A DNA stretch of 58,876 nt from a virus. The notes beneath the pieces were generated by a model. It made no database searches and was not told where the DNA came from. It worked only from the letters and a program-made list of their open reading frames with translations. This document shows positions 1-58,876 of the stretch, in pieces (the stretch's first letter is position 1; each line of letters opens with the position of its first letter). The DNA lies in the IMG/VR virus record IMGVR_UViG_3300017706_000666, positions 1 through 58,876 of that record; one strand, 5' to 3'. Both the position numbers and the translations under genes were made by a program.

Positions 1-123
1 CATCAGCTGTTTCCTCAGTAGCCGGAGGCGTTGTAGCTGGCTCTGAAGGTTCGGGTACATCGATGTCGCCCAAGTCAGGCGGAGCTGCTGTAGTGTCCGT
101 TGCTGCTGGGGTAGGCGGAGGAG
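1..123. repeat. Terminal overlap, copy 1 (identical to 58754-58876)
   Basis: The first 123 bases are repeated exactly at the right end. The minus-strand reading frame is open through both copies and in phase across the join, so this is best read as the overlap left when a circular assembly is cut open. It could also reflect a headful-packaged, circularly permuted molecule. A true short direct terminal repeat is less likely, because the cut falls inside a gene. Confidence 0.9.
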
Positions 124-1942
124 CTGTAACCGTGCTGTCACTAGCGGCGGGGGGAGCGGGTGGAGGTGTACCCGTGCTATCACTAGCTGCTGGTTCTGGA
201 GGTGGTGCGCCACCAGTAGTCGATGCCGTGGCGGGCCCTGTTGAGCTTGCTGCTGGTGGGTCTGGGTCGGCGGCGAGTTCAGGAATAGTCATACCGCTTT
301 GCTGAAGGAAAGAGGTCAGCCTATTCTCGTCGATTACGCCCACTTGTTCGTTGAACATGGCAATCTTTTGCCTAGCCAACAGTCTTTGGTTCTCAGACTT
401 AGGCTTGTTTCCGGATTCAAACAACCCGTTGTTCAGTCCGGTCTTAATGCGAAGGAACTCTGGGCCTCTAGTCCCAAGGTCAATAAATGTATTGTCGTAC
501 TTCTTGAACCAGTCCTTTACAATCTGTTCTGCCCGAGCTTGGTCCATACCTCCGTTTAGGAGTGCATCAATGCTTTCCTGCCTGCTCTTCGTAGCAGAGA
601 CCTTGTATCCAATTTCTTCACCGTCGTTGTTAAACACGATTTCCTCAATAGAAAGACCTCGTCCCTCCATAGTGACCTGATACCTACTGTCTGCGAGAGT
701 CGGCATCACAAACTGTGCTTCACCATTACTTGCGTCGGTTTGCAACATGGCAGGTGCCTGAGCAAAATACGCAGCTTGGTCTTCTGAGTTTTCCATGGCT
801 TGCTCCGCCAAGGCTTCCGCCAAAGAGTTAGCCTCCTCCTCTAACTGAGCAGCATATAAGCCTGTCTCGTTGTCTTTAGAGATTCTTTCTGCAATAGTCC
901 CGGCAATCCCTTCGTAGTATGTGGCCTTGGCCTCACGAGCAGCGCGAATCTGAGCAAACGACTCTTCGCTAAACTCTGTAGGTCTATCATTAAACTGTTC
1001 GACATCCACATTGAATACGTACTCACCGTCTTCGTTAAACTGACCTTCTAAGAAAGTTGCTCCCGGCATATATGCCTCTGGCGGGTAGATTCTAGAAGCG
1101 TCAAGAACGTCTTGCTGTGTGAGTTCGTTCTTGTTAGGAGCGTCATTTACCTTGTATCCGTAGATAGAGATGGCCTGACCCATTTCGTTTGGGTGGGCTA
1201 CGTTCTTCTTGTCCAGCACCCTAGCAACGTCACCATACAGCTTGTTTAGGTCCAGCTCTCCAGTCTGAAAGTCTGTGCCATCGAATCGAAGTTGATAGAC
1301 ACCTTCTGAGTTAGAGAAGTTCTCCGTGTACATGGTGTCTGCCAACGGTGCAACGAGGTACTCAGACCCCTCAAACTTGATTGGAGGAGCGTAACCCCCA
1401 CGGGGGTCGTTAAGTGTGGACTCTCTCCACGGGGTTTGAACCCCATTAGCATCCTCAAAAGCAAACGAACCGTCGGCCAACTGAACAGGAACGCCACTAT
1501 CGTGAACCCTATACTCTGCTTGAATCTCAGGAACTGTAGCCGCAGCGTTTTGGAAATTACCAATAGCCACATTGTCCATGATGTTCTTCTCCGAAGAGGA
1601 CACGGCGGTACCGATATTGACAAGGTCTACATATTCCTGTTTTGCAGTTTGATAAGACTGAACGTCCTCGGCACGACCCGTCGAATAAGCACGAGCTGCT
1701 TTTTCTTGCATGTCGTTTAACAGGGATTGACCCATTCTACCATATCGCCCTGAAAGACCAGCGGGTAAAGATGCTTGCTGCGCCTTCGTAAAACCCATCC
1801 GTGTATCGAGCTCTACCTGCCGCTGCTTTCGCTTCTCCTGAATCTCGCTCAGGCTGTTAGAGATTTCCGCTCCTGCCTGACGGCCTATCTCGCTAAAGCT
1901 AACGCGGTCAGCTAAATACCCTGTCTTAAATCTTGTGCCCAT
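1..1942 (-). CDS. Ejection-type virion protein, N-terminal part (continues at 58753-58539)
   Basis: The ATG at 1942 overlaps the stop of the 295-residue gene upstream (TAATG). The frame stays open to base 1 and resumes in phase at the other end of the circle, giving about 718 residues in all. The N-terminal half is mixed alpha/beta with polar helices. Around residues 555-645 lies a low-complexity linker rich in Pro, Ala, Thr and Ser with PPAAS-type units. I do not recognise the family. Its position between a small ejection-like protein and a 3,301-residue polyvalent protein, after the stabilisation protein, suggests an internal virion or DNA-ejection protein; this rests on gene order only. 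Confidence 0.75.
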   Translation of the reverse strand, partial: MGTRFKTGYLADRVSFSEIGRQAGAEISNSLSEIQEKRKQRQVELDTRMGFTKAQQASLPAGLSGRYGRMGQSLLNDMQEKAARAYSTGRAEDVQSYQTAKQEYVDLVNIGTAVSSSEKNIMDNVAIGNFQNAAATVPEIQAEYRVHDSGVPVQLADGSFAFEDANGVQTPWRESTLNDPRGGYAPPIKFEGSEYLVAPLADTMYTENFSNSEGVYQLRFDGTDFQTGELDLNKLYGDVARVLDKKNVAHPNEMGQAISIYGYKVNDAPNKNELTQQDVLDASRIYPPEAYMPGATFLEGQFNEDGEYVFNVDVEQFNDRPTEFSEESFAQIRAAREAKATYYEGIAGTIAERISKDNETGLYAAQLEEEANSLAEALAEQAMENSEDQAAYFAQAPAMLQTDASNGEAQFVMPTLADSRYQVTMEGRGLSIEEIVFNNDGEEIGYKVSATKSRQESIDALLNGGMDQARAEQIVKDWFKKYDNTFIDLGTRGPEFLRIKTGLNNGLFESGNKPKSENQRLLARQKIAMFNEQVGVIDENRLTSFLQQSGMTIPELAADPDPPAASSTGPATASTTGGAPPPEPAASDSTGTPPPAPPAASDSTVTAPPPTPAATDTTAAPPDLGDIDVPEPSEPATTPPATEETAD

Positions 1943-2829
1943 TAGTCTGCTTTTTCAAAGTCATTTACCATGGTCTGAACCTCCTTCCTAAGGACCTTCA
2001 TTCCTTTTATGGAGGAGTCCTTCGCTTTATTTTTTAGTCTGTTGGCACGAGCGGGGTCAATTACATACTCACCTCCCGTCAAAGCAAGGCCCATAGAGTT
2101 GCCCTCTTCGTCAACCACATACATTTCGTTTTTCTCGTGACTAAACTTACCGGGGGTCTTCTGAACCTTAGCGCCATCTTCGGCCATAGCCTTTACAGCA
2201 CCAAGTCCGATACCGAAACTCGCGGCACCACCAAGAGCGGCACCAAATCCCTGTCCAATCTGGGCTCTAGCCTGCCCAAGTTTTGCGTCTGCAAGAGCCT
2301 TAGCGTCGTATGCAAAGTCAATATCTCTATTCGAGCGAGCCTCACGCAACCCAGTCTCTCTTTCTCTTGCACTCGCTAGATTGGTAAGTGCCGATGTCTG
2401 TAATCGCTGTTGAGTCAAAGTCTCTTCTCTCATTTGTCTCTGAGCCTGAGACTGAGCGCCCATGATTGCGCCTAGACCACGAGCCCCGAACTGTTGAGCG
2501 GCCCCCGCTGTGGTGGCTAGAGAACGATTGATGTCATCTGTTCGCATCTGAAGCAGACGTTGGTCGTAGGCGTTCTTTACCGCGTCATAGTATTCACCCG
2601 GTGTAGATAGCGATGGCTGATTACCAAGAACTGATTCTAAATTTTCGTTAGCTTTTGCAAGCTCTTTCTTTGCCTGACCCTTAGCTACAAAGCCTGACAC
2701 AATATCGGCTACTCCACCAAGCCCTGACGCAGCTCCACTAGCCATCATCCCAGTAAGGTCACTAGCCATGCCGTAACCACCCTCACCACCAGCCTTCCCT
2801 AGCTTCCCCAAATCATCAAATAGTCCCAT
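1942..2829 (-). CDS. Small internal virion (ejection) protein
   Basis: 295 residues. The first 50 are glycine-rich and weakly hydrophobic, the middle (about 55-190) is a long Ala/Gln/Arg-rich helical region, residues 191-217 are again Gly/Ala-rich and could insert in a membrane, and the C-terminus carries the motif LTGGEYVIDP (250-259) followed by a basic helix. GGEYVI-type motifs occur in internal or tape-measure-like proteins of other phages. The start lies just downstream of the stabilisation protein stop and the stop overlaps the next start (TAATG). Role in genome ejection is inferred from composition and place, comparable to gp14/gp7-type ejection proteins of other podoviruses; sequence identity to them is not claimed. 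Confidence 0.7.
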   Translation of the reverse strand: MGLFDDLGKLGKAGGEGGYGMASDLTGMMASGAASGLGGVADIVSGFVAKGQAKKELAKANENLESVLGNQPSLSTPGEYYDAVKNAYDQRLLQMRTDDINRSLATTAGAAQQFGARGLGAIMGAQSQAQRQMREETLTQQRLQTSALTNLASARERETGLREARSNRDIDFAYDAKALADAKLGQARAQIGQGFGAALGGAASFGIGLGAVKAMAEDGAKVQKTPGKFSHEKNEMYVVDEEGNSMGLALTGGEYVIDPARANRLKNKAKDSSIKGMKVLRKEVQTMVNDFEKAD

Positions 2830-2838
2830 ATTACAAAG

Positions 2839-5800
2839 TTATTCTTTTTGGTCGTTATGCAATGGAGACCTAGAGTAAGCTGCATTTACAGCGAAAAGCT
2901 CAACGGCTCCAGTATTGTCGTTAGTCAACTTAATTTTTGCGTGATAGTCCCTGATTTTGTCTCCGTTTATTTCATCTTGAGACAACGCCATCAAGATATC
3001 GCCCGCAGAAACTCCAGAAGCGTTACTCAGTGTCACCTCAGTCCTGCTGTCAACAGAGTTAATCGTGGCGGACAAGTTGGTTTCACTTGACGAAGCCAAT
3101 AAATATGCAGCATCACCAATGCTAAATGGCAAATTGCTAATCCTTGAGGTAATCTTGACCTTGTTTCCGTCTTTAGACTCAACTCTACCAAGCACAACCT
3201 TGTGCGACATGTTTGCCGTAGAGTTAGACGTGATGTCTTTAGGGATGACAGTGTAATACATACCCTCCCTTTCCTCGTACATGGGCTCGGTAATGTTTGT
3301 TGTTTGCTGGGTGTTAGAAACAACAGCAGACCAAGTGTCATTACCCTCTAAGCTCAGGGCATTGTAAACTTTAACAGACGAAGGGTTCTCTTTTGATACT
3401 ACTTCAACCACAGAATTGTACTGACGCCCATAGAAATTGTTGTATGTACTGTTCACGTTGTGCCTGTGAATCTGACCGTTCTCAAATGAGAAGAACCTGT
3501 TGTGCAGGTGTGCGTACATCTCAGGGTTGAAGGAGTAAAGGGATAGCCAAAAGTTTTTGGTTGCCCCCCATGCAATAGTTTTTCCTGCATCGTCCGTACC
3601 TGCCGCCACGCTAACAGCCACACTTGCGTCGTCCGCAACTGCTGCCCGAATAGAGACACAGTTTGTTGGGAACAACACAGAGCCGTCTCCGGGATTGAAC
3701 TGGCATACACCCCTAAAGGAGCCCTTTGAGTGAACCAAATCCATCTCAATAGTTGCGGACTCCCTTTGTTTTTGAGGCTCTATGAAAACAGAGGCCCTCT
3801 CAGTAAGTCTGTCTACGTACATCACGGCGGTGCCGATAGTGTTCCATTGCGGTAGCCGCGCAACAGGACGTATAACGTCAGATTCCCAAGACAGTGCTTC
3901 CTTATCCCAAGTTGGCAGGTTTTCAAACGAAGCAACAGACTTTAGCTTTCCATTAGCGCCAGCAATCCTAGGATTTGTAGGGGGCAATGGGACGTCTCCT
4001 ACGTTTGTGCTTCCTATCGTGATGTCGTTGACCTGCTGGCCCTCAACAGTCACAATGTATTCGCTGTTTTCTGGGTCGAATCCACATGGTATTCTGGGAA
4101 TCTGTTCACGCACCAAGAGGTCTGCAAACAGGTTCTCAAAGAAGGACTCTAGCTTGACGTCGCTAATGGGTTCAATGCCTTTAGAAGACACCCTAACAAT
4201 CTTGCCCGCCTCCATGTCAGCGAAATACGTAATACCAAACCTGTCTACAACAGACTCAGGGTTTCTACCCGGACCATATATGCCAGCATAGTACGTCTCG
4301 GTGCCCAGAACATTTTTGCTGGTCACGAGCATGCCGTCTTGAGCAGCTTCAATCAGCTGCCTACCCACTGGTGTCGCGCTTATTTTCTTTTCTTGTAACA
4401 CCAATAGCGACTCCCCCTTATCTACGAGGTACGTAATGAAACCATCCGCTGAGTTGTAGTCCTTAAACGGAAACAAGACAGGGTTAAATGAGGAGAGGTT
4501 TAGCCGTGCCGAATCCGAAACAAAAGGTTCGCTATATGTCACAGCAGAGTTCCTAGAAATCTCTCTCTGTTCAGGCGTTTCGATGTGCGGTCTGCCTATG
4601 CTGACGGCCTTGGAGTCAAAGAAATCGCTGACTCTTTCGTCTTCGATAACGTACTTCACGTAAACAGCACTGTCTACATCAATTGGGCTAAACGCTCTGG
4701 TGATATCAGACTGAAGTGTAGGTGTATAGTCTATCTCAGCGTTGCTTAACTGCTCCCTAATCCTCAAGTATACGTCGCCTTGGTTCAAGGTTATAACTCC
4801 GGGGAACAATCCGTTATTGCCTGCTGCTGTTATGGTGTTGTTTCCAACAGAGCTTCCTATGGTATTTTGAGTAAACGGATTTGACGGGTGAATGGTGTAC
4901 GTATTTGTACCGTCTCCGTTGTCAAACAAATTTTCTACAAAAACATACCCGCTCGAAGACGCCGTGGTTAATACTCGGTCTCCTCTATACAGCCTTTCGT
5001 CCGAAGTAAACCTATTAGCGTTTACAACAGAGATGGAGAACGTGGGTGACGTGCTATTACTTCTGTCTCCAGCGTGAGTCCTCGCACCGCCCACCTCAAC
5101 GATGTCGTACTGCTCTCCTACTTCGTGGTACAGCTTAGCCTCGGTTGCTCGCTTAGGTCTATATATCTCAACTAGACACCGCTGAGAAAAGAAATCTGTA
5201 CCTAGCCTTACTGAGTCTCTATCGAATCCCGGCGTTGAGTTGTCTCTAAGTGTCAAGAACCACCCGGTTCTCCTGTAGTTGTCCTCGTCGTCCTGAGATG
5301 TACTGTCCGTGAGTTTGATTGGGTTCTGGTCGTCGTCGTTATAAAACTGATAAGACGTAATCTTGAACTCATTCATAGGGCGAACGATACCCTGTGGTCC
5401 CACATACTCAAGAACCCTTAGTACATCACCCTCCTTGTACTCATAAGAAATCTCAGCGCCCTTAAAATCCCTGTATGAGTTTGACTTGCCCTCAAGGGGC
5501 CGCATAGAGATAAAGATTTGGCCGTTTATTCCTCCCTCAAGGCCCTGTAGTACAGGTCTTGTTTTTGTGCCATCACTAGAGCGAATGTCAGCGAAGTCTG
5601 TTTTCTTTCCAAGGGCGGCCTCAGCAACTGAGACTTGCAATATCTTCTCGTAGGTGTTGTTCTTAGAGTAAACGGGGGCCCACTTCGTAGCCCATGGAGG
5701 TGGCTCGTGAATAAGCCTAAGGTCAACACTTGTTCTACCTTCTCTTCCTTGTCTTTGTGCAGAGCCAAAATGAGGGACGTTTACATCTCCAATCTTTTGA

Positions 5801-8052
5801 ACTCCAGAAGCTCTGTTTCTGTGGTCGTAATAAACAATTCCAAAGTCATGAGCGGCTCCAGCCTTAAAGGAGGTTAGGTCGGCGCCATCAGACTGAATGA
5901 CATCTAAGCTACCACTAGCCACCTCGTAGTCAAAGAAGTAAGACCTGATAGCTCCACTAGAGCCAATACTGAAATCGTTCAGACTGAATCCTGAAGTCGG
6001 GTTGTTGTATTGGCTATTTATGATTAAGCTAATGTCTGACGAATCAAACAGGTATGCTTGAAAGGTATTTAGACTGAGACCACCGTTGTGTGTCCCAGCT
6101 AGCAGAGTTCCGTTTGTAGTGTCTACAAAATCGTTTCCAATTGTCGCGCCAGAGTTGCTAATCTGGAGCGGGGCCACAGCCTGAACAGCCTCTAAGTCTA
6201 CATTGACGCAACGAATCTTGAACTTAACGTTGTTTGTTGCGCCATCAAACTCAGCAGAATATATTTGAAAATCAAGCACACCCTCTAGCCATACAGCCAG
6301 CCTGTCGGCGTCGGCATTGGTCCCGGGAGATTGTGCCCCGCCAGTTTTTTGAAGCATAGCACTCGCACCCGAAAGGGGGTTGGGAGCATTAGGAGGACCA
6401 CTAAGGGGCTCGCTCAAAAAGGTGCACGATACCTGTCCAATAGTGCCAACAATGTTGTCTTGAATCCAAGTGAAAAGCTCAGCTTGTGTAGCCGCTGTGG
6501 GTGCGGGGTGCTGTGACTGAAAGGTTAGGTTGCCCACAGGCTTTAAAGCAATACCGTTAAATATCTCGTCGCTGTCCAAGACAAACATGTCGTCAGCGTT
6601 AATGAGATTGCTACCATTGTTGTAGTAGGTCGCCGTAGTGTATGCCTGCCTAGTGTTCGGACCCGTACCGTCAGCACCTGTTGCCGCAAATCCAATTTTA
6701 CTTGCGGAGATGTTGACGTTAAAATCAACAACCCCTTGATTGTCCTCAATCCCTAATGCAGGGAAGTTCGATAGGTCAAGATTAAAATTGATTCCGTCAG
6801 TAGTGGAGTCCCCAAACCTTGCAAACGGTTCAGTCGGAGGTGCAAAAAACCCAAAGGGTACCGCTCCGCCAATATCAGCAGCCAAAAATTCTTCCTTCTG
6901 GTTATTGCTGCTTGAGTCATCAAGTATTTCGGTGGCACCGTCTAGTACAGGAAGGTTTAGATTCACCGCTGTAGCTGACCTAGGAGAGAAAACGTTATAG
7001 GCGTATACGTCTGTATTCTCTAAATTGTCAAAACCCTCTACGTAGTCTCCGTACATCAGCCTTCCGCCACAAATAGCTTGGCTTGACGCGAGCCTAGGCA
7101 CAGCATCAAACGGCTTGTTTGCTTCCTCATCCGAAAGCGCGGGGTAGACTCCATCGTTTCTAAAGATGAATGATTGAGTTCCTCCGACAACGTTATTGTC
7201 AAGTTCTGCAACCTTGAGAAAAAGCTGGTCGTTGTTCTTTCTAGCAAAGACACGAATCTTTCTTACAGGTCCGTCCGAGTTGGTTACGGTTATCTCAAGC
7301 TCGTTATTATCACCACCCAAGAACTCCATAGCCGGAGCGTTAAAGGCCATGTTTGTAGGGCTTACCGCAAGGTCTGAGTAAATACCAAGGGCGGATACCT
7401 CACCGTCGTCATACACGTATTGATACGTGAACTGAAAGCAACTTTCCTTCAGGTTGTTTGAGCCAATGGTGGGATTTGTGATAAACCGAAACGTAGCAGC
7501 GGTCTGTGGCGGCTGCTTGCATACGGTCAGAAACTTCTGCTTTTGAATAGCAGTTCCACTAGTAAGGTTGGCGTCATAGTTACCCAACAATAGCTTAGTG
7601 GCGTTGAGTTTTCTTGGCTCGTTCCTGTTGTCCGTGAAGTAAAGAAGGTGCTCTTGGTGTTGATTGATGACAACGTCACCCTTCACAAAAGCATCACGCT
7701 GAAAGTTCAGAACAGAATCCTGATACAGCTTCTCATACCTGTCCGTTACAGAATCATATCTGTATATCCCGTGATTGTTAGCTGAATTGTACAAGAAGAA
7801 GTACATGCACTTACCCGCCTCGCAAGGAACAACGCCAATAACCCTGTTGTCTCCAGACGATGGGATAGAGTCCGCTGTGTTCTCCGCTGGCAATACGGCT
7901 GTAGTGCCCTCAACATTCTTTATGATTCCTTGAGTCCCGTCGGTTTCGTGAGATACGCGCACGTTAAGAGCGTCCGTCATCTCAAACGGCTTCACCAACC
8001 TCTCATCTTCATCCTTGTTGAGGTATTGGGGTACGAGCTTTTCAATCGCCAT
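2839..8052 (-). CDS. Large tail-hub / stabilisation-type protein
   Basis: 1,737 residues, the second largest protein of the phage. The N-terminus (LVPQYLNKDEDERLV, then a description-like run with YFTDNRNEPRKLN near residue 140) and the long beta-rich body fit the proteins annotated as phage stabilisation or muzzle proteins, which close the tail of P22-like and crAss-like podoviruses. It follows the ring-like connector gene with a TAATG overlap at 8052, and the ejection proteins follow it, the order expected for a tail tip that seals the packaged genome. No enzymatic motif was seen. The exact structural role is inferred. Confidence 0.75.
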   Translation of the reverse strand: MAIEKLVPQYLNKDEDERLVKPFEMTDALNVRVSHETDGTQGIIKNVEGTTAVLPAENTADSIPSSGDNRVIGVVPCEAGKCMYFFLYNSANNHGIYRYDSVTDRYEKLYQDSVLNFQRDAFVKGDVVINQHQEHLLYFTDNRNEPRKLNATKLLLGNYDANLTSGTAIQKQKFLTVCKQPPQTAATFRFITNPTIGSNNLKESCFQFTYQYVYDDGEVSALGIYSDLAVSPTNMAFNAPAMEFLGGDNNELEITVTNSDGPVRKIRVFARKNNDQLFLKVAELDNNVVGGTQSFIFRNDGVYPALSDEEANKPFDAVPRLASSQAICGGRLMYGDYVEGFDNLENTDVYAYNVFSPRSATAVNLNLPVLDGATEILDDSSSNNQKEEFLAADIGGAVPFGFFAPPTEPFARFGDSTTDGINFNLDLSNFPALGIEDNQGVVDFNVNISASKIGFAATGADGTGPNTRQAYTTATYYNNGSNLINADDMFVLDSDEIFNGIALKPVGNLTFQSQHPAPTAATQAELFTWIQDNIVGTIGQVSCTFLSEPLSGPPNAPNPLSGASAMLQKTGGAQSPGTNADADRLAVWLEGVLDFQIYSAEFDGATNNVKFKIRCVNVDLEAVQAVAPLQISNSGATIGNDFVDTTNGTLLAGTHNGGLSLNTFQAYLFDSSDISLIINSQYNNPTSGFSLNDFSIGSSGAIRSYFFDYEVASGSLDVIQSDGADLTSFKAGAAHDFGIVYYDHRNRASGVQKIGDVNVPHFGSAQRQGREGRTSVDLRLIHEPPPWATKWAPVYSKNNTYEKILQVSVAEAALGKKTDFADIRSSDGTKTRPVLQGLEGGINGQIFISMRPLEGKSNSYRDFKGAEISYEYKEGDVLRVLEYVGPQGIVRPMNEFKITSYQFYNDDDQNPIKLTDSTSQDDEDNYRRTGWFLTLRDNSTPGFDRDSVRLGTDFFSQRCLVEIYRPKRATEAKLYHEVGEQYDIVEVGGARTHAGDRSNSTSPTFSISVVNANRFTSDERLYRGDRVLTTASSSGYVFVENLFDNGDGTNTYTIHPSNPFTQNTIGSSVGNNTITAAGNNGLFPGVITLNQGDVYLRIREQLSNAEIDYTPTLQSDITRAFSPIDVDSAVYVKYVIEDERVSDFFDSKAVSIGRPHIETPEQREISRNSAVTYSEPFVSDSARLNLSSFNPVLFPFKDYNSADGFITYLVDKGESLLVLQEKKISATPVGRQLIEAAQDGMLVTSKNVLGTETYYAGIYGPGRNPESVVDRFGITYFADMEAGKIVRVSSKGIEPISDVKLESFFENLFADLLVREQIPRIPCGFDPENSEYIVTVEGQQVNDITIGSTNVGDVPLPPTNPRIAGANGKLKSVASFENLPTWDKEALSWESDVIRPVARLPQWNTIGTAVMYVDRLTERASVFIEPQKQRESATIEMDLVHSKGSFRGVCQFNPGDGSVLFPTNCVSIRAAVADDASVAVSVAAGTDDAGKTIAWGATKNFWLSLYSFNPEMYAHLHNRFFSFENGQIHRHNVNSTYNNFYGRQYNSVVEVVSKENPSSVKVYNALSLEGNDTWSAVVSNTQQTTNITEPMYEEREGMYYTVIPKDITSNSTANMSHKVVLGRVESKDGNKVKITSRISNLPFSIGDAAYLLASSSETNLSATINSVDSRTEVTLSNASGVSAGDILMALSQDEINGDKIRDYHAKIKLTNDNTGAVELFAVNAAYSRSPLHNDQKE

Positions 8053-8858
8053 TAGTACTTAGGTGCCTGCTTGGTGTTCTTGCGAATCGTCTTCAGGGCC
8101 TCCTCCATACTAAATGCCTTGAGCCTTGCGTTCGCCTTGCGTCTCTCGTTGTAATACTCAACTCTGGCTCTGTTCTTCTCTACAGCCGGAACGCTGCTTT
8201 TACGCTCTACCAGTTTGTAGTAGATGTAAGACCGAAGAGCCTCCTCTGCCTCCACATGAACCGTGGGATTGACAGAACGAGCCTCGTCTGCGATGTACTC
8301 AATAACAACCTCAGAGAACGTGCCAGCCGATACTTCAATTCTGTTCTGGTCTTCGTTCATCCTGTACTGCCCTTGATATTGTCCACCACCAAGACCGTAA
8401 ATCTGTCCAATATTGTTTTGGTAAACGTAGTTGCTGAACACGATGTAGTCGTCGTCACCGAACACGCCTAAGCCAAGCGTTCCGCCTTTAGCGTCTACCC
8501 TGTCGTTTATGCCGTCACCGTCACTATCAATGATATTACCAGATGCATCGGTGCTGTACTTCTGAGAGTAGTTAATATTCTTGTTCTCTCCCAAAACGTA
8601 GACCAACCCGTCCTCGCCCACCAAGCCAATCTTGACTAACGAGACAAAGTCATCTGGCAAGGTCACCGTGTCGTTGCTGTTCTTCGACAACTTCAGAGAC
8701 CTGACACGCTTAAGCATATCAAATCCCATCTCCCGGATTCCGCGCAAGGCAAAGTTCTTTACGACCATGTCCGATACGTTGCTCACGTAATCGTCCGAGT
8801 CGAGAGTCAGAACAAAGTCATTGACTACTTGGTCTACGGTAACTAGATTTCTTGCCAT
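8052..8858 (-). CDS. Ring-like head-tail connector / tail tube protein
   Basis: 268 residues. The N-terminal part is helical with the motif ALRGIREMGFD (about residue 37) and a following VTLPDDFVSLVKIGL strand. The centre has an Asp/Gly-rich insertion (DSDGDGINDRVD) that resembles a calcium-binding loop. The C-terminus is a long basic helix ending KQAPKY. This architecture is typical of the small ring or tail-tubular proteins between the portal and tail hub of podoviruses. It lies between another connector candidate and the stabilisation protein in one transcript. Assignment is from architecture and context. Confidence 0.65.
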   Translation of the reverse strand: MARNLVTVDQVVNDFVLTLDSDDYVSNVSDMVVKNFALRGIREMGFDMLKRVRSLKLSKNSNDTVTLPDDFVSLVKIGLVGEDGLVYVLGENKNINYSQKYSTDASGNIIDSDGDGINDRVDAKGGTLGLGVFGDDDYIVFSNYVYQNNIGQIYGLGGGQYQGQYRMNEDQNRIEVSAGTFSEVVIEYIADEARSVNPTVHVEAEEALRSYIYYKLVERKSSVPAVEKNRARVEYYNERRKANARLKAFSMEEALKTIRKNTKQAPKY

Positions 8859-8861
8859 GCT

Positions 8862-9599
8862 TTATCTCTGTTGGGGTTGTTGCTGACCGTAATTAGAAAC
8901 GGCGGCATCCCTAAGGTTAATACCAATCAATCTAGCCATCTCCTCAACCAGCTTGGGGACATAGTGCTCAGGCATCTCAAAGTCAGTACTGCTGGCTGCG
9001 CTGTAAGCCTCTTTGTTGTTTAGCGTGGTAAAGCCAAACTTGGGAAGAGATGAGGTCCTTGCACCTGTGGCGGCGTTAAGTCCTTCTGGCTGCTTGTAGT
9101 ACCTGACCTTAATCTTATTCAGACTTTGAGGGTACACCTCAATCTGGTCGTCAAGAAAGGCAATAGGAGAGTCCTCGGTGGGTGCGCTAAGATTGCTGTG
9201 AAGCACATACTCTAACTTCTCTTCGTCATATTCAACGGGAATAGTAACAGAAGTATTCTCTCCAAACAGCAAGGAGCCGTCAGTCTTTACATTTATAATG
9301 CGAGAAAGGTCGTCAGGCTTAGCAAAATGAGAACCAGTGGTCCTAGAAATCGTGTTTGATGTTTTGGTGAACAAGGACAAATCCTCCTTGATTTGCTTAA
9401 TCAGAGAGTTGTTTCTGCCGGGGTCTACGCCTCTTTTCCTAAGCGCCTCCGCATTGACCAACTGACTAAAAAGACTGTTGAACACGTTTGTTTGCGCGAT
9501 AGGAGCGAAAGAGTTGAACTCTGTTGGCGTAACAAAGCCTCGCTCATCTTTGTTAGCGATGTCCTTTAGTGCATTATAAACCTCTCTAACACTTGCCAT
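8862..9599 (-). CDS. Head-tail connector candidate
   Basis: 245 residues, mixed alpha/beta, with an N-terminal EF-hand-like phrase (DERGFVTPTEFNSF) that is also common in structural connectors, a central beta region (RIINVKTDGSLLFG) and a polar C-terminus ending in Gln/Pro-rich sequence. It is the first gene after a clear terminator (9628-9652) and a host-type promoter (9617-9624). It therefore seems to head the connector, stabilisation and ejection transcript. The family was not recognised with certainty; a connector or tail-completion role is inferred from its place next to the ring-like protein. Confidence 0.6.
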   Translation of the reverse strand: MASVREVYNALKDIANKDERGFVTPTEFNSFAPIAQTNVFNSLFSQLVNAEALRKRGVDPGRNNSLIKQIKEDLSLFTKTSNTISRTTGSHFAKPDDLSRIINVKTDGSLLFGENTSVTIPVEYDEEKLEYVLHSNLSAPTEDSPIAFLDDQIEVYPQSLNKIKVRYYKQPEGLNAATGARTSSLPKFGFTTLNNKEAYSAASSTDFEMPEHYVPKLVEEMARLIGINLRDAAVSNYGQQQPQQR

Positions 9600-9616
9600 A
9601 GTAAGGGATTATCTCG

Positions 9617-9624
9617 CAAATATA
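9617..9624 (-). promoter_or_regulatory. Bacteroidota-type -7 box TATATTTG
   Basis: Exact match to the Bacteroidota -7 consensus TAnnTTTG on the minus strand, 17 bases before the ATG at 9599 and just after the terminator at 9628-9652. No clear -33 TTG is seen at the usual distance. The terminator-promoter pair makes it likely that transcription restarts here. Confidence 0.6.
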
Positions 9625-9627
9625 CAG

Positions 9628-9652
9628 AAAAAGAAAGGGGGCTTGTGCCCCC
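9628..9652 (-). terminator. Rho-independent terminator
   Basis: On the minus strand a six-pair stem (GGGGGC/GCCCCC with a 4-base loop, 9637-9652) is followed by TTTCTTTTT. It ends the transcript of the 276-residue gene whose stop is at 9679. Confidence 0.8.
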
Positions 9653-9678
9653 TCTCCAGTATCCATGCTGGTTATGCG

Positions 9679-10509
9679 TTATGCAATAGCCTCCAGTTGG
9701 CGCTCAATATCGGACAAAACCAGCGAGCCCTTGTCAGTCATGACAAAGCGAGTCATGACCTCGATTTTATCTTGTCCCACGGGGACGGAGGCAATCATCT
9801 TACCAGAGTCAAACCAGACCACGGCACCCTGCCTGAAGTCCAGAATCTGGAAGTCAAAGCCCTCGACCACTGTTGAACGTGCGTTCACCATGGGGCTGTC
9901 CACCATGGACATGAAATGGTTTGGGTCTCTCTTAGCTATCTGCACCAGAGTTCGCTTGATTGAGAGGTCCTTCTGATTCGTGTTAACGTTCAGTGCAACG
10001 GCAACGGGAAGCAATTCTTCAATGGGTCTTGACTTGATAATTGCAATAGCGTCATTGATTTGGAACTCTTGCTCCAAGACCTTCTCAGCGTCGTCTTCTT
10101 TGTTTACTAGCTTAAACACAGTACCTCCGTTTGACGCATTGTCTGGGTGCGCATCTAGGTACGCAACAAGGTTTGGCTTGTCGTAGTTGACAATCAATAC
10201 CTTGTTCTCAAAGTAAACGTGAGAGCGAACGGCTTGTGAGCTTTGCTCATCGATATAGATACTTGGCTCTGCTGGGCAGTATCGAATACCCCTAACGGTG
10301 TTGGTCTCTTCATCAAACACCTGTACACTGTTGCCTCTAATCTTAAGGAAGATGCCGCCTTGACGGTTTAGCGTCTCGTACAGTTTGGGAAGTTTAGACT
10401 CGTCTCGCTGAGTGCGCTTGACGGTTCTTTTCTTAGCGGGCTCTGATGCCACAACTTTTTTGATTGGGGCTTTTTTAGGGCGACCCGGACCCTTTGTTGT
10501 CTGTTCCAT
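9679..10509 (-). CDS. Unknown late protein with an AT-hook-like N-terminus
   Basis: 276 residues. The first 40 are strongly basic and start with KGPGRPKKAP, which contains the GRP core of an AT hook, so the tail could contact DNA. The rest is a globular alpha/beta domain with several hydrophobic strands (IFLKIRGNSVQVFD, HVYFENKVLIVNY) and a helical C-terminus. It lies alone between the capsid gene terminator (10538-10566) and its own terminator (9628-9652). A minor capsid or DNA-associated role is possible, but nothing in the sequence settles it. Confidence 0.6.
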   Translation of the reverse strand: MEQTTKGPGRPKKAPIKKVVASEPAKKRTVKRTQRDESKLPKLYETLNRQGGIFLKIRGNSVQVFDEETNTVRGIRYCPAEPSIYIDEQSSQAVRSHVYFENKVLIVNYDKPNLVAYLDAHPDNASNGGTVFKLVNKEDDAEKVLEQEFQINDAIAIIKSRPIEELLPVAVALNVNTNQKDLSIKRTLVQIAKRDPNHFMSMVDSPMVNARSTVVEGFDFQILDFRQGAVVWFDSGKMIASVPVGQDKIEVMTRFVMTDKGSLVLSDIERQLEAIA

Positions 10510-10537
10510 TTTAATCTAATTGAAATCCAAGAAGAGG

Positions 10538-10566
10538 AATAAGGGGGAGAGCGAATCCCTCCCCCC
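10538..10566 (-). terminator. Rho-independent terminator after the capsid gene
   Basis: A seven-pair GC stem (GGGGGAG/CTCCCCC at 10543-10549 and 10559-10565) lies 20 bases past the capsid stop. The downstream tract on the minus strand (TTATTCCTCTT) is only moderately T-rich, so partial read-through to the 276-residue gene is likely. A terminator just after the capsid gene is a common way to boost capsid mRNA. Confidence 0.65.
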
Positions 10567-10586
10567 ATTCCGGTATTAGTCAGCTA

Positions 10587-12050
10587 TTACGCAGAGGCAC
10601 CTTTGATGAGAACGTGCTGGTTAGCAGCGCGAGTCACGAGGTTGCACTCAGAGCGGTAGTTGAACTTAGCAACGTCCTTGCCGTCGGTCTTGAAACCGAG
10701 GACACCACCACCAGTTACCCAGTGCTCCATCTCGCGGCTGTAACCGCCAGCGGCCTTGCAGTTCATCTCCAAGGCGGGAGCTCTGTTACCCGTTTGTGGG
10801 TCAGCAACAGTAGTGAGAGGAATCATTACACCAGCAACCAAGTTGGTAGCGATGTCGCCGACTCCGCTAGCTCCGAGGAGAGTGGGGTCGTTCAACAGCT
10901 TCCATCCGTGCTTGTGGAATGTGTATCCGCCACGAGTAAAGGAAGAGAAGCCGAGGTTGGCTGCCATGTCCTTGTTGTTTTGGAAAGCTCCGAAGCTACC
11001 CTGCAAACCAGCAGTAGAAGCAGTACCACCCTTGGAAAGCATATTATCCAAAGTCAGCATCTGGTCCGTGTTGGCGTAGATAGCGTACTCAGCAGGACAT
11101 CCGTTCTTGTCCATCATCTTGATGACTTGGTCAATGTCTCCAAAGTCGGTGAGGGTCTCACCAATGACGTCGGAAGTAACCAAACCTCTGTCCTCCAAAG
11201 CAGCGAAGTATCCTTCAGTACCTGAGATTCCAGACAAAGCAGCGTCGGTAGAAGTCACCTTCTGACCGAGGAGCATCATCATCTCTCTCTTGTCGAGGAA
11301 ACGTTGACGTGTATCAGCCTCAGACTTCAAGTACCAGCGGTAGTCGCCACCACCCACATCGATGTAGCCGATGTTGGTAGCTTGAGAACCAGACACCTCG
11401 TAAGACTCCTTAACGATGACGTACGGGTTCTTTCTCATAACAACGTTAGACTGGAGGAAAAAGTCCGGCTGGTCAGTTCCCTGAGCGTACATGTTACCAA
11501 TGATGATAGCGCTAACAGCATCATTGTCAGAAGCAGCAGTAAGTCCGCCAGTAAGGAGAGACTTGATGGTAACCTCACTACCAGCAGCGTTCACGGCAGA
11601 GACATAAGCTCTTTCGTTTCCATTGATAATGAGTACGTCACCCTTGCGAGCAACGTTCTGAGAGGTTGTTCCCTCGGTGTATCCTGATGCAGCATCGGCA
11701 TAAAGAACTCCGTCGATAACACCCGAAACTGCGCCCGAAGCCACTGCACCTTTGAAAGCACCAGTCAACTTCTGGTGGAGGCGAGCCTCTTCCCAGTAAG
11801 TCACTTCGTCGTTTGTTCCGGATGAGTTGACAGCACCAGTGAGCTTCAAGAAGCCAGTGATACCTTGGTCACCGAAGGTCTTGATGAGGTTGGCACGGAT
11901 GTCCGGTGCGTTTACCTCGTCAATAAAGTCATGCAAGGAGGTATACTTTACCGGGTCTTGCAGGTTGTAAAGGGAATTGGAAATCCCTTTGGGGTTGACA
12001 GCAGCAACATTGTTGCCACCGCTTTGTTGGGTTACGTTAATCGCAGCCAT
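10587..12050 (-). CDS. Major capsid protein
   Basis: 487 residues, within the usual range for HK97-fold capsids. Features that fit are an N-terminal arm (VTQQSGGNN), a helix-rich middle (TRQRFLDKREMMMLLGQK), a Gly-rich loop region and a C-terminal beta region ending in NQHVLIKGASA. It lies directly downstream of an acidic scaffold-like gene and is followed by a terminator, the standard capsid arrangement. Its codons are unusually regular (many GCA, ACC and AAG), consistent with high expression. The fold was not tested; the call rests on length, composition and position. Confidence 0.8.
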   Translation of the reverse strand: MAAINVTQQSGGNNVAAVNPKGISNSLYNLQDPVKYTSLHDFIDEVNAPDIRANLIKTFGDQGITGFLKLTGAVNSSGTNDEVTYWEEARLHQKLTGAFKGAVASGAVSGVIDGVLYADAASGYTEGTTSQNVARKGDVLIINGNERAYVSAVNAAGSEVTIKSLLTGGLTAASDNDAVSAIIIGNMYAQGTDQPDFFLQSNVVMRKNPYVIVKESYEVSGSQATNIGYIDVGGGDYRWYLKSEADTRQRFLDKREMMMLLGQKVTSTDAALSGISGTEGYFAALEDRGLVTSDVIGETLTDFGDIDQVIKMMDKNGCPAEYAIYANTDQMLTLDNMLSKGGTASTAGLQGSFGAFQNNKDMAANLGFSSFTRGGYTFHKHGWKLLNDPTLLGASGVGDIATNLVAGVMIPLTTVADPQTGNRAPALEMNCKAAGGYSREMEHWVTGGGVLGFKTDGKDVAKFNYRSECNLVTRAANQHVLIKGASA

Positions 12051-12062
12051 GATTTCTTATTT

Positions 12063-13181
12063 TCAGATTTTGAAAGTTAATGTAGAAGAACCACCGAAGG
12101 CATTGATAATCTGTTCGTCGAGTCCGCTTGGCTGCTGAGAAGTGTCACGTTGATTGGGCTGGTTGCTCACGTTGGCAGCCGTCTCCACCACCTTCCTCTG
12201 TCCGTCACTCATACCTTGTTGGTACACAGAACGAACAATAGAATCGATGTTGTCAATGACCGCACGGTGTGCGTTCAGCTTCTCGTAGTTCCACTCACCA
12301 GAGTCGAAGACGTAGTCGTCGAAGTAGTTTTCAATCTGACTGTTTTTTGATACAAGTTCCTTGCGGTAGTTATCGTTGATTCCAAAGGTGAAGTTCTCAC
12401 CCGTAGGGAGCTCAAAGATGAGTCCGTCAAAGTCCTTGACCTCGGCCTGCATAGCAGACATCCAGTCTTCGGTGATAGGGGATTGCGCTTCAGACTGCTC
12501 GTTCACTGGCAACATATAATCGTCGCGCAGGTTAGAAATAGTCTTCCGTGCGGATTCCGCATCCATCTTCAATTGCAGCTTAGCCATCTTGACATCGCCC
12601 TCATCAAAACGGTCCTCGTCCAGTTTGTATTTGTTTTCGAGCAGCATGCTGACCTCTTCGGTCGTGAGATTGCCGTGCTCTACTACCATCTGGTTTCGTA
12701 CAGCAGTCAGGTCATCCATTTCGGATGGGTTTAGTTGCTGAAACTTGTACCAGTCTTCTGGACTACGACCCGTTTTTTGGACGAAATCATTGATAGCTTG
12801 TACGCGCTCGTCGATTTCAACGGGGTTATTTGAATTAGCCAAAGCAATTGCATCGAAGGAGCTTACATCCGAGCCTAGCTTTTCGCTAAGGTATCGGAGC
12901 ACCTCGGTATCGACGTCAACTTCAGGGCTTGATTCAGGTTCTGTTGTTACTGCCTCTTGAACAGGCTCTTGAACAGGCTCACTAGGTTGAGCTTCAGGCT
13001 CAGCCATAGTCGTCTGAGGTTCAGGAGAAATCTGTTGAACAGGTTCTTCGCTTTGGACAGGCTCCACAGGAGCGTCTGCCACGGTTTGTTCCACAGCATC
13101 TTGTTCTTGATTGAGGTTAGGGGGTGTATCGCTAATTGCAATACCCGCACTCGCAAGTGCGCTTTCGAATTGCTTACTCAT
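12063..13181 (-). CDS. Scaffolding / capsid assembly protein
   Basis: 372 residues. The N-terminal third (about 20-95) is a very acidic, disordered run rich in Pro, Glu, Gln and Val with PVQEPVQE-type repeats. It is followed by alternating acidic and basic helices likely to form coiled coils, and a C-terminal GLDEQIINAFGG helix that could dock on the capsid protein. Acidic, helical proteins immediately upstream of the capsid gene are scaffolds in many tailed phages. No protease gene is recognised next to it, so removal of the scaffold may be by release rather than cleavage. Function is inferred. Confidence 0.7.
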   Translation of the reverse strand: MSKQFESALASAGIAISDTPPNLNQEQDAVEQTVADAPVEPVQSEEPVQQISPEPQTTMAEPEAQPSEPVQEPVQEAVTTEPESSPEVDVDTEVLRYLSEKLGSDVSSFDAIALANSNNPVEIDERVQAINDFVQKTGRSPEDWYKFQQLNPSEMDDLTAVRNQMVVEHGNLTTEEVSMLLENKYKLDEDRFDEGDVKMAKLQLKMDAESARKTISNLRDDYMLPVNEQSEAQSPITEDWMSAMQAEVKDFDGLIFELPTGENFTFGINDNYRKELVSKNSQIENYFDDYVFDSGEWNYEKLNAHRAVIDNIDSIVRSVYQQGMSDGQRKVVETAANVSNQPNQRDTSQQPSGLDEQIINAFGGSSTLTFKI

Positions 13182-13183
13182 GA

Positions 13184-13504
13184 TTAATTGTATTTCTTTT
13201 TCTGAGATTTAGGCGGTGTCTTACTGTGACCGCCCTTGCTCCAAAGGAATCTGTTTGCCCAGTATGCGGCACTACCCTTCCTTTTAATATTCTTTGCGTG
13301 TCTACTCTTAAAGGCTTTCCTTGCCTCAGGGCTGTAGTTGTTTCCCATGCTCTGGTCACCAAAGCGTACTAGGGTACCGCCCTCTTGCCCCGGACCAAGT
13401 GTACTGACCACGGCAGCTTTTTTAGTAGCGTGACCGCGCGTCAATTTGGGTTTGTTGACTCCAGCAAAACCCAGTCTCTTAGCCTTTTCTGAAGCACTAG
13501 ACAT
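13184..13504 (-). CDS. Small basic head-associated protein (DUF6321-like motif)
   Basis: 106 residues, rich in Lys, Arg and Gly. The C-terminal part contains ARKAFKSRHAKNI and then AAYWANRFLWSKGG, which resembles a motif (R-SF-ARH ... A-YWa-rkLW) of small proteins conserved in marine and crAss-like phages (DUF6321-like, from memory). It is the first gene of the scaffold-capsid group and is preceded by a host-type promoter at 13518-13525. A nucleic-acid-binding role inside the head is possible given the charge, but unproven. Confidence 0.6.
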   Translation of the reverse strand: MSSASEKAKRLGFAGVNKPKLTRGHATKKAAVVSTLGPGQEGGTLVRFGDQSMGNNYSPEARKAFKSRHAKNIKRKGSAAYWANRFLWSKGGHSKTPPKSQKKKYN

Positions 13505-13517
13505 ACTGCAAATCTAA

Positions 13518-13525
13518 CAAATATA
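13518..13525 (-). promoter_or_regulatory. Bacteroidota-type -7 box TATATTTG
   Basis: Exact TAnnTTTG match on the minus strand, 13 bases before the ATG at 13504. A second match (TAGATTTG, 13509-13516) lies only 4 bases before that ATG. This promoter would drive the small head protein, scaffold and capsid. Confidence 0.6.
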
Positions 13526-13530
13526 AACGT

Positions 13531-13713
13531 TCATGATTTTGGGGTCCTCCAGACCTCTTCCTTCCTGTCAAATTCAACTGGAGACTCAACGTTTAATTCT
13601 TCGTCATCATCTGCAACCAATTCTTCAGCGGAAAACATGAACACCCTGTTTCCTTTGAGGTCCTCAACGACCCATCCGTCTTTTCTTAAAACGTAGATTC
13701 CAGACTCCCACAT
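13531..13713 (-). CDS. Unknown small acidic protein
   Basis: 60 residues, starting MWESGIYVLRKDGWVVEDL and becoming very acidic in the middle (ELVADDDEELN). The first half forms a likely beta hairpin. It lies between the putative receptor-binding protein stop and the capsid-group promoter. No family was recognised. It is kept because it has a plausible composition, is tightly packed with its neighbours and does not overlap other coding sequence. Confidence 0.55.
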   Translation of the reverse strand: MWESGIYVLRKDGWVVEDLKGNRVFMFSAEELVADDDEELNVESPVEFDRKEEVWRTPKS

Positions 13714-13714
13714 A

Positions 13715-15439
13715 TTAATCGTCGTAAAGATTTACAAAATCAAAAATAATGTGGGCAGTGTCTTGAGCCCCAACGTCGTTCACCTTTTTGATAGTGGTGG
13801 TCTGTGGACTAACACCAATCAACCTTACATCATCTATTGCTAGGTCACCAAAAAATCCTGAGTGACCTGAAAGACTAGTTGTAAATGTCGGTGTGTGATT
13901 CCCCACCTCTGTCTTGGCGCTAGCAACTAACGTAGTGCTGTTTGCTGGTTGGTACACAAAGTAGAAGTGCTGAGTATGATTGTTTACGTCAGACTGAAAC
14001 GAGCTAGACATCATATTTGTGCTAACTGTATCAGAGCCTATCGAGCCACCGTGAAGTGGTATTCTAATCCTTTGCCAGTAAGTATTGAAAGTACTCTGGT
14101 TTGCAGTCATATCAGAATTCTGAATACTTGTTGGCAGGTTTTGATAGTAGCTTTGATATCCGTATGTACTTGATTGAGTAAACCCACTAGTTGCATCGGT
14201 AGGGATGAGAACGTGGGAGTGGGTTACGCCACTCGTGTTGGTTTGGAAATTAAAAGTGCCACCTGTATAGTGCATGCACTTTGCCAACAGGGTAGCGGAG
14301 CCATCTGTTGATGTACTAGAGTTATCGCTATACACATACAAGTTCCCTACAGACGGACCAAAAGAGTATAAGTAAAACTCTAAGTAAACCTGAGTGAAGT
14401 CGCCATTTACAAAGTCGTCATACACCTCGTCTATTTTGACTGACGGGCTCCTAGTAATGTGGTGAATGTTATCACCTCTACCGCTCGTCTCTCCATACAA
14501 AAACTCAGTCTGCCTCGTACTATCGTGAAGACCATTTCCAACATGACCCCCGTAAGGACCAGTATTATTGCTAGTAGTTCCGGTTCTAGCTAGATTCCAG
14601 CTGTGGCAGTGGAGCGAGGTGGAAAGAACAGGGGTCTGAGAGTTAGATAGCGGCTTCCATAAAAGCGCTGTATTGTTTGTTGAGTCGATACATTGACTGC
14701 CCCTCAACCAACCAGTCATGTCCGTTTCGCCCGTAGGATTTGAGGGAGCCCATCCAAGGATACCTGAAGAGTTTTGTGAGGTGTTGTTTGAGGCAGTGGT
14801 AAAACTCGTGTTCTGACCTTCAAAGTCAAAGTCAAACGACAGCTGAACAGTAGTCGATTCGGGAGCGCCTAAAACTATTTGATTGAGTTTTTCGGCGTCG
14901 TCTCCAGCACCACTACTAAATACCGACTCATAAAAAATTTCAATACTGGGAGATAAACCAAAGGTGTCGAACAGTGTGGAGCTTGAATTAATACCCTCTA
15001 CGTTAAACTGAGTCGGGGGACCGTAAGCACGAATCCTAAGCTCAAGGCCCACGAGACCCTGACCAGCACTTATGGTGGTCCCATAACCCAGCAGATTTCT
15101 AACTCCACCAACGGTAACCATGTCGTTCGAACTGTTCGTAAACTGAACTTGCTGCTCCGTTCCTGCTGCTCCTCCATCATTTGTAGAAACAGTAAGCCCC
15201 ATGGAACCAGTATATATAGAAGTTCCTTTCGTTACGGTCGCCCTAATTTGAAACCCCGTTACCCGAAAGGTCCCGTTAGTAGGAAACCCCGTTGGAAGCG
15301 TAATTCCAGAGAGCCTTACACCTTCGCCAATAGCGTTGATGCCCATAGGACCCTCACCCGTGGCGACCATCCTACTGCTGTCCGACGGCGTACCAAAGGT
15401 GGCTTCTACCGTGTTAAATCTAAGTGGGCCCGTAGTCAT
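13715..15439 (-). CDS. Candidate receptor-binding protein with MAM / lectin-like domain
   Basis: 574 residues, beta-rich and Ser/Thr/Gly-rich with no charged coiled coil. The C-terminal half (about 330-565) follows the pattern of MAM or concanavalin-like domains: YLEFYLYSFGPSVGNLYVYS, a WQRIRIPL strand, an HFYFVY strand and the closing FGDLAIDDVRLIG. Such domains bind sugars or surface proteins. The gene starts on the last base of the preceding fibre gene (TGATG at 15439), so the two are translationally coupled. Host-surface binding by the virion is the natural inference; which ligand is not visible. Confidence 0.6.
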   Translation of the reverse strand: MTTGPLRFNTVEATFGTPSDSSRMVATGEGPMGINAIGEGVRLSGITLPTGFPTNGTFRVTGFQIRATVTKGTSIYTGSMGLTVSTNDGGAAGTEQQVQFTNSSNDMVTVGGVRNLLGYGTTISAGQGLVGLELRIRAYGPPTQFNVEGINSSSTLFDTFGLSPSIEIFYESVFSSGAGDDAEKLNQIVLGAPESTTVQLSFDFDFEGQNTSFTTASNNTSQNSSGILGWAPSNPTGETDMTGWLRGSQCIDSTNNTALLWKPLSNSQTPVLSTSLHCHSWNLARTGTTSNNTGPYGGHVGNGLHDSTRQTEFLYGETSGRGDNIHHITRSPSVKIDEVYDDFVNGDFTQVYLEFYLYSFGPSVGNLYVYSDNSSTSTDGSATLLAKCMHYTGGTFNFQTNTSGVTHSHVLIPTDATSGFTQSSTYGYQSYYQNLPTSIQNSDMTANQSTFNTYWQRIRIPLHGGSIGSDTVSTNMMSSSFQSDVNNHTQHFYFVYQPANSTTLVASAKTEVGNHTPTFTTSLSGHSGFFGDLAIDDVRLIGVSPQTTTIKKVNDVGAQDTAHIIFDFVNLYDD

Positions 15440-16587
15440 CAGCTCAATTCAACAAAGTCAGAAGAAGGAGCAAACATGATTTGAGTACACGCAACACCAT
15501 CTACCGTACCCTGCTCAACTGCGTACCCCATGTGTCTAACGATATCTCCACTACTAGACGGTCGAAGAAATGTAAACTCGCCAGCAGCTAGGTCTGACAA
15601 GTACAGTATCCCGCCCTTGGCGAAGGTGCCGTTAATCATAGTGTTGGGTACGTTCGCAATGCCGTATGTAAGTCCAGTGAAAAAATCCTGACTGCTTGCA
15701 GCGGCAGCAAGCCTTAAGACCATAAGACCCCTTGATGTACCAACGACATTAGATTGTGCTTCAATCACATCGCCGTTACTGTCAAGACTAATTATTTTAT
15801 CTTGAGGCAGGGTGCTTGAGGTGCATGGAAGATTGACCCATAAACCAACAGCGACCCTATCGCTACCGTTTCCACCCGTGATGTTCAGCTCCGTAGCTAA
15901 GAGACCAGCGTCTATCAGGATGCCGTTAACCTCTCCGTCGTCAGCGTCTGGGTAGAAGTTTAATGACGTTCCAGTTGCTGTAAGTTTTTGAGTGGAGGCG
16001 TCGTAGTTGAGCCTAGACTCTGCATCAAGCTCAGTAGTTGTGCTAGCTACTGTAACCAATCTGTTGACGGAGGCGTTGTTTATAGTAGTTCCTCCACCTA
16101 AACTGCTCTCCGCCACCCAAGTAGTTACAACATCCGCACCCGCCGCAGCACCTCTGAGGTAGTGGTTACCAGATGCTGGTTTGGCAGTCGGAAGATAAAC
16201 TGTGTAGCTGGCACTCATTGCACCGTTTTTCGGTGCTGCAATACCAACGGAGTTTTGGACTAACGAACCATCACCAACCTCTTCAAATAATTTTATAAGC
16301 CCTATTGACTGAGTGGAATTAGAACCGCCTCTAAAACTGACATTACCAAAAAATTCAGTAGAGGTTGCTCCAGCACTACTATTCGCTAATGTTGACCCTA
16401 TAAACTGCGCAATTGTTTGCGTGGTACCTTGAACGTCATCGAACTTTATGAGGAACTTATCTGACGTGAATTGCGTAGAGCCATCACTAGAAATCTTGAG
16501 GGTTCTGTCATCACCACCCGGAACAGACTGGTCCGTAGACCCTATGTTACCATCGTCGCTAGTAAGTACTTTTTTCCAAGTCGCCAT
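15439..16587 (-). CDS. Tail or head fibre protein (MATWKKVL family)
   Basis: 382 residues of beta-rich, low-charge sequence. It begins MATWKKVLTSDD; the same eight-residue start opens the 419-residue fibre encoded at 16971-18230, suggesting a common virion-attachment peptide. The middle has beta-helix-like strands (LTATGTSLNFYPDADDGEV), and the C-terminus (FTGLTYGIANVPNTMINGTF, then GDIVRHMGYAVEQG) resembles domains found in fibre proteins of marine phages. It is coupled to the next gene by a one-base overlap. Exact location in the particle is unknown. Confidence 0.65.
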   Translation of the reverse strand: MATWKKVLTSDDGNIGSTDQSVPGGDDRTLKISSDGSTQFTSDKFLIKFDDVQGTTQTIAQFIGSTLANSSAGATSTEFFGNVSFRGGSNSTQSIGLIKLFEEVGDGSLVQNSVGIAAPKNGAMSASYTVYLPTAKPASGNHYLRGAAAGADVVTTWVAESSLGGGTTINNASVNRLVTVASTTTELDAESRLNYDASTQKLTATGTSLNFYPDADDGEVNGILIDAGLLATELNITGGNGSDRVAVGLWVNLPCTSSTLPQDKIISLDSNGDVIEAQSNVVGTSRGLMVLRLAAAASSQDFFTGLTYGIANVPNTMINGTFAKGGILYLSDLAAGEFTFLRPSSSGDIVRHMGYAVEQGTVDGVACTQIMFAPSSDFVELS

Positions 16588-16596
16588 GGTGCCGCA

Positions 16597-16779
16597 TTAC
16601 TTTGCCGCCTCCATCACGCCTTTGGATGGCTGCTTTTTCTCTTCTAGTTTCTGCAAACGGACAAATTCTTTATCCAGCTTTTCTATAACCCTTGTCACAA
16701 AGGGAGCGTCTGAAGCCTTAACGGACACCTGTTCAATCGCCTGCTTCACAAAGTAAACCTCTTGAATTTCAAATTTCAT
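16597..16779 (-). CDS. Unknown small helical protein
   Basis: 60 residues, MKFEIQEVYFVKQAIEQ onwards, with a predicted amphipathic helix (VTRVIEKLDKEFVRLQKLEEKK). It sits between the two MATWKKVL fibre genes together with another tiny gene (16798-16971). Pairs of tiny helical proteins next to fibres also occur in marine phages, where they are often chaperone-like or of unknown role. No function is assigned. Confidence 0.6.
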   Translation of the reverse strand: MKFEIQEVYFVKQAIEQVSVKASDAPFVTRVIEKLDKEFVRLQKLEEKKQPSKGVMEAAK

Positions 16780-16797
16780 TTTAATTGATTTTGGTTT

Positions 16798-16971
16798 TTA
16801 CTTGGCCTTTAATTGATTTTGTAGCTTGTTTACTACATCTGCCAGTAAAAGTACATCCTTTCCTTCGAAGCTGCAATCATGCAGCACTTTTAATAGGAAG
16901 GTGAGCTCTTGCTGGGTCAGGGTGTCGGTACTTATTGCACTAGCATCCCTGCTCTTCGAGAGCATACCCAT
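16798..16971 (-). CDS. Unknown 57-residue protein
   Basis: A short frame that fills the gap between two fibre-region genes. Its ATG at 16971 overlaps the stop of the 419-residue fibre (TAATG), and its stop is 18 bases before the next start. The product, starting MGMLSKSRDASAIST, contains LTQQELTFLLKVLHDCSFEG and a Leu-rich helix VLLLADVVNKLQNQLK, so it is probably a small helical bundle. The coupling, spacing and amphipathic pattern support a real gene; the function is unknown. Confidence 0.6.
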   Translation of the reverse strand: MGMLSKSRDASAISTDTLTQQELTFLLKVLHDCSFEGKDVLLLADVVNKLQNQLKAK

Positions 16972-18230
16972 TAGTCAACTCTGATGTAGAGGTCTTTAGC
17001 GTCAGTCTCGAACCAGAATGAACCAACACCTGCACCCGAATCCGAGCCGCCCGGCGTGGCGGTGGTGAAGTCCATAATTGCGATGGGGTGCTTGGTTCCG
17101 GCGGTCTCTGCAACAGAGTTGGCATCAAGAAGTTCCCAACCAGTGAGTTGGGTGTTGTTCCACAAGATGGACGCATAATCACCTTCAGAGCTACTAGCGT
17201 CAGAGACAATGTGGAGACCACCTCCAGTAGCACCAGCGACAGCAAGTGCGTCAGTGCCGTAGGCACTCGTAGGGTCACCGAGACGAATGTTCTTGTCTTC
17301 AACAACAAGGGTTGCTGCATCGAGGGTTGTGGTGGTTCCGTTGACGGTCAAGTTACCGCGAACGACAACCGTAGTGTCGTCACCAGCATCACCAATGTTC
17401 AATGTTTGGGTGCCATTGATTTGCCCCATCCGAGTGATGAGGTTGGCTACAGTAACATCAACGTCCGTACCCGTGGCTGTCATGTCATCAACTACAAGGT
17501 CAATGGTACCGTCGGCATCATCGTATGTGGCTGCAATGCGCGTCTCTGTATTGGACGAAAACATCGCCCCTACGATGTCTTGAACTGCCTCTGTCGTTAA
17601 CTGAGTATCGGCAGTCATATCATCGACAACAAGGTCGATTGTGCCGTCGCCATCCTCGTATGTAGCGGAGATGCGTGTCTCAGTGTTAGACGAGAACATA
17701 GCACCAACAATATCTTGGACCTCTTCCGTGGTAAGCGGCGGAGTATTAGCGGTCATGTCATCTACCACCAAGTTGATATTACCGTTGGTGTCATCGTATG
17801 TAGCAGCGATGCGTGTCTCTGTATTGCTACTAAACATGGCACCAACGATATCCTGAACCGCCTCAGTTGTGAGCTGAGTATCAGCAGTCATATCGTCTAC
17901 AACAAGGTCGATAGTTCCATCACCGTCCTCATAGGTGGCTGAAATTCTCGTCTCAGTGTTAGAGCTGAACATAGCACCAACAATGTCCTGCACCTGCTCG
18001 GTTGTCAGGGGTCCGTCTGTAGCTGCCGAGAACGCACCAGAATTAAAGTCAGCTGTGATGGTTTTCAGCTCACCACTATCAAGAACAATCAGCTCAACCG
18101 AAGGGTGGTTAGTACTCGTTAGTGAGCCAGTGATGTCAGAGAGGCCAGATGCACTTACAGTACCGTCTGTGGTAATGTTAGTAACCGAAATGTTTTGGTC
18201 CTGAAGCAGGACTTTTTTCCATGTTGCCAT
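16971..18230 (-). CDS. Fibre protein with four tandem 45-residue repeats
   Basis: 419 residues. It starts MATWKKVLLQDQ, the same start as the 382-residue fibre. Residues 75-253 are four tandem repeats of 45-46 residues, each with LTTE-VQDIVGAMFSSNTETRI followed by a YDD/YEDGDGTIDLVVDDM strand. A following region (LNIGDAGDDTTVVVRGNLTV, then VVEDKNIRLGDPTS) is a module known from many marine phage fibre and structural proteins. The C-terminus ends in YIRVD. It is likely a trimeric fibre or tail-side protein. A host-type promoter precedes it (18257-18264). Confidence 0.7.
   Translation of the reverse strand: MATWKKVLLQDQNISVTNITTDGTVSASGLSDITGSLTSTNHPSVELIVLDSGELKTITADFNSGAFSAATDGPLTTEQVQDIVGAMFSSNTETRISATYEDGDGTIDLVVDDMTADTQLTTEAVQDIVGAMFSSNTETRIAATYDDTNGNINLVVDDMTANTPPLTTEEVQDIVGAMFSSNTETRISATYEDGDGTIDLVVDDMTADTQLTTEAVQDIVGAMFSSNTETRIAATYDDADGTIDLVVDDMTATGTDVDVTVANLITRMGQINGTQTLNIGDAGDDTTVVVRGNLTVNGTTTTLDAATLVVEDKNIRLGDPTSAYGTDALAVAGATGGGLHIVSDASSSEGDYASILWNNTQLTGWELLDANSVAETAGTKHPIAIMDFTTATPGGSDSGAGVGSFWFETDAKDLYIRVD
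17472..18008 (-). repeat. Four tandem 45-46-codon repeats inside the fibre gene
   Basis: Repeat units begin at residues 75, 120, 166 and 211 of the fibre. They are nearly identical in protein sequence and alternate between two subtypes (ISATYEDGDG and IAATYDD). The DNA of the four copies differs at many third codon positions, so they are old duplications kept by selection on the protein rather than recent copies. Confidence 0.85.
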
Positions 18231-18256
18231 TACAGGGAGTGTTTAATTTTGTGATT

Positions 18257-18264
18257 CAAAGATA
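18257..18264 (-). promoter_or_regulatory. Bacteroidota-type -7 box TATCTTTG
   Basis: TAnnTTTG match on the minus strand in the 41-base gap before the ATG at 18230. No clear -33 box is seen. It would give the repeat-containing fibre and the genes after it their own transcription start. Confidence 0.5.
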
Positions 18265-18271
18265 AGGAGTT

Positions 18272-18760
18272 TTAAGTTACTCCGAAGTATAGATTGTCGT
18301 TGGTGTCTGCGTACATACCGCCCTCAAAAGCATCAGGCGGTGACGAAGGGTCAAACTGCTTGAACTCCACCACACCGTCTAGCTTTACCCTACCCGTCCC
18401 GTTTGGGGTAAACTGGATATGACCGTTGGTTTTAGTAGTGGTAATCTTAAACTCTGTACTACCGCTAAATAAATTGAGGTCACCGCCCAGTTGAGGGGAC
18501 GTGTCCTCAACGACATTGTTTAACCCACTTCCAGTACCAATCTCCGTCCAGTTGCTGGCGCTCGTCCAGTCACCACTTCCGTAAATAAAAGGCGTAGTAC
18601 CAACGATTGCCAAGAACCCACTCACCCTAAGGTTTGCATTTAATGCATCTCTCTCACCTGTGTTCGCAAAGAAGCCAAAGCCCTTTACCTGATTTCCAGT
18701 GGCATCAAGAATAGGAGCATTGGGATTGTTGTGCGATACTGGTCCGGGAAAAATTGGCAT
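18272..18760 (-). CDS. Fibre-associated structural protein
   Basis: 162 residues, low in charge and rich in Gly, Asn and Thr. It begins MPIFPGPVSHNNPNAPILDATG. The middle has GGDLNLFSGSTEFKI, a strand-turn motif also seen in bacterial and phage fibre repeats, and the end (GGMYADTNDNLYFGVT) matches a common fibre C-terminal pattern. The start overlaps the stop of the collagen-like gene (TAATG), so they are coupled. Probably a virion surface protein; no enzymatic motif is visible. Confidence 0.6.
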   Translation of the reverse strand: MPIFPGPVSHNNPNAPILDATGNQVKGFGFFANTGERDALNANLRVSGFLAIVGTTPFIYGSGDWTSASNWTEIGTGSGLNNVVEDTSPQLGGDLNLFSGSTEFKITTTKTNGHIQFTPNGTGRVKLDGVVEFKQFDPSSPPDAFEGGMYADTNDNLYFGVT

Positions 18761-19848
18761 TAGAAATCAATCGTTAGAACCTGACCGGATGCAAAAGCCT
18801 TGTCGAAGTCGCTTCTGTAAAACCGATAGGATGTAGTTACACCATAAGAGTTGGTTAAATTGTAATCTACTGGCGATTGGAAATCAGATAGCACGTCTGT
18901 GCCAGCCAAATCAATCTTATTCAAGTTGCCGAAAGAGGCAGGATAAGCAATCCAAGTATAATTTCCAGCGGTGTCCATAGCGGCGTTAGCCGTGACGTTG
19001 AAGTCAGTTTCGCCTCGCAATTGATTAAACGCAGCCGTCATACCTGAATCAAACAAAGTTTGCGCCGTGGCGTTTGAGTTGATTGAAATAGTAGCAGCAC
19101 CCCCAACCTTTATCCTGTGCTTCCAAGAGATAGAAACAGTACCACTGTTCAATGTCAAGTCGCCTAAACCAGAGCCACCGTCGTCAACCACGGTAGCCTT
19201 GTAGCTAATGCTAGTTACAGTACCGGGGTCTTGAGTGTCTACAGAGGAAAGCGTCTTCGTTCCATTCGCGTCAGAGATTCCTGTCTCAACCTCAGTGCTT
19301 CCCCTCAAGAACTTAACAGAATTGTCTGTAGTCTGAGAGTTGTCTCCAATAGAAATGGTAAAGGCGGAAACCTTTACTCCCTGCCCGACCTCCAGAGTTT
19401 CACTTGAGCTAAGCGTACTGGCTGAGCCGTAGCTGCCTCCAGACTGTTGCTTTGCCCTAGTGATTGAAGACATCGTAATTGTTGTCCTGTTATACACCTC
19501 AAGCATATCCCTTAAGATGGCCTCAACAGATGTGCCCGCGCTGATGGGACTAGTCATGTGAGAGAACGCAGCGTCATTGTTTGACACTGTGATTTGAGCG
19601 GCAATGTCTGGTGAACCGCCTGCTCCCGCAGGGCCTTGTGGACCCTGTGGTCCAGCAGGTCCCTGTGCGCCTGTAGCCCCGGCTGGGCCAGCACCAATAG
19701 CGCCAGCAATACTGACGTTCTTATTCGCTACCTGATTAAGGGTAACGACTTTAGTCTCCGAGCCACCCTTAACAATAGACACCTTAATGATGTCACCGTG
19801 TTGGCTAGATACCTTTACATTCTTAGGCTGGGTTACACTTACAGGCAT
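18760..19848 (-). CDS. Collagen-like fibre protein
   Basis: 362 residues. A beta-rich N-terminal domain of about 50 residues is followed by an uninterrupted collagen-like run of Gly-X-Y triplets (about 53-80, GPAGPQGPQGPAG core), then a beta-rich C-terminal region (about 85-362). Collagen triplets in phages form trimeric stalks of tail or head fibres. The gene lies two genes from the portal in the fibre block and is coupled to the following 162-residue gene. Whether it is on head or tail cannot be told. Confidence 0.7.
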   Translation of the reverse strand: MPVSVTQPKNVKVSSQHGDIIKVSIVKGGSETKVVTLNQVANKNVSIAGAIGAGPAGATGAQGPAGPQGPQGPAGAGGSPDIAAQITVSNNDAAFSHMTSPISAGTSVEAILRDMLEVYNRTTITMSSITRAKQQSGGSYGSASTLSSSETLEVGQGVKVSAFTISIGDNSQTTDNSVKFLRGSTEVETGISDANGTKTLSSVDTQDPGTVTSISYKATVVDDGGSGLGDLTLNSGTVSISWKHRIKVGGAATISINSNATAQTLFDSGMTAAFNQLRGETDFNVTANAAMDTAGNYTWIAYPASFGNLNKIDLAGTDVLSDFQSPVDYNLTNSYGVTTSYRFYRSDFDKAFASGQVLTIDF

Positions 19849-19857
19849 TGTCTTTCA

Positions 19858-20256
19858 TTACGCTGTTTCAGAAATGTCCTCGTTCACCTTAAGTGTACCA
19901 TAAATCAAAGTAGCTACAGAACTGTCGGAAGCTGCTTTCTGCTCAATATCATAAACGTAAAGTCCAGCTGGCATAGTCTTCATAACGGTCGCAGCTACAG
20001 TGAAGTCAATATATTGTGCAGTGACGTCCGTGCCAGAAGCAGTAACGGTTGCAGTAAAGTTGGCACTACCGTTGCTCACCAGAGAACCGACATCGGAATT
20101 CCTTACCTCAAAAAGAAAAACATCATTCGCCGCGAAGCCAGCAGCATCACCCGCCGCGTTGGTAATAGTCAAGCGAAGAGAGAACGTGTCTCCCTTTCTA
20201 CAAGTAACATCCACTCTGGACGAAGTATCTAGATTGATTTTTGTTGCGTTACTCAT
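19858..20256 (-). CDS. Beta-sandwich virion protein (baseplate-upper / head-fibre type)
   Basis: 132 residues. The pattern RVDVTCRKGDTFSLRLTI, then FLFEVRNSD, a TVMKTMPAGLYVYDIEQK strand pair and a final IYGTLKVNEDIS fits the small Ig-like or BppU-like domains used as fibre holders. The start overlaps the end of the portal gene by 8 bases. A role as an anchor for the collagen-like fibre encoded next is plausible, since the genes are adjacent and in that order, but this is inference. Confidence 0.6.
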   Translation of the reverse strand: MSNATKINLDTSSRVDVTCRKGDTFSLRLTITNAAGDAAGFAANDVFLFEVRNSDVGSLVSNGSANFTATVTASGTDVTAQYIDFTVAATVMKTMPAGLYVYDIEQKAASDSSVATLIYGTLKVNEDISETA

Positions 20257-22699
20257 CTCCTAGGATTTGATTCATGATATCATCGTTGGCTTCTGGCTCT
20301 CCTTGAATCTCACCCCTTTGACCCTTTCGTTGGGAGATGAGCTTGCTTTGTTCAACGGCTTGCTTCTGTACCCTTTGGTCCTTGCGGTCCTCCTTTAGTA
20401 CCTCAATCTTCTGTCTGAACTCTTTATCGTCAGCCTTAAATCCAAGGCTTGACTGAGCTCTAATCATTTCAATCTCTTTACGCATCTCGTGCATGGCTGC
20501 GGCAACTTGAACATCAACCTGCCCCTTGAGCTGCATCTTCTGTGCGTCAGCCTGAGCCTCCAATTGGATGCGCTGCATTTCCATCTGCGCTTTCTGCTGA
20601 GCCGCTTGAGTGTTCATCTGCGCCTGCATCTGAATATTCTGCTGCTGCTGCTGCTGCAACTTAGACATGCGCTTAGAGCGTCGAACAACTAGCAACCTTT
20701 GAGCTTGGTCAATGTCTTTTACCTGACGTACCGCCATGGCGTCCTCTAAGTCAATCTCTTTCTGTGCTAGACTAGCCTGAAGGTTTTGCTCCAAGAATAT
20801 TCTGTCGTCGTCTGACATTTCTTGAACCACTCGGATTCCGAAGTTGTACATGGGCAGCTCGTTAAAGCTGTTCAACACTTCCATGCTTTTTTCCCCGATA
20901 GCTTTTTCGTAAACCCGAAATAGAATTGACTCTTTAGGGATAACCTGCAAACACTTGACTATGTCTTCACAGACTCTCTTGTAGAGAACCATGCTCGCAT
21001 TTGTAATGTCGTATAGTGCGTTGTTGCCAGCGGCTAAGGCTTGCTGCCTCACCCCAACAAGTGCGTCACCTTTAGGAGTACTTGCATCCATCACCTCATT
21101 AATGCCAGTGGCATCTCGAATCATTCGTAGGTAGTGGTTGTACAGATTGATGTACTCGTTGATGTTTCTGATGCTGTTCTCGATTGAACGAATCGGAGGG
21201 TTTTGGAATCCACCTTCCGCGTTTTTACTCCTGTAATAAAAAACACCAGTCTGCTCGTAGATGTCTTGAATCTGTAATGGTTGCAGTTCTCCGCCCCTAC
21301 CTAATTGAACGTTCTCCAATCCTTCGATGTCCACCAACACACCGTCTGGCTTTGCCTTGGCAACGGCTTGCTGAATCTTCAGGTGAGTGAGTTGCAATTG
21401 GTCGGCGAATCCTATGATACCATTAACCATAGACTTCGGCATCATACGCCGGAGGTTTGTGCTAGCAACGCTGTAGGAAAGCCTTGCCTTGCTTAGGTCG
21501 TGTACATTCTTCGGGATATTCTTTTTCATCCCGTAGTTGTAAATCAACTCTGTGCCCATGATGTGGCATCCGCCATACACAGTCTGGTACTCCATCTTGT
21601 GAGCCTCCCTGTCGTATACAGAGCTCGTGGGCATCTTGTACTCGGAGCCCTTGAAGTAAAAACCAGTGTTTCCGTGCTTGCTCTCTTTGCTTTCGTAGTA
21701 AACGCAATCAACAGAAACAAACTCAAACTCCATGATATCAACCAAGTAATCATCGTAACCGAATGCATACTTCTGTCGAGTCTGGTCGTAAGTCTTGTAG
21801 TTGAACGCGCTGGCATTATTGTAGCTTTTGCTCTTGACAGAATTAGCTAGCTTCTCATACTCCGATTCAGGAATCTGGTCTCCAGCCTGACGCTTCAGCT
21901 CTTGAATACTGATGCGCTGGACGTGGGCACCGTAAACAATGTCAGACATGTTTGGGTCCTCCGTATAGCTATGGAGGAACATGGCTGGGTCAATATACTT
22001 TGTAGTGATTCCGTAGTTGGGGTCGTTGTCGCGCTTGGCTACAGCCATGCCACACACAACCAAATCTTCTACACATCTACGGTAGGTGTTCTGGTCAAAA
22101 TCATTCCAGTCCAGTGTCAACGCAGTGCCGAGCTGAGCAGCAATCTCTGCGTTTGTCTTCATGTTTTGCTCCATGAAGATTTCAGCCTCTTCCGTAGTGT
22201 CTGGTAAATCGTCGGGGTCAATCTTAGGTTGTAGGCCAAGCTGCTTTGCTTGTTGCAGTAGTTCCTTGTCCTTAATTGAAGCCTCTACTGTAGCGCGAGC
22301 CATGTCTTTCTCGTTTTTACTGACAGGGTCAAGTGCCTCCACAGAGGGGTAGGGCTTACGAGAAAGGATGCGATTGACTACGACCTTCACAAACTTGGGC
22401 ACGATAGGTACCGGGCTCCAGTCTAAGTTGAGTAGTGTCCCGTCCCCATTGTTTGGGTCGAGAGAGTTTAGGATTTGTTTGTAGATAGACGTGTCCTGAG
22501 TACCATTGGCATAGTCTCGGCTTTTGTCGAAATCGTACATACGGCGACGAAACAAGGATGTCTGGTCCGCGCCGTACCCCCACTGTGAGTTAATCGCCTT
22601 TGCAAAGAGGAGCCCGTATTTACTGGACACCTTTACTTCAGGAGACACAAACGGGTCGGGGAAACTTCCATACTTGTTATTTTTGTTCCCGTCGGTCAT
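20249..22699 (-). CDS. Portal protein
   Basis: 816 residues from the ATG at 22699. An ATG-like start at 22744 is rejected because the promoter box at 22723-22730 would then lie inside the gene. Portal features include PVPIVPKFVKVVVNRI near the N-terminus, a long stem region with RDATGINEVMDASTPKGDALVG, and an extended C-terminal helical barrel (about 660-790) of Gln-rich coiled coil (QQQQQNIQMQAQM, then MQLKGQVDVQVAAAMHEM). That barrel is typical of P22-like portals and may explain the absence of a separate core. It lies directly downstream of the terminase large subunit. Confidence 0.85.
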   Translation of the reverse strand: MTDGNKNNKYGSFPDPFVSPEVKVSSKYGLLFAKAINSQWGYGADQTSLFRRRMYDFDKSRDYANGTQDTSIYKQILNSLDPNNGDGTLLNLDWSPVPIVPKFVKVVVNRILSRKPYPSVEALDPVSKNEKDMARATVEASIKDKELLQQAKQLGLQPKIDPDDLPDTTEEAEIFMEQNMKTNAEIAAQLGTALTLDWNDFDQNTYRRCVEDLVVCGMAVAKRDNDPNYGITTKYIDPAMFLHSYTEDPNMSDIVYGAHVQRISIQELKRQAGDQIPESEYEKLANSVKSKSYNNASAFNYKTYDQTRQKYAFGYDDYLVDIMEFEFVSVDCVYYESKESKHGNTGFYFKGSEYKMPTSSVYDREAHKMEYQTVYGGCHIMGTELIYNYGMKKNIPKNVHDLSKARLSYSVASTNLRRMMPKSMVNGIIGFADQLQLTHLKIQQAVAKAKPDGVLVDIEGLENVQLGRGGELQPLQIQDIYEQTGVFYYRSKNAEGGFQNPPIRSIENSIRNINEYINLYNHYLRMIRDATGINEVMDASTPKGDALVGVRQQALAAGNNALYDITNASMVLYKRVCEDIVKCLQVIPKESILFRVYEKAIGEKSMEVLNSFNELPMYNFGIRVVQEMSDDDRIFLEQNLQASLAQKEIDLEDAMAVRQVKDIDQAQRLLVVRRSKRMSKLQQQQQQNIQMQAQMNTQAAQQKAQMEMQRIQLEAQADAQKMQLKGQVDVQVAAAMHEMRKEIEMIRAQSSLGFKADDKEFRQKIEVLKEDRKDQRVQKQAVEQSKLISQRKGQRGEIQGEPEANDDIMNQILGDE

Positions 22700-22722
22700 A
22701 GAATAAAGTTTGGGCTCATTTG

Positions 22723-22730
22723 CAAATATA
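22723..22730 (-). promoter_or_regulatory. Bacteroidota-type -7 box TATATTTG
   Basis: Exact TAnnTTTG match on the minus strand in the gap between terminase and portal, 23 bases before the portal ATG at 22699. It helps decide that start. Confidence 0.6.
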
Positions 22731-22749
22731 GCAATAGTCCACAAGGCTT

Positions 22750-24855
22750 TTATACCTTATACCTCCTGAAGAATACTGTGTCTTCAAACGTCTTTTTCTT
22801 CTCCTTCGGCTTTACTTTTTGTGAGGCCAGCAGCGCTAATCCGGAGCTAATCGATAAGTCAAACTTGGTACGGTTGTCTATCTTGAACCCTATCCAGTCT
22901 TCTAACGTCCTGTTAAAATACATGGCTCCGGGGTGGCCGTCTTCATCTAGTCCGACGTAATTGTGTATGTAATCTTCTATGGCAGAAGCGTGAGCCTGAA
23001 TTACATCTTGTGAATTAGAGGGGATACCTTTTGTTCTTGAAGCGGACGAACCAGCCTTAAGGTGTTCCGGCCTGTCCATTACATACCCGTCGTAACCTCT
23101 TGATTCAAAGTACCTCACAATCCCATACTTGTTGTTCTCAATAAGAAGTGGGTATCCGTAAAACACAGCAGCCATTAAAACATCTTCATAGAATATGCTT
23201 GCCATAGGAGGGCGGCTAGCATACTCCGCGACAAACATATTTGAAGCCCCGTTGAGGTTGAACTTGTTGTAGATGTGACATGCCCCTTTAGATGACCTAC
23301 TATCAACCGTAGCGTCAAGGTCGTATGAGTCAACCCCACCACACCCCATTGAAGGATTCGGTGGAGTTCTCTTGCCCCGCTCCTCATGCATTACGCTGCG
23401 GCTTTTTTCGTCTGGCATCCAAGAGATATACCACCTGCCCTTAGGGTCTGGGTTAAAAAACACCTTCGTGTCCTTTACACCGCCTTGCCACTGAAAGTTT
23501 CCCCTGACAACAGGGTTTGGGTACATATACTCATTGTGCTCAATCTGCTCGTAAATCTTTCCTATGTTGAACAGACTGCCTTCAACGCTATCTCTAAAGG
23601 CTTCGTCAGGGGTGAAGGGGAACTGACGAATGATTTCATTCATCTCCCTCGCGTCGTGCTTTACCGCGTCTCTTTCGTTCTTGAGAAAAGACCTAGAGCC
23701 GATAGACATAGTGTCACCATCTAGAGTCTCTACAGCAGATTTAGGGTTCTCTACGATTGGATGTCCGTGCTTGTCAAAAAACCCTTCAAGGGAATCGTAT
23801 GCGGGTATGAATAGTCGGTACAGTCCAGATACGGTTCGACCGTTAGCATTTCTTTTTGTAGGGTTGGAATCTTTCCAGAGCTGCTTGTACTCCTTTCCCC
23901 CTTTGTCCATTGGGTTTACGGTACTACCTACCAGAGCCTTGCCAACAATCCTACGACCAACAATAAGACAAGTCCTTTCAATACGCCACGCCTCACGTAT
24001 GTCTGATGGTCGCTCCCACTTTCCCGCCTCGTCCATGTAGAGCATGTGGAGCTTCTCTCCGTCATACGCATTGTTCGTCGTGTTCTTCCAGTTGAGTACT
24101 GTGTTGAGCGCGTCACCTGCATTGGACGTCTTGTTATTCTTCGTGATTCTTTTGGATGGTTCGCGGAAAGCCAGCTCCATGCGCGGGTTAGTTGTACCAT
24201 CCTGAATTGGTTTGAAGAAGAACGGATAGTGCCTGAACATAGGCACCACCTTTTTCATGAAGATGTTTTCCTGTGCGTCCTTTCCCGTCTTTGATTGAAT
24301 GCCGAGAAGTTTGTCTTTGACCTGCGTAGCCTCGTCCAACAATACAGAAGCGCAGATATTAGTGTAACCAGAGCGGCGACACTTAGTATAAAGCTGCCCA
24401 ATACAGCGTGGGTCAACTTCACACGCAGCCATGTGAATAAAGATATCTCTTTGAAACGATAGAAATGACGGGTGCCCAATATCAATCTTAGTCCACTGGA
24501 GTAGCATGTAGTGCCTTCCGGTAACATACGTAGGCTTACCCGCGTTGTAAAACCAATAACCGTCACGACGCCTTCGAAACTCCTCCTCGATATATGGACG
24601 AAATCTCTCTCGAAACTCCTTCGGGGATTCGGCCCATTCGTCCATGCTTCGAATACGGGACAACTCTTCTGGCATAGGTACCCTGCCCCACACCTGCAAA
24701 TCTGTCGCCAGCCCTTCTCCTTGAACAGGTTCTTTGGGTTGTTCGGGAAGGCCAATGAAAAGCCCCCCAAGTTCGACGATGTCGCCAAGCGTACCGTTGG
24801 GACAAATCTTGACAACCTCTTCATCATAACCATCAATTTTTTCTAAGACACTCAT
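22750..24855 (-). CDS. terL: Terminase large subunit (packaging ATPase-nuclease)
   Basis: 701 residues. The ATPase half has a deviant Walker A, TKCRRSGYTN (157-166), of the R-R-x-G-x-T type seen in many phage terminases, a Walker B LHMLYMDEAGKW (269-280, DEA 275-277) and a coupling-motif candidate GSTVNP (310-315). The C-terminal half has GCGGVDSYDLDAT, whose aspartates fit the first acidic motif of the RNase H-like nuclease. It acts at the portal to translocate and cut DNA. The start overlaps the stop of a 97-residue gene (ATGA), and the portal follows. Confidence 0.9.
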   Translation of the reverse strand: MSVLEKIDGYDEEVVKICPNGTLGDIVELGGLFIGLPEQPKEPVQGEGLATDLQVWGRVPMPEELSRIRSMDEWAESPKEFRERFRPYIEEEFRRRRDGYWFYNAGKPTYVTGRHYMLLQWTKIDIGHPSFLSFQRDIFIHMAACEVDPRCIGQLYTKCRRSGYTNICASVLLDEATQVKDKLLGIQSKTGKDAQENIFMKKVVPMFRHYPFFFKPIQDGTTNPRMELAFREPSKRITKNNKTSNAGDALNTVLNWKNTTNNAYDGEKLHMLYMDEAGKWERPSDIREAWRIERTCLIVGRRIVGKALVGSTVNPMDKGGKEYKQLWKDSNPTKRNANGRTVSGLYRLFIPAYDSLEGFFDKHGHPIVENPKSAVETLDGDTMSIGSRSFLKNERDAVKHDAREMNEIIRQFPFTPDEAFRDSVEGSLFNIGKIYEQIEHNEYMYPNPVVRGNFQWQGGVKDTKVFFNPDPKGRWYISWMPDEKSRSVMHEERGKRTPPNPSMGCGGVDSYDLDATVDSRSSKGACHIYNKFNLNGASNMFVAEYASRPPMASIFYEDVLMAAVFYGYPLLIENNKYGIVRYFESRGYDGYVMDRPEHLKAGSSASRTKGIPSNSQDVIQAHASAIEDYIHNYVGLDEDGHPGAMYFNRTLEDWIGFKIDNRTKFDLSISSGLALLASQKVKPKEKKKTFEDTVFFRRYKV

Positions 24856-25145
24856 TTACTGAACTTCTCTGCGAAGCCCCCTGAATAATCCTTTGCGTCT
24901 TCGATGGAGCCTGTATCCTTTAATGCCTTAACCATTTGTTCTAGTCTCTGCCTTTCTACAAGCAGTTCCTTACAATCTATCGCAGTCTGTTTAATTGACT
25001 GAAGCTCCGCCTTCCTCGCGCTGCCACCAGCCTCTGGGTCAACAGGCCGCTTCACCTCGTCAATCATATTGTTTATAGCAATCTCCATAGACCTCATCAA
25101 TCTTTGGGCTGCCACAATAGTGGTGAACTTAGTTTTTGATGACAT
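24852..25145 (-). CDS. Small helical protein upstream of terL (terminase small subunit candidate)
   Basis: 97 residues, almost entirely helical (SMEIAINNMIDEVKRP, then LLVERQRLEQMVKALKD). Its stop overlaps the terminase large-subunit start by the ATGA pattern, the usual place of a small subunit. It lacks an obvious N-terminal helix-turn-helix, which many small subunits have, so the assignment is only positional. An alternative is an unrelated packaging accessory. Confidence 0.55.
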   Translation of the reverse strand: MSSKTKFTTIVAAQRLMRSMEIAINNMIDEVKRPVDPEAGGSARKAELQSIKQTAIDCKELLVERQRLEQMVKALKDTGSIEDAKDYSGGFAEKFSK

Positions 25146-25713
25146 ACGACAAGTCCTCTAGTCGCATCCTGTAGACGATTGAGTCGTCGTCTAACTTCAT
25201 TTTGTAGTCTGAGCCAAGGTCAAAACCAACGACGTCACCTATCTCAACACCCTGATTGATGAGCTCAGGATGTGGCATAAAAACAATCGCTGTCTTATCG
25301 TCTTGCTCTTTTGCTTTGAGGTCAACAATGATACCGGATTTGGTTACCTCCTCTTCCTCCTTTTCTGGAGGCTGAACGAACACCCACTCTGATAGCATTC
25401 CTAGCTCGCCGTCTGAGCTTCGGTAAGCGATAGCGTGAGAAGCCCTAGGGTTCTCTTGGTCATAAACGACAATGTATTTGTCGTCTCCCAGAGATAGAGA
25501 TGTGTTCTGGGTTACGTGGTGGTGAAAGAAAAGAGTGTCGCCTTTCTTTACTCCCGTCTCAAGTAGATAAGGAGAAGAAACAACAACGCCATGACAAACG
25601 CGATGCTCAAACTCGTTGAATCGTGTGTCAATGTAGATTTCTTGTTCTCCCACCTTTAATGTGTCGTTGTGCTTCTTGGGCACTTCGACGACAAAGTGGC
25701 GTAGTACTTTCAT
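25129..25713 (-). CDS. GroES-like co-chaperonin
   Basis: 194 residues with two GroES-like beta-barrel halves. The first starts FVVEVPKKHNDT and contains VKKGDTLFFHHHV, matching the K-GD-V/L turn of GroES. The second starts at SGIIVDLKAKEQ and has VEIGDVVGFDLGSDYKM. Phages such as T4 (gp31) encode co-chaperonins that let host GroEL fold their large capsid protein. Here it lies just upstream of the terminase in the late transcript. It overlaps the following gene by 17 bases and the preceding one by ATGA. The mobile loop for GroEL contact is not obvious, so partner binding is inferred. Confidence 0.65.
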   Translation of the reverse strand: MKVLRHFVVEVPKKHNDTLKVGEQEIYIDTRFNEFEHRVCHGVVVSSPYLLETGVKKGDTLFFHHHVTQNTSLSLGDDKYIVVYDQENPRASHAIAYRSSDGELGMLSEWVFVQPPEKEEEEVTKSGIIVDLKAKEQDDKTAIVFMPHPELINQGVEIGDVVGFDLGSDYKMKLDDDSIVYRMRLEDLSYVIKN

Positions 25714-25946
25714 GTAAAGTTGCAGTCATATTCAATTAGGACAGGTTGATTCTCAACCGTTTTCCAAATGTAAGTAGATTCTTCGTCCTCTAGGTACACG
25801 TGGTACCTTCGAACGTTGTACTTGTATAAGGCTGCGTCATCTTCTTTGATGGCTGACACCTTTGCGCGGCCAGCCTTCATACCTACATAGTAGGCCATTG
25901 CGTCCTTGGGGTTTGGCCCAATGACAATCTTTCTAATTAGGTTCAT
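25710..25946 (-). CDS. Unknown small late protein
   Basis: 78 residues beginning MNLIRKIVIGPNPKDAMAYYVGMK, with a mixed strand-helix pattern and a C-terminal strand (STYIWKTVENQPVLIEYD). The stop overlaps the GroES-like start (ATGA), indicating translational coupling. No family is recognised. It lies between unknown late genes and the co-chaperonin. Confidence 0.6.
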   Translation of the reverse strand: MNLIRKIVIGPNPKDAMAYYVGMKAGRAKVSAIKEDDAALYKYNVRRYHVYLEDEESTYIWKTVENQPVLIEYDCNFT

Positions 25947-25950
25947 AGTT

Positions 25951-26232
25951 TTAGTTTAGTGAGAGTCCACTAAACCAGTCGTCGGCCTCACCCTCTTGGT
26001 TGTAGGCTTCTACCTGTAGGGTCATGAACTCTGCAAATTCATTATCATCTTCCGCGTTCCATCCGTAAGCTAGGTTCCACTTTCTAGCCTCCTCGGTTTC
26101 GTCCTCTACAAAACCAACGGCCATAGTGTATACCACGGTGTCGCTACCGTATTTCTTTACAACAGACTCAAGCTCCTCAAAGATGCCTTGAACTTCTTTT
26201 CGAAAAGCCTTTTTTAATATGTTGTCCATCAT
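25951..26232 (-). CDS. Unknown small acidic late protein
   Basis: 93 residues (second Met two codons in). A basic N-terminal helix (NILKKAFRKEVQGIFEEL) is followed by a strongly acidic C-terminal half with several Trp and Phe. Its start overlaps the stop of the 278-residue fibre-like gene (ATGA). Not recognised. The acidic, aromatic end could mimic DNA or bind a basic partner, which is speculation. Confidence 0.6.
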   Translation of the reverse strand: MMDNILKKAFRKEVQGIFEELESVVKKYGSDTVVYTMAVGFVEDETEEARKWNLAYGWNAEDDNEFAEFMTLQVEAYNQEGEADDWFSGLSLN

Positions 26233-27065
26233 GGTTCACTAATTGTGTTTACCGAACCAATAGTAGCTGAGGTTGTTGTCAGCTGAGCCGTCATCATCCA
26301 CAAGCTAGAACTTACACCAATAAGCTGGATTCGGTCTCCTGTGTTACCACCTGTCGTGGTGCTATTCTTATCTACGGAAAAAGAAGTTGCGCTTCCAGCT
26401 TCAGCAATACCAGTAAGGGTTTTATCTGCCGTAGTTGAATTAACAGTAACCCTTCCCTTGATTTTTGTTGAGTTGACCTTCGTGTTAAACGTGATGCTAT
26501 TGGCGCTTCCGCTAGTGAACACAATTGTCATCTGAGCGCCCACAACACAGTCAGGCAAGGTTATTGTGCCGGACGATTTGTTTGCCGCGTCAAATAAGTA
26601 AACGCCGTTGGACGAGGTCATCGCTGTAGCGCCCGTACCCAACGTGATAACATTGGAATCACCCGTAGCAATAGTAATCGTATCTCCCGACCTGCTTAGG
26701 GCTACACCGCTGCCGCCTGCGAACGTAACTGTTTTACTAGTTCCCGCTGCGTCGGCAATTGTAAGAGTGGGTGCGGTGGTTCCCCCTGTAGTCGTGGTGA
26801 CGCTTTCAAAAACGGGGAGCGTTCTCGTCTCAACAGCCTTGGTTGAACTGTTCCAAACCAATACGTTTGTGCTGGTGCTGCCAGAGCTGACGGTGTTCAA
26901 CTGAAGAGAAGCCGCCTTTACTGTGGTAGAAGACAAAGACAGGGCTGAGTCATTACCAGAACCATCTTGAATAACCTTAAGGGTGCCGGAAAGGGCAGCT
27001 GCATCACTAGTCTTGAGTAGACCTTGGTAAGTGTTTTTGATTCGAGTCCCGCTAAGAGTCGCCAT
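26229..27065 (-). CDS. Tail/fibre-type structural protein
   Basis: 278 residues, Ser/Thr/Gly-rich and nearly without charge except at the N-terminus. The start MATLSGTRIKNTYQGLLK followed by GTLKVIQDGSG is a recurring N-terminal module of phage fibre or appendage proteins. The remainder consists of beta strands with TLTIADAAGTSKTVTFAGG and a C-terminal RIQLIGVSSSLWMM. It heads a late transcript with a host-type promoter at 27082-27089 and is divergent from the winged-helix gene. Position far from the main fibre block suggests a separate decoration or appendage. Confidence 0.65.
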   Translation of the reverse strand: MATLSGTRIKNTYQGLLKTSDAAALSGTLKVIQDGSGNDSALSLSSTTVKAASLQLNTVSSGSTSTNVLVWNSSTKAVETRTLPVFESVTTTTGGTTAPTLTIADAAGTSKTVTFAGGSGVALSRSGDTITIATGDSNVITLGTGATAMTSSNGVYLFDAANKSSGTITLPDCVVGAQMTIVFTSGSANSITFNTKVNSTKIKGRVTVNSTTADKTLTGIAEAGSATSFSVDKNSTTTGGNTGDRIQLIGVSSSLWMMTAQLTTTSATIGSVNTISEP

Positions 27066-27070
27066 AGAAT

Positions 27071-27078
27071 TAACTTTG
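27071..27078 (+). promoter_or_regulatory. Bacteroidota-type -7 box TAACTTTG (plus strand)
   Basis: TAnnTTTG match on the plus strand, 15 bases before the ATG at 27094 of the winged-helix regulator. It lies only three bases from the minus-strand box at 27082-27089, so the two promoters overlap back to back. Confidence 0.5.
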
Positions 27079-27081
27079 GTA

Positions 27082-27089
27082 CAAATATA
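27082..27089 (-). promoter_or_regulatory. Bacteroidota-type -7 box TATATTTG (minus strand)
   Basis: Exact TAnnTTTG match on the minus strand, 16 bases before the ATG at 27065. It would start the transcript that carries the fibre-type protein, co-chaperonin and terminase. Confidence 0.6.
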
Positions 27090-27093
27090 CTAG

Positions 27094-27519
27094 ATGAGCA
27101 GACACCATAACGGTAGGCGCAGAAGGGACTTCAATAAACTAAACAAGCGGTATGTAGCCAATAACTACATGAAGAAGTGGTCCCTTGTAGTAAGAGACAT
27201 AAAAGTCAACTACGGCATACAACAAGCTGAGCTTGAGTTTATGCTATACGTATATGACTTTGAATTTTTCACTGTGTCTCACGTAGCCAAGACCATGAAA
27301 AGGAGCAGAGAAAAACTTTACGAAAGAACCATACTTCCGCTAAAGAAGAAGGATTGGATAGAAAATATCTATCACGGAAAAGAAGTTGACCAGTATGTCA
27401 ACGCGCTATTCCAAGAAAGGCAAAACCATGAGCACCGACTTGGTCTATCCCAGAAAGGGAGAATGATGGTGCAGAGAGTGTATAGAAAGTTGGACGGAAG
27501 CGAACCCATTACCTTTTAG
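27094..27519 (+). CDS. Winged-helix (MarR/PadR-type) DNA-binding protein
   Basis: 141 residues. A very basic N-terminus (HHNGRRRRDFNK) precedes a helix rich in aromatic residues (AELEFMLYVYDFEFF), then a helix-turn-helix FFTVSHVAKTMKRSREKLYE (58-77) and a wing-like segment ending in LGLSQKGRMMVQRVYRKL, the arrangement of MarR/PadR winged-helix regulators. It is the only plus-strand gene in this part of the late block, with its own host-type promoter overlapping that of the divergent late gene. It probably regulates the late switch or its own synthesis. Its last 11 bases overlap the convergent gene at 27509. Confidence 0.7.
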   Translation: MSRHHNGRRRRDFNKLNKRYVANNYMKKWSLVVRDIKVNYGIQQAELEFMLYVYDFEFFTVSHVAKTMKRSREKLYERTILPLKKKDWIENIYHGKEVDQYVNALFQERQNHEHRLGLSQKGRMMVQRVYRKLDGSEPITF

Positions 27520-28327
27520 AAATCATAGCACCCTTATAGGTGTCTCTAATTTCGTCAGGGTAGATTCTCTTTAACATGTACTCATTTTCAACGTTGCCTC
27601 CAGCGATGTCGTAGTACGTTTTCCCTTGAGCGTCTACACCAGTGCCTACAATAATATCCGTGTGACTGTTGTATTTCTCGCCCTTTTCTCCTGACTTTTT
27701 GAACTTATTAAACTTCCAATCTTTAGTGTTCTTGAAGTCGCGCTTGTCTCCATGTACATCGTCGTAGCCCTTGAACAAGAGGTCGCCCGCCCTGAGTTCA
27801 CTTACTTGTTTGCCGATGAGTCTTTTTGCTTCGTAAGCATCGTACTCATACGTCTCGTCTTTCTTTAGAGCCTTTGTCTTGAATGCATCGTTCATGTACA
27901 TTCTGTGGGCACCATAGGGTCGGAAGCCCATTTCCTTAGCTTCTTTGTTTGAGTTTGCTCCTAAGAATCCTCTTACGTGAGCTGATGTAGTAGACGCACT
28001 CCAAGGAGTTCCCGTGGCGCTTGCCTTTTCACCACCAGCCCCATACGTGTCTGTCAAAAGCACGTCTTCGATGAACTCCCCGGAACGTGGGTCCTTCTCA
28101 TCAAGGAACCGCATGGGTTGACCGGATACTTGTACTGGGTCAACAAAATTATTTTGGATGTTAGCAGCTGTCATAGCAAGCCGCATCTCTGCTGCTTCCC
28201 TGTCCTCAAATCCGGGGGTGTCTCCAGTGTACTCTGCCTTACCCTTCTGTCCGGCCTTCCTTTTTTTGCGACCACCAAACAGGGCGCGAACGCCCCTACT
28301 TGGTCCTTTTCCTTTAGCTACTTCCAT
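27509..28327 (-). CDS. DUF2272-like cell-wall peptidase candidate
   Basis: 272 residues from the ATG at 28327. The first 35 are very basic. From residue 105 it follows the NlpC/P60-related DUF2272 pattern: GTPWSAS (106-112), HRMYMNDAFK (141-150), ELRAGDLLF (177-185), SHTDIIVG (221-228) and IAGGNVENEYMLKRI (241-255). The usual catalytic Cys is not evident at the PWSA position; H222 and the GD turn are present. It could be a virion-associated or lysis-related muramyl peptidase. It lies alone on the minus strand, far from the holin, flanked by plus-strand genes. Activity is inferred, and the family match is from memory. Confidence 0.55.
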   Translation of the reverse strand: MEVAKGKGPSRGVRALFGGRKKRKAGQKGKAEYTGDTPGFEDREAAEMRLAMTAANIQNNFVDPVQVSGQPMRFLDEKDPRSGEFIEDVLLTDTYGAGGEKASATGTPWSASTTSAHVRGFLGANSNKEAKEMGFRPYGAHRMYMNDAFKTKALKKDETYEYDAYEAKRLIGKQVSELRAGDLLFKGYDDVHGDKRDFKNTKDWKFNKFKKSGEKGEKYNSHTDIIVGTGVDAQGKTYYDIAGGNVENEYMLKRIYPDEIRDTYKGAMISKR

Positions 28328-28398
28328 GACGAAATGTAATTGCTGCACAATATACGGAATCTTGCAGCGTTAAGGATGTAGACAAACCCATCAAACGC

Positions 28399-28614
28399 AT
28401 GACGTACAAGAAAGCAAGAACATACGCAGACATGGAAAGCGACCCTCGCGTAGACTGGATTTCCAATGAGAGAGGAACAGGAGAAGGAATCTGGGTCTAC
28501 CTAAAACAAGGGTACATCAACGAACACCTTGAATGCGGAACCATTCACGAACACACGGTAGCAGAGTGCTGCCTTCAGCTCAATACACAAGTAACTCAAA
28601 CCCCTTCATCATGA
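28399..28614 (+). CDS. Unknown small protein, coupled to a secreted protein
   Basis: 71 residues, starting MTYKKARTYADMESDPRVDW and containing GIWVYLKQGYINEHLECGTIHEH. The YADMESDPRVDW to GIWVYLKQGY part has the look of a small domain found in phage and mobile-element ORFs, but I cannot name it. The stop overlaps the start of the secreted protein gene (ATGA at 28611), so the two are translated together. It lies in a plus-strand island inside the minus-strand late block. Confidence 0.55.
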   Translation: MTYKKARTYADMESDPRVDWISNERGTGEGIWVYLKQGYINEHLECGTIHEHTVAECCLQLNTQVTQTPSS

Positions 28615-29042
28615 AGAACATCATCATCATCCTCACCGCCCTTCCGGGCTTCCTCTTCGCTCAAAGCGAAATCGACTTCAACATCATCGTGGCTCCTCAA
28701 GGAAACTTGTTCGCATCTACGGTAAACAAGGACGCTGTATGGTCGCACTTCTTAGAGCCGCTATACTACAGCATCGACAACCCTGCCTTCGTTCCATTTG
28801 AATATGGCTCAACAGTGCTAGACTTTACTACAGGTCAAAAAGGAATCCACCACCTGCTGCTTACGGCTGATAGCGATACGATTGCATACCTAATACTTCG
28901 CGTTGACAACACGGTACTGGCAACCACTAGCTACCGCGAGATTCTGGTCAACGAAGCCGAAGACTCGAATGCAACTTACGCGCCATCACGTAACAATCAA
29001 GTGAACAGCATCTTTGGGCTTACACCCGGACTGCAAGATTAA
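28611..29042 (+). CDS. Secreted protein with signal peptide, unknown function
   Basis: 143 residues. The N-terminus MKNIIIILTALPGFLFAQ is a clear type I signal peptide ending in AQ, the ending typical of Bacteroidota exported proteins. The mature part is beta-rich with few charges (FNIIVAPQGNLFASTVNK, then GIHHLLLTADSDTIAYLILR). It has no lipobox and no type IX sorting domain, so the product should stay in the periplasm or be released. The start at 28611 is chosen over an upstream one because it gives the signal peptide and the ATGA overlap. A host-envelope role such as superinfection exclusion is a guess. Confidence 0.65.
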   Translation: MKNIIIILTALPGFLFAQSEIDFNIIVAPQGNLFASTVNKDAVWSHFLEPLYYSIDNPAFVPFEYGSTVLDFTTGQKGIHHLLLTADSDTIAYLILRVDNTVLATTSYREILVNEAEDSNATYAPSRNNQVNSIFGLTPGLQD

Positions 29043-30283
29043 AACTTTGCCTTAAGGTCTTTTCGGGTAAACAGCTTAGCAAGTCTAGTCGGATACTTTA
29101 CAGTACCCCTGTTACCGAAGTTTTCGGTTCGATTAAACAAACCTCTGCTGACAGAAGTGACTCCGCGTTCCCTCTCTTCTTTTGTAGGGGGGACCTCGGC
29201 ACCTCTGTTGGCACGTTTGTAAATCATTCCCCCACCATACATCTCACCCTTTTGTCTGGCGATTTGCTCGGCGGCTCTTCTGCGCCTTTCAGCAGCTTGC
29301 TCCTCTCGACTCTTCATTACCGATTCAAAAGAATGATTGGCTTGGTCCATGAAGTATTCGTTGTCTGCGCCCTCATAGATTTCATCTCTTTCTTGAAAGC
29401 CAAACTCATCCATGAAATACTCGACGAACTGAATCGATTTTTCGTTCTCTTGAGATAGGTCGATACCAGCTTCTTCCGCACGTGCAGCGAGGACAGATAT
29501 ATCACCGGGCTTGACCACCTTGTCTCCAACGCCATTTAGTACCTTGGGGAAGTTAGCGCCGGGGAATCCAGCCTGAGCAACTTCACGGTTCGGGTCATAG
29601 AACCTTGCGGTAGGAACCTTGATTTCGTCAAACTTGATGGCTCCGTGAAAGTCTCCAACCTTCTTGTCCGTCATATAAGAACGCATCAGGCTCAACTTCT
29701 CTTCGTCACTCTTGCCGTCCAGTGCTCTAGAGAAGTTACTATTGCCAGAAGCAATCATATCGTCAGCAGCAGCCAGAGCTTTGTCTGGGTTTTCATCAAT
29801 GAATCTGTTAACCTTTGCCGCGTATCGCTGATACTGAGCATCGAGTGAGCCCTCTCCCTTGAGATATCTTTTTCCGAAGGCGGTGTCCTTTAGTCGTTGT
29901 TGCTCTTCTGGAGACATAGCATCGAGACCGCCATCTGGAACATCAAAGTTGTAGGCGTCAATCTTGCCTTCGCCTTGAGCAGACCGCATGCCTTCGTTGC
30001 TGGTGTATGTTACTCTAGCCTCATCCTCTGTTCTGAAGTAAGGGCTACGGGTAGTTGACTGCTTCTTTGGGTCTCCGTCTCCGTTTGGGACATCGTTACC
30101 GTTTTCGGCATACTCCATCTTGCCGCCGTAACGCATGTACTTGTAAGGTTTCTCATCAACCTCACCGCCCATGGCATACCTTTTCACCATAGCCCCGGCA
30201 AGAGCCTTCTTTAGGTCCCCGCTTCCTTTGCCATCAGCAGCATAGAACGGAACCATCTTACCATTTACCTTAACCATCTTCAT
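29039..30283 (-). CDS. Unknown late (probably virion) protein
   Basis: 414 residues from the ATG at 30283, chosen because the host-type promoter at 30289-30296 lies just before it; longer starts would overlap the neighbouring gene. The N-terminus has Gly/Tyr/Met-rich phrases (KRYAMGGEVDEKPYKYMRYGG) common in structural proteins of Bacteroidota and marine phages. The middle is helical, and residues 330-370 include an Arg/Glu-rich helix (EEQAAERRRRAAEQIARQ). The stop overlaps tail to tail with that of the secreted protein on the other strand. An internal head protein is plausible, but unproven. Confidence 0.6.
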   Translation of the reverse strand: MKMVKVNGKMVPFYAADGKGSGDLKKALAGAMVKRYAMGGEVDEKPYKYMRYGGKMEYAENGNDVPNGDGDPKKQSTTRSPYFRTEDEARVTYTSNEGMRSAQGEGKIDAYNFDVPDGGLDAMSPEEQQRLKDTAFGKRYLKGEGSLDAQYQRYAAKVNRFIDENPDKALAAADDMIASGNSNFSRALDGKSDEEKLSLMRSYMTDKKVGDFHGAIKFDEIKVPTARFYDPNREVAQAGFPGANFPKVLNGVGDKVVKPGDISVLAARAEEAGIDLSQENEKSIQFVEYFMDEFGFQERDEIYEGADNEYFMDQANHSFESVMKSREEQAAERRRRAAEQIARQKGEMYGGGMIYKRANRGAEVPPTKEERERGVTSVSRGLFNRTENFGNRGTVKYPTRLAKLFTRKDLKAKF

Positions 30284-30288
30284 GGTTA

Positions 30289-30296
30289 CAAATATA
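30289..30296 (-). promoter_or_regulatory. Bacteroidota-type -7 box TATATTTG
   Basis: Exact TAnnTTTG match on the minus strand, 5 bases before the ATG at 30283. The mRNA would be almost leaderless for that start; a second in-frame ATG lies at 30277. Confidence 0.5.
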
Positions 30297-30302
30297 AAGG
30301 TA

Positions 30303-30956
30303 TTACCTAAGGTCTGTATCGTGCTTTCTTGAACCTCTGATGTAGCTGTTAACCCTGCCCATAGCCCAAGCAGCCATTGACGCGCCACGTCTAGAGCCCG
30401 ACGAAAGCCAAGCACCCTGACCACGTCGGTACACCTTTGCTAGGGTTCCGTAAGAAATTCCGGAACTCTTGGCTTTCTTCTGGAGAGTGGCCTTTGTTGA
30501 AGCGTTCATTGGCTTAGCCTTAACCTTCGCCCCTTTCTTTGCCTCGGTTCTTTTCTTAAACCTAAGGAAGGAAATCTTCTTTCCTTTCCTATAATCGTCT
30601 GCCATCTCCTTCTTGTTGGCAGCATCCTCCTTTACAGTGGCTTTGATTTCCTTACCCTGTTCCGGGTCGGTGTATCTAGTTGGGAGTCCTAGTCTATACG
30701 GCTGCTTGCGTTTGCCAACTTTAGCTCCAGCGTTAGCCTTAGACATCAACTTAGTTCTCCTGATGTAGTTCCCATCAGCGTCTTGAAACAACTCCGACCC
30801 CAGCTTTCTCTCTTCTGGGGTTACTTTATCATTGTAGATTCTGTCTGCAACTTGCCTGCTTACACTCTTCCCTGTCGTGCCTTTATACGGCATGGAGAAA
30901 TCAATGTTCGAAGCAAGAGCTTTCGCTGGCTTTTTCTTTTTCCTCTTACTTGCCAT
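30303..30956 (-). CDS. Basic protein with DUF5824-like C-terminus
   Basis: 217 residues, very rich in Lys and Arg (MASKRKKKKPAKALAS start). The last 50 residues, with YGTLAKVYRRGQGAWLSSGS, RRGASMAAWAMGRVNSYI and a final acidic-basic tail, match a short domain widespread in marine phages and large viruses (DUF5824-like, from memory). Its function is unknown; the charge suggests contact with nucleic acid, possibly inside the head. It overlaps the preceding 62-residue gene by 11 bases in the same transcript. Confidence 0.6.
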   Translation of the reverse strand: MASKRKKKKPAKALASNIDFSMPYKGTTGKSVSRQVADRIYNDKVTPEERKLGSELFQDADGNYIRRTKLMSKANAGAKVGKRKQPYRLGLPTRYTDPEQGKEIKATVKEDAANKKEMADDYRKGKKISFLRFKKRTEAKKGAKVKAKPMNASTKATLQKKAKSSGISYGTLAKVYRRGQGAWLSSGSRRGASMAAWAMGRVNSYIRGSRKHDTDLR

Positions 30957-31134
30957 GGCTAGCGACTTTGAACGACGCCTCCTTTACAGCACCGGGGTGC
31001 GGCTGGTAGTCGCCCTTCATGAGATAATACCTACCCTGCTCCTCCATCCAGTGATACCCGGACGGTGATGGAACAGACACCTTCTTAGAAGATACAGTGA
31101 GCTTTGGACGTTCTGATTTACGAGCGGCTTTCAT
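30946..31134 (-). CDS. Small basic protein with a YHWM / GRYYLM motif
   Basis: 62 residues. After a Lys/Ser-rich N-terminus comes PSPSGYHWMEEQGRYYLMKG followed by DYQPHPGA and a VKEASFKV strand. The HWM..GRYYLM.G....HPGA pattern recurs in tiny phage proteins of unknown role near head genes. It overlaps both neighbours, so all three are in one translational group. No function is assigned. Confidence 0.6.
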   Translation of the reverse strand: MKAARKSERPKLTVSSKKVSVPSPSGYHWMEEQGRYYLMKGDYQPHPGAVKEASFKVASHGK

Positions 31135-31342
31135 TTTTCTGACGTTTACGCTCCTTGTCCATCATTTTCTTCATAGCGTCTTCGCGCCTACCAGACAGAA
31201 GATACACCATGGCATAATTCTGCAACACTGAGTCGGGAATTTTGGTGTCTGGAAATTCTTTTGCAAACCTCTCCTTAGTGTCCGCTAGGTTGGACTCTTT
31301 AGTCAAAGGCTTTTTATCGGTTCCCTTTACAGCGGCACCCAT
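31118..31342 (-). CDS. Unknown small charged protein
   Basis: 74 residues from the ATG at 31342 (MGAAVKGTDKKPL). A GTG at 31378 would add a Lys-rich extension but lies right beside the promoter box at 31383-31390 and is less likely. The sequence is helical and highly charged, with ERFAKEFPDTKIPDSVLQNY and a C-terminal basic tail. It overlaps the next gene by 17 bases. The function is unknown; co-transcription with the basic DUF5824-like protein suggests a late role. Confidence 0.55.
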   Translation of the reverse strand: MGAAVKGTDKKPLTKESNLADTKERFAKEFPDTKIPDSVLQNYAMVYLLSGRREDAMKKMMDKERKRQKNESRS

Positions 31343-31382
31343 GTTGGCCTTCTTCTTCTTTTTGTACTTGTAGTTCACCTAG

Positions 31383-31390
31383 CAAATATA
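31383..31390 (-). promoter_or_regulatory. Bacteroidota-type -7 box TATATTTG
   Basis: Exact TAnnTTTG match on the minus strand, 40 bases before the preferred ATG at 31342. It lies in the 14-base gap after the 88-residue gene. Confidence 0.55.
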
Positions 31391-31392
31391 GG

Positions 31393-31659
31393 TCACTTAG
31401 AAAGACCCCATTTGTAATTGCTGAACCCGCACTGGACCTTGAAGTCTATAGATTTAATCTTGAGACTCAAGTTGTTTTTTTGTTTTTTAATCTTGGCTGG
31501 AGTCTTGAATGCGTATGCAATGAGTCTGTCCCTATGATGGTCTGACCCCCATATCAAGTCTTTATCGTTTCCAGCTAGGACTACGTCCCCTACTCGGTAA
31601 TCTGTTTTTGATTTACCGTCATGAAGAACCACATCGCAGAGATGTATTGGGTCTCTCAC
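31393..31659 (-). CDS. Unknown small protein
   Basis: 88 residues, beginning MRDPIHLCDVVLHDGKSK. The pattern VGDVVLAGNDKDLIWGSDHHRDR followed by a basic stretch suggests a small beta barrel with a tail (ANKKQK-type lysines). The start overlaps the preceding stop (ATGA at 31656), so it is coupled to the membrane/coiled-coil gene. Not recognised. Confidence 0.6.
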   Translation of the reverse strand: MRDPIHLCDVVLHDGKSKTDYRVGDVVLAGNDKDLIWGSDHHRDRLIAYAFKTPAKIKKQKNNLSLKIKSIDFKVQCGFSNYKWGLSK

Positions 31660-31895
31660 TGCATCTGGTTTTTAGCCAGAAGAATCTTGACCTCTTGCAC
31701 TTCTTTCAGTAACTGCTTGATGTCCTCTTTCATCTCGGAGTTGTCGGTCTCCAAGGCAATCACCCTCCCTTTAAGTGAGCTGTAATCTGACTGGTGCTTA
31801 ATCCAAATCCCAATCAGTGAGCCCGCTATAAGCAATAGCTCAAACTGTGTCAGTGCGTCCATGTCACAAAAATAGTAATCAATACCCACACTCAT
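31656..31895 (-). CDS. Membrane-anchored coiled-coil protein
   Basis: 79 residues with one hydrophobic segment (about 19-33, FELLLIAGSLIGIWI) followed by a heptad-like coiled coil to the C-terminus (LKGRVIALETDNSEMKEDIK and beyond). One helix plus coiled coil is typical of spanin-like or envelope-spanning phage proteins, or of an anchor for the preceding secreted product. The start at 31895 is supported by an ATGA overlap with the T9SS-sorted protein gene. Role in lysis or surface modification is inferred from topology only. Confidence 0.6.
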   Translation of the reverse strand: MSVGIDYYFCDMDALTQFELLLIAGSLIGIWIKHQSDYSSLKGRVIALETDNSEMKEDIKQLLKEVQEVKILLAKNQMQ

Positions 31896-33094
31896 TTCAA
31901 AACTAAAACATGTCCAGTAAGATTCACCGCTTGTGATGACCCAACCTTCGACGCCCTAAGAGAATACACGTAGGTTCCGCTCGCGGTGCCCGTCATATAC
32001 CACTGGTCTCCGGGCTGCTCACCCGACCACACGACCTGTCCCCATCTATTGTAAACGCGCATATCCCACTCTCTCCAACACTGTGGGTCTGTAACAGCAT
32101 AAAAAGAATCGTTTATCCCGTCACCGTTTGGCGTAGCAGCATTAGGAATAAAAACATCTACGTCCTCGCACACCATACCGCCCACGTCTTCGCACGGCAA
32201 CCCGCTATCACAATCAATGTATTCAGTTACCACCGAGTACTCTGTTAAGGTCACGGTGTCTGTTAGGTAGATATACTCCGTCAGGACTACATCAACGTAG
32301 GTCGTGTCGTAAACAAGGGTCTCGGTGAATACAGTATCCGTCACGTATATGTAGTTGTCTATATATGTCGTGTCGTACATGTATACCTCTATGTAGTTGT
32401 CTACTATCAGTGTGTCGATTAGCGTGATAGTATCAGCTGGCAGCTCCACGAATACTGTATCGGTTTCGTACACGTATACGGTGTCCGTGATGGTGGGGTC
32501 TGGGCAGAAGGTGATTCTGTTGTCGCTCAGGTTGATGTCTGGATAGGTCTGAGTTTGGTTGAAGCTGGTTCCGTTGCTCCACCCTTCAGGGAATGGGAAG
32601 TCCTCGTAGTCCGCCGTTTGAGAAACGTTTATCTGCCAGATTACAACCTCCCAGCAATACCCCTCTACCTCATTTTCAATTATGCAATCCCAGCTGAAAG
32701 GTGGGTTTAAGATGAAGTTTGAAAACCCATTTGTCCATCCAGTATTGTTTGAGGTCATGACATACGACCATCCCGGATGAAATGTATTTGAAGTGCAATC
32801 TGTGTTCTCCCCATAGTCTTCCCCAGTGACTTCATCAACGTAGTGAAGCCCGAACACGAGGTGGCTAACAGACTCATTATTGCCCACGTGAAATCCGCCG
32901 GACTCCTCGCATGTGTTACCATCGAATTGTGTGAACTCATTGCACCCACAGTTCTCCGTATTCAGCCATTGAACTTGGAATGAGTGCAGGCCGTCCGAAA
33001 CAGCCGGAGGTGTGTAGCCTAGAAGTGCTAGGTCACAGGTCTGAGAGAGCCCAATGAAAGGCATCAGAAAGAGGAGAAGGAGAGGTGGTTTCAT
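31892..33094 (-). CDS. Secreted protein with T9SS type B sorting domain
   Basis: 400 residues. Signal peptide 1-18 (LLLLFLMPFIGLSQ). Residues 19-198 form a Cys-rich globular domain with many aromatic residues. Residues 200-293 are a Thr/Tyr/Asp/Val stalk of repeated TDTVYV and DTTYID units. Residues 312-400 are a gliding-motility-associated C-terminal domain (CHU_C type): FIPNAATPNGDGINDSF (315-331), MRVYNRWGQVVW (345-356), GTYVYSLRA and a terminal GHVLVLK. In Bacteroidota such domains direct export through the type IX system and attachment to the cell surface. The product is thus expected on the infected cell's surface. It is the first gene of the late block, coupled (ATGA) to a membrane coiled-coil gene. 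Confidence 0.85.
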   Translation of the reverse strand: MKPPLLLLFLMPFIGLSQTCDLALLGYTPPAVSDGLHSFQVQWLNTENCGCNEFTQFDGNTCEESGGFHVGNNESVSHLVFGLHYVDEVTGEDYGENTDCTSNTFHPGWSYVMTSNNTGWTNGFSNFILNPPFSWDCIIENEVEGYCWEVVIWQINVSQTADYEDFPFPEGWSNGTSFNQTQTYPDINLSDNRITFCPDPTITDTVYVYETDTVFVELPADTITLIDTLIVDNYIEVYMYDTTYIDNYIYVTDTVFTETLVYDTTYVDVVLTEYIYLTDTVTLTEYSVVTEYIDCDSGLPCEDVGGMVCEDVDVFIPNAATPNGDGINDSFYAVTDPQCWREWDMRVYNRWGQVVWSGEQPGDQWYMTGTASGTYVYSLRASKVGSSQAVNLTGHVLVLK

Positions 33095-33098
33095 GGCA

Positions 33099-33257
33099 CA
33101 AAGCTACCACCTTTTTAGGCACAGCTTTCCCATATTCACTCTCTAGTTATCGTGACGTTAGGGGCTCACGATTACCCCATGTGTCTAAGCCCCGTAGGTG
33201 TCAAACTGGTCCGCCCCAGCGGGCCAAGTGCGATACCGTTTCCGTGACTAGGCAAAG
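33099..33257 (-). promoter_or_regulatory. Structured leader of the late block
   Basis: The transcript from the promoter at 33258-33288 would carry a leader of about 150 bases before the ATG at 33094. It can fold into a stable hairpin GGTCCGC/GCGGGCC with a 4-base loop (about 33210-33228) and a stem GGGGCT/AGCCCC (about 33169-33206). A second TAnnTTTG box (TAGCTTTG, 33099-33106) lies 4 bases before the ATG, so a nearly leaderless message is an alternative. No known riboswitch class was recognised. Confidence 0.4.
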
Positions 33258-33288
33258 CAAAGGTACACGAAAAAAACTACAAAGTCAA
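33258..33288 (-). promoter_or_regulatory. Complete Bacteroidota-type promoter of the late block
   Basis: Minus-strand TACCTTTG (33258-33265) matches the -7 consensus TAnnTTTG, and a TTG at 33286-33288 lies 20 bases upstream, the expected -33 position. This is the only host-type promoter in the window in which both boxes are evident. It should be read by the host primary sigma factor. Confidence 0.6.
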
Positions 33289-33308
33289 GTACTTATTACG
33301 CTTCCTTA

Positions 33309-33443
33309 ATGGCTGAGCGAATTGCTCGTATCACCATCAAGAACCAGATTGTTATAACAGAGTATGCTACGTATGAAGAGACCATGCCTAATGTCAATTT
33401 TGTTTCGGGCGCAAAAGTACATTTCGATTCGCCATTTGCCTAA
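33309..33443 (+). CDS. Possible 44-residue early protein
   Basis: A short plus-strand frame, ATG at 33309 to TAA at 33441, starting MAERIARITIKNQIVITEY and continuing with YEETMPNVNFVSGAKVHFD. The alternating hydrophobic pattern (ARITIKNQIVITEYATY) predicts a beta hairpin and looks like real coding sequence. It faces the minus-strand late promoter and lies at the start of the plus-strand block. No copy of the early promoter element precedes it. It could be a tiny early protein or a chance frame. Confidence 0.4.
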   Translation: MAERIARITIKNQIVITEYATYEETMPNVNFVSGAKVHFDSPFA

Positions 33444-33769
33444 TCAACCTTGTGAAAAAAGGTGTGAGTCATATATAGCTAGGGGATTATGCATGCATGC
33501 AAGCGGTCGCCGCACCTGACCGAAACGCATCCGGGCAACCCACCCCCTGCAATTTGTGTCGGGTCCGCGCAAACATTCCAGCGTTTTTCCCAGCGCACTC
33601 CGGCATCGAGGTATCGTGACGTACACCACCACCTGATACGTGAGGTGAACAGACCTGCTCCGCATCGCGGTCCACGGACAAACCATGCAGGTACAATCCC
33701 ACCCCCACCTAGACGGCAAGACATATACACCCCAGACATGGGTGACCACATCAAATTTATTTGGGGCTC
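33444..33769. other. Long noncoding region between the two transcription blocks (origin or control region candidate)
   Basis: About 325 bases without a convincing gene. All frames here are open but the translations are rich in Pro, Arg, His and Cys and look random. The stretch is visibly richer in C and G than the flanks. It contains a tandem GCATGCATGCA, hairpins GCGG/CCGC, CCGC/GCGG and CACCT/AGGTG, and an ATCGTGACGT word (about 33614) also found in the late leader (about 33153). A replication origin or regulatory region is the best guess. Confidence 0.35.
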
Positions 33770-33809
33770 GCATACTATAATCAAAGTGTGGTGCGTTATA
33801 GGACTGAAC
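33770..33809 (+). promoter_or_regulatory. Early promoter-like element, copy 1
   Basis: The most divergent copy of the nine-copy element. It has GCATACTATAATC in place of GCACAATA and then, at the usual distance, GCGTTATAGGACTGAAC, which matches copy 2 (CCGTTATACTATTGAAC). It ends 44 bases before the ATG at 33853. Confidence 0.45.
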
Positions 33810-33852
33810 GCGATAGCTAAAAACAATGTCAAATCCACATAACCCCCACACC

Positions 33853-34314
33853 ATGAGCAAGTTGCCCATCGTTTCCATCAAAGTCCAGCACGGCACGTCC
33901 GTCGTCACGCTCTCCACCATGGGAGACACCACCCACGTCCAGACCGACACCGGAGTCTGTTTCCACGTCCGCCAGCTGGCTGAGGACAGCGTGTACTTCA
34001 AGCCCGCTCGAACCATCCTCAATCAGGCCCGTGAACTTGTGCGCACCGAGACCGCAATGGCTCAATCCTTTCATCACGTTCTCATGGCCCGCTTGGACAT
34101 CAAAAGCGCCATCAAAGGAGGCGTGGATGCAACAAACCCTGCCGACGAGAGCCGCATCTTGAACGACGCTTTCGATGCCCTTGCCAAGCTGGAGATTCGC
34201 CGCATCGAAATCATGCGAGAGCGGGAAGAACTCCGGGACGACATCAAACGTCAGAACTACAGCCGCCGGATTGACAACGGAGACGGCACGTCCACAGAAA
34301 TTTTAGAGGGCTGA
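33853..34314 (+). CDS. Unknown early protein
   Basis: 153 residues from the ATG at 33853; an in-frame ATG at 33826 would add NPHNPHT-like residues that look like untranslated leader. The N-terminal half is beta-rich (IVSIKVQHGTSVVTLST), and the C-terminal half is a long charged helix (LEIRRIEIMREREELRDDIK). It is the first sizeable gene of the early block, behind promoter element copy 1, and its stop lies inside element copy 2. No family was recognised. Confidence 0.6.
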   Translation: MSKLPIVSIKVQHGTSVVTLSTMGDTTHVQTDTGVCFHVRQLAEDSVYFKPARTILNQARELVRTETAMAQSFHHVLMARLDIKSAIKGGVDATNPADESRILNDAFDALAKLEIRRIEIMREREELRDDIKRQNYSRRIDNGDGTSTEILEG

Positions 34315-34353
34315 CACAATAACCTGAAACCGACAGCCGTTATACTATTGAAC
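34313..34353 (+). promoter_or_regulatory. Early promoter-like element, copy 2
   Basis: GACACAATAACC, 13-14 bases, then GCCGTTATACTATTGAAC. It lies directly after the stop of the preceding gene and 38 bases before the ArdC-type gene start. Confidence 0.65.
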
Positions 34354-34354
34354 C

Positions 34355-34376
34355 GAGGGGGTAACAGGGCCCCCTC
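34355..34376 (+). promoter_or_regulatory. Hairpin in the leader of the ArdC-type gene
   Basis: GAGGGGG (34355-34361) and CCCCCTC (34370-34376) form a seven-pair stem with an 8-base loop, right at the expected 5' end of the transcript from element copy 2. There is no T tract, so it is not a terminator. A 5' stabilising hairpin or a control of translation is possible. Confidence 0.5.
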
Positions 34377-34390
34377 ACAATTGAATTCAG

Positions 34391-35317
34391 ATGAGCAAAG
34401 AGAAGCAAGACATCTACCAGAAAGTGACCGACCGCATCGTGGCTGGTCTCAACCAGAAGGGCCTCACATGGTTCCGTCCATGGACCTCCAACGGAATGAC
34501 GGGCCCCATCAACAACTCCACCGGGCGGTCCTACAAAGGCATCAACGTCCTCCTGTTGTGCGCCGAGGTTGTGGAGCATGGCTACGAACACAACGAGTGG
34601 GTCACGTACAAGCAGGCCGCTGCCAAAGGGGGCAACGTCAAGAAGGGTTCCCAGTCCACCTTCATTGTGTTCTGGAACATCATTTACAAGTGCGTTGACA
34701 GCGGCAAGACGTACCGCAAGTTGCAGGACGTGCCCGTGGGGATGCGCTACACAAAGCTGTTCTTCCCCCGCGCCTTCAACGTCTTCAACATCGACCAGTG
34801 CGAAGGGTTGGAGCCACGCCGGGAGAAGGTAGAGGTCACCGGAGAGTTCAACCCGATTGAGCAGGCCGAGAGCATCTACAAGGAGCAGTACCCCAAGGAG
34901 ATGCGCCCTACGTTGGCTCATGGCGGCGACAGCGCGTTCTACGTGCCCAGCAAGCACCACGTGCAAATGCCGAAGCAGGAGACCTTCGTGAGCAGTGACG
35001 ACTACTACAAGGTGCTGTTCCACGAGTTGGTCCACAGCACAGGCCACGAGACCATCCTCAAGCGCTTGGACAAGGTTGCCGCCTTCGGAGGCGATGCCTA
35101 CAGCAAGGAGGAGTTGGTTGCTGAGATTGGAGCCCAGTTCCTTGTGGGTCTGACAGGCATCCAGCCCAAAGACGACGAGACCAACAGCCAAGCCTACATC
35201 AACGGCTGGGTCAAGAAGCTACAGGACCAACCTAAGATGGCTCTGAGCGCCGCAAACAAGGCCATGAAAGCCGTGGACTTCATCACCGGGGAGGGAGCAG
35301 ACGCTCCTTCCTCATAA
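34391..35317 (+). CDS. ardC: ArdC-type antirestriction protein (ssDNA-binding domain plus zincin metallopeptidase)
   Basis: 308 residues. The N-terminal half (about 1-130) matches the ArdC/TraC ssDNA-binding domain: QKVTDRIVAGLNQKGLTWFRPW, GRSYKGINVLLL and GSQSTFIVFW. The C-terminal half has the zincin motif HELVHSTGH (211-219), with a downstream EELVAEIGAQFL (240-251) giving the third ligand. ArdC proteins of plasmids shield incoming DNA from type I and II restriction. As one of the first early genes, with its own promoter element and 5' hairpin, it is well placed for anti-restriction soon after entry. Substrate of the peptidase is unknown. Confidence 0.85.
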   Translation: MSKEKQDIYQKVTDRIVAGLNQKGLTWFRPWTSNGMTGPINNSTGRSYKGINVLLLCAEVVEHGYEHNEWVTYKQAAAKGGNVKKGSQSTFIVFWNIIYKCVDSGKTYRKLQDVPVGMRYTKLFFPRAFNVFNIDQCEGLEPRREKVEVTGEFNPIEQAESIYKEQYPKEMRPTLAHGGDSAFYVPSKHHVQMPKQETFVSSDDYYKVLFHELVHSTGHETILKRLDKVAAFGGDAYSKEELVAEIGAQFLVGLTGIQPKDDETNSQAYINGWVKKLQDQPKMALSAANKAMKAVDFITGEGADAPSS

Positions 35318-35330
35318 CCCCCCAAGAGAG

Positions 35331-35516
35331 ATGCTCAAGTACCTCCCCTCCCACATCGTTTACACCATGCATATGCTCGCGGTCATGAATATCGCGGGTG
35401 GATTCTTCGCACTCGGACTCCTTCTGGGTGAGCTGTTCCTGCTGTCAGTGTTCCCAGCTATCGCCGTGTTCTGCTGGACCACAAACGAACTGGCAAGGCG
35501 TGAACAGGGCCTTTAA
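35331..35516 (+). CDS. Small membrane protein
   Basis: 61 residues with two hydrophobic helices (about 10-28 and 29-48: MLAVMNIAGGFFALGLLLG and ELFLLSVFPAIAVFCW) and a charged C-terminus (NELARREQGL). It starts 14 bases after the ArdC stop, so it is in the same transcript. A small inner-membrane early protein could alter host envelope or exclude other phages; no family was recognised. Confidence 0.55.
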   Translation: MLKYLPSHIVYTMHMLAVMNIAGGFFALGLLLGELFLLSVFPAIAVFCWTTNELARREQGL

Positions 35517-35519
35517 TCT

Positions 35520-35583
35520 GTTAACATTCATTCACAAACCCCTGCACAATATGGAGAGACTTTACCCCGTTACTACTATAGAA
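35520..35583 (+). promoter_or_regulatory. Early promoter-like element, copy 3 (with upstream GTTAAC part)
   Basis: GTTAACATTCATTCACAA, then GCACAATA (35544-35551) and, one base further than usual, CGTTACTACTATAGAA ending at 35583. The next ATG is 13 bases downstream at 35596. Confidence 0.65.
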
Positions 35584-35595
35584 GCCACAGAGACA

Positions 35596-35802
35596 ATGAG
35601 CAAGAGAGAGAACCCGCAGTACGTAGTCATCGACAAGGATGAACTCAGAGACCTTCGCAGAGACCGCGACTGGGCAGACTTCTTCTGCAAGATGTTTCTC
35701 AAGGCTGAGCACAGAGGAGATTTAGACATGATGGTCAGACACGTGCACCCCCTTTGTAGATACGCAGAAATCAGAGGAATCGAAATACCATGGAAGAAAT
35801 GA
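35596..35802 (+). CDS. Unknown small early protein
   Basis: 68 residues, start chosen at the first ATG after promoter copy 3. The charged sequence (VVIDKDELRDLRRDRDWADF, then MFLKAEHRGDLDMMVRHVHPL) is helical. The stop overlaps the next start (ATGA at 35799). No family was recognised. Confidence 0.55.
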   Translation: MSKRENPQYVVIDKDELRDLRRDRDWADFFCKMFLKAEHRGDLDMMVRHVHPLCRYAEIRGIEIPWKK

Positions 35803-36098
35803 ACACATACCCATCCACCCCAATCGCATACGCCAGCTACCCCTACACCGGGGTGGTCCGCACCGACCGCAAGTTCCGAGCTACCATCCAGTTCTACACT
35901 GGGAGCGCATGGGGCCGAGGTACATGGGCCTGCGCCAAGACCTTCAACAGCGAGGGCCACGTGGACAACTTCATCAACTACATGAAGCGCAAAAAGGGCT
36001 GGAACGTTGACGAGGTTTGGTACACAGCAAACGTCACCCCGCTCAAGGATTCTTGGGCCTACGAGGGCAAGCCAGTGAACCACTCACAGCTCACATAG
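35790..36098 (+). CDS. Unknown small early protein
   Basis: 102 residues from 35790, or 99 from the ATG at 35799, which would give the ATGA overlap common in this genome. It has a beta-rich, aromatic sequence (TIQFYTGSAWGRGTWACAK, then FINYMKRKKGWNVDEVWYTA). The compact basic/aromatic make-up suggests a small single-domain protein. Not recognised. Confidence 0.55.
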   Translation: MEEMNTYPSTPIAYASYPYTGVVRTDRKFRATIQFYTGSAWGRGTWACAKTFNSEGHVDNFINYMKRKKGWNVDEVWYTANVTPLKDSWAYEGKPVNHSQLT

Positions 36099-36099
36099 T

Positions 36100-36161
36100 G
36101 TTAACATCCATTAACAACCAGCGCACAATAACAGGGAGACCCCGGCGTTATTACTATAGAA
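36100..36161 (+). promoter_or_regulatory. Early promoter-like element, copy 4 (with upstream GTTAAC part)
   Basis: GTTAACATCCATTAACAA, GCACAATA (36123-36130), then GCGTTATTACTATAGAA ending at 36161. It is a consensus-like copy, 22 bases before the ATG at 36184. Confidence 0.7.
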
Positions 36162-36183
36162 CCCCCCCTAAAAAACACATCAC

Positions 36184-36471
36184 ATGGGACAGAAAGCAAA
36201 GCAAATTGACACCATCACCCTTGGCACCCACTTCCTTGGGGCCATCTTCAACGGAGACCTGACTGGTCTCACCGCGAACGAAGAGCACCTCATCAACTCA
36301 GAGTTGGACTTCCAGCGTGGAGAGGCAGAGGAGCAGTTCGGTGAGGACCTCTCCGCCGTGACGTTCGAATGCACCAGCAGTGAACGCTACATCTGCGGAT
36401 GCGACCTCACGAAGCAATGGAGCGAATGCGTGGAGGTCAAGGTTGTTGCACTTGTAAATGAGCAGTCATGA
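36184..36471 (+). CDS. Unknown small acidic early protein
   Basis: 95 residues. The phrase LGAIFNGDLTGLTANEEHLI resembles the GD-sGLt-eE motif of small proteins found in plasmids and phages (DUF6926-like, low certainty). The second half has four Cys (FECTSS, YICGCDL, SECVEV), which could bind a metal. Its stop overlaps the next start (ATGA). Driven by promoter copy 4. Confidence 0.6.
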   Translation: MGQKAKQIDTITLGTHFLGAIFNGDLTGLTANEEHLINSELDFQRGEAEEQFGEDLSAVTFECTSSERYICGCDLTKQWSECVEVKVVALVNEQS

Positions 36472-36617
36472 AGAGGTACACCATCCACCTATACCACGGA
36501 GGCGAAAGGCCAGACGAGAAGGTTCAGACCAACGTCCTGACCACAGCCCAGACCATCGCCGTGGGAGCAGAACACGCCGTCATCATTGATAACCTCAAAG
36601 GAGAAGTGATATCATGA
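36468..36617 (+). CDS. Unknown 49-residue early protein
   Basis: A short frame, MKRYTIHLYHGGERPDEKVQ onwards, ending in VIIDNLKGEVIS. Both ends overlap neighbours by the ATGA pattern (36468 and 36614), which strongly supports translation. It looks like a small alpha/beta protein. No function was recognised. Confidence 0.6.
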   Translation: MKRYTIHLYHGGERPDEKVQTNVLTTAQTIAVGAEHAVIIDNLKGEVIS

Positions 36618-36847
36618 GCGCCTTCGACAACTCCCCCAACCCATTCATTGAGCTGGACCTGTGCAAGCAGGAGCTAGCCGAGGCATACGAGTTCTTCGCA
36701 GGGGCTGACCCCGAAGCACAGGCGTTAGTCATCGAGGCCCTAGACAAGAAGTACAGATTGTCTTTGCACGTCGCCTACGACAAAAGGTACAGAGAAGACC
36801 GCCGCCTGCCGCCAACCTGCTTGGCACTGGCACTGAGAAAGCGTTAA
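36614..36847 (+). CDS. Unknown small early protein
   Basis: 77 residues starting MSAFDNSPNPFIELDLCKQ, with helical segments and a basic C-terminus. The opening MS-FD-(S/T)P-PF also begins the 79-residue gene at 38746 (MSVFDKTPRPFEV), which may point to a shared origin or interaction peptide. Last in a three-gene coupled group; its stop falls within promoter copy 5. Confidence 0.55.
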   Translation: MSAFDNSPNPFIELDLCKQELAEAYEFFAGADPEAQALVIEALDKKYRLSLHVAYDKRYREDRRLPPTCLALALRKR

Positions 36848-36904
36848 CGTCCATTAACAACCTGAGCACAATAACAGCAAACCTGCCGCGTTATTACTAT
36901 AGAA
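36843..36904 (+). promoter_or_regulatory. Early promoter-like element, copy 5 (with upstream GTTAAC part)
   Basis: GTTAACGTCCATTAACAA, GCACAATA (36866-36873), then GCGTTATTACTATAGAA ending at 36904, 25 bases before the ATG at 36930. Confidence 0.7.
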
Positions 36905-36929
36905 GAAGTTCAATTCAAATCTTAATAAA

Positions 36930-38195
36930 ATGACCGAAGTAAAATTCAACATCGACATCGAGACAGACATGATGTCCATCGCTCAAAGCATAGTAGCCAA
37001 CAACTGCTTGGACCTCGTGAAGTGTAAGTACACCTTCAAGAAAGCCCTGTCCGTGGCTTTCTACAACAAGCACAAGGACTCCATGGGCCACTGCAACTTG
37101 CGCATCTGGAACGTAAGCACTGAAGAGGTGGCTGAGCTCAAGGCAGAGCTTTTACCAGAGGGGCTCACGGAACTTGGGCGGTCAGTTCGCCAGCGTATGG
37201 AGAAGCAAATCATAGAGGAGTCAGGTAAGCGATACGCTCACATTGGAGGCTCTGAGATGAAGCAGTTCCAAGATGCCATCGACGTGGCCTTCGGAGTGGA
37301 TACATCGCCGCAGAGCGGACGCAAGTTCGACTACAGCTACGAGTTCAACAGAGTCATTGAATGCTTGGACGACATCGAGTCCCACGGACTCTACACACGA
37401 CTCGACCAAGACATAGTTGAAGATTGCAACACCCGTGCACGTCGCAAGTTCAAGCGTGGTCGCTTACTCAAGAAGGACACCCTGAAGGGCCTCGATGCCA
37501 GCGCGTACACCATCAACGTGGACGCAGTTGTGCAGGACCACCCAGACATCATGGATGGCATCAAGGTCGTCCCTCCTGTTCTCCGTCTCTCTAAAGAGCA
37601 AGGTGACACTGAGTTCCAGATGAACCGCGTCTTGCCTGATGGCACCGAGAAGTACATGACGTACCCGAACAATCTGTTCGCCGCCGTCAACGAGCTGGGC
37701 AGTATGCTCAAGCGCCGAGAGGCTGGGGCTATCAAGAAGGCCACCGAGAACGCCGCTCAGGGCCGTGACCTCAGAGAGGACAACGGATTCTACACCAACG
37801 AGGAACTCGCTATCCTGTTGCAGGGTGTTGAGGTCCCTGAGGAGCAGACCTACGCCGTCATCGACACAGGCAAGCTCAACGAGTACAGCTGTAGTCGTCT
37901 GGTGACTGACGCAGAACGCCACGCTGTTGTGGAGGAGCTGTTCGCCGCTGGTCGCAACCCCATCATCGTCAAGAGTGGTATGACCCACGCCAAGGCGAAG
38001 AAGGTAGAGGCCAAGCTCCAGCGTTCCGCCGCCCTTGCCTCGAAGCAGAAGAATGTCTGCGAGCGTATCACCTCTCTGCGTGAGAAGCTAGAGGATTTGG
38101 TCAAGGAGAACAGGAACTTGTCGGAGTCCAAGTCTGCCAACGACGAAGAGATGATGGAGCTAATTAACAATGCTTCACAAGTCAGCGCACAATAA
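36930..38195 (+). CDS. Unknown early protein, 421 residues
   Basis: The largest unknown in the early block. It starts MTEVKFNIDIETDMMSIAQSI; the first 200 residues are mixed and charged with several basic patches (RRKFKRGRLLKKD). The centre has KVVPPVLRLSKEQGD, and the last 70 residues are a coiled coil (ITSLREKLEDLVKENRNLSE). Size and charge would suit a nucleic-acid-binding or host-interaction protein, but no motif allows a call. It has its own promoter (copy 5), and copy 6 overlaps its stop. Confidence 0.6.
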   Translation: MTEVKFNIDIETDMMSIAQSIVANNCLDLVKCKYTFKKALSVAFYNKHKDSMGHCNLRIWNVSTEEVAELKAELLPEGLTELGRSVRQRMEKQIIEESGKRYAHIGGSEMKQFQDAIDVAFGVDTSPQSGRKFDYSYEFNRVIECLDDIESHGLYTRLDQDIVEDCNTRARRKFKRGRLLKKDTLKGLDASAYTINVDAVVQDHPDIMDGIKVVPPVLRLSKEQGDTEFQMNRVLPDGTEKYMTYPNNLFAAVNELGSMLKRREAGAIKKATENAAQGRDLREDNGFYTNEELAILLQGVEVPEEQTYAVIDTGKLNEYSCSRLVTDAERHAVVEELFAAGRNPIIVKSGMTHAKAKKVEAKLQRSAALASKQKNVCERITSLREKLEDLVKENRNLSESKSANDEEMMELINNASQVSAQ

Positions 38196-38225
38196 CAAGG
38201 AAAGTCCTGCGTTATTACTGTAGAA
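38163..38225 (+). promoter_or_regulatory. Early promoter-like element, copy 6
   Basis: ATTAACAATGCTTCACAA, GCACAATA (38187-38194), then GCGTTATTACTGTAGAA ending at 38225, 22 bases before the ATG at 38248. The upstream half lies inside the end of the preceding coding sequence, showing that the element is kept even where it must also encode protein. Confidence 0.65.
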
Positions 38226-38247
38226 ACCACATGAAAAACACATCATC

Positions 38248-38505
38248 ATGAGCAACATTGTGAAGACAACCAAGGATGGATGGGGCGTGAGCCCCGCCAT
38301 CGAACAAACCGCCCGCACCTACGACACCTTCGGGCACCTGTTCTACGAAATCAGGAACTGCGTCCGCAAAATGACCCCGGACGAGATGATTACCGAACTC
38401 CGGTACTTCGTCCAGTGTCTGGTTGAAGAAATCGACAACGCAGAGAGCGAGGTCGGTGGCCTTGAATACGAAACCATAGAAGAGTGTGACGATGATGAAG
38501 GTTAA
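38248..38505 (+). CDS. Unknown small acidic early protein
   Basis: 85 residues, MSNIVKTTKDGWGVSPAIEQ onwards, with a helical middle (KMTPDEMITELRYFVQCLVE) and a very acidic end (YETIEECDDDEG). Such acidic tails occur in DNA mimics and in partners of basic proteins, but nothing proves that here. It overlaps the next gene by 14 bases. Confidence 0.55.
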   Translation: MSNIVKTTKDGWGVSPAIEQTARTYDTFGHLFYEIRNCVRKMTPDEMITELRYFVQCLVEEIDNAESEVGGLEYETIEECDDDEG

Positions 38506-38725
38506 GGCATTCATGACTCCACACCGAGAGCTAGCTCAACAGATTCTCTTCTTTGAGGAAGGCAAGCTAGACGTGGACCAAACCCTTGACCTGTTCTCCG
38601 TCCTGATTCAGAACGGCATGGCATGGACACTTCAAGGTAGCTACGGTCGAATGGCACGCCATCTCATCGACCAAAAAAGTTTATCCGAGGATGGCACAAT
38701 AACCCACGAGTTCCTGCCGTTCTAA
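38492..38725 (+). CDS. Small LQGSYGR-motif protein (DUF7417-like)
   Basis: 77 residues from ATG 38492 (a GTG at 38486 is also possible). The pattern QQILFFEEGKLDVDQTLDLF, then GMAWTLQGSYGRMARHLID, matches a small conserved phage protein whose hallmark is LQG-YGR-A--LI (DUF7417-like, from memory). Its function is unknown, but its spread in unrelated phages suggests a host-takeover role. Its C-terminal codons overlap promoter copy 7. Confidence 0.6.
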   Translation: MMKVKAFMTPHRELAQQILFFEEGKLDVDQTLDLFSVLIQNGMAWTLQGSYGRMARHLIDQKSLSEDGTITHEFLPF

Positions 38726-38733
38726 TTACAGAA
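38694..38733 (+). promoter_or_regulatory. Early promoter-like element, copy 7
   Basis: GCACAATAACCC (38694 on), then GCCGTTCTAATTACAGAAA ending near 38733, 12 bases before the ATG at 38746. The downstream half is less conserved than in copies 4-6. It overlaps the coding end of the preceding gene. Confidence 0.5.
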
Positions 38734-38745
38734 ACCCCAATCAAA

Positions 38746-38985
38746 ATGAGTGTATTCGATAAGACCCCACGACCCTTCGAGGTCCAGATGAACAAGGCCA
38801 CCGAGTCCGGTGTGCTCAAGATTCAAATCGGTGAGCTGGAGCTCAGCATCACCACCCTCAACGGCGTGAACGAAGCCGTCGTCTTCTCCAAGAGCGGAGA
38901 CCAAGTCACACAGCGCACGTTTGCCGACTTCAATGATGTCATCTCCTTCTTCTGGAAGTTGGAGCACATTGATATAGACGGATGA
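38746..38985 (+). CDS. Unknown small early protein
   Basis: 79 residues beginning MSVFDKTPRPFEVQMNKAT, with strands VLKIQIGELELSITTLNG and an acidic C-terminal helix. The N-terminal words resemble those of the gene at 36614. Driven by promoter copy 7. No function was recognised. Confidence 0.55.
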   Translation: MSVFDKTPRPFEVQMNKATESGVLKIQIGELELSITTLNGVNEAVVFSKSGDQVTQRTFADFNDVISFFWKLEHIDIDG

Positions 38986-38986
38986 C

Positions 38987-39082
38987 ATGAGAGATAAAAA
39001 TTTTTCTGATGCCATGTGCAATATTGGTTGGCTTGGCATCGTTATAACATTGATAGTCATTTTAATCCAATCAACATGCTAA
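38987..39082 (+). CDS. Possible 31-residue membrane peptide
   Basis: ATG at 38987, two bases after the previous stop. The product (start MRDKNFSDAMCNIG) has one strong hydrophobic helix (WLGIVITLIVILI). It overlaps the next gene start by 7 bases and covers promoter copy 8 entirely. It could be a genuine membrane peptide or an accident of the promoter sequence. Confidence 0.3.
   Translation: MRDKNFSDAMCNIGWLGIVITLIVILIQSTC
39016..39055 (+). promoter_or_regulatory. Early promoter-like element, copy 8
   Basis: TGTGCAATATTGG, then ATCGTTATAACATTGATAG, aligning with copy 2 (CGTTATA-CTATTGA). It ends 20 bases before the ATG at 39076. Confidence 0.5.
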
Positions 39083-39282
39083 CAGCAGACACCCCTCCAA
39101 GAGAACGCAACACGTTCAAGCAACAGGACACTGAGACAATCTGTTCCTCCTTTCTTCAAGCCTGTCGCCAGTACGACATGGGAAAGCTAACGCCAGACCA
39201 ATTCACACAGCGTTGTATGCGTATCAACGACGACGCAGAGAACTACGGACTGACAGACTCATTAAAGGACTGGGAAACATGA
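39076..39282 (+). CDS. Unknown small early protein
   Basis: 68 residues, ATG at 39076 chosen because it follows promoter copy 8. Helical and polar (ETICSSFLQACRQYDMGKLT, then CMRINDDAENYG). Its stop overlaps the next start (ATGA at 39279). No family was recognised. Confidence 0.55.
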   Translation: MLTADTPPRERNTFKQQDTETICSSFLQACRQYDMGKLTPDQFTQRCMRINDDAENYGLTDSLKDWET

Positions 39283-39491
39283 GTTTGAGAAAAAAGTTCA
39301 CAAGTAAAGTGTTAAAACTGTTGAAAGTTTCACACATGTTCCCGAACTTCGCAAAACAAGCGAACGAGGAGCGCAAACAATTCGTCAAGCTGTTGCAACA
39401 CCAGAGCCTAATGCTCGACGAGTACGAAAACTTAGTTGCTGAGTACGACGAGCAACTCAATAAAGAAACCCAAATTCAATCCAATGAGTGA
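39279..39491 (+). CDS. Unknown small coiled-coil protein
   Basis: 70 residues, a basic N-terminus (MSLRKKFTSKVLKLLK) followed by a helical, partly coiled-coil region (QSLMLDEYENLVAEYDEQL). Coupled to the preceding gene by ATGA and overlapping the annealase gene by 8 bases, so it may serve the recombination genes that follow. Function unknown. Confidence 0.55.
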   Translation: MSLRKKFTSKVLKLLKVSHMFPNFAKQANEERKQFVKLLQHQSLMLDEYENLVAEYDEQLNKETQIQSNE

Positions 39492-40017
39492 TTACAAATT
39501 CAAGACCACGAACATACGTGGCAAGGCATACGTCGATGTAAGCGAGCGTGTCAAATTCTTCCGTCAAGAAGAGCAATACAAGAACTGGACCATCTCCACA
39601 GAGGTAACGATGTTGGATGACAAGGACGAGTGCATCTGCAAGACCATCATCGCCGACCCCGAACAACGTGTCATCGCAACAGGACTTGCTCACGAGGTCA
39701 AGTCTGCCAGCAACATCAACAAGACGAGCTACGTAGAGAACTGCGAGACGTCAGCTGTAGGACGCGCACTCGCCATGCTTGGAATCGGAATCGATGTAAG
39801 CATTGCATCAGCAAACGAGGTCAAGGAAGCTATCGCTAAGCAAAACGTCAGCGAGGACACGACTGAAGCAGACTACCAAAAAGCAGTGACCTACCTGAAG
39901 AACTCAGAGGACGTGGTCGAGGCGTGGAAGAAAATTAGCAAGCAATCGAAGACGATGTTCTCAAAGGAGAAGTTTGACAGACTTCAAGCGTTTGCAGTAG
40001 AAAAATCCAAGTCCTGA
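39484..40017 (+). CDS. Putative single-strand annealing / ssDNA-binding recombination protein
   Basis: 177 residues. The motif YVENCETSAVGRALAMLGIG (83-102) followed by SIASANEVKEAI is typical of a phage protein family found beside RecE-like exonucleases and described as ERF/Rad52-like annealing or ssDNA-binding proteins. The N-terminus (IRGKAYVDVSERVKFF, then ISTEVTML) adds a beta-rich half. It ends on the start of the exonuclease gene (TGATG), a typical two-component recombination unit. The role in annealing is inferred from motif and neighbour. Confidence 0.6.
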   Translation: MSDYKFKTTNIRGKAYVDVSERVKFFRQEEQYKNWTISTEVTMLDDKDECICKTIIADPEQRVIATGLAHEVKSASNINKTSYVENCETSAVGRALAMLGIGIDVSIASANEVKEAIAKQNVSEDTTEADYQKAVTYLKNSEDVVEAWKKISKQSKTMFSKEKFDRLQAFAVEKSKS

Positions 40018-40781
40018 TGCTGAGTATTAAGCTAGCAGAATCAGTAGGCAAGGGCCACCTGTCCTACAGCTCCATTAAGTATGCGCTTCAAGACATGAAG
40101 CTATGGGAGATGTACATGAGGGGTCAGCTCTTCAAGGAAAGCGATGCACTGACCTTCGGTAGCATGTACGACTGCCTACTCTTCACTCCAGAGGATTTCG
40201 ATAAGCAATTCATGGTGCTCAATGACAGCTCCAAGTGTGAGGAGATAGGTGGTCGTGCGCCACGCATGACCAACAAGTACAAGGCTTGGGCTAAGGACTT
40301 TCAAGAAGAGGCAGACCAGAAAGGTCTCAAGCTCATTGGCGAGGACGACTTTCAGAAAGCCAAGGAGATGATTGAAAGGCTGAAGGTCAGTGGGGTCTTA
40401 GAAACATACCTCATCGGCAACTACCAGCACGAGTTCAATGAGCAAATCAACGGCGTTCCGGTAAGAGGATTCCTTGATTGCCTGAACGAGAATTACATCA
40501 GTGACCACAAGACCACTCGTGGACTGAAACAGTTTAGGTACGCTGTTAGAGATTACGGATACGACATCCAAGCGTACATCTACTGTACAGTGCTCGGACT
40601 TGACACCTTCTACTGGGTGGCTCAGGAAAAGAGCTATCCGTATGCCATCGGAGTTTACCAAGCAAGTGAAGAGACGTTGGTCTCAGGTCAGGAGAAGTTC
40701 AATAAAGCGGTCGATAGAATTAATCGCTATCTGGACAATAACCTGAAGACTGACACGTTCTTCATAAAAGGAATGATTTAA
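40017..40781 (+). CDS. RecE-like PD-(D/E)XK exonuclease
   Basis: 254 residues with the PD-(D/E)XK exonuclease order: LSYSSIKYALQD (15-26), TFGSMYDCLLFTPEDF (46-61), the acidic strand GVPVRGFLDCL (146-156, D154), the core ISDHKTT (161-167, D163 and K165) and GYDIQAYIY (181-189). This is the arrangement of the RecE C-terminal domain (DUF3799 type), which resects double-stranded DNA 5' to 3'. It works with the annealing protein encoded directly before it. Likely used in concatemer formation and repair. Confidence 0.8.
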   Translation: MLSIKLAESVGKGHLSYSSIKYALQDMKLWEMYMRGQLFKESDALTFGSMYDCLLFTPEDFDKQFMVLNDSSKCEEIGGRAPRMTNKYKAWAKDFQEEADQKGLKLIGEDDFQKAKEMIERLKVSGVLETYLIGNYQHEFNEQINGVPVRGFLDCLNENYISDHKTTRGLKQFRYAVRDYGYDIQAYIYCTVLGLDTFYWVAQEKSYPYAIGVYQASEETLVSGQEKFNKAVDRINRYLDNNLKTDTFFIKGMI

Positions 40782-40782
40782 A

Positions 40783-41049
40783 ATGACACTACAACAACTC
40801 ATCAACAAGGCCAACCTCCACTTTGGAGTGGATGTGTCCTCACCAGCTAGCTTCAGTCAAGATTCATTCGAGGCGCGTTGCCTGACCACGTACTACGCAA
40901 TCACACAAATGAAGGCTACGTACAATGACTTGTCAAAGGCGATGCAGTCTGATAGAAACGAGCTCCGCTTGATGTGGTTGTATGCAGAAGGAAATCTCGG
41001 CGTCGTGAACAAGCGCCGTGAATACAAAGCGTTCACAAACACCCTTTAA
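40783..41049 (+). CDS. Small HTH protein, distant DnaA domain IV-like
   Basis: 88 residues. Residues 31-75 (ARCLTTYYAITQMKATYNDL, SKAMQSDRNEL) align in spacing with the DnaA domain IV-like parts of the proteins at 41733 and 45413 (ARMIFSKIL ... SIGKYLGKSHCTV). The HSTV-type signature is lost here, so DNA binding is uncertain. It starts one base after the exonuclease stop and sits in the recombination/replication transcript. Confidence 0.5.
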   Translation: MTLQQLINKANLHFGVDVSSPASFSQDSFEARCLTTYYAITQMKATYNDLSKAMQSDRNELRLMWLYAEGNLGVVNKRREYKAFTNTL

Positions 41050-41061
41050 TTTTTTCATACC

Positions 41062-41322
41062 ATGGCTGATAACAGCAACGTGTATGCGGGATACACAGAA
41101 TCCCCGCGAGTCCAACAGCGTATCTCTTTCACAACGGAAGAGCTTGACAACCTCAAGCAGTACGCTACTGAGAAAGGACGTGTCTATTTGACCGTCGTGT
41201 CAGTCCCACATAAGGACGACAACAGAAAGATGAAAGCCTTTTGTGAGGTCTATGACCCCAATGCTCCCAAAGAGCAAGACAGAAAGGCAAACGCAATGAC
41301 TACCACCGAGGTTCCGTTCTAA
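41062..41322 (+). CDS. Unknown small early protein with SSB-like tail
   Basis: 86 residues with strands RVYLTVVSVPHK and MKAFCEVYDP, and the C-terminal end TTTEVPF. The last residues recall the DDIPF tail with which SSB proteins recruit partners, but the acidic residues are mostly missing and the protein is too short for a normal OB fold. It is the last gene before a strong terminator and ends the recombination transcript. A small ssDNA-binding accessory is possible. Confidence 0.5.
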   Translation: MADNSNVYAGYTESPRVQQRISFTTEELDNLKQYATEKGRVYLTVVSVPHKDDNRKMKAFCEVYDPNAPKEQDRKANAMTTTEVPF

Positions 41323-41337
41323 GGTTTCACGGAGATT

Positions 41338-41378
41338 ACTAGTCGAGGGTCACCGACACCCTTACTTTGTTGACTAGT
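41338..41378 (+). other. Hairpin between early gene and terminator
   Basis: ACTAGTC (41338-41344) pairs with GACTAGT (41372-41378), enclosing a smaller GGGT/ACCC stem (41347-41350 with 41358-41361). It may protect the 3' end of the mRNA or act with the terminator just downstream. Confidence 0.45.
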
Positions 41379-41386
41379 CATTGTCT

Positions 41387-41426
41387 GGGGGGAGGTTCGA
41401 TGTGTGTATCCTCCCCCCTTTCTTTT
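41387..41426 (+). terminator. Strong rho-independent terminator before the tRNA
   Basis: A perfect nine-pair stem GGGGGGAGG/CCTCCCCCC (41387-41395 and 41410-41418) is followed by TTTCTTTT. The tract runs right up to the first base of the tRNA gene, so the tRNA must be made by read-through or from a promoter not recognised here. Confidence 0.85.
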
Positions 41427-41500
41427 GCCTCCGTAGCTCAGTCGGATAGAGCATCTGCCTTCTAAGCAGACGGTCACAGGTTCGATTCCTGTCGGAGGTA
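41427..41500 (+). tRNA. tRNA-Arg (anticodon UCU)
   Basis: A full cloverleaf: acceptor GCCTCCG/CGGAGGT (one G-U pair), D-arm GCTC...GAGC, anticodon stem TCTGC/GCAGA with loop CTTCTAA (anticodon TCT), and T-arm ACAGG TTCGATT CCTGT. The discriminator is A, and CCA is not encoded. It reads AGA and AGG, which are frequent in the genes of this phage. A phage copy can relieve limits in a host that uses these codons less. Confidence 0.95.
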
Positions 41501-41504
41501 CTTG

Positions 41505-41701
41505 CCGCCCCCATCTAGTCCTCACGGATTAAGAACTCTACCTTGTCGGGTGAGGTGGGGCAACCAGTCAAAGAGTTTATGGTCCGCGTTGTGGGCGGGT
41601 AATGAGTAAACGCCAGAACTCTATAGATTAAATCGGGCCGTGAGGCCGAAGGACATTATCCCGTTATGGTTGCCAAAGACTGACGGCTCGGAAAGACGAG
41701 C
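41505..41701 (+). ncRNA. Candidate structured RNA downstream of tRNA-Arg
   Basis: About 200 bases without a reading frame but with many possible helices: GCCCC/GGGGC (41507-41511 with 41557-41561) stacked on CCTCAC/GTGAGG (41520-41525 with 41550-41555); AGAGTT/AACTCT (41572-41577 with 41617-41622) enclosing GGCG/CGCC; GGCC-GTGA-GGCC with a GNRA tetraloop (41636-41647); GCTCG/CGAGC (41686-41690 with 41697-41701). A long-range GGCAACC/GGTTGCC pairing (41559-41565 with 41668-41674) competes with the first stem. No known RNA family was recognised. It may be a trans-acting RNA, or a leader of the following gene. Confidence 0.45.
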
Positions 41702-41732
41702 ACTTCTTCGAACTTAAATAAACCTACTATAA

Positions 41733-42347
41733 ATGAACATCTTTCAAGAGACATGGGATGAATACCTGAAGGTCATCAAGCATCCACATGAAGACAACAG
41801 GAAGAGACACAACGTTGAGTGCAGAGCCGCCTTCACAAATGCATGCACTCATTTCTTTCACAACGATGACATATCGGCACTATGGAAAAAAGACAGGACC
41901 ACAGTGTATCACTACATTAGCAGTCATGAAACATACTATCGTTACAGCAAGGACTACAGGGAGTGGTTCAATGCCGCAACGGATGTCGTTTCAAGGAAGG
42001 TAGAGGATGTTGACTTGAATTACTTAAACGAGCAAGCCAAGAATAAATTAGGAGCCCATGAGCAAATTGATAGCATCCAAGGAACAATCAAAGTCCTCCA
42101 AAACGTCCTCAGTAAAATCCAAAACTCCGTACGAAGAGGTAAATCATCCAAGCCACTACCGAACCGGGGGCAAGGAGGTGTACCAAATGATGAAGGACAT
42201 TTGGGGAGTAGACTTATACATCGCCTTCTGCGAGATGAACAGCTTCAAGTATCGGATGAGGGCGGGCAAGAAGCAAGGCCAGACGATGGAGAAGGACATG
42301 CAGAAAGCACGGTGGTACGAGGACCAAGTAATGGCGTTGAGGAATGA
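41733..42347 (+). CDS. DnaA domain IV-like HTH protein (long overlapping C-terminus)
   Basis: 204 residues. The N-terminal part has RHNVECRAAFTNACTHFF, then a helix-turn-helix ISALWKKDRTTVYHYI (47-62) of the DnaA domain IV kind (D/H-x-TV-x-H). A helical region follows to about residue 135. The last 70 residues (PNRGQGGVPNDEGHLGS onwards) look non-native and lie wholly over the DUF3310 gene in another frame. Its stop forms an ATGA overlap with the primase start at 42344. Probably a replication or transcription regulator that binds DNA or the host replisome. Confidence 0.6.
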   Translation: MNIFQETWDEYLKVIKHPHEDNRKRHNVECRAAFTNACTHFFHNDDISALWKKDRTTVYHYISSHETYYRYSKDYREWFNAATDVVSRKVEDVDLNYLNEQAKNKLGAHEQIDSIQGTIKVLQNVLSKIQNSVRRGKSSKPLPNRGQGGVPNDEGHLGSRLIHRLLRDEQLQVSDEGGQEARPDDGEGHAESTVVRGPSNGVEE

Positions 42348-42435
42348 AGGACAAGAAGGTAACCATCTACCCAACCATCTATCGCACACAGGAGGCAGTA
42401 GTAACAACGTTAGATACGGTTCTAACGAGGATTAA
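42058..42435 (+). CDS. DUF3310-family protein (possible nucleotide kinase)
   Basis: 125 residues. The signature VNHPSHYRTGGKEVYQMM (28-45), then IAFCEMNSFKYRMRAGKK and DMQKARWYEDQVM, is that of DUF3310 proteins, which include the T7 gp1.7 nucleotide kinase and staphylococcal phage relatives. It would affect nucleotide pools or sensitivity to toxic nucleotides. It overlaps the HTH gene upstream by 290 bases and the primase downstream by 92 bases, each in a different frame; the last 25 residues appear to be run-on sequence inside the primase start. Confidence 0.7.
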   Translation: MSKLIASKEQSKSSKTSSVKSKTPYEEVNHPSHYRTGGKEVYQMMKDIWGVDLYIAFCEMNSFKYRMRAGKKQGQTMEKDMQKARWYEDQVMALRNEGQEGNHLPNHLSHTGGSSNNVRYGSNED

Positions 42436-44140
42436 ACAGGGCAGGAGTAAAGAGCAGGTCACCAACGTTAGAGACGGTGACAAAACCGCCAAGCAAAAAC
42501 TACCAGCGGTATGTTTTAGTGGCATATTCAGGGACGGCAAACGAAACGATGATGCGTTGATGTATCACAGTGGTCTTGTTGTCCTAGATTTTGACCATGT
42601 TGATGTTGACCGGACCAAGAAGGCACTTACCGCAAACAAATACATTGCCGCTTGCTGGGTGTCGCCAAGTGGTGATGGAGTAAAGGCTCTAGTTGAGGTC
42701 ACGAACACGGAGAAACACCGTGAGCATTACCGCTCTCTTAAGAAGTACTTCGACGAGCAGTATGGGCTTGAGCTAGATAGCACTGGCGAGAATGAGTCGA
42801 GGGCTTGCTTTGAGAGCTTCGACCCTGAGCTTGTATTCAAAACAGACTACGAGAGATACGGAGGCATGCTTTCGGAACGGTCTGAACAACAGGAGATAAA
42901 GGATATCGGTGAGAAGACGGACTACATGAAGGTAAACATTGCCTCCATGATGATTCGTAAAGCAGAGGAGGGGGAGAAGCACAACGTGCTAGTCAAAGCG
43001 GCAACCCTGCTCGGAGGATTTGTAGCGTCCGGTATCGTCGAGGAGTCTGTTGCCTTCTGGGTTCTGGAAAGAGAGATTGCGAAGAGAGATGTGCGTGACT
43101 TGGATGCCGCAAAGAAGAGCATTAGGGAAGGCATTGAGAACGGGAAGAAGCTACCCATATCAGAGGTCCTCAACAACGAAGACCGCATCCGGAGGGAGAT
43201 GAAGTTGACCGATGGAGACATGAGCTTTGTCTCTAGCGACAACGTTGACTACGATTGGATAGAGCGGTACGTGGCAGGGGATATACCTGTCGGCCTATCG
43301 ACTGGCAACGAGTATCTCGACAACAACTTTGTTTTCAAGAAGGAGTTTGTCATGATAAATGGGCACAGCAACATTGGCAAGACGACCTTCGCTTTGTGGA
43401 TGATGGTCGCCAGCTCAATCAATCACAACTGGAGGTGGGTCATCTATTCAAGTGAGAACCGCACCGCCGCCATCAAAATGAAGCTGATGACGTTTGCGTT
43501 GAACAAGCAGATTGGCATTACCACATATCAAGAAAGAAAGAAGGCGCGTGAATGGGTGGAGAAGCACTTCGTTGTGATTGACAACAGTCAGGTGTATAGC
43601 TACACAGACATCATACTTTTTTGTGAGAAGATTCACAGGCAAAATCCTATCGACGGTCTCTTCATTGACCCGTACAATAGCCTGAAGATTGAGATGTCCG
43701 CTGGCCGTGGCGTTGGTGTTCACGAATACCACTACGAGGCCGCCAGTGAGTTCTTGACCTTCAGTAACAATCTTGACATTGCCGTGTGGGTCAACGCTCA
43801 CAGTGTAACTGAGTCTCAACGACGCAAGGGGGACGACGGCCTACCCATCGCGCCCTTCGCAGAGGACACGGAGCACGGAGGCAAGTGGGTCAACAGAAGT
43901 GATTGCTTCATAACCCTTCACCGAAAAATCCAAAGCCCCGACCCGCTACAGAGAAGGAGTATTGAGATGCATGTAAGGAAAGTAAGGGAGACTGATACTG
44001 GTGGGAAGCCAACGCCTTACGGGGAGCCTTTGATGTTTGAATTCAATAGCACACAGAGCGGATATATGATGATGAAACCAAATACAAAACTGTTCACAAG
44101 CCTTGGTGAACAACTTGTTGGCAAACAAACCTCCCTTTGA
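42344..44140 (+). CDS. Primase-helicase (BT4734-like primase domain plus DnaB/RecA helicase)
   Basis: 598 residues. The N-terminal part matches the BT4734-like (VirE N-terminal) domain of Bacteroidota elements: KQKLPAVCFSGIFRDGKR, then LVVLDFDHVD (78-87) and WVSPSGDGVKALVEV (105-119), a primase-polymerase-like core. The C-terminal half is a RecA-fold helicase with Walker A GHSNIGKTT (340-348), Walker B GLFIDPYN (438-445) and a VWVNAHS sensor strand. It would prime and unwind phage DNA for the host polymerase. The start is set by ATGA overlap with the HTH gene stop. Confidence 0.85.
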   Translation: MKDKKVTIYPTIYRTQEAVVTTLDTVLTRIKQGRSKEQVTNVRDGDKTAKQKLPAVCFSGIFRDGKRNDDALMYHSGLVVLDFDHVDVDRTKKALTANKYIAACWVSPSGDGVKALVEVTNTEKHREHYRSLKKYFDEQYGLELDSTGENESRACFESFDPELVFKTDYERYGGMLSERSEQQEIKDIGEKTDYMKVNIASMMIRKAEEGEKHNVLVKAATLLGGFVASGIVEESVAFWVLEREIAKRDVRDLDAAKKSIREGIENGKKLPISEVLNNEDRIRREMKLTDGDMSFVSSDNVDYDWIERYVAGDIPVGLSTGNEYLDNNFVFKKEFVMINGHSNIGKTTFALWMMVASSINHNWRWVIYSSENRTAAIKMKLMTFALNKQIGITTYQERKKAREWVEKHFVVIDNSQVYSYTDIILFCEKIHRQNPIDGLFIDPYNSLKIEMSAGRGVGVHEYHYEAASEFLTFSNNLDIAVWVNAHSVTESQRRKGDDGLPIAPFAEDTEHGGKWVNRSDCFITLHRKIQSPDPLQRRSIEMHVRKVRETDTGGKPTPYGEPLMFEFNSTQSGYMMMKPNTKLFTSLGEQLVGKQTSL

Positions 44141-44154
44141 ATGTAAATTGTAAA

Positions 44155-44637
44155 ATGACAAAGCGATACAAAAAGAATCTAACTCGACCACACAAGTCGA
44201 AGAAGAGAAACCTGAGTAGGGGTCGCATTCAAATGAAGTCTACTCTTGAAACGTATTGCTTTGACCAGTTGAAGGCGGCCAAGTTGGACTTCCGATATGA
44301 GCCAGAGACGTTTGAATTGGTCGAGTCATTTAGGTATGAGGGCACATACCACAAGTCTTCAAAGGGTAAGGACGTGATGACAGATGCCACCAATCGGGTG
44401 GTACTGCCAATCAAATACACCCCGGACTTTGTCAGTCATGAGCACAAGTTCATCATTGAAACAAAGGGTTACGTGCCATCACAACACACGTTTCCGTTGA
44501 GATGGAAGCTGTTCCTCCACTACCTGAGAGATAATAACATGGACGACTACATGTTGTTCATTCCAAAAAATAAGAAGCAAGTCGATGAAACGATTCGCAT
44601 AATCAAAAAACACCTCGATGGACAAGGAGAAACTTAG
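44155..44637 (+). CDS. PD-(D/E)XK endonuclease (resolvase-like)
   Basis: 160 residues from the ATG at 44155 (a TTG at 44137 would overlap the primase stop). The basic N-terminus is followed by MKSTLETYCFDQLKAAKLDF (27-46), YTPDFV (88-93), FIIETKGYV (99-107) and a C-terminal helix. E32, D91, E102 and K104 fit the PD-(D/E)XK active site. This order is that of phage endonuclease I or DUF1064-type nucleases, which resolve branched DNA or degrade host DNA. It lies directly after the helicase. Confidence 0.75.
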   Translation: MTKRYKKNLTRPHKSKKRNLSRGRIQMKSTLETYCFDQLKAAKLDFRYEPETFELVESFRYEGTYHKSSKGKDVMTDATNRVVLPIKYTPDFVSHEHKFIIETKGYVPSQHTFPLRWKLFLHYLRDNNMDDYMLFIPKNKKQVDETIRIIKKHLDGQGET

Positions 44638-44839
44638 TAGGTTGTACAGCTTCTCCACAACAGAAATACAGAAGCTGACCACCTTGCTCTATGAAGAGCT
44701 ACATGACGACAAGGGCAGCCCCAAGAACGAATGGGAGCCGATGTTGAACGACGTAAGGAAGTACAAGCGCCTTATTATTCTTGAATTGGAAGCAATGAAG
44801 AACGCTTTAAAAGAGTACATAGAAACCACTGATGCCTAG
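44618..44839 (+). CDS. Unknown small helical protein
   Basis: 73 residues, almost all helix (SFSTTEIQKLTTLLYEELHD, then KYKRLIILELEAMKNALKEY). It overlaps the nuclease genes on both sides (20 and 8 bases), so it is made with them and may be a partner of one. No family was recognised. Confidence 0.6.
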   Translation: MDKEKLSRLYSFSTTEIQKLTTLLYEELHDDKGSPKNEWEPMLNDVRKYKRLIILELEAMKNALKEYIETTDA

Positions 44840-45416
44840 TAGTTTCGTAAAAGACCGTGAGTTTGGCAAGCGTGTAGAGGTTGCGTGGCTTAGGTTTATG
44901 CAAGGCATTACTGGCAGAGACTATGAGCAGTCCGAAGGCTTGGTTGCTGGGTGGGATATTCATGACCTCACGCAGGACCATTACTACGAAGTTAAGTGGG
45001 ACACAAAATCCTGTGCAGTATGGTCGTCGTATGGCTCGGAAAGAAAACCAACCGGGAACCTGTTCATTGAGTACGTAAACCCAAGCAACGAAAAGGAAAC
45101 GGGAATCTGTGTCTCTACATCTAAGTACTGGGTGTACGTTGTAAAGTATTCTCCAGACGTTTTGGTGGAGGAGTCTAGATTCGGTGAGTACAAAGCCATT
45201 GCTCATCTGTTTAACAGGGAGAAGCTGTTGGAGTTCTGTCAATCGCAGAATCTAAACACTCGTGACACGAAGAGAGATGTTGAGAAAGGCAAATCAGCAA
45301 ACGCTCGCGGTTGGATTCTGCCATGGAGTACTATAAACAATGCCAAAAAACAGAGCGGGTGGCTGTCTGATTACGACATCTCTGATTACCTTTCTGTTCC
45401 GATTTTAACTAAATGA
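44832..45416 (+). CDS. PD-(D/E)XK-like nuclease candidate
   Basis: 194 residues. The core strand pair AGWDIHDLTQDHYYEVKWDT (39-58) gives D42, E53 and K55 in the PD-(D/E)XK arrangement, followed by NLFIEYVNPSNEKETGICVS and a KYWVYVV strand as in a family of phage and restriction-like nucleases. It may cut host DNA or process replication intermediates. The stop overlaps the next HTH gene (ATGA at 45413). Confidence 0.65.
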   Translation: MPSSFVKDREFGKRVEVAWLRFMQGITGRDYEQSEGLVAGWDIHDLTQDHYYEVKWDTKSCAVWSSYGSERKPTGNLFIEYVNPSNEKETGICVSTSKYWVYVVKYSPDVLVEESRFGEYKAIAHLFNREKLLEFCQSQNLNTRDTKRDVEKGKSANARGWILPWSTINNAKKQSGWLSDYDISDYLSVPILTK

Positions 45417-45928
45417 GCAATACAATAAACAAGGAGTTTCAAATGCTCCAGCTGGCCGTTGAGAGCATCATGGACTCAACCCTGATTACCACGTGCAGGA
45501 AGCGTCCACACATAAACGCACGTATGATTTTCTCCAAGATTCTTTTGGACAAGGGGCACACCACCACGTCAATAGGAAAGTATCTAGGTAAGAGTCATTG
45601 CACTGTCGTCCATTACAAGCAAAGATTCGACGGGTACATCATGAATGACAAGCGCCTCAAAGAATCTTACGAGCATGCTAAGGCTGTTTATTACGGCAGC
45701 TTTGACCCCGTCTACGACATGGATAAGGCTCAGCTCAAGCATGAGATTTTTAATCTGAGAAACAAGGTCCAGAAAACAGAGGAGAAGATGGAGCAGATTA
45801 AGAAGCAGTACGCTTGGAAGGCTGAGTTCATGGGCATACAGGAGTTGCTTTACCAGAAGGTTCCAAAGGGGCACGAAAAAGGCGTTCAACAAGCACTAAA
45901 TAGATACTTAAATGGCATACACTATTGA
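45413..45928 (+). CDS. DnaA domain IV-like protein with coiled-coil tail
   Basis: 171 residues. Residues 32-70 are the clearest DnaA domain IV match of this phage: HINARMIFSKILLDKGHTTT followed by SIGKYLGKSHCTVVHYKQ, i.e. the helix-turn-helix with the H-x-TV-x-H signature that reads DnaA boxes. The domain is followed by a coiled coil (about 103-135) and a short C-terminal domain. No AAA+ domain is present. It could mark the phage origin or imitate host DnaA. Coupled to the nuclease gene upstream and overlapping the next gene by 17 bases. Confidence 0.7.
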   Translation: MSNTINKEFQMLQLAVESIMDSTLITTCRKRPHINARMIFSKILLDKGHTTTSIGKYLGKSHCTVVHYKQRFDGYIMNDKRLKESYEHAKAVYYGSFDPVYDMDKAQLKHEIFNLRNKVQKTEEKMEQIKKQYAWKAEFMGIQELLYQKVPKGHEKGVQQALNRYLNGIHY

Positions 45929-46148
45929 TGACGTAGATAAGATTGCAGCGTTTACTACGTGGACTAACAAGCAAAAGATGGACCAGCTCCTAAAAATGGA
46001 CTGCACACTTTACTGCACACTTGGAACAGATTCAACCAAGGCGGACAGGGATTCCGTAAGGAAGGACTCCAGAAGGATTTACAAAGCAATCAAAACCTTT
46101 GACCCCCAGCAGGGACAGATGTTTTTAAACGTAATGGATTTGAAATGA
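45912..46148 (+). CDS. Small conserved phage protein, unknown function
   Basis: 78 residues. The sequence KIAAFTTWTNKQKMDQLLKM followed by CTLYCTLGTDSTKADRD and SRRIYKAIKTFDPQQG has a pattern I associate with a small protein widespread in marine phages (W-.-KvD-LL-iD--mYt-LG-dSt). No activity is known. It overlaps its upstream neighbour by 17 bases and the next start by ATGA. Confidence 0.6.
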   Translation: MAYTIDDVDKIAAFTTWTNKQKMDQLLKMDCTLYCTLGTDSTKADRDSVRKDSRRIYKAIKTFDPQQGQMFLNVMDLK

Positions 46149-46438
46149 ACGTTCAACCAACCAAAGAATTTATAGCTGGTCTCAATAAGTTTAAAAGAGA
46201 CTACCTTGTTGAAGTGCTGGCTGACAACGACGCTTTACTAGCTGATGGATTTGAAGAAGCCCTGATTGGTCATACCCAAGGGGGTAATGTCGTTGCAGTG
46301 TACGACTACGACACTTGTGTTTCTATCTTGATACACAGGGACGGCATGACGATTGAGGATGCGGTTGAGTTCATGGAGTATAACGTGGTGGGCTCATACG
46401 TCGGGGACAAGACCCCCGTCTTCATCTCTTATGGTTGA
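46145..46438 (+). CDS. Small conserved phage protein, unknown function
   Basis: 97 residues. The C-terminal half (VVAVYDYDTCVSILIHRDG, MTIEDAVEFMEYNVVGSYVG, KTPVFI) follows a pattern common in many phages, A-YDY-kcv-iL---gMs-eeA-e--eyNv-gayvGe-TP-f, of unknown function. The N-terminal half is helical. It is coupled by ATGA to the preceding gene and overlaps the next by 8 bases. Confidence 0.65.
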   Translation: MNVQPTKEFIAGLNKFKRDYLVEVLADNDALLADGFEEALIGHTQGGNVVAVYDYDTCVSILIHRDGMTIEDAVEFMEYNVVGSYVGDKTPVFISYG

Positions 46439-46916
46439 GATATCGGTGACACCGCGCATGATTATTCGTGCCGAGAAACGTGCCGAGAAAATGGGTGCGT
46501 TAAACAATAGTATCACTGAGGGTGAAGCAAACCTAGAGGCTTTCATTGCAGAGCAGGCGTTGTCAAAGCACCTGAAGCAGAAACTTGAAGACACCTACAA
46601 CTATGACTTGTTCTGGGCACCGAAGGGTCGTGTCCTTACAGCTGACATCAAAACCAAGCGTAGAACCAAGCCGCCGTCGCCTTACTTTGATTGCCACATC
46701 GCAGACACCAGCCTGCATCAGGACTGTGAGACGTACATCTTTGCGTCGATTGTCAGGACAAAAGAAACCTTCAGGGTTTGGGCGCTAGGGTGGATAACCA
46801 AAGATGCATTCCTGAAGAAGGCGAAGCGTGTATTCAAAGGAGACAGAGATGGTGACTTTGTTGAGCACGTTGATGCATACAAGTGCAAGGTGTCAGACCT
46901 TTCGAGGATGCCATAA
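46431..46916 (+). CDS. PD-(D/E)XK-superfamily nuclease candidate
   Basis: 161 residues from the ATG at 46431. It has GALNNSITEGEANLEAFIAE (22-41) and then YDLFWAPKGRVLTADIKTK (58-76), giving E41, D72 and K74 of a nuclease core, followed by a FDCHIAD strand and FRVWALGWITKDAF. This combination recurs in phage proteins of restriction-endonuclease fold. It is the last gene of the replication transcript. It may degrade host DNA or trim phage ends; activity is inferred. Confidence 0.6.
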   Translation: MVEISVTPRMIIRAEKRAEKMGALNNSITEGEANLEAFIAEQALSKHLKQKLEDTYNYDLFWAPKGRVLTADIKTKRRTKPPSPYFDCHIADTSLHQDCETYIFASIVRTKETFRVWALGWITKDAFLKKAKRVFKGDRDGDFVEHVDAYKCKVSDLSRMP

Positions 46917-46926
46917 TTTTGCTTTC

Positions 46927-46977
46927 GTTAACATGTCTGGCACAATATCCCAGACCTCGTGGCGTTTTAGATGTGAA
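46927..46977 (+). promoter_or_regulatory. Early promoter-like element, copy 9
   Basis: GTTAACATGTCT, GCACAATA (46940-46947), then GCGTTTTAGATGTGAA ending at 46977. The two upstream parts are closer together than in copies 3-5. It lies 71 bases before the ATG at 47049. Confidence 0.6.
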
Positions 46978-47048
46978 GCCCGGCAACGGGAAGTTCTTTG
47001 ACTTACTGGATACGCATAATCAGCAGACACTCAAAAACACACATCATT

Positions 47049-47510
47049 ATGAGTAATTCTAAATCCCAACCCAAGTCACGGTTCTGTGACGTCACTAGCT
47101 CTATCAACATCCGGCAGGCTCCTACCCATGGAGAGATGCTTGAGAAAGTGGAGGAAATCAAGAACTACATTAAGGCCGGTGATGACGTTCCGTTGTACCG
47201 CCGCCTTTTGGACCTTGAGTTCCGTAAGCAAGAGCTGGAGCAGTTCGCCGTGGTCCACCTGCATGCTGTGAAAATGCTGGAGGACCTGTACGGCTTGCTC
47301 ATGGAGAGAGAGCTAATTTGTGACAACGACGACCTGAAGAGGGGCAAGATGTCTGAGCAACAGCTCGAAAAGGCAGAGCATCTGTCGTCTCTCCTTGGCG
47401 ACTTCCCCGACGAGGTCGGGTTGCAACGAATCAAGGAGATTCATGACCGGTGGTGCAAGGAGGAGATTGAGGAGACGGTAAAGCGCCATGAGAAAAAGGC
47501 TTGGCTCTAA
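47049..47510 (+). CDS. Unknown helical protein, last gene of the plus-strand block
   Basis: 153 residues from the ATG at 47049, chosen after promoter copy 9. Apart from a polar start it is one long series of charged helices (EMLEKVEEIKNYIKAGDDVP, LLDLEFRKQELEQFAVVHLH, IEETVKRHEKKAWL). It has its own promoter and ends before a two-way terminator. No family was recognised; a structural or regulatory role late in the early programme is possible. Confidence 0.6.
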   Translation: MSNSKSQPKSRFCDVTSSINIRQAPTHGEMLEKVEEIKNYIKAGDDVPLYRRLLDLEFRKQELEQFAVVHLHAVKMLEDLYGLLMERELICDNDDLKRGKMSEQQLEKAEHLSSLLGDFPDEVGLQRIKEIHDRWCKEEIEETVKRHEKKAWL

Positions 47511-47545
47511 TCTCTAAGCCCTCCCCGGCTAACACCTATTCAGAA

Positions 47546-47575
47546 ACCCTCACCCTAACCGGTGGGGGTTTTTAC
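47546..47575. terminator. Bidirectional rho-independent terminator
   Basis: AAACCCTCACC (47546-47556) pairs with GGTGGGGGTTT (47563-47573), with TTTTT on the plus strand and AAA-derived Ts on the minus strand. It lies between the convergent ends of the early block (stop at 47510) and the late block (stop at 47596). Confidence 0.8.
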
Positions 47576-47595
47576 TTTCTGGTCTTCTCGATTGT

Positions 47596-47730
47596 TTAGC
47601 CACTACAAGACTCGCAGTCCTCTGGCTTCTCAATGTTGCAGGTGATTTCACCAGATTCAATTTTTGCTTCTGACTCCTTGAGTTTCTTAGGGTCGAGAAA
47701 GCTGATGTCAAAATCTTCTTCGGGTCTCAT
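47596..47730 (-). CDS. 44-residue protein at the end of the lysis group
   Basis: A short frame whose ATG at 47730 overlaps the holin stop (ATGA, 47727-47730). The product is acidic (MRPEEDFDISFLDPKKLK start) and ends in a cysteine cluster (CNIEKPEDCESCSG). The overlap and its position as last gene before the terminator support translation. The three Cys could bind a metal or form disulphides. It has no signal peptide or membrane segment, so it is not an obvious spanin. Function unknown. Confidence 0.55.
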   Translation of the reverse strand: MRPEEDFDISFLDPKKLKESEAKIESGEITCNIEKPEDCESCSG

Positions 47731-48167
47731 CTCTTCTTGGATTTTTCAATAGTTCGCCCTGCAAAGTAAGCACCAAATGAGGTAAGCATAAGTATCTCAA
47801 GCAGAGAAACATAGCTGTCCTTTACATTGAACGGTAGGTTGTCCATTGAGTCCAGCACCATTGTCACAACGAACATTCCCATGAGCGCAATGAGAGTCAC
47901 CGGACGGATGTACTTAGCCAGCTTCACGTCGCTACCCATGTCAGCCTTCCAACGCTCAGTCACGTTGTTCTGGTAGGCAATCTCTGCATCGACACGTGCC
48001 TTAGCCTCCTCAGGGGAGACGTTCGGTTCCTTGTCAAGCAGGTTCTTTACCATGCCGAGTGCCCCGCTATCTGGAAGCAAGTCACCCACCGTATCCAGCA
48101 CGTTGGGCGCGGCTTTAGCAAGCCAACGACCTAGCCCGGTGTCTTTGATTTTCTTTTTCTCAGCCAT
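47727..48167 (-). CDS. Holin (3TM gene-transfer-agent type)
   Basis: 146 residues from the ATG at 48167; a longer frame would run back into the neighbouring gene. After a helical cytoplasmic part (RWLAKAAPNVLDTVGDLLPD) come the phrase ERWKADMGSD and the transmembrane helices RPVTLIALMGMFVVTMVLDS (88-107) and VSLLEILMLTSFGAYFAG (120-137), ending in a basic tail. The W-AD--SD ... iRP order is that of the holin family named after gene transfer agents. It makes the membrane lesion that triggers lysis. The lysis enzyme candidate is directly upstream. Confidence 0.75.
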   Translation of the reverse strand: MAEKKKIKDTGLGRWLAKAAPNVLDTVGDLLPDSGALGMVKNLLDKEPNVSPEEAKARVDAEIAYQNNVTERWKADMGSDVKLAKYIRPVTLIALMGMFVVTMVLDSMDNLPFNVKDSYVSLLEILMLTSFGAYFAGRTIEKSKKR

Positions 48168-48630
48168 CGTAATCTGTGTATGTGATTGTACAGTCCTCAC
48201 ATTGTAACGCCTCAGCAATGAGAGGGTAAACCCTTTTGTATGCATCTGTAGAACCGCTTACGTATCCTGTTGACGTAACGTTCTGCGTCTGACTGTTGCC
48301 GAGCAAGAGGCATCCGCTCGTGTCGCCTTCATCGTTTCCGCAATGAATAAGGATGTGCTTGAAGTTGGGTACATCCAGAACCTCAATCATTCCCTTGTGC
48401 ATCTCACCGAATCTCTTGGTGTATCTGTCGTGATACCCACCCCAAGTCTTTAGCCTTAGGTTGTAGGTACCCGCCGGGATTCTTGTCTCGTGCATCACCT
48501 TCTCTTCCCTGTCTTCGTCCTCAAGCGTGAAGCACAAGAACTCACGGAACTCTGTACCGTTGCTCGCGTCGAACAACAGGCCCAACGTATCCCGCTCCTG
48601 ACTACTGAATCTTATTACCTCTAGCTTCAT
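48160..48630 (-). CDS. DUF5675-like protein, candidate cell-wall enzyme
   Basis: 156 residues. It has the pattern of DUF5675 proteins: FREFLCFTLED, IPAGTYNLRLKTW (51-63), FKHILIHCGN (90-99) and DTSGCLLLG (103-111), the last two recalling the H and S-x-GC pair of L,D-transpeptidases (H96 and C107). A peptidoglycan-acting role fits its place between the giant virion protein and the holin. Its start overlaps the stop of the giant gene (ATGA at 48627), and its stop overlaps the holin start by 8 bases. Catalysis is not proven. Confidence 0.65.
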   Translation of the reverse strand: MKLEVIRFSSQERDTLGLLFDASNGTEFREFLCFTLEDEDREEKVMHETRIPAGTYNLRLKTWGGYHDRYTKRFGEMHKGMIEVLDVPNFKHILIHCGNDEGDTSGCLLLGNSQTQNVTSTGYVSGSTDAYKRVYPLIAEALQCEDCTITYTDYDG

Positions 48631-51600
48631 TCTTCTAGTGCTTCTAAGTAGATGTCGGTCTCAATCTTTGCTGGCTCAAGCATCCCGAAGTATACCCGTG
48701 ACATATCCTCCAGCTCCTTGTAGTCTTGGGGGCTCATGGTCTTGGCCTTGGCTCTCATCAAGACGTAGTAGTCTCTGCTGTTCTTGACACGCTTCTGAAT
48801 CTCTCTAAGCTCAGCGATGTGTTTCTTGTAGGTGTCTGGAAAACGCTTACGCATTGCCGTCTCAGCGATGGGTTGGTTGAATCCCTTGGAGAAGGCATTG
48901 GCAACTTGCTCAGCCTTGAGTGGGTCCGCACCCGCGTCCTCCATTAGCTTCAGGAACCTAGCGCGTCCACCCTTTTCATCAATGCTCTTGACGGCCTCAA
49001 AGAACTGAGAGTCACCGTCAGCGAGGGCTTGAGCTACCACCTCGTATGCCGCCAAGTCCTCTTCCCCTCCGAGGGCCCTAGCCCTACCAACGTTGTCAAG
49101 AGTCTTGATGAACTGCTCAGCCTCCTTGTTTCCGAATCCAATTAGGTTGCCACCAGTCATGGCTAGCCTGAGGTAGTAGTACATCGCCATGTTTGCCTTG
49201 TCCTCAGGACGGACGAAGTATTCTCTACCTGTAGATGTAATCACTTTGTTGCTACCACTGGCAAGGCTGATGACGTTAATCATCGTGTTGTGGCTTTCGC
49301 TAAGGAACTGACCGTATGGACCGATGTATGAGAGCATAGTCATTGGGTCACCGGGTTCCGTTCTGGTTCCGTAGATAGGCACACCACCCTTGACTGAAGC
49401 CCATCTCTCGTAGCGTTCGTCGTAGGTCTCGTCTCCGATTCCGAAGTTGTCCTCTTCAAGCATCGGGAAGATGAGGAACTTGTTGACCGCAAATCTCATG
49501 CTGTTGTCGATGGCCGCAAGCGGGAGCTGAGGAAGCATGTCAACCAGAGTTGATGTACCCACATCCCACCATGCTTTCGTCTTATCTTCTTCTGTCAGTT
49601 GGTCTTCGTCGTCTCCGAAGATGGCAGAGACAACAGCAGGCAATAGAATCTTACCCACCGCGTGGAACGTAGCAAGCTCAGCCACACTACCAACAAGAGC
49701 CTTGCCGCCTTCACCTTTAGCTCTGGCGTTTCCGTATAGGACTTTCTTTGCGTCAGAGACAATACTCCTCTTCTTGTTTACTGCGAACCTAGAGAACGGC
49801 AACAGGAAATTCTGCAACAGGTATGCCAACTGCGGAGCGAACTCCGTACCACCAGCGTACAGGTCAGCCGCCTGTCTTGGGGTAGAAGCAGCTTGGTCTT
49901 TGGTGACCAGAGAGTCTGCATAGCTCAGTGCTTCCTTGTTTGGTCTCACTGCCTGCTCCTCCCAGTCGATGTCACTTACGCTGTCCACAACACCCTGCTC
50001 GATAAGAGAGTCTGCGTAGAATCCAAACCACGAAGCAATCGCAACTACCTTGTCCGTGCCCTTGAGGTTTTTGAGCGCGAGCTTGTTTAGGTAATCTGTC
50101 ATCTTCTGAAACTGCGTAGCGTCAAAGTCCATAGACCCAGTGAACGGGTCGATGTTACCTGCTTCGTAGTCTCTGCTGAACACGGGCGAGTTCTGCAACA
50201 ATCTGTACCTGCCGTTATTATCCAGTGCAATCTTAGAGTCAGCCATAAAGAGACCCTTCCCGCTGTGGTAAACCATCTCGGCTACAGTCTGCAAGACGTA
50301 AGGGAATGTCTTCAGTGGATTCTTCGCTTGGAAGAACGTGTTCAAGATTACTGGAGACTGCTTAGCCGTCTGAATCAAGAAGCCGCCAAACGCTCTGGTA
50401 ATCGTAGCCAGTCTGACAACGTACCCCGGATTCTCGAAACGTTTACCAAACAAGACAAAGTCTTTCTGGAACATAGCGGGAACCTTACCCGTGTCTTGGT
50501 GTACGTACTTGGCAATCTTCCGCTCCAAGGTTTGCTTCACCGTGGTATTTGGAATCAGGTCGTTTGCCTCTTGTGAGTTCATCACAAATCTGTGTGCCAG
50601 CGTAGAGCCGACAGTCTCCATCAGTGTGATGTTCTCTCGCAACGTAGACTCGTTAACCTTGAGGAAGTCAAGACCAATAATTGCCTTGTCTCCAGACAAC
50701 GACCTTGGGTTACGCTCAAAGCTACTGCCTGCCGCCTTCTTGGTCTGTGATAGTGACGACTCCTGAAGAGCCTTGTGAAAGCCCTCGTACATACGCATCG
50801 TCTCATTGGTAGACTCATTCTTGGTCTGGATACGCACGTCAAACGGAGTGTAGTTTTCCTCCATGACAAGCTCCTTACCGAGGTAACGCTCTACGTAGTT
50901 AGAGAACTGCGGCATCAGACCCACGTGCATGTCAACCAAGAAGTCTACCATCTGAACCAGCTCAGGATTAGTTGACCTAACCTTGGCCTGCAACTCCTCC
51001 AAGCTGTTGGTGCCCGCAAAGAGAAAGTCGTATGCGCTTTCCATCTGAGCAATCTCTTCCTTTGAGAACGCACCACCCGCTGCTACTTTCTGCTGGTTGT
51101 GGTACTCGATAGTACGCTGCATCACGCCCTTGAGGTTGACGAACCACTCGGCAGCATTTTGTCCGGCCTGTGTCTCGTTGTCAATCTCAGGAACCTGACG
51201 GCTCATTGAGAAGATTTGCATGATGGCCTTCTCCCGGACACCAGTAATCTTTTTCTTGCTCCGTCTCTCTAGCTCAAGCACTTTTGCCTCAAGCCTCTCC
51301 ATCAGCATGGAGTGTCTGAAGTCAGCACGTCCAAACGCACCCTCGATAGAACCAAAGCCTAGCGAACGACGAAGTCTCGCAAGCGTAATGTCTGTGGTTG
51401 GAAACGCATTTCGGATGTACGAATCCACAGTATCCAAGAAGCCCATGTAAACTCTGGGTCTTGCCTTGAGGCCACCTCTCTTCAGGTCAGCCAAGTCACT
51501 GGCGTAATCGATAGAGCCACGGACAAGAGAGTGTACGTACCCAAGCCCGAATACAGAGCCGTTGACGATGAAGTCGTCGAGCTTGTAGTCTAGGTGAGCT

Positions 51601-54600
51601 AGCTGTCTTCTGTTGAGCTTCAGGAGTCTGTTCCTCAGGTCTGCGAAGTTGAGCTTCGATGGGTCTGCGATACCGAGGATGTCGGCAATCATTGGTTCCT
51701 CAAGCAGTGTGTCAAGGTTCGCTGCAATACGGGGCAGCATCACGTCGTCTACGATGAGCTCAGCGGCAGCCTCGTTCTTGTTGACCTTCTCGTCATACAA
51801 CGCTTCGAGCACACGCTCAAGGTGAGCTGGGTTGCTGCTGTCGAGCTGGTCGTTTGCATTGTTCTTATTCCACTCGTCGATGTAGCGAAGGATGTTCTTT
51901 CTGTTCTGCGACAGCTTGCTTCTCTCGTACTTCTCCTTGAGCTTGTTGTACTCCTCGTCAACACTGGTCTTGTTCTTGAGTGCAAGTCTCTCCGCTCTGG
52001 CGGCAAGCACTGCGTTTCTTCCAAGCGTTTCTTTTGACTGGAACTGGGCAACCAATACAGCGAGGTCCTCAGCTGGTAGCTTGGGGAACGACACTGCCTC
52101 CTTACCGTCCTCACCCTTTTTGATTTGAGGAGCTTTCATTGAGCTCAGGGTGGCAAGCACAGTCTGTTCGAAGTTGCTGATGTCGTCCGCATCCAACAGC
52201 GCGGGGTTAATCTTAGACAGGGACTCCGCGTACTTGTTGTAAGTAGCTGTAGACTTGAGGGCCTCGCCTGCCTTCCTTGGCTTGGCAGCACGAGCTAGTC
52301 TCTTTTGCAATCCACGCACTCGATTCACTTGGTCGAGATACTCCTGCATAGCCTTCTTGGTATCTCTCGCATCAAAGACAGCAGACAGCTTGTCGATGAA
52401 CGTCTGCATAACCTCGAAGCCTTCCTCCTTCAGTCTCTTACCAGAGACACGGTGAGCCTCCCTAGCAATCTTAAATAGCTGTTGCACCTGAGCACTGCTG
52501 AAGGGTGTCTTTGCGTTGTCCTTCATACGCTCTTTGACAATCTCGATTGCCTGCTTCAGGAACTCCCTGTAGTTGCTCGACTTATCTCTCAGCTGTTCGA
52601 GGTCTGCTCTCAGATTCTTAGCTTCGGTGCTGAGCTTGCGAACCTTCTTGTTGACCTCCTTCTTTCCGATAAGTCTGCCGCGCTTGAACTCGTATGCTCT
52701 TCGGTACGCCGCCAATGCAGCCTCCTTTGTCATACCCATGTCCTGCAACAGCTTCAGGATTTCGGGCTTGGCATACGCCATCGTAGCCATCTGACCGATA
52801 GATGCCTCCAGCCTTACTGGAATCTTTCTACGCTTGTCACGCTTAATAGTTGGGTTGCTGTATTCCTTATCTAAGAAGTCAGCAATCTGACGAGTCAGGT
52901 CACCTTGAAACTTTACTTCCCCGGATACATCCCCTGCACTACGGCTAGTTCCTCCCCCTCTAGTTCCTTCCCGTCCAGAAGCTCCACCGCTTCTATCCAC
53001 GTCTCTAGATTCGGGCTGCTCTCTGCCAATCTTGGATACGGCGTCCCGAATAGCGGGAGCCCAATCCGGCGTTCCAATTCCGCCTGCTTCTTTGAGAAGC
53101 CCTTGTCTAAGTTGCTCTCTTGTAATTTCTGCATTTCTATACTTGGTATGAAGTGATTGAATCCTTGACTTATTTGCCTCGCTGTTCTTAAATCCAGCGG
53201 TATAGAGAAGCCTGACAGCCTCCCACGTAATGCTTTGCATCTCTCTTGGAAGCAAGCCTCGTTCATCAGCGGCAATCCTGTATGCTTCAAGATAAGCATA
53301 ATAGTTACCGGAAATAGCGTGAACTGACGAATTAGAAACTTTTAACTCAGCGAATCCTTTCTTCAGGGCCCAAGGTTTCCAGTCTGCAACGCCCTTTACT
53401 TTTATACCAGCTGCTTTGGCTAGATTGGCGACCTCTTTTCCCCCGTAAACAACACCGTTCTTGTCTATGAAGGTGCCCCCAGTTGCTCCGAAGTTAGCTC
53501 CGACCTCCCCAGAAGAGGAAGACATGGGCTTGAGGAGGGCTGCTCCTACAGCGTGAGTATCAATGGTGGTGTCTGAGCCAAATCCGGGGTTGTGGATGTT
53601 GTTGAAGAAGTGTCGAATCTTGTGCTGCTCACCAAGCACCCTAGAAATCTCAGCTACATCTTCGGTAAGCAGGGCCGAAACAGCCTTGTCAATCATAGTC
53701 AAGGAAGACCAAGCGGCCCTAGACTCCTTGCCTTGTGCGTTTGTCTTCTTACCTCCCCGCTCCCCGCTCGGTGTAATGATATCGTAAGACCTAGACATGT
53801 TCAGGTCAACAAAGGCCCACACAGCCATGGCTCTGACATTTCCCGGAGGGAGCTCAACAATAGAAGTACCGACGTACTTAGACAGCTCTCTAGCCCACGC
53901 AACTTTTGCACCCCCTTCATTCATGAAGAAGTCTACCATCTCTTGCGTGACTGGCTTATTGCCATTGTTAACCACAGCTTCGATGACCACCTCTCCAAGT
54001 CTGACGTTTTGATACCAGTCCTTTTGAGGGGACAGGGCAGCAATGGCTGCCGCAACCTGAATCGGGTCAATGTCGTACTCCTCCGCCAGTTGCTGGGCAA
54101 TAATGTTGGCACCATCGTACCAAAGTGTAGCGACCTCCCTTAGGTCTGCCTCGAACGCATCGTGAAGGAAGAGCAGGTTGTTCTTTGCTTCCTCAATAAA
54201 GATATCGTACACCTCATCAGCGTACTTCATTGCGTTTTTACCCTCGAAAACAGACTTCCTAAACTTTCTTACGCCTGCAACGATGTCAAGTTGAGACAAA
54301 AAGAGCGCGTTCTTGACGTAGATTTTAGGCTCGTTTTCTTTTACGTGAGCCAGACTAAGTATGTAACTGTCATCTAGCTTAGATGATTTTGCAGTACCAT
54401 ACCCTTGACCAATTCTAGTCCCTTTAATCGTTTGCTTTTTGATTGACCGAGCAAACTCGCCCATCAACTTGGGCCCGAACTTAGGGTCGTTCTCTGGACT
54501 AGGCTCAGCGAGGGCGTCTTGGAACTTGATAGGCACCCCTTCTGGGGTGGTCTTGCCAGTGTCAAACATTGGGTCTGAAGGCAGGACCTTCTTCGTGTCC

Positions 54601-57600
54601 TTAGCAAGAACTAGCGCACCAATTTGAATCAGCTCGCTAGCCTCAGTAACAGGCATTCCATCACGCTTGTCGTAAAACCAGCTGTGCCTATAGGGATTCA
54701 TACCAACCTGAACCCAACCCTCCTGAACACCCTCAGACTTGTGGTCTTTGTGGTACTCTTTAGAGGCCATGATTTCCTCTGCTTTTGCCTTGATGGTTGC
54801 GGGGTTGTGGTTAACCCAGTCGCCAAACATCCTAGCTATCGTGGTTTTGTTTGTCTTGGTTGCAATACTTAGTGACCCGACAGGACTACCTCCGAACGTA
54901 ACGCCTTTGATTACCCCAGTCTGTGAATAGGCTACAGGCTTTCCGCTGTTGTCACCAATTCTTTTTGCAAAAGATGAGGCGGTCTTGTTACCCTCGTGAA
55001 CAGAGGCAACCCAGACGTCGTAAACATTGTATGCAGGAATATCCAATCTCAATCCGACAAAGTACCCGTCTGGCAACTCCTTGTTAAGGTCATAGATACC
55101 TGTTTCTAACTGCTTGCTCTTTAGAGCCGCTCCAATTTCTGACAACGAAGGCATATCAGGAACCACGTCGAAGGGAGTAATAGGCATGACATCTCTCACC
55201 ACTTCGATGTATTGTTCCTGTGTGAGGGTGCCTTCTTTCATAGCTTCAATAGCAGCTACATTTTCAGGAACTCTGTCAAGTCGTTGATTCCTTTCGAGTT
55301 TTAACTCTTCCTTGAGTTTGATGAGCTGTTCTTCTGTTAGGTTGGCTGTGCTCAAGAAGCTCTCTAAACCAGCACCTACTCTTAGGCCCTCGTCAAGTTG
55401 ACCTTGGAACTTCACGTCCTCGTCGTCAGCAACCTGACGCTCCTCAGGCTTGAGTCCAAGTCTTTCACTCGACTGGGTGAGCTGGGATACAGCTTCCGTC
55501 ACGTCCTCACCAGAGGCCATCTTACCTGTGAGGTTTTCGATAGCACGTCCAACGTCTGAAATACCGGGGTTTGGAATTTTGCCTACAAACGGAACGGCAC
55601 TGAGGCCACGGTTGATGAGACCTGAGAACCGTTCAATCAGTCCACGCTTTACTTCAAGACTCAAGTTGCCTGCCGTGATGTCAGCCAAGAGCTCCGTCAA
55701 GAACTCGTCTGCAAAAGCAGTAGACTGCATGAGCTTGAGGATGTCCGTCTCCTTTGTGCCGTCGATACCCAACGCAGTTAGTTGCTCCTGTACCTTCTGG
55801 CTTTGGAGGACCTTGCTCAGGTACTTGCCGAACTTGTTGGCTACACCCTCGCCCTGAAGCGACTTAGCCAACTCTGTAGCCAGACCAACGAGAGCGTCGT
55901 CACCCAGCAAGGTGTCGATACCTAGCTCGTGGTAACCTTCGTGGTAAGCAGTGTTCTCAAGGATGGCGGGAACGAGGAGGTGAATCTTGTATCCACCGTC
56001 CTGTTGCTTGGCAACAAACACACCACGTCCGACCTTACCACCGGGCACAGCGTTAGCCATGGACGCGACGGTCTTATGAATCATGATACCTTTGAAACCC
56101 TTCTTCGTTTTGCTCAGGGCTTTGACGGCAGTAATAGTGTTTCTCAGTCCATCCATGACGGCTTGAGGCGACGAGATTCTACCCAACCCAAGTGGGAGGT
56201 TCAACGCCATCTTGTCCAACAACAGATTGTTGATTCTGTCGAGAACGCTGTCTGCGTTTGCTCCGTCTACAACGACACTGTCCTGCCCTTCAAAGAGACT
56301 ATCAAGACTGTACTCCTCCAGAACTCTGGAGACGTTGTCCATGATTTGGTTTGTGCTAGTACGAGACCCCAAGTCGTGAGTGATGTCGAGGTCTCCCTCT
56401 AGTTTCGCTCGCTGCTTTACCAAACTGTTGACCTCATTGCGAAGTCTTCTGCGCTGGCTCTTGTTTTCGGTACGGTCGTAGTCAATTGCCTTCTTGGTAA
56501 TCTGTGTCTGAACATCAATCAAAGCGGAGTAAGCCTCCGGGTCTGACTGTCTAAGCTGCTCGTAGAAATCCCTACGCTTCTTGCCCTCTGATTCGTCACG
56601 CTGGATAGCACCAACAAGACGAGCCATAACCTCTCGGCGACCAGACACAGTCTCCTGAGAGTCAAGTTCTTTTTTAAGCTGTTGAATTACCAGCTTGGAT
56701 TGGATGGATGGGATTGAGCTCGCTGCTAGGCCAAGCGCACCAATACTACTACCAGCCCCTGCGATACCACCACCCATTACGGCACCTGCATAGAAGCCAT
56801 TCTTGATGGCCTTATCCATTTGGACAACATCAATGTCCTGACCCTTTGCGTTTTGCTCAATGACGTACTGCATACCGCCTGTAACGGCTTCAGTCAATGC
56901 CTCTTCCCCCATAGCTAAGGGGGTGTTCATGAGCGCACCATAGATGAAGTCAGCAGCACCCTTTGAGTTTGCTCTTAGAGCCTTAAATCGGTCAAAGATT
57001 TTAGCCCCAACGAATGCGGGTGCGCCTTCAGCAACGCCGTAGCCGAGGATAAATCCACCCTGCTGGACCACGTTCATCTTATCAAACCATTCCTCGTCAC
57101 GGGCGATGTCATACGCAGTAAGCGAGCCCATCCCAGACACCACACCAGCCGTCAACTTGCTGTTACCCGTCAGGCGCTGCGTAACAATAGCAGCAGCCAT
57201 CATTGGTACACTGTGACCGAAGTCAGCAACAACGTCCGACATACCCCCTGACCAGTCGCCGTTCTCGAACTTACTGGCTGGGTCTGTCTGAGGCACAGCT
57301 CTGTATCTCTCGATGGACTGCTCAAGATTCTTTGCAGCCATACGATGCATGTTAGTGACAGTCCTGCCATAGGCCCACTCTCCAAACACCGCCTCTACCG
57401 CATTTACACCAAGGTCCATGCTAGCAGACTGCAATGTGCCCACCAGTTTTACAACCTCTGAACCTAGACCACGAAAGAAATCAGCACTAACATTACGACC
57501 TTCGGATGTATCACCGATGTAGCCTGTGTTATTGAGGTCAGCCATGATGTCGTACTCCTCAAGGAGGTGACGCTCAAGATTCTTAACCTTCTCCTCGTCA

Positions 57601-58532
57601 GACAAGAACTCTGCATCAAGAGTTCCCTTGACGGCGTCGTTCGTACTGTCGTTAACCTCTGTCATTAGACGCGCCTTGGCAGCAGCCAGTCGTCTTTGAT
57701 AGTACTGCTCCTTCGCCGACTCCTTAAAGGTTTGATTCTTTTCTTGAATCTGTTCCTCACTAAGGCCAGCCAGTGACTCTGCACCCTCAAGTATCTCTTG
57801 ACCAAACGCAGTGTAGACGGGGTTTCCTGTAGCACCCATGGCAGCAAAGCCTCTACCTCGACCGTCTTGAGAGACGTTGTCTGCAATTGCATCTGGCCTT
57901 CCCATTTGGAGGTCACTGGCAAACGCATTGTCAGAGCCCTTCAAGAGTTCCTCTAAAACCGCGTCGTCGTTGTACGGATTACGTTGGTTGCCCTCTTCGT
58001 CTTCTCCAGTACGAGACTTGATAGAAGCCATGAGAGACGCATTCATCATGCGTTGCTCCTCCGAGCTGGCGTTTCTCCACCGTTGTGCCGCAGCAGGTCT
58101 ACCAGTTGCTTCGTAGTACCTGTCGGCATTGAAATTGATGTCGAAGTAGTTCTCTAACGAACTCTGGTACGCACCCGTGTAAGCAGTAATTGCATTTGCG
58201 TCCTCCTTTGTAATCTCCTTGCCGTCGTAGAGGTAGGAGGTAAGTATCTCACCTTGGTTACGCTCGTTGTATCTGTCGATACTCTCCTGAGAGTACGGGT
58301 CAACTATGTCTATGCTCGGAACTGTACCCGAACCTCCAGACGCTTCTGTCGAAGAGACACCGATATTCGAGGTAGATTCCGTAGAAACCTCTTGAACCAA
58401 AGGAGAATCCGAGACGGAAGTCTTTTCTTTTTTTTTTTGACCGTAGTAATCGTTTATGATTTTACGGACCTCTGCTCTGCTTGCACCTCCTTGGATTGCC
58501 GCATCAACAAGTGCTTTCAGTTCTGGCTCCAT
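48627..58532 (-). CDS. Giant polyvalent virion protein with zincin metallopeptidase domain
   Basis: 3,301 residues, the largest protein and likely ejected with the genome. Observed parts: a disordered N-terminus; Gly/Ala-rich hydrophobic helices (about 430-610); a zincin site HEGYH (864-868, codons at 55929-55943) with a downstream EFLTELLAD (943-951); a domain with VGMNPYRHSWFYD (1276-1288) typical of large polyvalent phage proteins; a helical domain (about 1450-1790) with IAALSPQKDW and TTIDTHAVG, resembling a glycosylase-like fold; long coiled-coil regions; and a C-terminal section with hydrophobic helices (LPAVVSAIFG). The word KFQ recurs at the domain borders (1041, 1336, 1874). The peptidase may act on the protein itself or on host targets. 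Confidence 0.8.
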   Translation of the reverse strand: MEPELKALVDAAIQGGASRAEVRKIINDYYGQKKKEKTSVSDSPLVQEVSTESTSNIGVSSTEASGGSGTVPSIDIVDPYSQESIDRYNERNQGEILTSYLYDGKEITKEDANAITAYTGAYQSSLENYFDINFNADRYYEATGRPAAAQRWRNASSEEQRMMNASLMASIKSRTGEDEEGNQRNPYNDDAVLEELLKGSDNAFASDLQMGRPDAIADNVSQDGRGRGFAAMGATGNPVYTAFGQEILEGAESLAGLSEEQIQEKNQTFKESAKEQYYQRRLAAAKARLMTEVNDSTNDAVKGTLDAEFLSDEEKVKNLERHLLEEYDIMADLNNTGYIGDTSEGRNVSADFFRGLGSEVVKLVGTLQSASMDLGVNAVEAVFGEWAYGRTVTNMHRMAAKNLEQSIERYRAVPQTDPASKFENGDWSGGMSDVVADFGHSVPMMAAAIVTQRLTGNSKLTAGVVSGMGSLTAYDIARDEEWFDKMNVVQQGGFILGYGVAEGAPAFVGAKIFDRFKALRANSKGAADFIYGALMNTPLAMGEEALTEAVTGGMQYVIEQNAKGQDIDVVQMDKAIKNGFYAGAVMGGGIAGAGSSIGALGLAASSIPSIQSKLVIQQLKKELDSQETVSGRREVMARLVGAIQRDESEGKKRRDFYEQLRQSDPEAYSALIDVQTQITKKAIDYDRTENKSQRRRLRNEVNSLVKQRAKLEGDLDITHDLGSRTSTNQIMDNVSRVLEEYSLDSLFEGQDSVVVDGANADSVLDRINNLLLDKMALNLPLGLGRISSPQAVMDGLRNTITAVKALSKTKKGFKGIMIHKTVASMANAVPGGKVGRGVFVAKQQDGGYKIHLLVPAILENTAYHEGYHELGIDTLLGDDALVGLATELAKSLQGEGVANKFGKYLSKVLQSQKVQEQLTALGIDGTKETDILKLMQSTAFADEFLTELLADITAGNLSLEVKRGLIERFSGLINRGLSAVPFVGKIPNPGISDVGRAIENLTGKMASGEDVTEAVSQLTQSSERLGLKPEERQVADDEDVKFQGQLDEGLRVGAGLESFLSTANLTEEQLIKLKEELKLERNQRLDRVPENVAAIEAMKEGTLTQEQYIEVVRDVMPITPFDVVPDMPSLSEIGAALKSKQLETGIYDLNKELPDGYFVGLRLDIPAYNVYDVWVASVHEGNKTASSFAKRIGDNSGKPVAYSQTGVIKGVTFGGSPVGSLSIATKTNKTTIARMFGDWVNHNPATIKAKAEEIMASKEYHKDHKSEGVQEGWVQVGMNPYRHSWFYDKRDGMPVTEASELIQIGALVLAKDTKKVLPSDPMFDTGKTTPEGVPIKFQDALAEPSPENDPKFGPKLMGEFARSIKKQTIKGTRIGQGYGTAKSSKLDDSYILSLAHVKENEPKIYVKNALFLSQLDIVAGVRKFRKSVFEGKNAMKYADEVYDIFIEEAKNNLLFLHDAFEADLREVATLWYDGANIIAQQLAEEYDIDPIQVAAAIAALSPQKDWYQNVRLGEVVIEAVVNNGNKPVTQEMVDFFMNEGGAKVAWARELSKYVGTSIVELPPGNVRAMAVWAFVDLNMSRSYDIITPSGERGGKKTNAQGKESRAAWSSLTMIDKAVSALLTEDVAEISRVLGEQHKIRHFFNNIHNPGFGSDTTIDTHAVGAALLKPMSSSSGEVGANFGATGGTFIDKNGVVYGGKEVANLAKAAGIKVKGVADWKPWALKKGFAELKVSNSSVHAISGNYYAYLEAYRIAADERGLLPREMQSITWEAVRLLYTAGFKNSEANKSRIQSLHTKYRNAEITREQLRQGLLKEAGGIGTPDWAPAIRDAVSKIGREQPESRDVDRSGGASGREGTRGGGTSRSAGDVSGEVKFQGDLTRQIADFLDKEYSNPTIKRDKRRKIPVRLEASIGQMATMAYAKPEILKLLQDMGMTKEAALAAYRRAYEFKRGRLIGKKEVNKKVRKLSTEAKNLRADLEQLRDKSSNYREFLKQAIEIVKERMKDNAKTPFSSAQVQQLFKIAREAHRVSGKRLKEEGFEVMQTFIDKLSAVFDARDTKKAMQEYLDQVNRVRGLQKRLARAAKPRKAGEALKSTATYNKYAESLSKINPALLDADDISNFEQTVLATLSSMKAPQIKKGEDGKEAVSFPKLPAEDLAVLVAQFQSKETLGRNAVLAARAERLALKNKTSVDEEYNKLKEKYERSKLSQNRKNILRYIDEWNKNNANDQLDSSNPAHLERVLEALYDEKVNKNEAAAELIVDDVMLPRIAANLDTLLEEPMIADILGIADPSKLNFADLRNRLLKLNRRQLAHLDYKLDDFIVNGSVFGLGYVHSLVRGSIDYASDLADLKRGGLKARPRVYMGFLDTVDSYIRNAFPTTDITLARLRRSLGFGSIEGAFGRADFRHSMLMERLEAKVLELERRSKKKITGVREKAIMQIFSMSRQVPEIDNETQAGQNAAEWFVNLKGVMQRTIEYHNQQKVAAGGAFSKEEIAQMESAYDFLFAGTNSLEELQAKVRSTNPELVQMVDFLVDMHVGLMPQFSNYVERYLGKELVMEENYTPFDVRIQTKNESTNETMRMYEGFHKALQESSLSQTKKAAGSSFERNPRSLSGDKAIIGLDFLKVNESTLRENITLMETVGSTLAHRFVMNSQEANDLIPNTTVKQTLERKIAKYVHQDTGKVPAMFQKDFVLFGKRFENPGYVVRLATITRAFGGFLIQTAKQSPVILNTFFQAKNPLKTFPYVLQTVAEMVYHSGKGLFMADSKIALDNNGRYRLLQNSPVFSRDYEAGNIDPFTGSMDFDATQFQKMTDYLNKLALKNLKGTDKVVAIASWFGFYADSLIEQGVVDSVSDIDWEEQAVRPNKEALSYADSLVTKDQAASTPRQAADLYAGGTEFAPQLAYLLQNFLLPFSRFAVNKKRSIVSDAKKVLYGNARAKGEGGKALVGSVAELATFHAVGKILLPAVVSAIFGDDEDQLTEEDKTKAWWDVGTSTLVDMLPQLPLAAIDNSMRFAVNKFLIFPMLEEDNFGIGDETYDERYERWASVKGGVPIYGTRTEPGDPMTMLSYIGPYGQFLSESHNTMINVISLASGSNKVITSTGREYFVRPEDKANMAMYYYLRLAMTGGNLIGFGNKEAEQFIKTLDNVGRARALGGEEDLAAYEVVAQALADGDSQFFEAVKSIDEKGGRARFLKLMEDAGADPLKAEQVANAFSKGFNQPIAETAMRKRFPDTYKKHIAELREIQKRVKNSRDYYVLMRAKAKTMSPQDYKELEDMSRVYFGMLEPAKIETDIYLEALEE

Positions 58533-58538
58533 GCTTTA

Positions 58539-58876
58539 TTAGTTTTCAGATGGCAAGTTTTCGGGTACCACAAAGATAAGCCTCCCTTCACTTATCGCGG
58601 GGAACATTCCGTCCCTAGTAAAGCGAGCAACTTGAACCTCCATTTCGGCTTGAGCCTCTTCATCAAGGCCATCATAGTAATCCTGAACAGCATCCAACAT
58701 GCTTTCGTTTATCTCGCCAAGTTCATCCATTCGGTTGAAGAATGTGTTGTACGCATCAGCTGTTTCCTCAGTAGCCGGAGGCGTTGTAGCTGGCTCTGAA
58801 GGTTCGGGTACATCGATGTCGCCCAAGTCAGGCGGAGCTGCTGTAGTGTCCGTTGCTGCTGGGGTAGGCGGAGGAG
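58539..58876 (-). CDS. Ejection-type virion protein, C-terminal part (continuation of the CDS at 1-1942)
   Basis: This minus-strand frame is open to the right edge and joins in phase with the frame that starts at 1942. It encodes the end of the Pro/Ala/Thr-rich linker and an acidic helical C-terminal domain of about 70 residues ending in LPSEN. It should not be taken as a separate gene starting inside the linker at 58826, where the only nearby start would be TTG. The stop lies 6 bases before the start of the 3,301-residue gene, so the two are in one transcript. Confidence 0.75.
   Translation of the reverse strand, partial: PPPTPAATDTTAAPPDLGDIDVPEPSEPATTPPATEETADAYNTFFNRMDELGEINESMLDAVQDYYDGLDEEAQAEMEVQVARFTRDGMFPAISEGRLIFVVPENLPSEN
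58754..58876. repeat. Terminal overlap, copy 2 (identical to 1-123)
   Basis: Exact copy of the first 123 bases. Removing it gives a unique circle of 58,753 bp, in which the gene broken by the window edges becomes a single intact frame. Confidence 0.9.

Follow-up and report, generated by a model that had tools for sequence, protein, structure and literature searches.

The presence in a phage genome of a gene whose product ends in a sorting domain for the type IX secretion system (T9SS) of Bacteroidota raises the question of (i) whether the gene belongs to the phage at all; (ii) whether its product is likely to be handled by the host T9SS; and (iii) what an infecting phage might gain from such a protein. 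The gene lies in an IMG/VR virus record of 58,876 bases, the whole of which was analyzed and is referred to here as the window. A first-pass annotation, made from the sequence alone, had described the gene as standing at the head of the late block and as encoding a signal peptide, a Cys-rich globular domain, a TDTVYV-type stalk and a C-terminal sorting domain, and had suggested that the infected cell would display the product on its outer surface.

All four of these parts were recovered in the open reading frame (33094..31892, minus strand, stop codon included), which we assign to a family named C0 and refer to as the cargo gene; it starts with ATG and encodes 400 amino acids. The N-terminus, MKPPLLLLFLMPFIGLS followed by QTCD, is a Bacteroidota-type Sec signal peptide (residues 1–17; 33044..33094, minus strand), with predicted cleavage between Ser and Gln. 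Signal peptides were called by a simple hydropathy test and a check for the Q-rule, according to which most Bacteroidota signal peptidase I substrates have glutamine directly after the signal peptide (PMC5837995); this glutamine was found in 41 of 41 family members. Only two of about 54 window ORFs have signal-peptide-like starts, the cargo gene and the ORF at 28533-29042, in which a second signal-peptide gene, detected by hydropathy, would begin at an internal ATG (28611..29042, plus strand; MKNIIIILTALPGFLFA followed by QS). This second gene is kept in five close relatives of the window, and its link to the T9SS gene is putative at most.

The signal peptide is followed by a Cys-rich domain (residues 19–200; 32495..33040, minus strand) that contains the motif ENCGCNEF and, in alignment A2, 30 invariant positions; seven of its cysteines are kept in 43–44 of 44 relatives. 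Modelled alone, this N-domain is predicted to fold as an Ig-like beta-sandwich (pLDDT 73.8, pTM 0.75). The prediction did not lead to an informative solved relative: the N-domain had no match in the PDB at E < 0.001, comparison by fold gave unspecific Ig-like matches only, and no relative of the cargo protein with a solved structure was found by sequence. The stalk that follows (residues 201–312; 32159..32494, minus strand) comprises 112 residues, of which 24 are acidic and none basic, includes eight DT motifs and is rich in T, V, Y and I.

The last part of the protein (residues 313–400; 31895..32158, minus strand) has the features of a T9SS type B sorting domain. Pfam CHU_C (PF13585) matches residues 315–383 with E 7.6e-13 and a score of 48.8 bits (cut-off, 27); the lack of a significant match to sorting models, which the first-pass annotation had named as refuting, thus did not occur. 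NCBIfam TIGR04131 matches with E 3.3e-6 at 27.1 bits, below its curated cut-off of 35. The full-length model is confident in this C-terminal domain alone, where it shows an all-beta, Ig-like sandwich (pLDDT 72–92 over residues 311–400), and among its matches in the PDB is the T9SS C-terminal domain of mirolase (8qb1), at a weak E of 0.034. CHU_C stands at the C-terminus of 41 of 41 sampled family members, and all 41 are matched by TIGR04131 at E 1e-3 or better. Furthermore, exactly one CHU_C protein was found per viral record in 47 of 50 records, the remaining three being contigs that break off within the cargo gene. Since the matches to CHU_C and TIGR04131 and the Q-rule are uniform, the T9SS address is a conserved property of the family. 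It is thus a well supported prediction that the cargo protein is addressed to the host T9SS and, through it, to the outer surface of the infected cell. No type A sorting domain was found in the window.

The cargo gene is, as had been claimed, the first gene of a minus-strand late block, which also encodes a portal (phrog_6547, E 1e-189), a large terminase (phrog_6681, E 2e-199) and a crAss-like muzzle domain protein (PF25729, E 5.7e-13), while the rightward block holds ArdC and DnaB-like genes. The window phage is a marine crAss-like podovirus. Its portal has relatives in Cellulophaga phage phi38:1 and in Flavobacterium phages, so that a Bacteroidota host is very likely, which fits the T9SS address. 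Both CHU_C and Por_Secre_tail are absent from the three related phage records that were searched (phi38:1, elemoE 6-9C and MW202828), so that the cargo gene is not essential to the body plan of the window phage. A single minus-strand ORF of 3301 codons with a DUF7178 match (48627-58532) lies far from the other late genes in the coordinates of the record.

With regard to whether the gene is a phage gene, a scan of viral contigs with peptide seeds identified 74 loci that encode relatives of the cargo protein, and a profile scan with the N-domain identified 92 stretches, from which 80 loci were kept; we therefore put the size of the family at no fewer than 74 IMG/VR contigs. The cargo gene and the gene order downstream of it are kept in five close relatives (L001, L002, L003, L004 and L006). 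The same peptide seeds found one relative in 84,980 prokaryote species genomes, on a 61.6-kb phage-like contig (L076; WLWP01000006.1) that is binned with a Pseudomonadales MAG, probably wrongly, and whose gene order is common to phage contigs L053 and L054. In these searches, in which cellular genomes were surveyed for the N-domain with exact peptide seeds in a single scan, the N-domain has so far been found almost only in viral contigs. Estimates of dN/dS (0.113 against L006, with dS 0.40; 0.08–0.15 in five pairs of distant family members) indicate that the family is under purifying selection; in the comparisons with L001, L003 and L005, saturation at synonymous sites affects the estimates.

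A fragment of host DNA caught by chance, or a binning artefact, might have been suspected, as CHU_C proteins are abundant in Bacteroidota and the matches in Bacteroidota plasmids cover only the C-terminal part of the cargo protein. Against this stand the synteny in the five close relatives, the spread over 74 or more viral contigs, a sole genomic match that itself lies on a phage-like contig, and the purifying selection. A host insertion or contamination, the former being an outcome that the first-pass annotation had named as refuting, was thereby ruled out, and we give a chance fragment hardly any credence; the survey of other phages, in turn, extended the sorting domain to all sampled members of the family.

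The family is not confined to one kind of phage. Terminases of two kinds were found among the cargo-bearing records (14 of 44 and 18 of 44), and across the family contigs the terminase may be of the phrog_6681 kind (in the window and others), a Terminase_6N ORF of 610–617 amino acids (in contigs of up to 178 kb) or a 590-amino-acid protein with phrog_2 similarity. On sequence grounds, then, the window phage shares the cargo gene with no fewer than two or three lineages of phages unrelated to it. Mapping the terminase lineages on the N-domain tree requires 10 lineage changes where the minimum would be three, and the window protein falls inside a fully supported set of 19 rows in which lineages are mixed. 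The window terminase is 71–73% identical to those of L024/L031/L040-type contigs, where the N-domain is 37–40% identical; the window N-domain is 65% identical to that of a relative on a 178-kb contig carrying another terminase. From this discordance between the N-domain tree and the terminase lineages we conclude that the cargo gene has moved between phages.

In most contigs the cargo gene has company. Of the first 75 contigs, 44 encode directly beside it a small secreted protein of about 120 amino acids, in which a Q-rule signal peptide is combined with a small Cys domain and a tail that resembles an EF-hand or a dockerin; in nine more contigs this protein is encoded close by. The counts include three matches to a gene for an M43 metalloprotease (L060, L061 and L067). 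This EF-hand-like partner (for example L029:9651-10010, with about 49 other loci) lies upstream of the cargo gene in most contigs and downstream in the large-contig group, has glutamine directly after the signal peptide in 25 of 25 proteins, and belongs to no Pfam or PHROG family. Furthermore, an M43 metalloprotease of the pappalysin type is fused to the same N-domain and to CHU_C in L056 (1035-3887), L057 and L066, and an M43 gene precedes the cargo gene in L060 (8692-10011), L061 and L067 (7695-9704). This association with M43, whether by fusion or by adjacency, points to an action on surface proteins. Neither the window nor its close relatives encode the EF-hand partner, and no M43 gene was found in the window. 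We see about an even chance that several unrelated lineages of Bacteroidota phages hold in common, and exchange, a module confined to viruses and made up of surface proteins exported by the T9SS (the cargo, its EF-hand partner and in some cases an M43 protease), which would remodel the surface of the infected cell, in effect a viral surface display by way of the host T9SS.

Other proteins of possible interest were encountered in these contigs. Large secreted proteins with type A domains (PF18962) are encoded at L029:18900-21134, L031:13677-15716, L042:4326-6464, L050:189-1982 and L067:27-2468, those of L029 and L031 just after the portal, within the structural block. A family of proteins of about 137 amino acids occurs as three to four tandem copies after the portal, in the structural block, in L034, L036, L039, L040 and L051. 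The phage records LR745206 and LR756502 (634 and 642 kb) encode four and three CHU_C proteins, respectively, unannotated in the records, and also have one or two Por_Secre_tail matches.

Two features flank the cargo gene in the window. Upstream of it, a conserved non-coding leader (33095..33290, minus strand) was delimited by comparison with relatives; about 165 bases of it are nearly identical in L001-L004 and L006, even though synonymous sites of the gene itself are near saturation in the comparisons with L001 and L003. What remains in L005 is a pair of hairpin cores, GGCCCGC..GGGGCGG and GGGGCT..AGCCCC. We considered the leader as a structured RNA and rejected this, as its folding equals that of shuffled sequences (z -0.07), few pairs covary and Rfam gave no match. 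The leader also contains a promoter-like element, TTG-N19-TACCTTTG (about 33288..33258, minus strand); since the window is not enriched in the Bacteroidota -7 motif TAnnTTTG over chance expectation, this putative promoter was called on conservation only. Downstream, a gene for a small membrane coiled-coil protein (31895..31656, minus strand, the conserved start probably at MDAL) does overlap the cargo gene by four bases. The assisting role proposed for it in the first-pass annotation did not hold up: homologues lie about 2.8–7.9 kb from the cargo gene in L053, L054 and L076 and are missing from the locus in most relatives. Weak matches of the coiled-coil protein to Rz-spanins and holins (E 0.0015–0.009) are of the kind that coiled coils give, and the gene is better seen as encoding a putative independent small membrane protein.

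How might the phage use such a cargo? The reading that we consider somewhat more likely than not is that the protein would be exported by the host T9SS, kept on the surface of the infected cell and there alter what binds the cell. The cargo protein would be made late in infection and cross the inner membrane by Sec, the signal peptide being removed before the glutamine, and the disulfide-rich, Ig-like N-domain would fold in the periplasm; the host translocon would then carry it over the outer membrane by means of the type B C-terminal domain. Type B domains require a barrel of the PorP/SprF family rather than PorV, seem to be left uncleaved, and depend on a region that exceeds 200 residues (PMC10202324); stalk and C-terminal domain of the cargo protein together make up about 200 residues. 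As its sorting domain would probably be left uncleaved, the protein would most likely stay attached to the surface on its stalk through a PorP/SprF-family barrel of the host. A search of 35 viral records gave no PorP/SprF gene, a negative result limited by the fragmentary nature of the records, while the model used did find a match in a Bernardetia (Bacteroidota) plasmid (positive control W06, E 1.3e-56). This suggests that the phage would borrow a host barrel and that the protein would remain on the infected cell.

Once there, the Ig-like domain may attach to, or shield, some component on the surface of its own cell or of neighbouring ones, and the most likely benefit would be a change in what can bind the infected cell, by the masking of receptors against competing phages or the prevention of progeny sticking to the dying cell. 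Receptor masking is proposed by analogy only. In Flavobacterium columnare, nearly every sample exposed to phage had mutations in gliding/T9SS genes, and mutants in gld and spr resisted infection (PMC9233685), which indicates that phage binding depends in some way on the surface made by the T9SS. To mask or change this surface would be the most economical role, and the protease fusions would fit surface remodelling; we thus regard receptor masking or surface remodelling as the most likely function.

The same partners that suggest remodelling can also be read differently. In a secreted enzyme system, the cargo protein could supply the half that binds or serves as scaffold, and the co-secreted EF-hand protein or M43 metalloprotease would work with it in cutting proteins of the surface or the environment. 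The gain would then be new hosts, dispersal or nutrients, rather than the masking of receptors. The frequency of the EF-hand-like partner beside the gene, in both orders, the M43 proteases fused or adjacent to it in several contigs and, in L053, an 829-amino-acid BspA/DUF285 leucine-rich repeat protein encoded between partner and cargo gene (7410-9896) are all in keeping with this. Yet neither the EF-hand protein nor M43 is encoded in the window, and the close relatives also lack the former, so that for this phage the host or some other gene would need to supply a partner; we hold this explanation to be unlikely, if the most serious of the competing ones.

The position of the gene in the late block, and its direct proximity to terminase and portal genes in relatives, could instead hint that the protein ends on the virion, either picked up from the outer membrane at release or as a fibre-like adhesin that would stick particles or infected cells to prey or particles. 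Ig-like domains are indeed frequent on phage particles. However, a cleaved Sec signal peptide takes the protein out of the cytoplasm and thereby away from the site of virion assembly, all members retain the sorting domain, and the cargo protein matches no PHROG structural family, which makes a virion protein distinctly improbable. Even less probable, in our estimation, is that the cargo blocks the export path of the host by competing for SprA and the PorP/SprF anchor, with a loss of the gliding adhesins used in phage binding, the N-domain merely holding the protein in place. The use of specific PorP/SprF barrels by type B cargo (PMC10202324), the lack of such a gene in the viral records and the phage resistance that follows loss of gld or spr (PMC9233685) would fit, but the N-domain is strongly conserved, with its 30 invariant positions, and some phages have it joined to a protease, and a mere plug would need neither. 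We therefore retain surface masking or remodelling as the preferred reading.

Phage-encoded T9SS cargo has precedents from 2019 and 2020 (PMC7468147, PMC6949934). In Cryophage, the use of the host system was likewise proposed for proteins with T9SS sorting domains (PMC7468147), but these domains are of type A, occur on an endoglucanase, a GH39 and a PA14 protein, and vary between variants of one phage, whereas the family described here is type B, virus-specific and under purifying selection across several phage lineages. The crAss-BACON phages (PMC6949934) are also crAss-like and encode a sorting-domain protein that borders the head module on its upstream side; there it lies beside or is fused with BACON repeats, in place of which the cargo protein has the Cys-rich ENCGCNEF domain, and neither the family nor its partner is described in that report. 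For P. gingivalis phages, proteins with Bacteroidota-type Q-rule signal peptides were suggested to modify the host envelope, with no mention of T9SS (PMC10367356). The best viral model, A0A7S9STS8 of Virus NIOZ-UU157, belongs to the same family (structural match E 1.8e-22; 63% identity over the N-domain); this unclassified virus also has a crAss muzzle protein, and the protein bears only the automatic name 'gliding motility-associated C-terminal domain-containing protein'. With cellular type B substrates of the SprB class (PF13585/TIGR04131), the cargo protein shares the Q-rule signal peptide, the type B domain and an extended region before it. Unlike these, whose genes usually, though not necessarily, lie beside a porP/sprF gene (PMC10202324), the phage cargo comes without PorP/SprF; at 400 amino acids it is not a giant adhesin, and its N-domain was not found in cellular genomes in the search made. 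Our literature search found no description of this cargo family. What is new is a virus-specific type B family, its breadth, the conserved partner, the protease fusions and the exchange among phage lineages.

Proteins on the surface of an infected cell bear on superinfection, on lysis and on the fate of cell debris, and for the Bacteroidota, which dominate in seas and guts, knowledge of how phages change this surface is scant. A conserved, virus-only cargo family allows a direct test of whether phages use the T9SS/gliding machinery during infection, and genetic tools for such a test exist in Flavobacterium johnsoniae. If the predicted address is correct, the infected cell would wear a viral surface protein, which would probably change what can bind to the cell.
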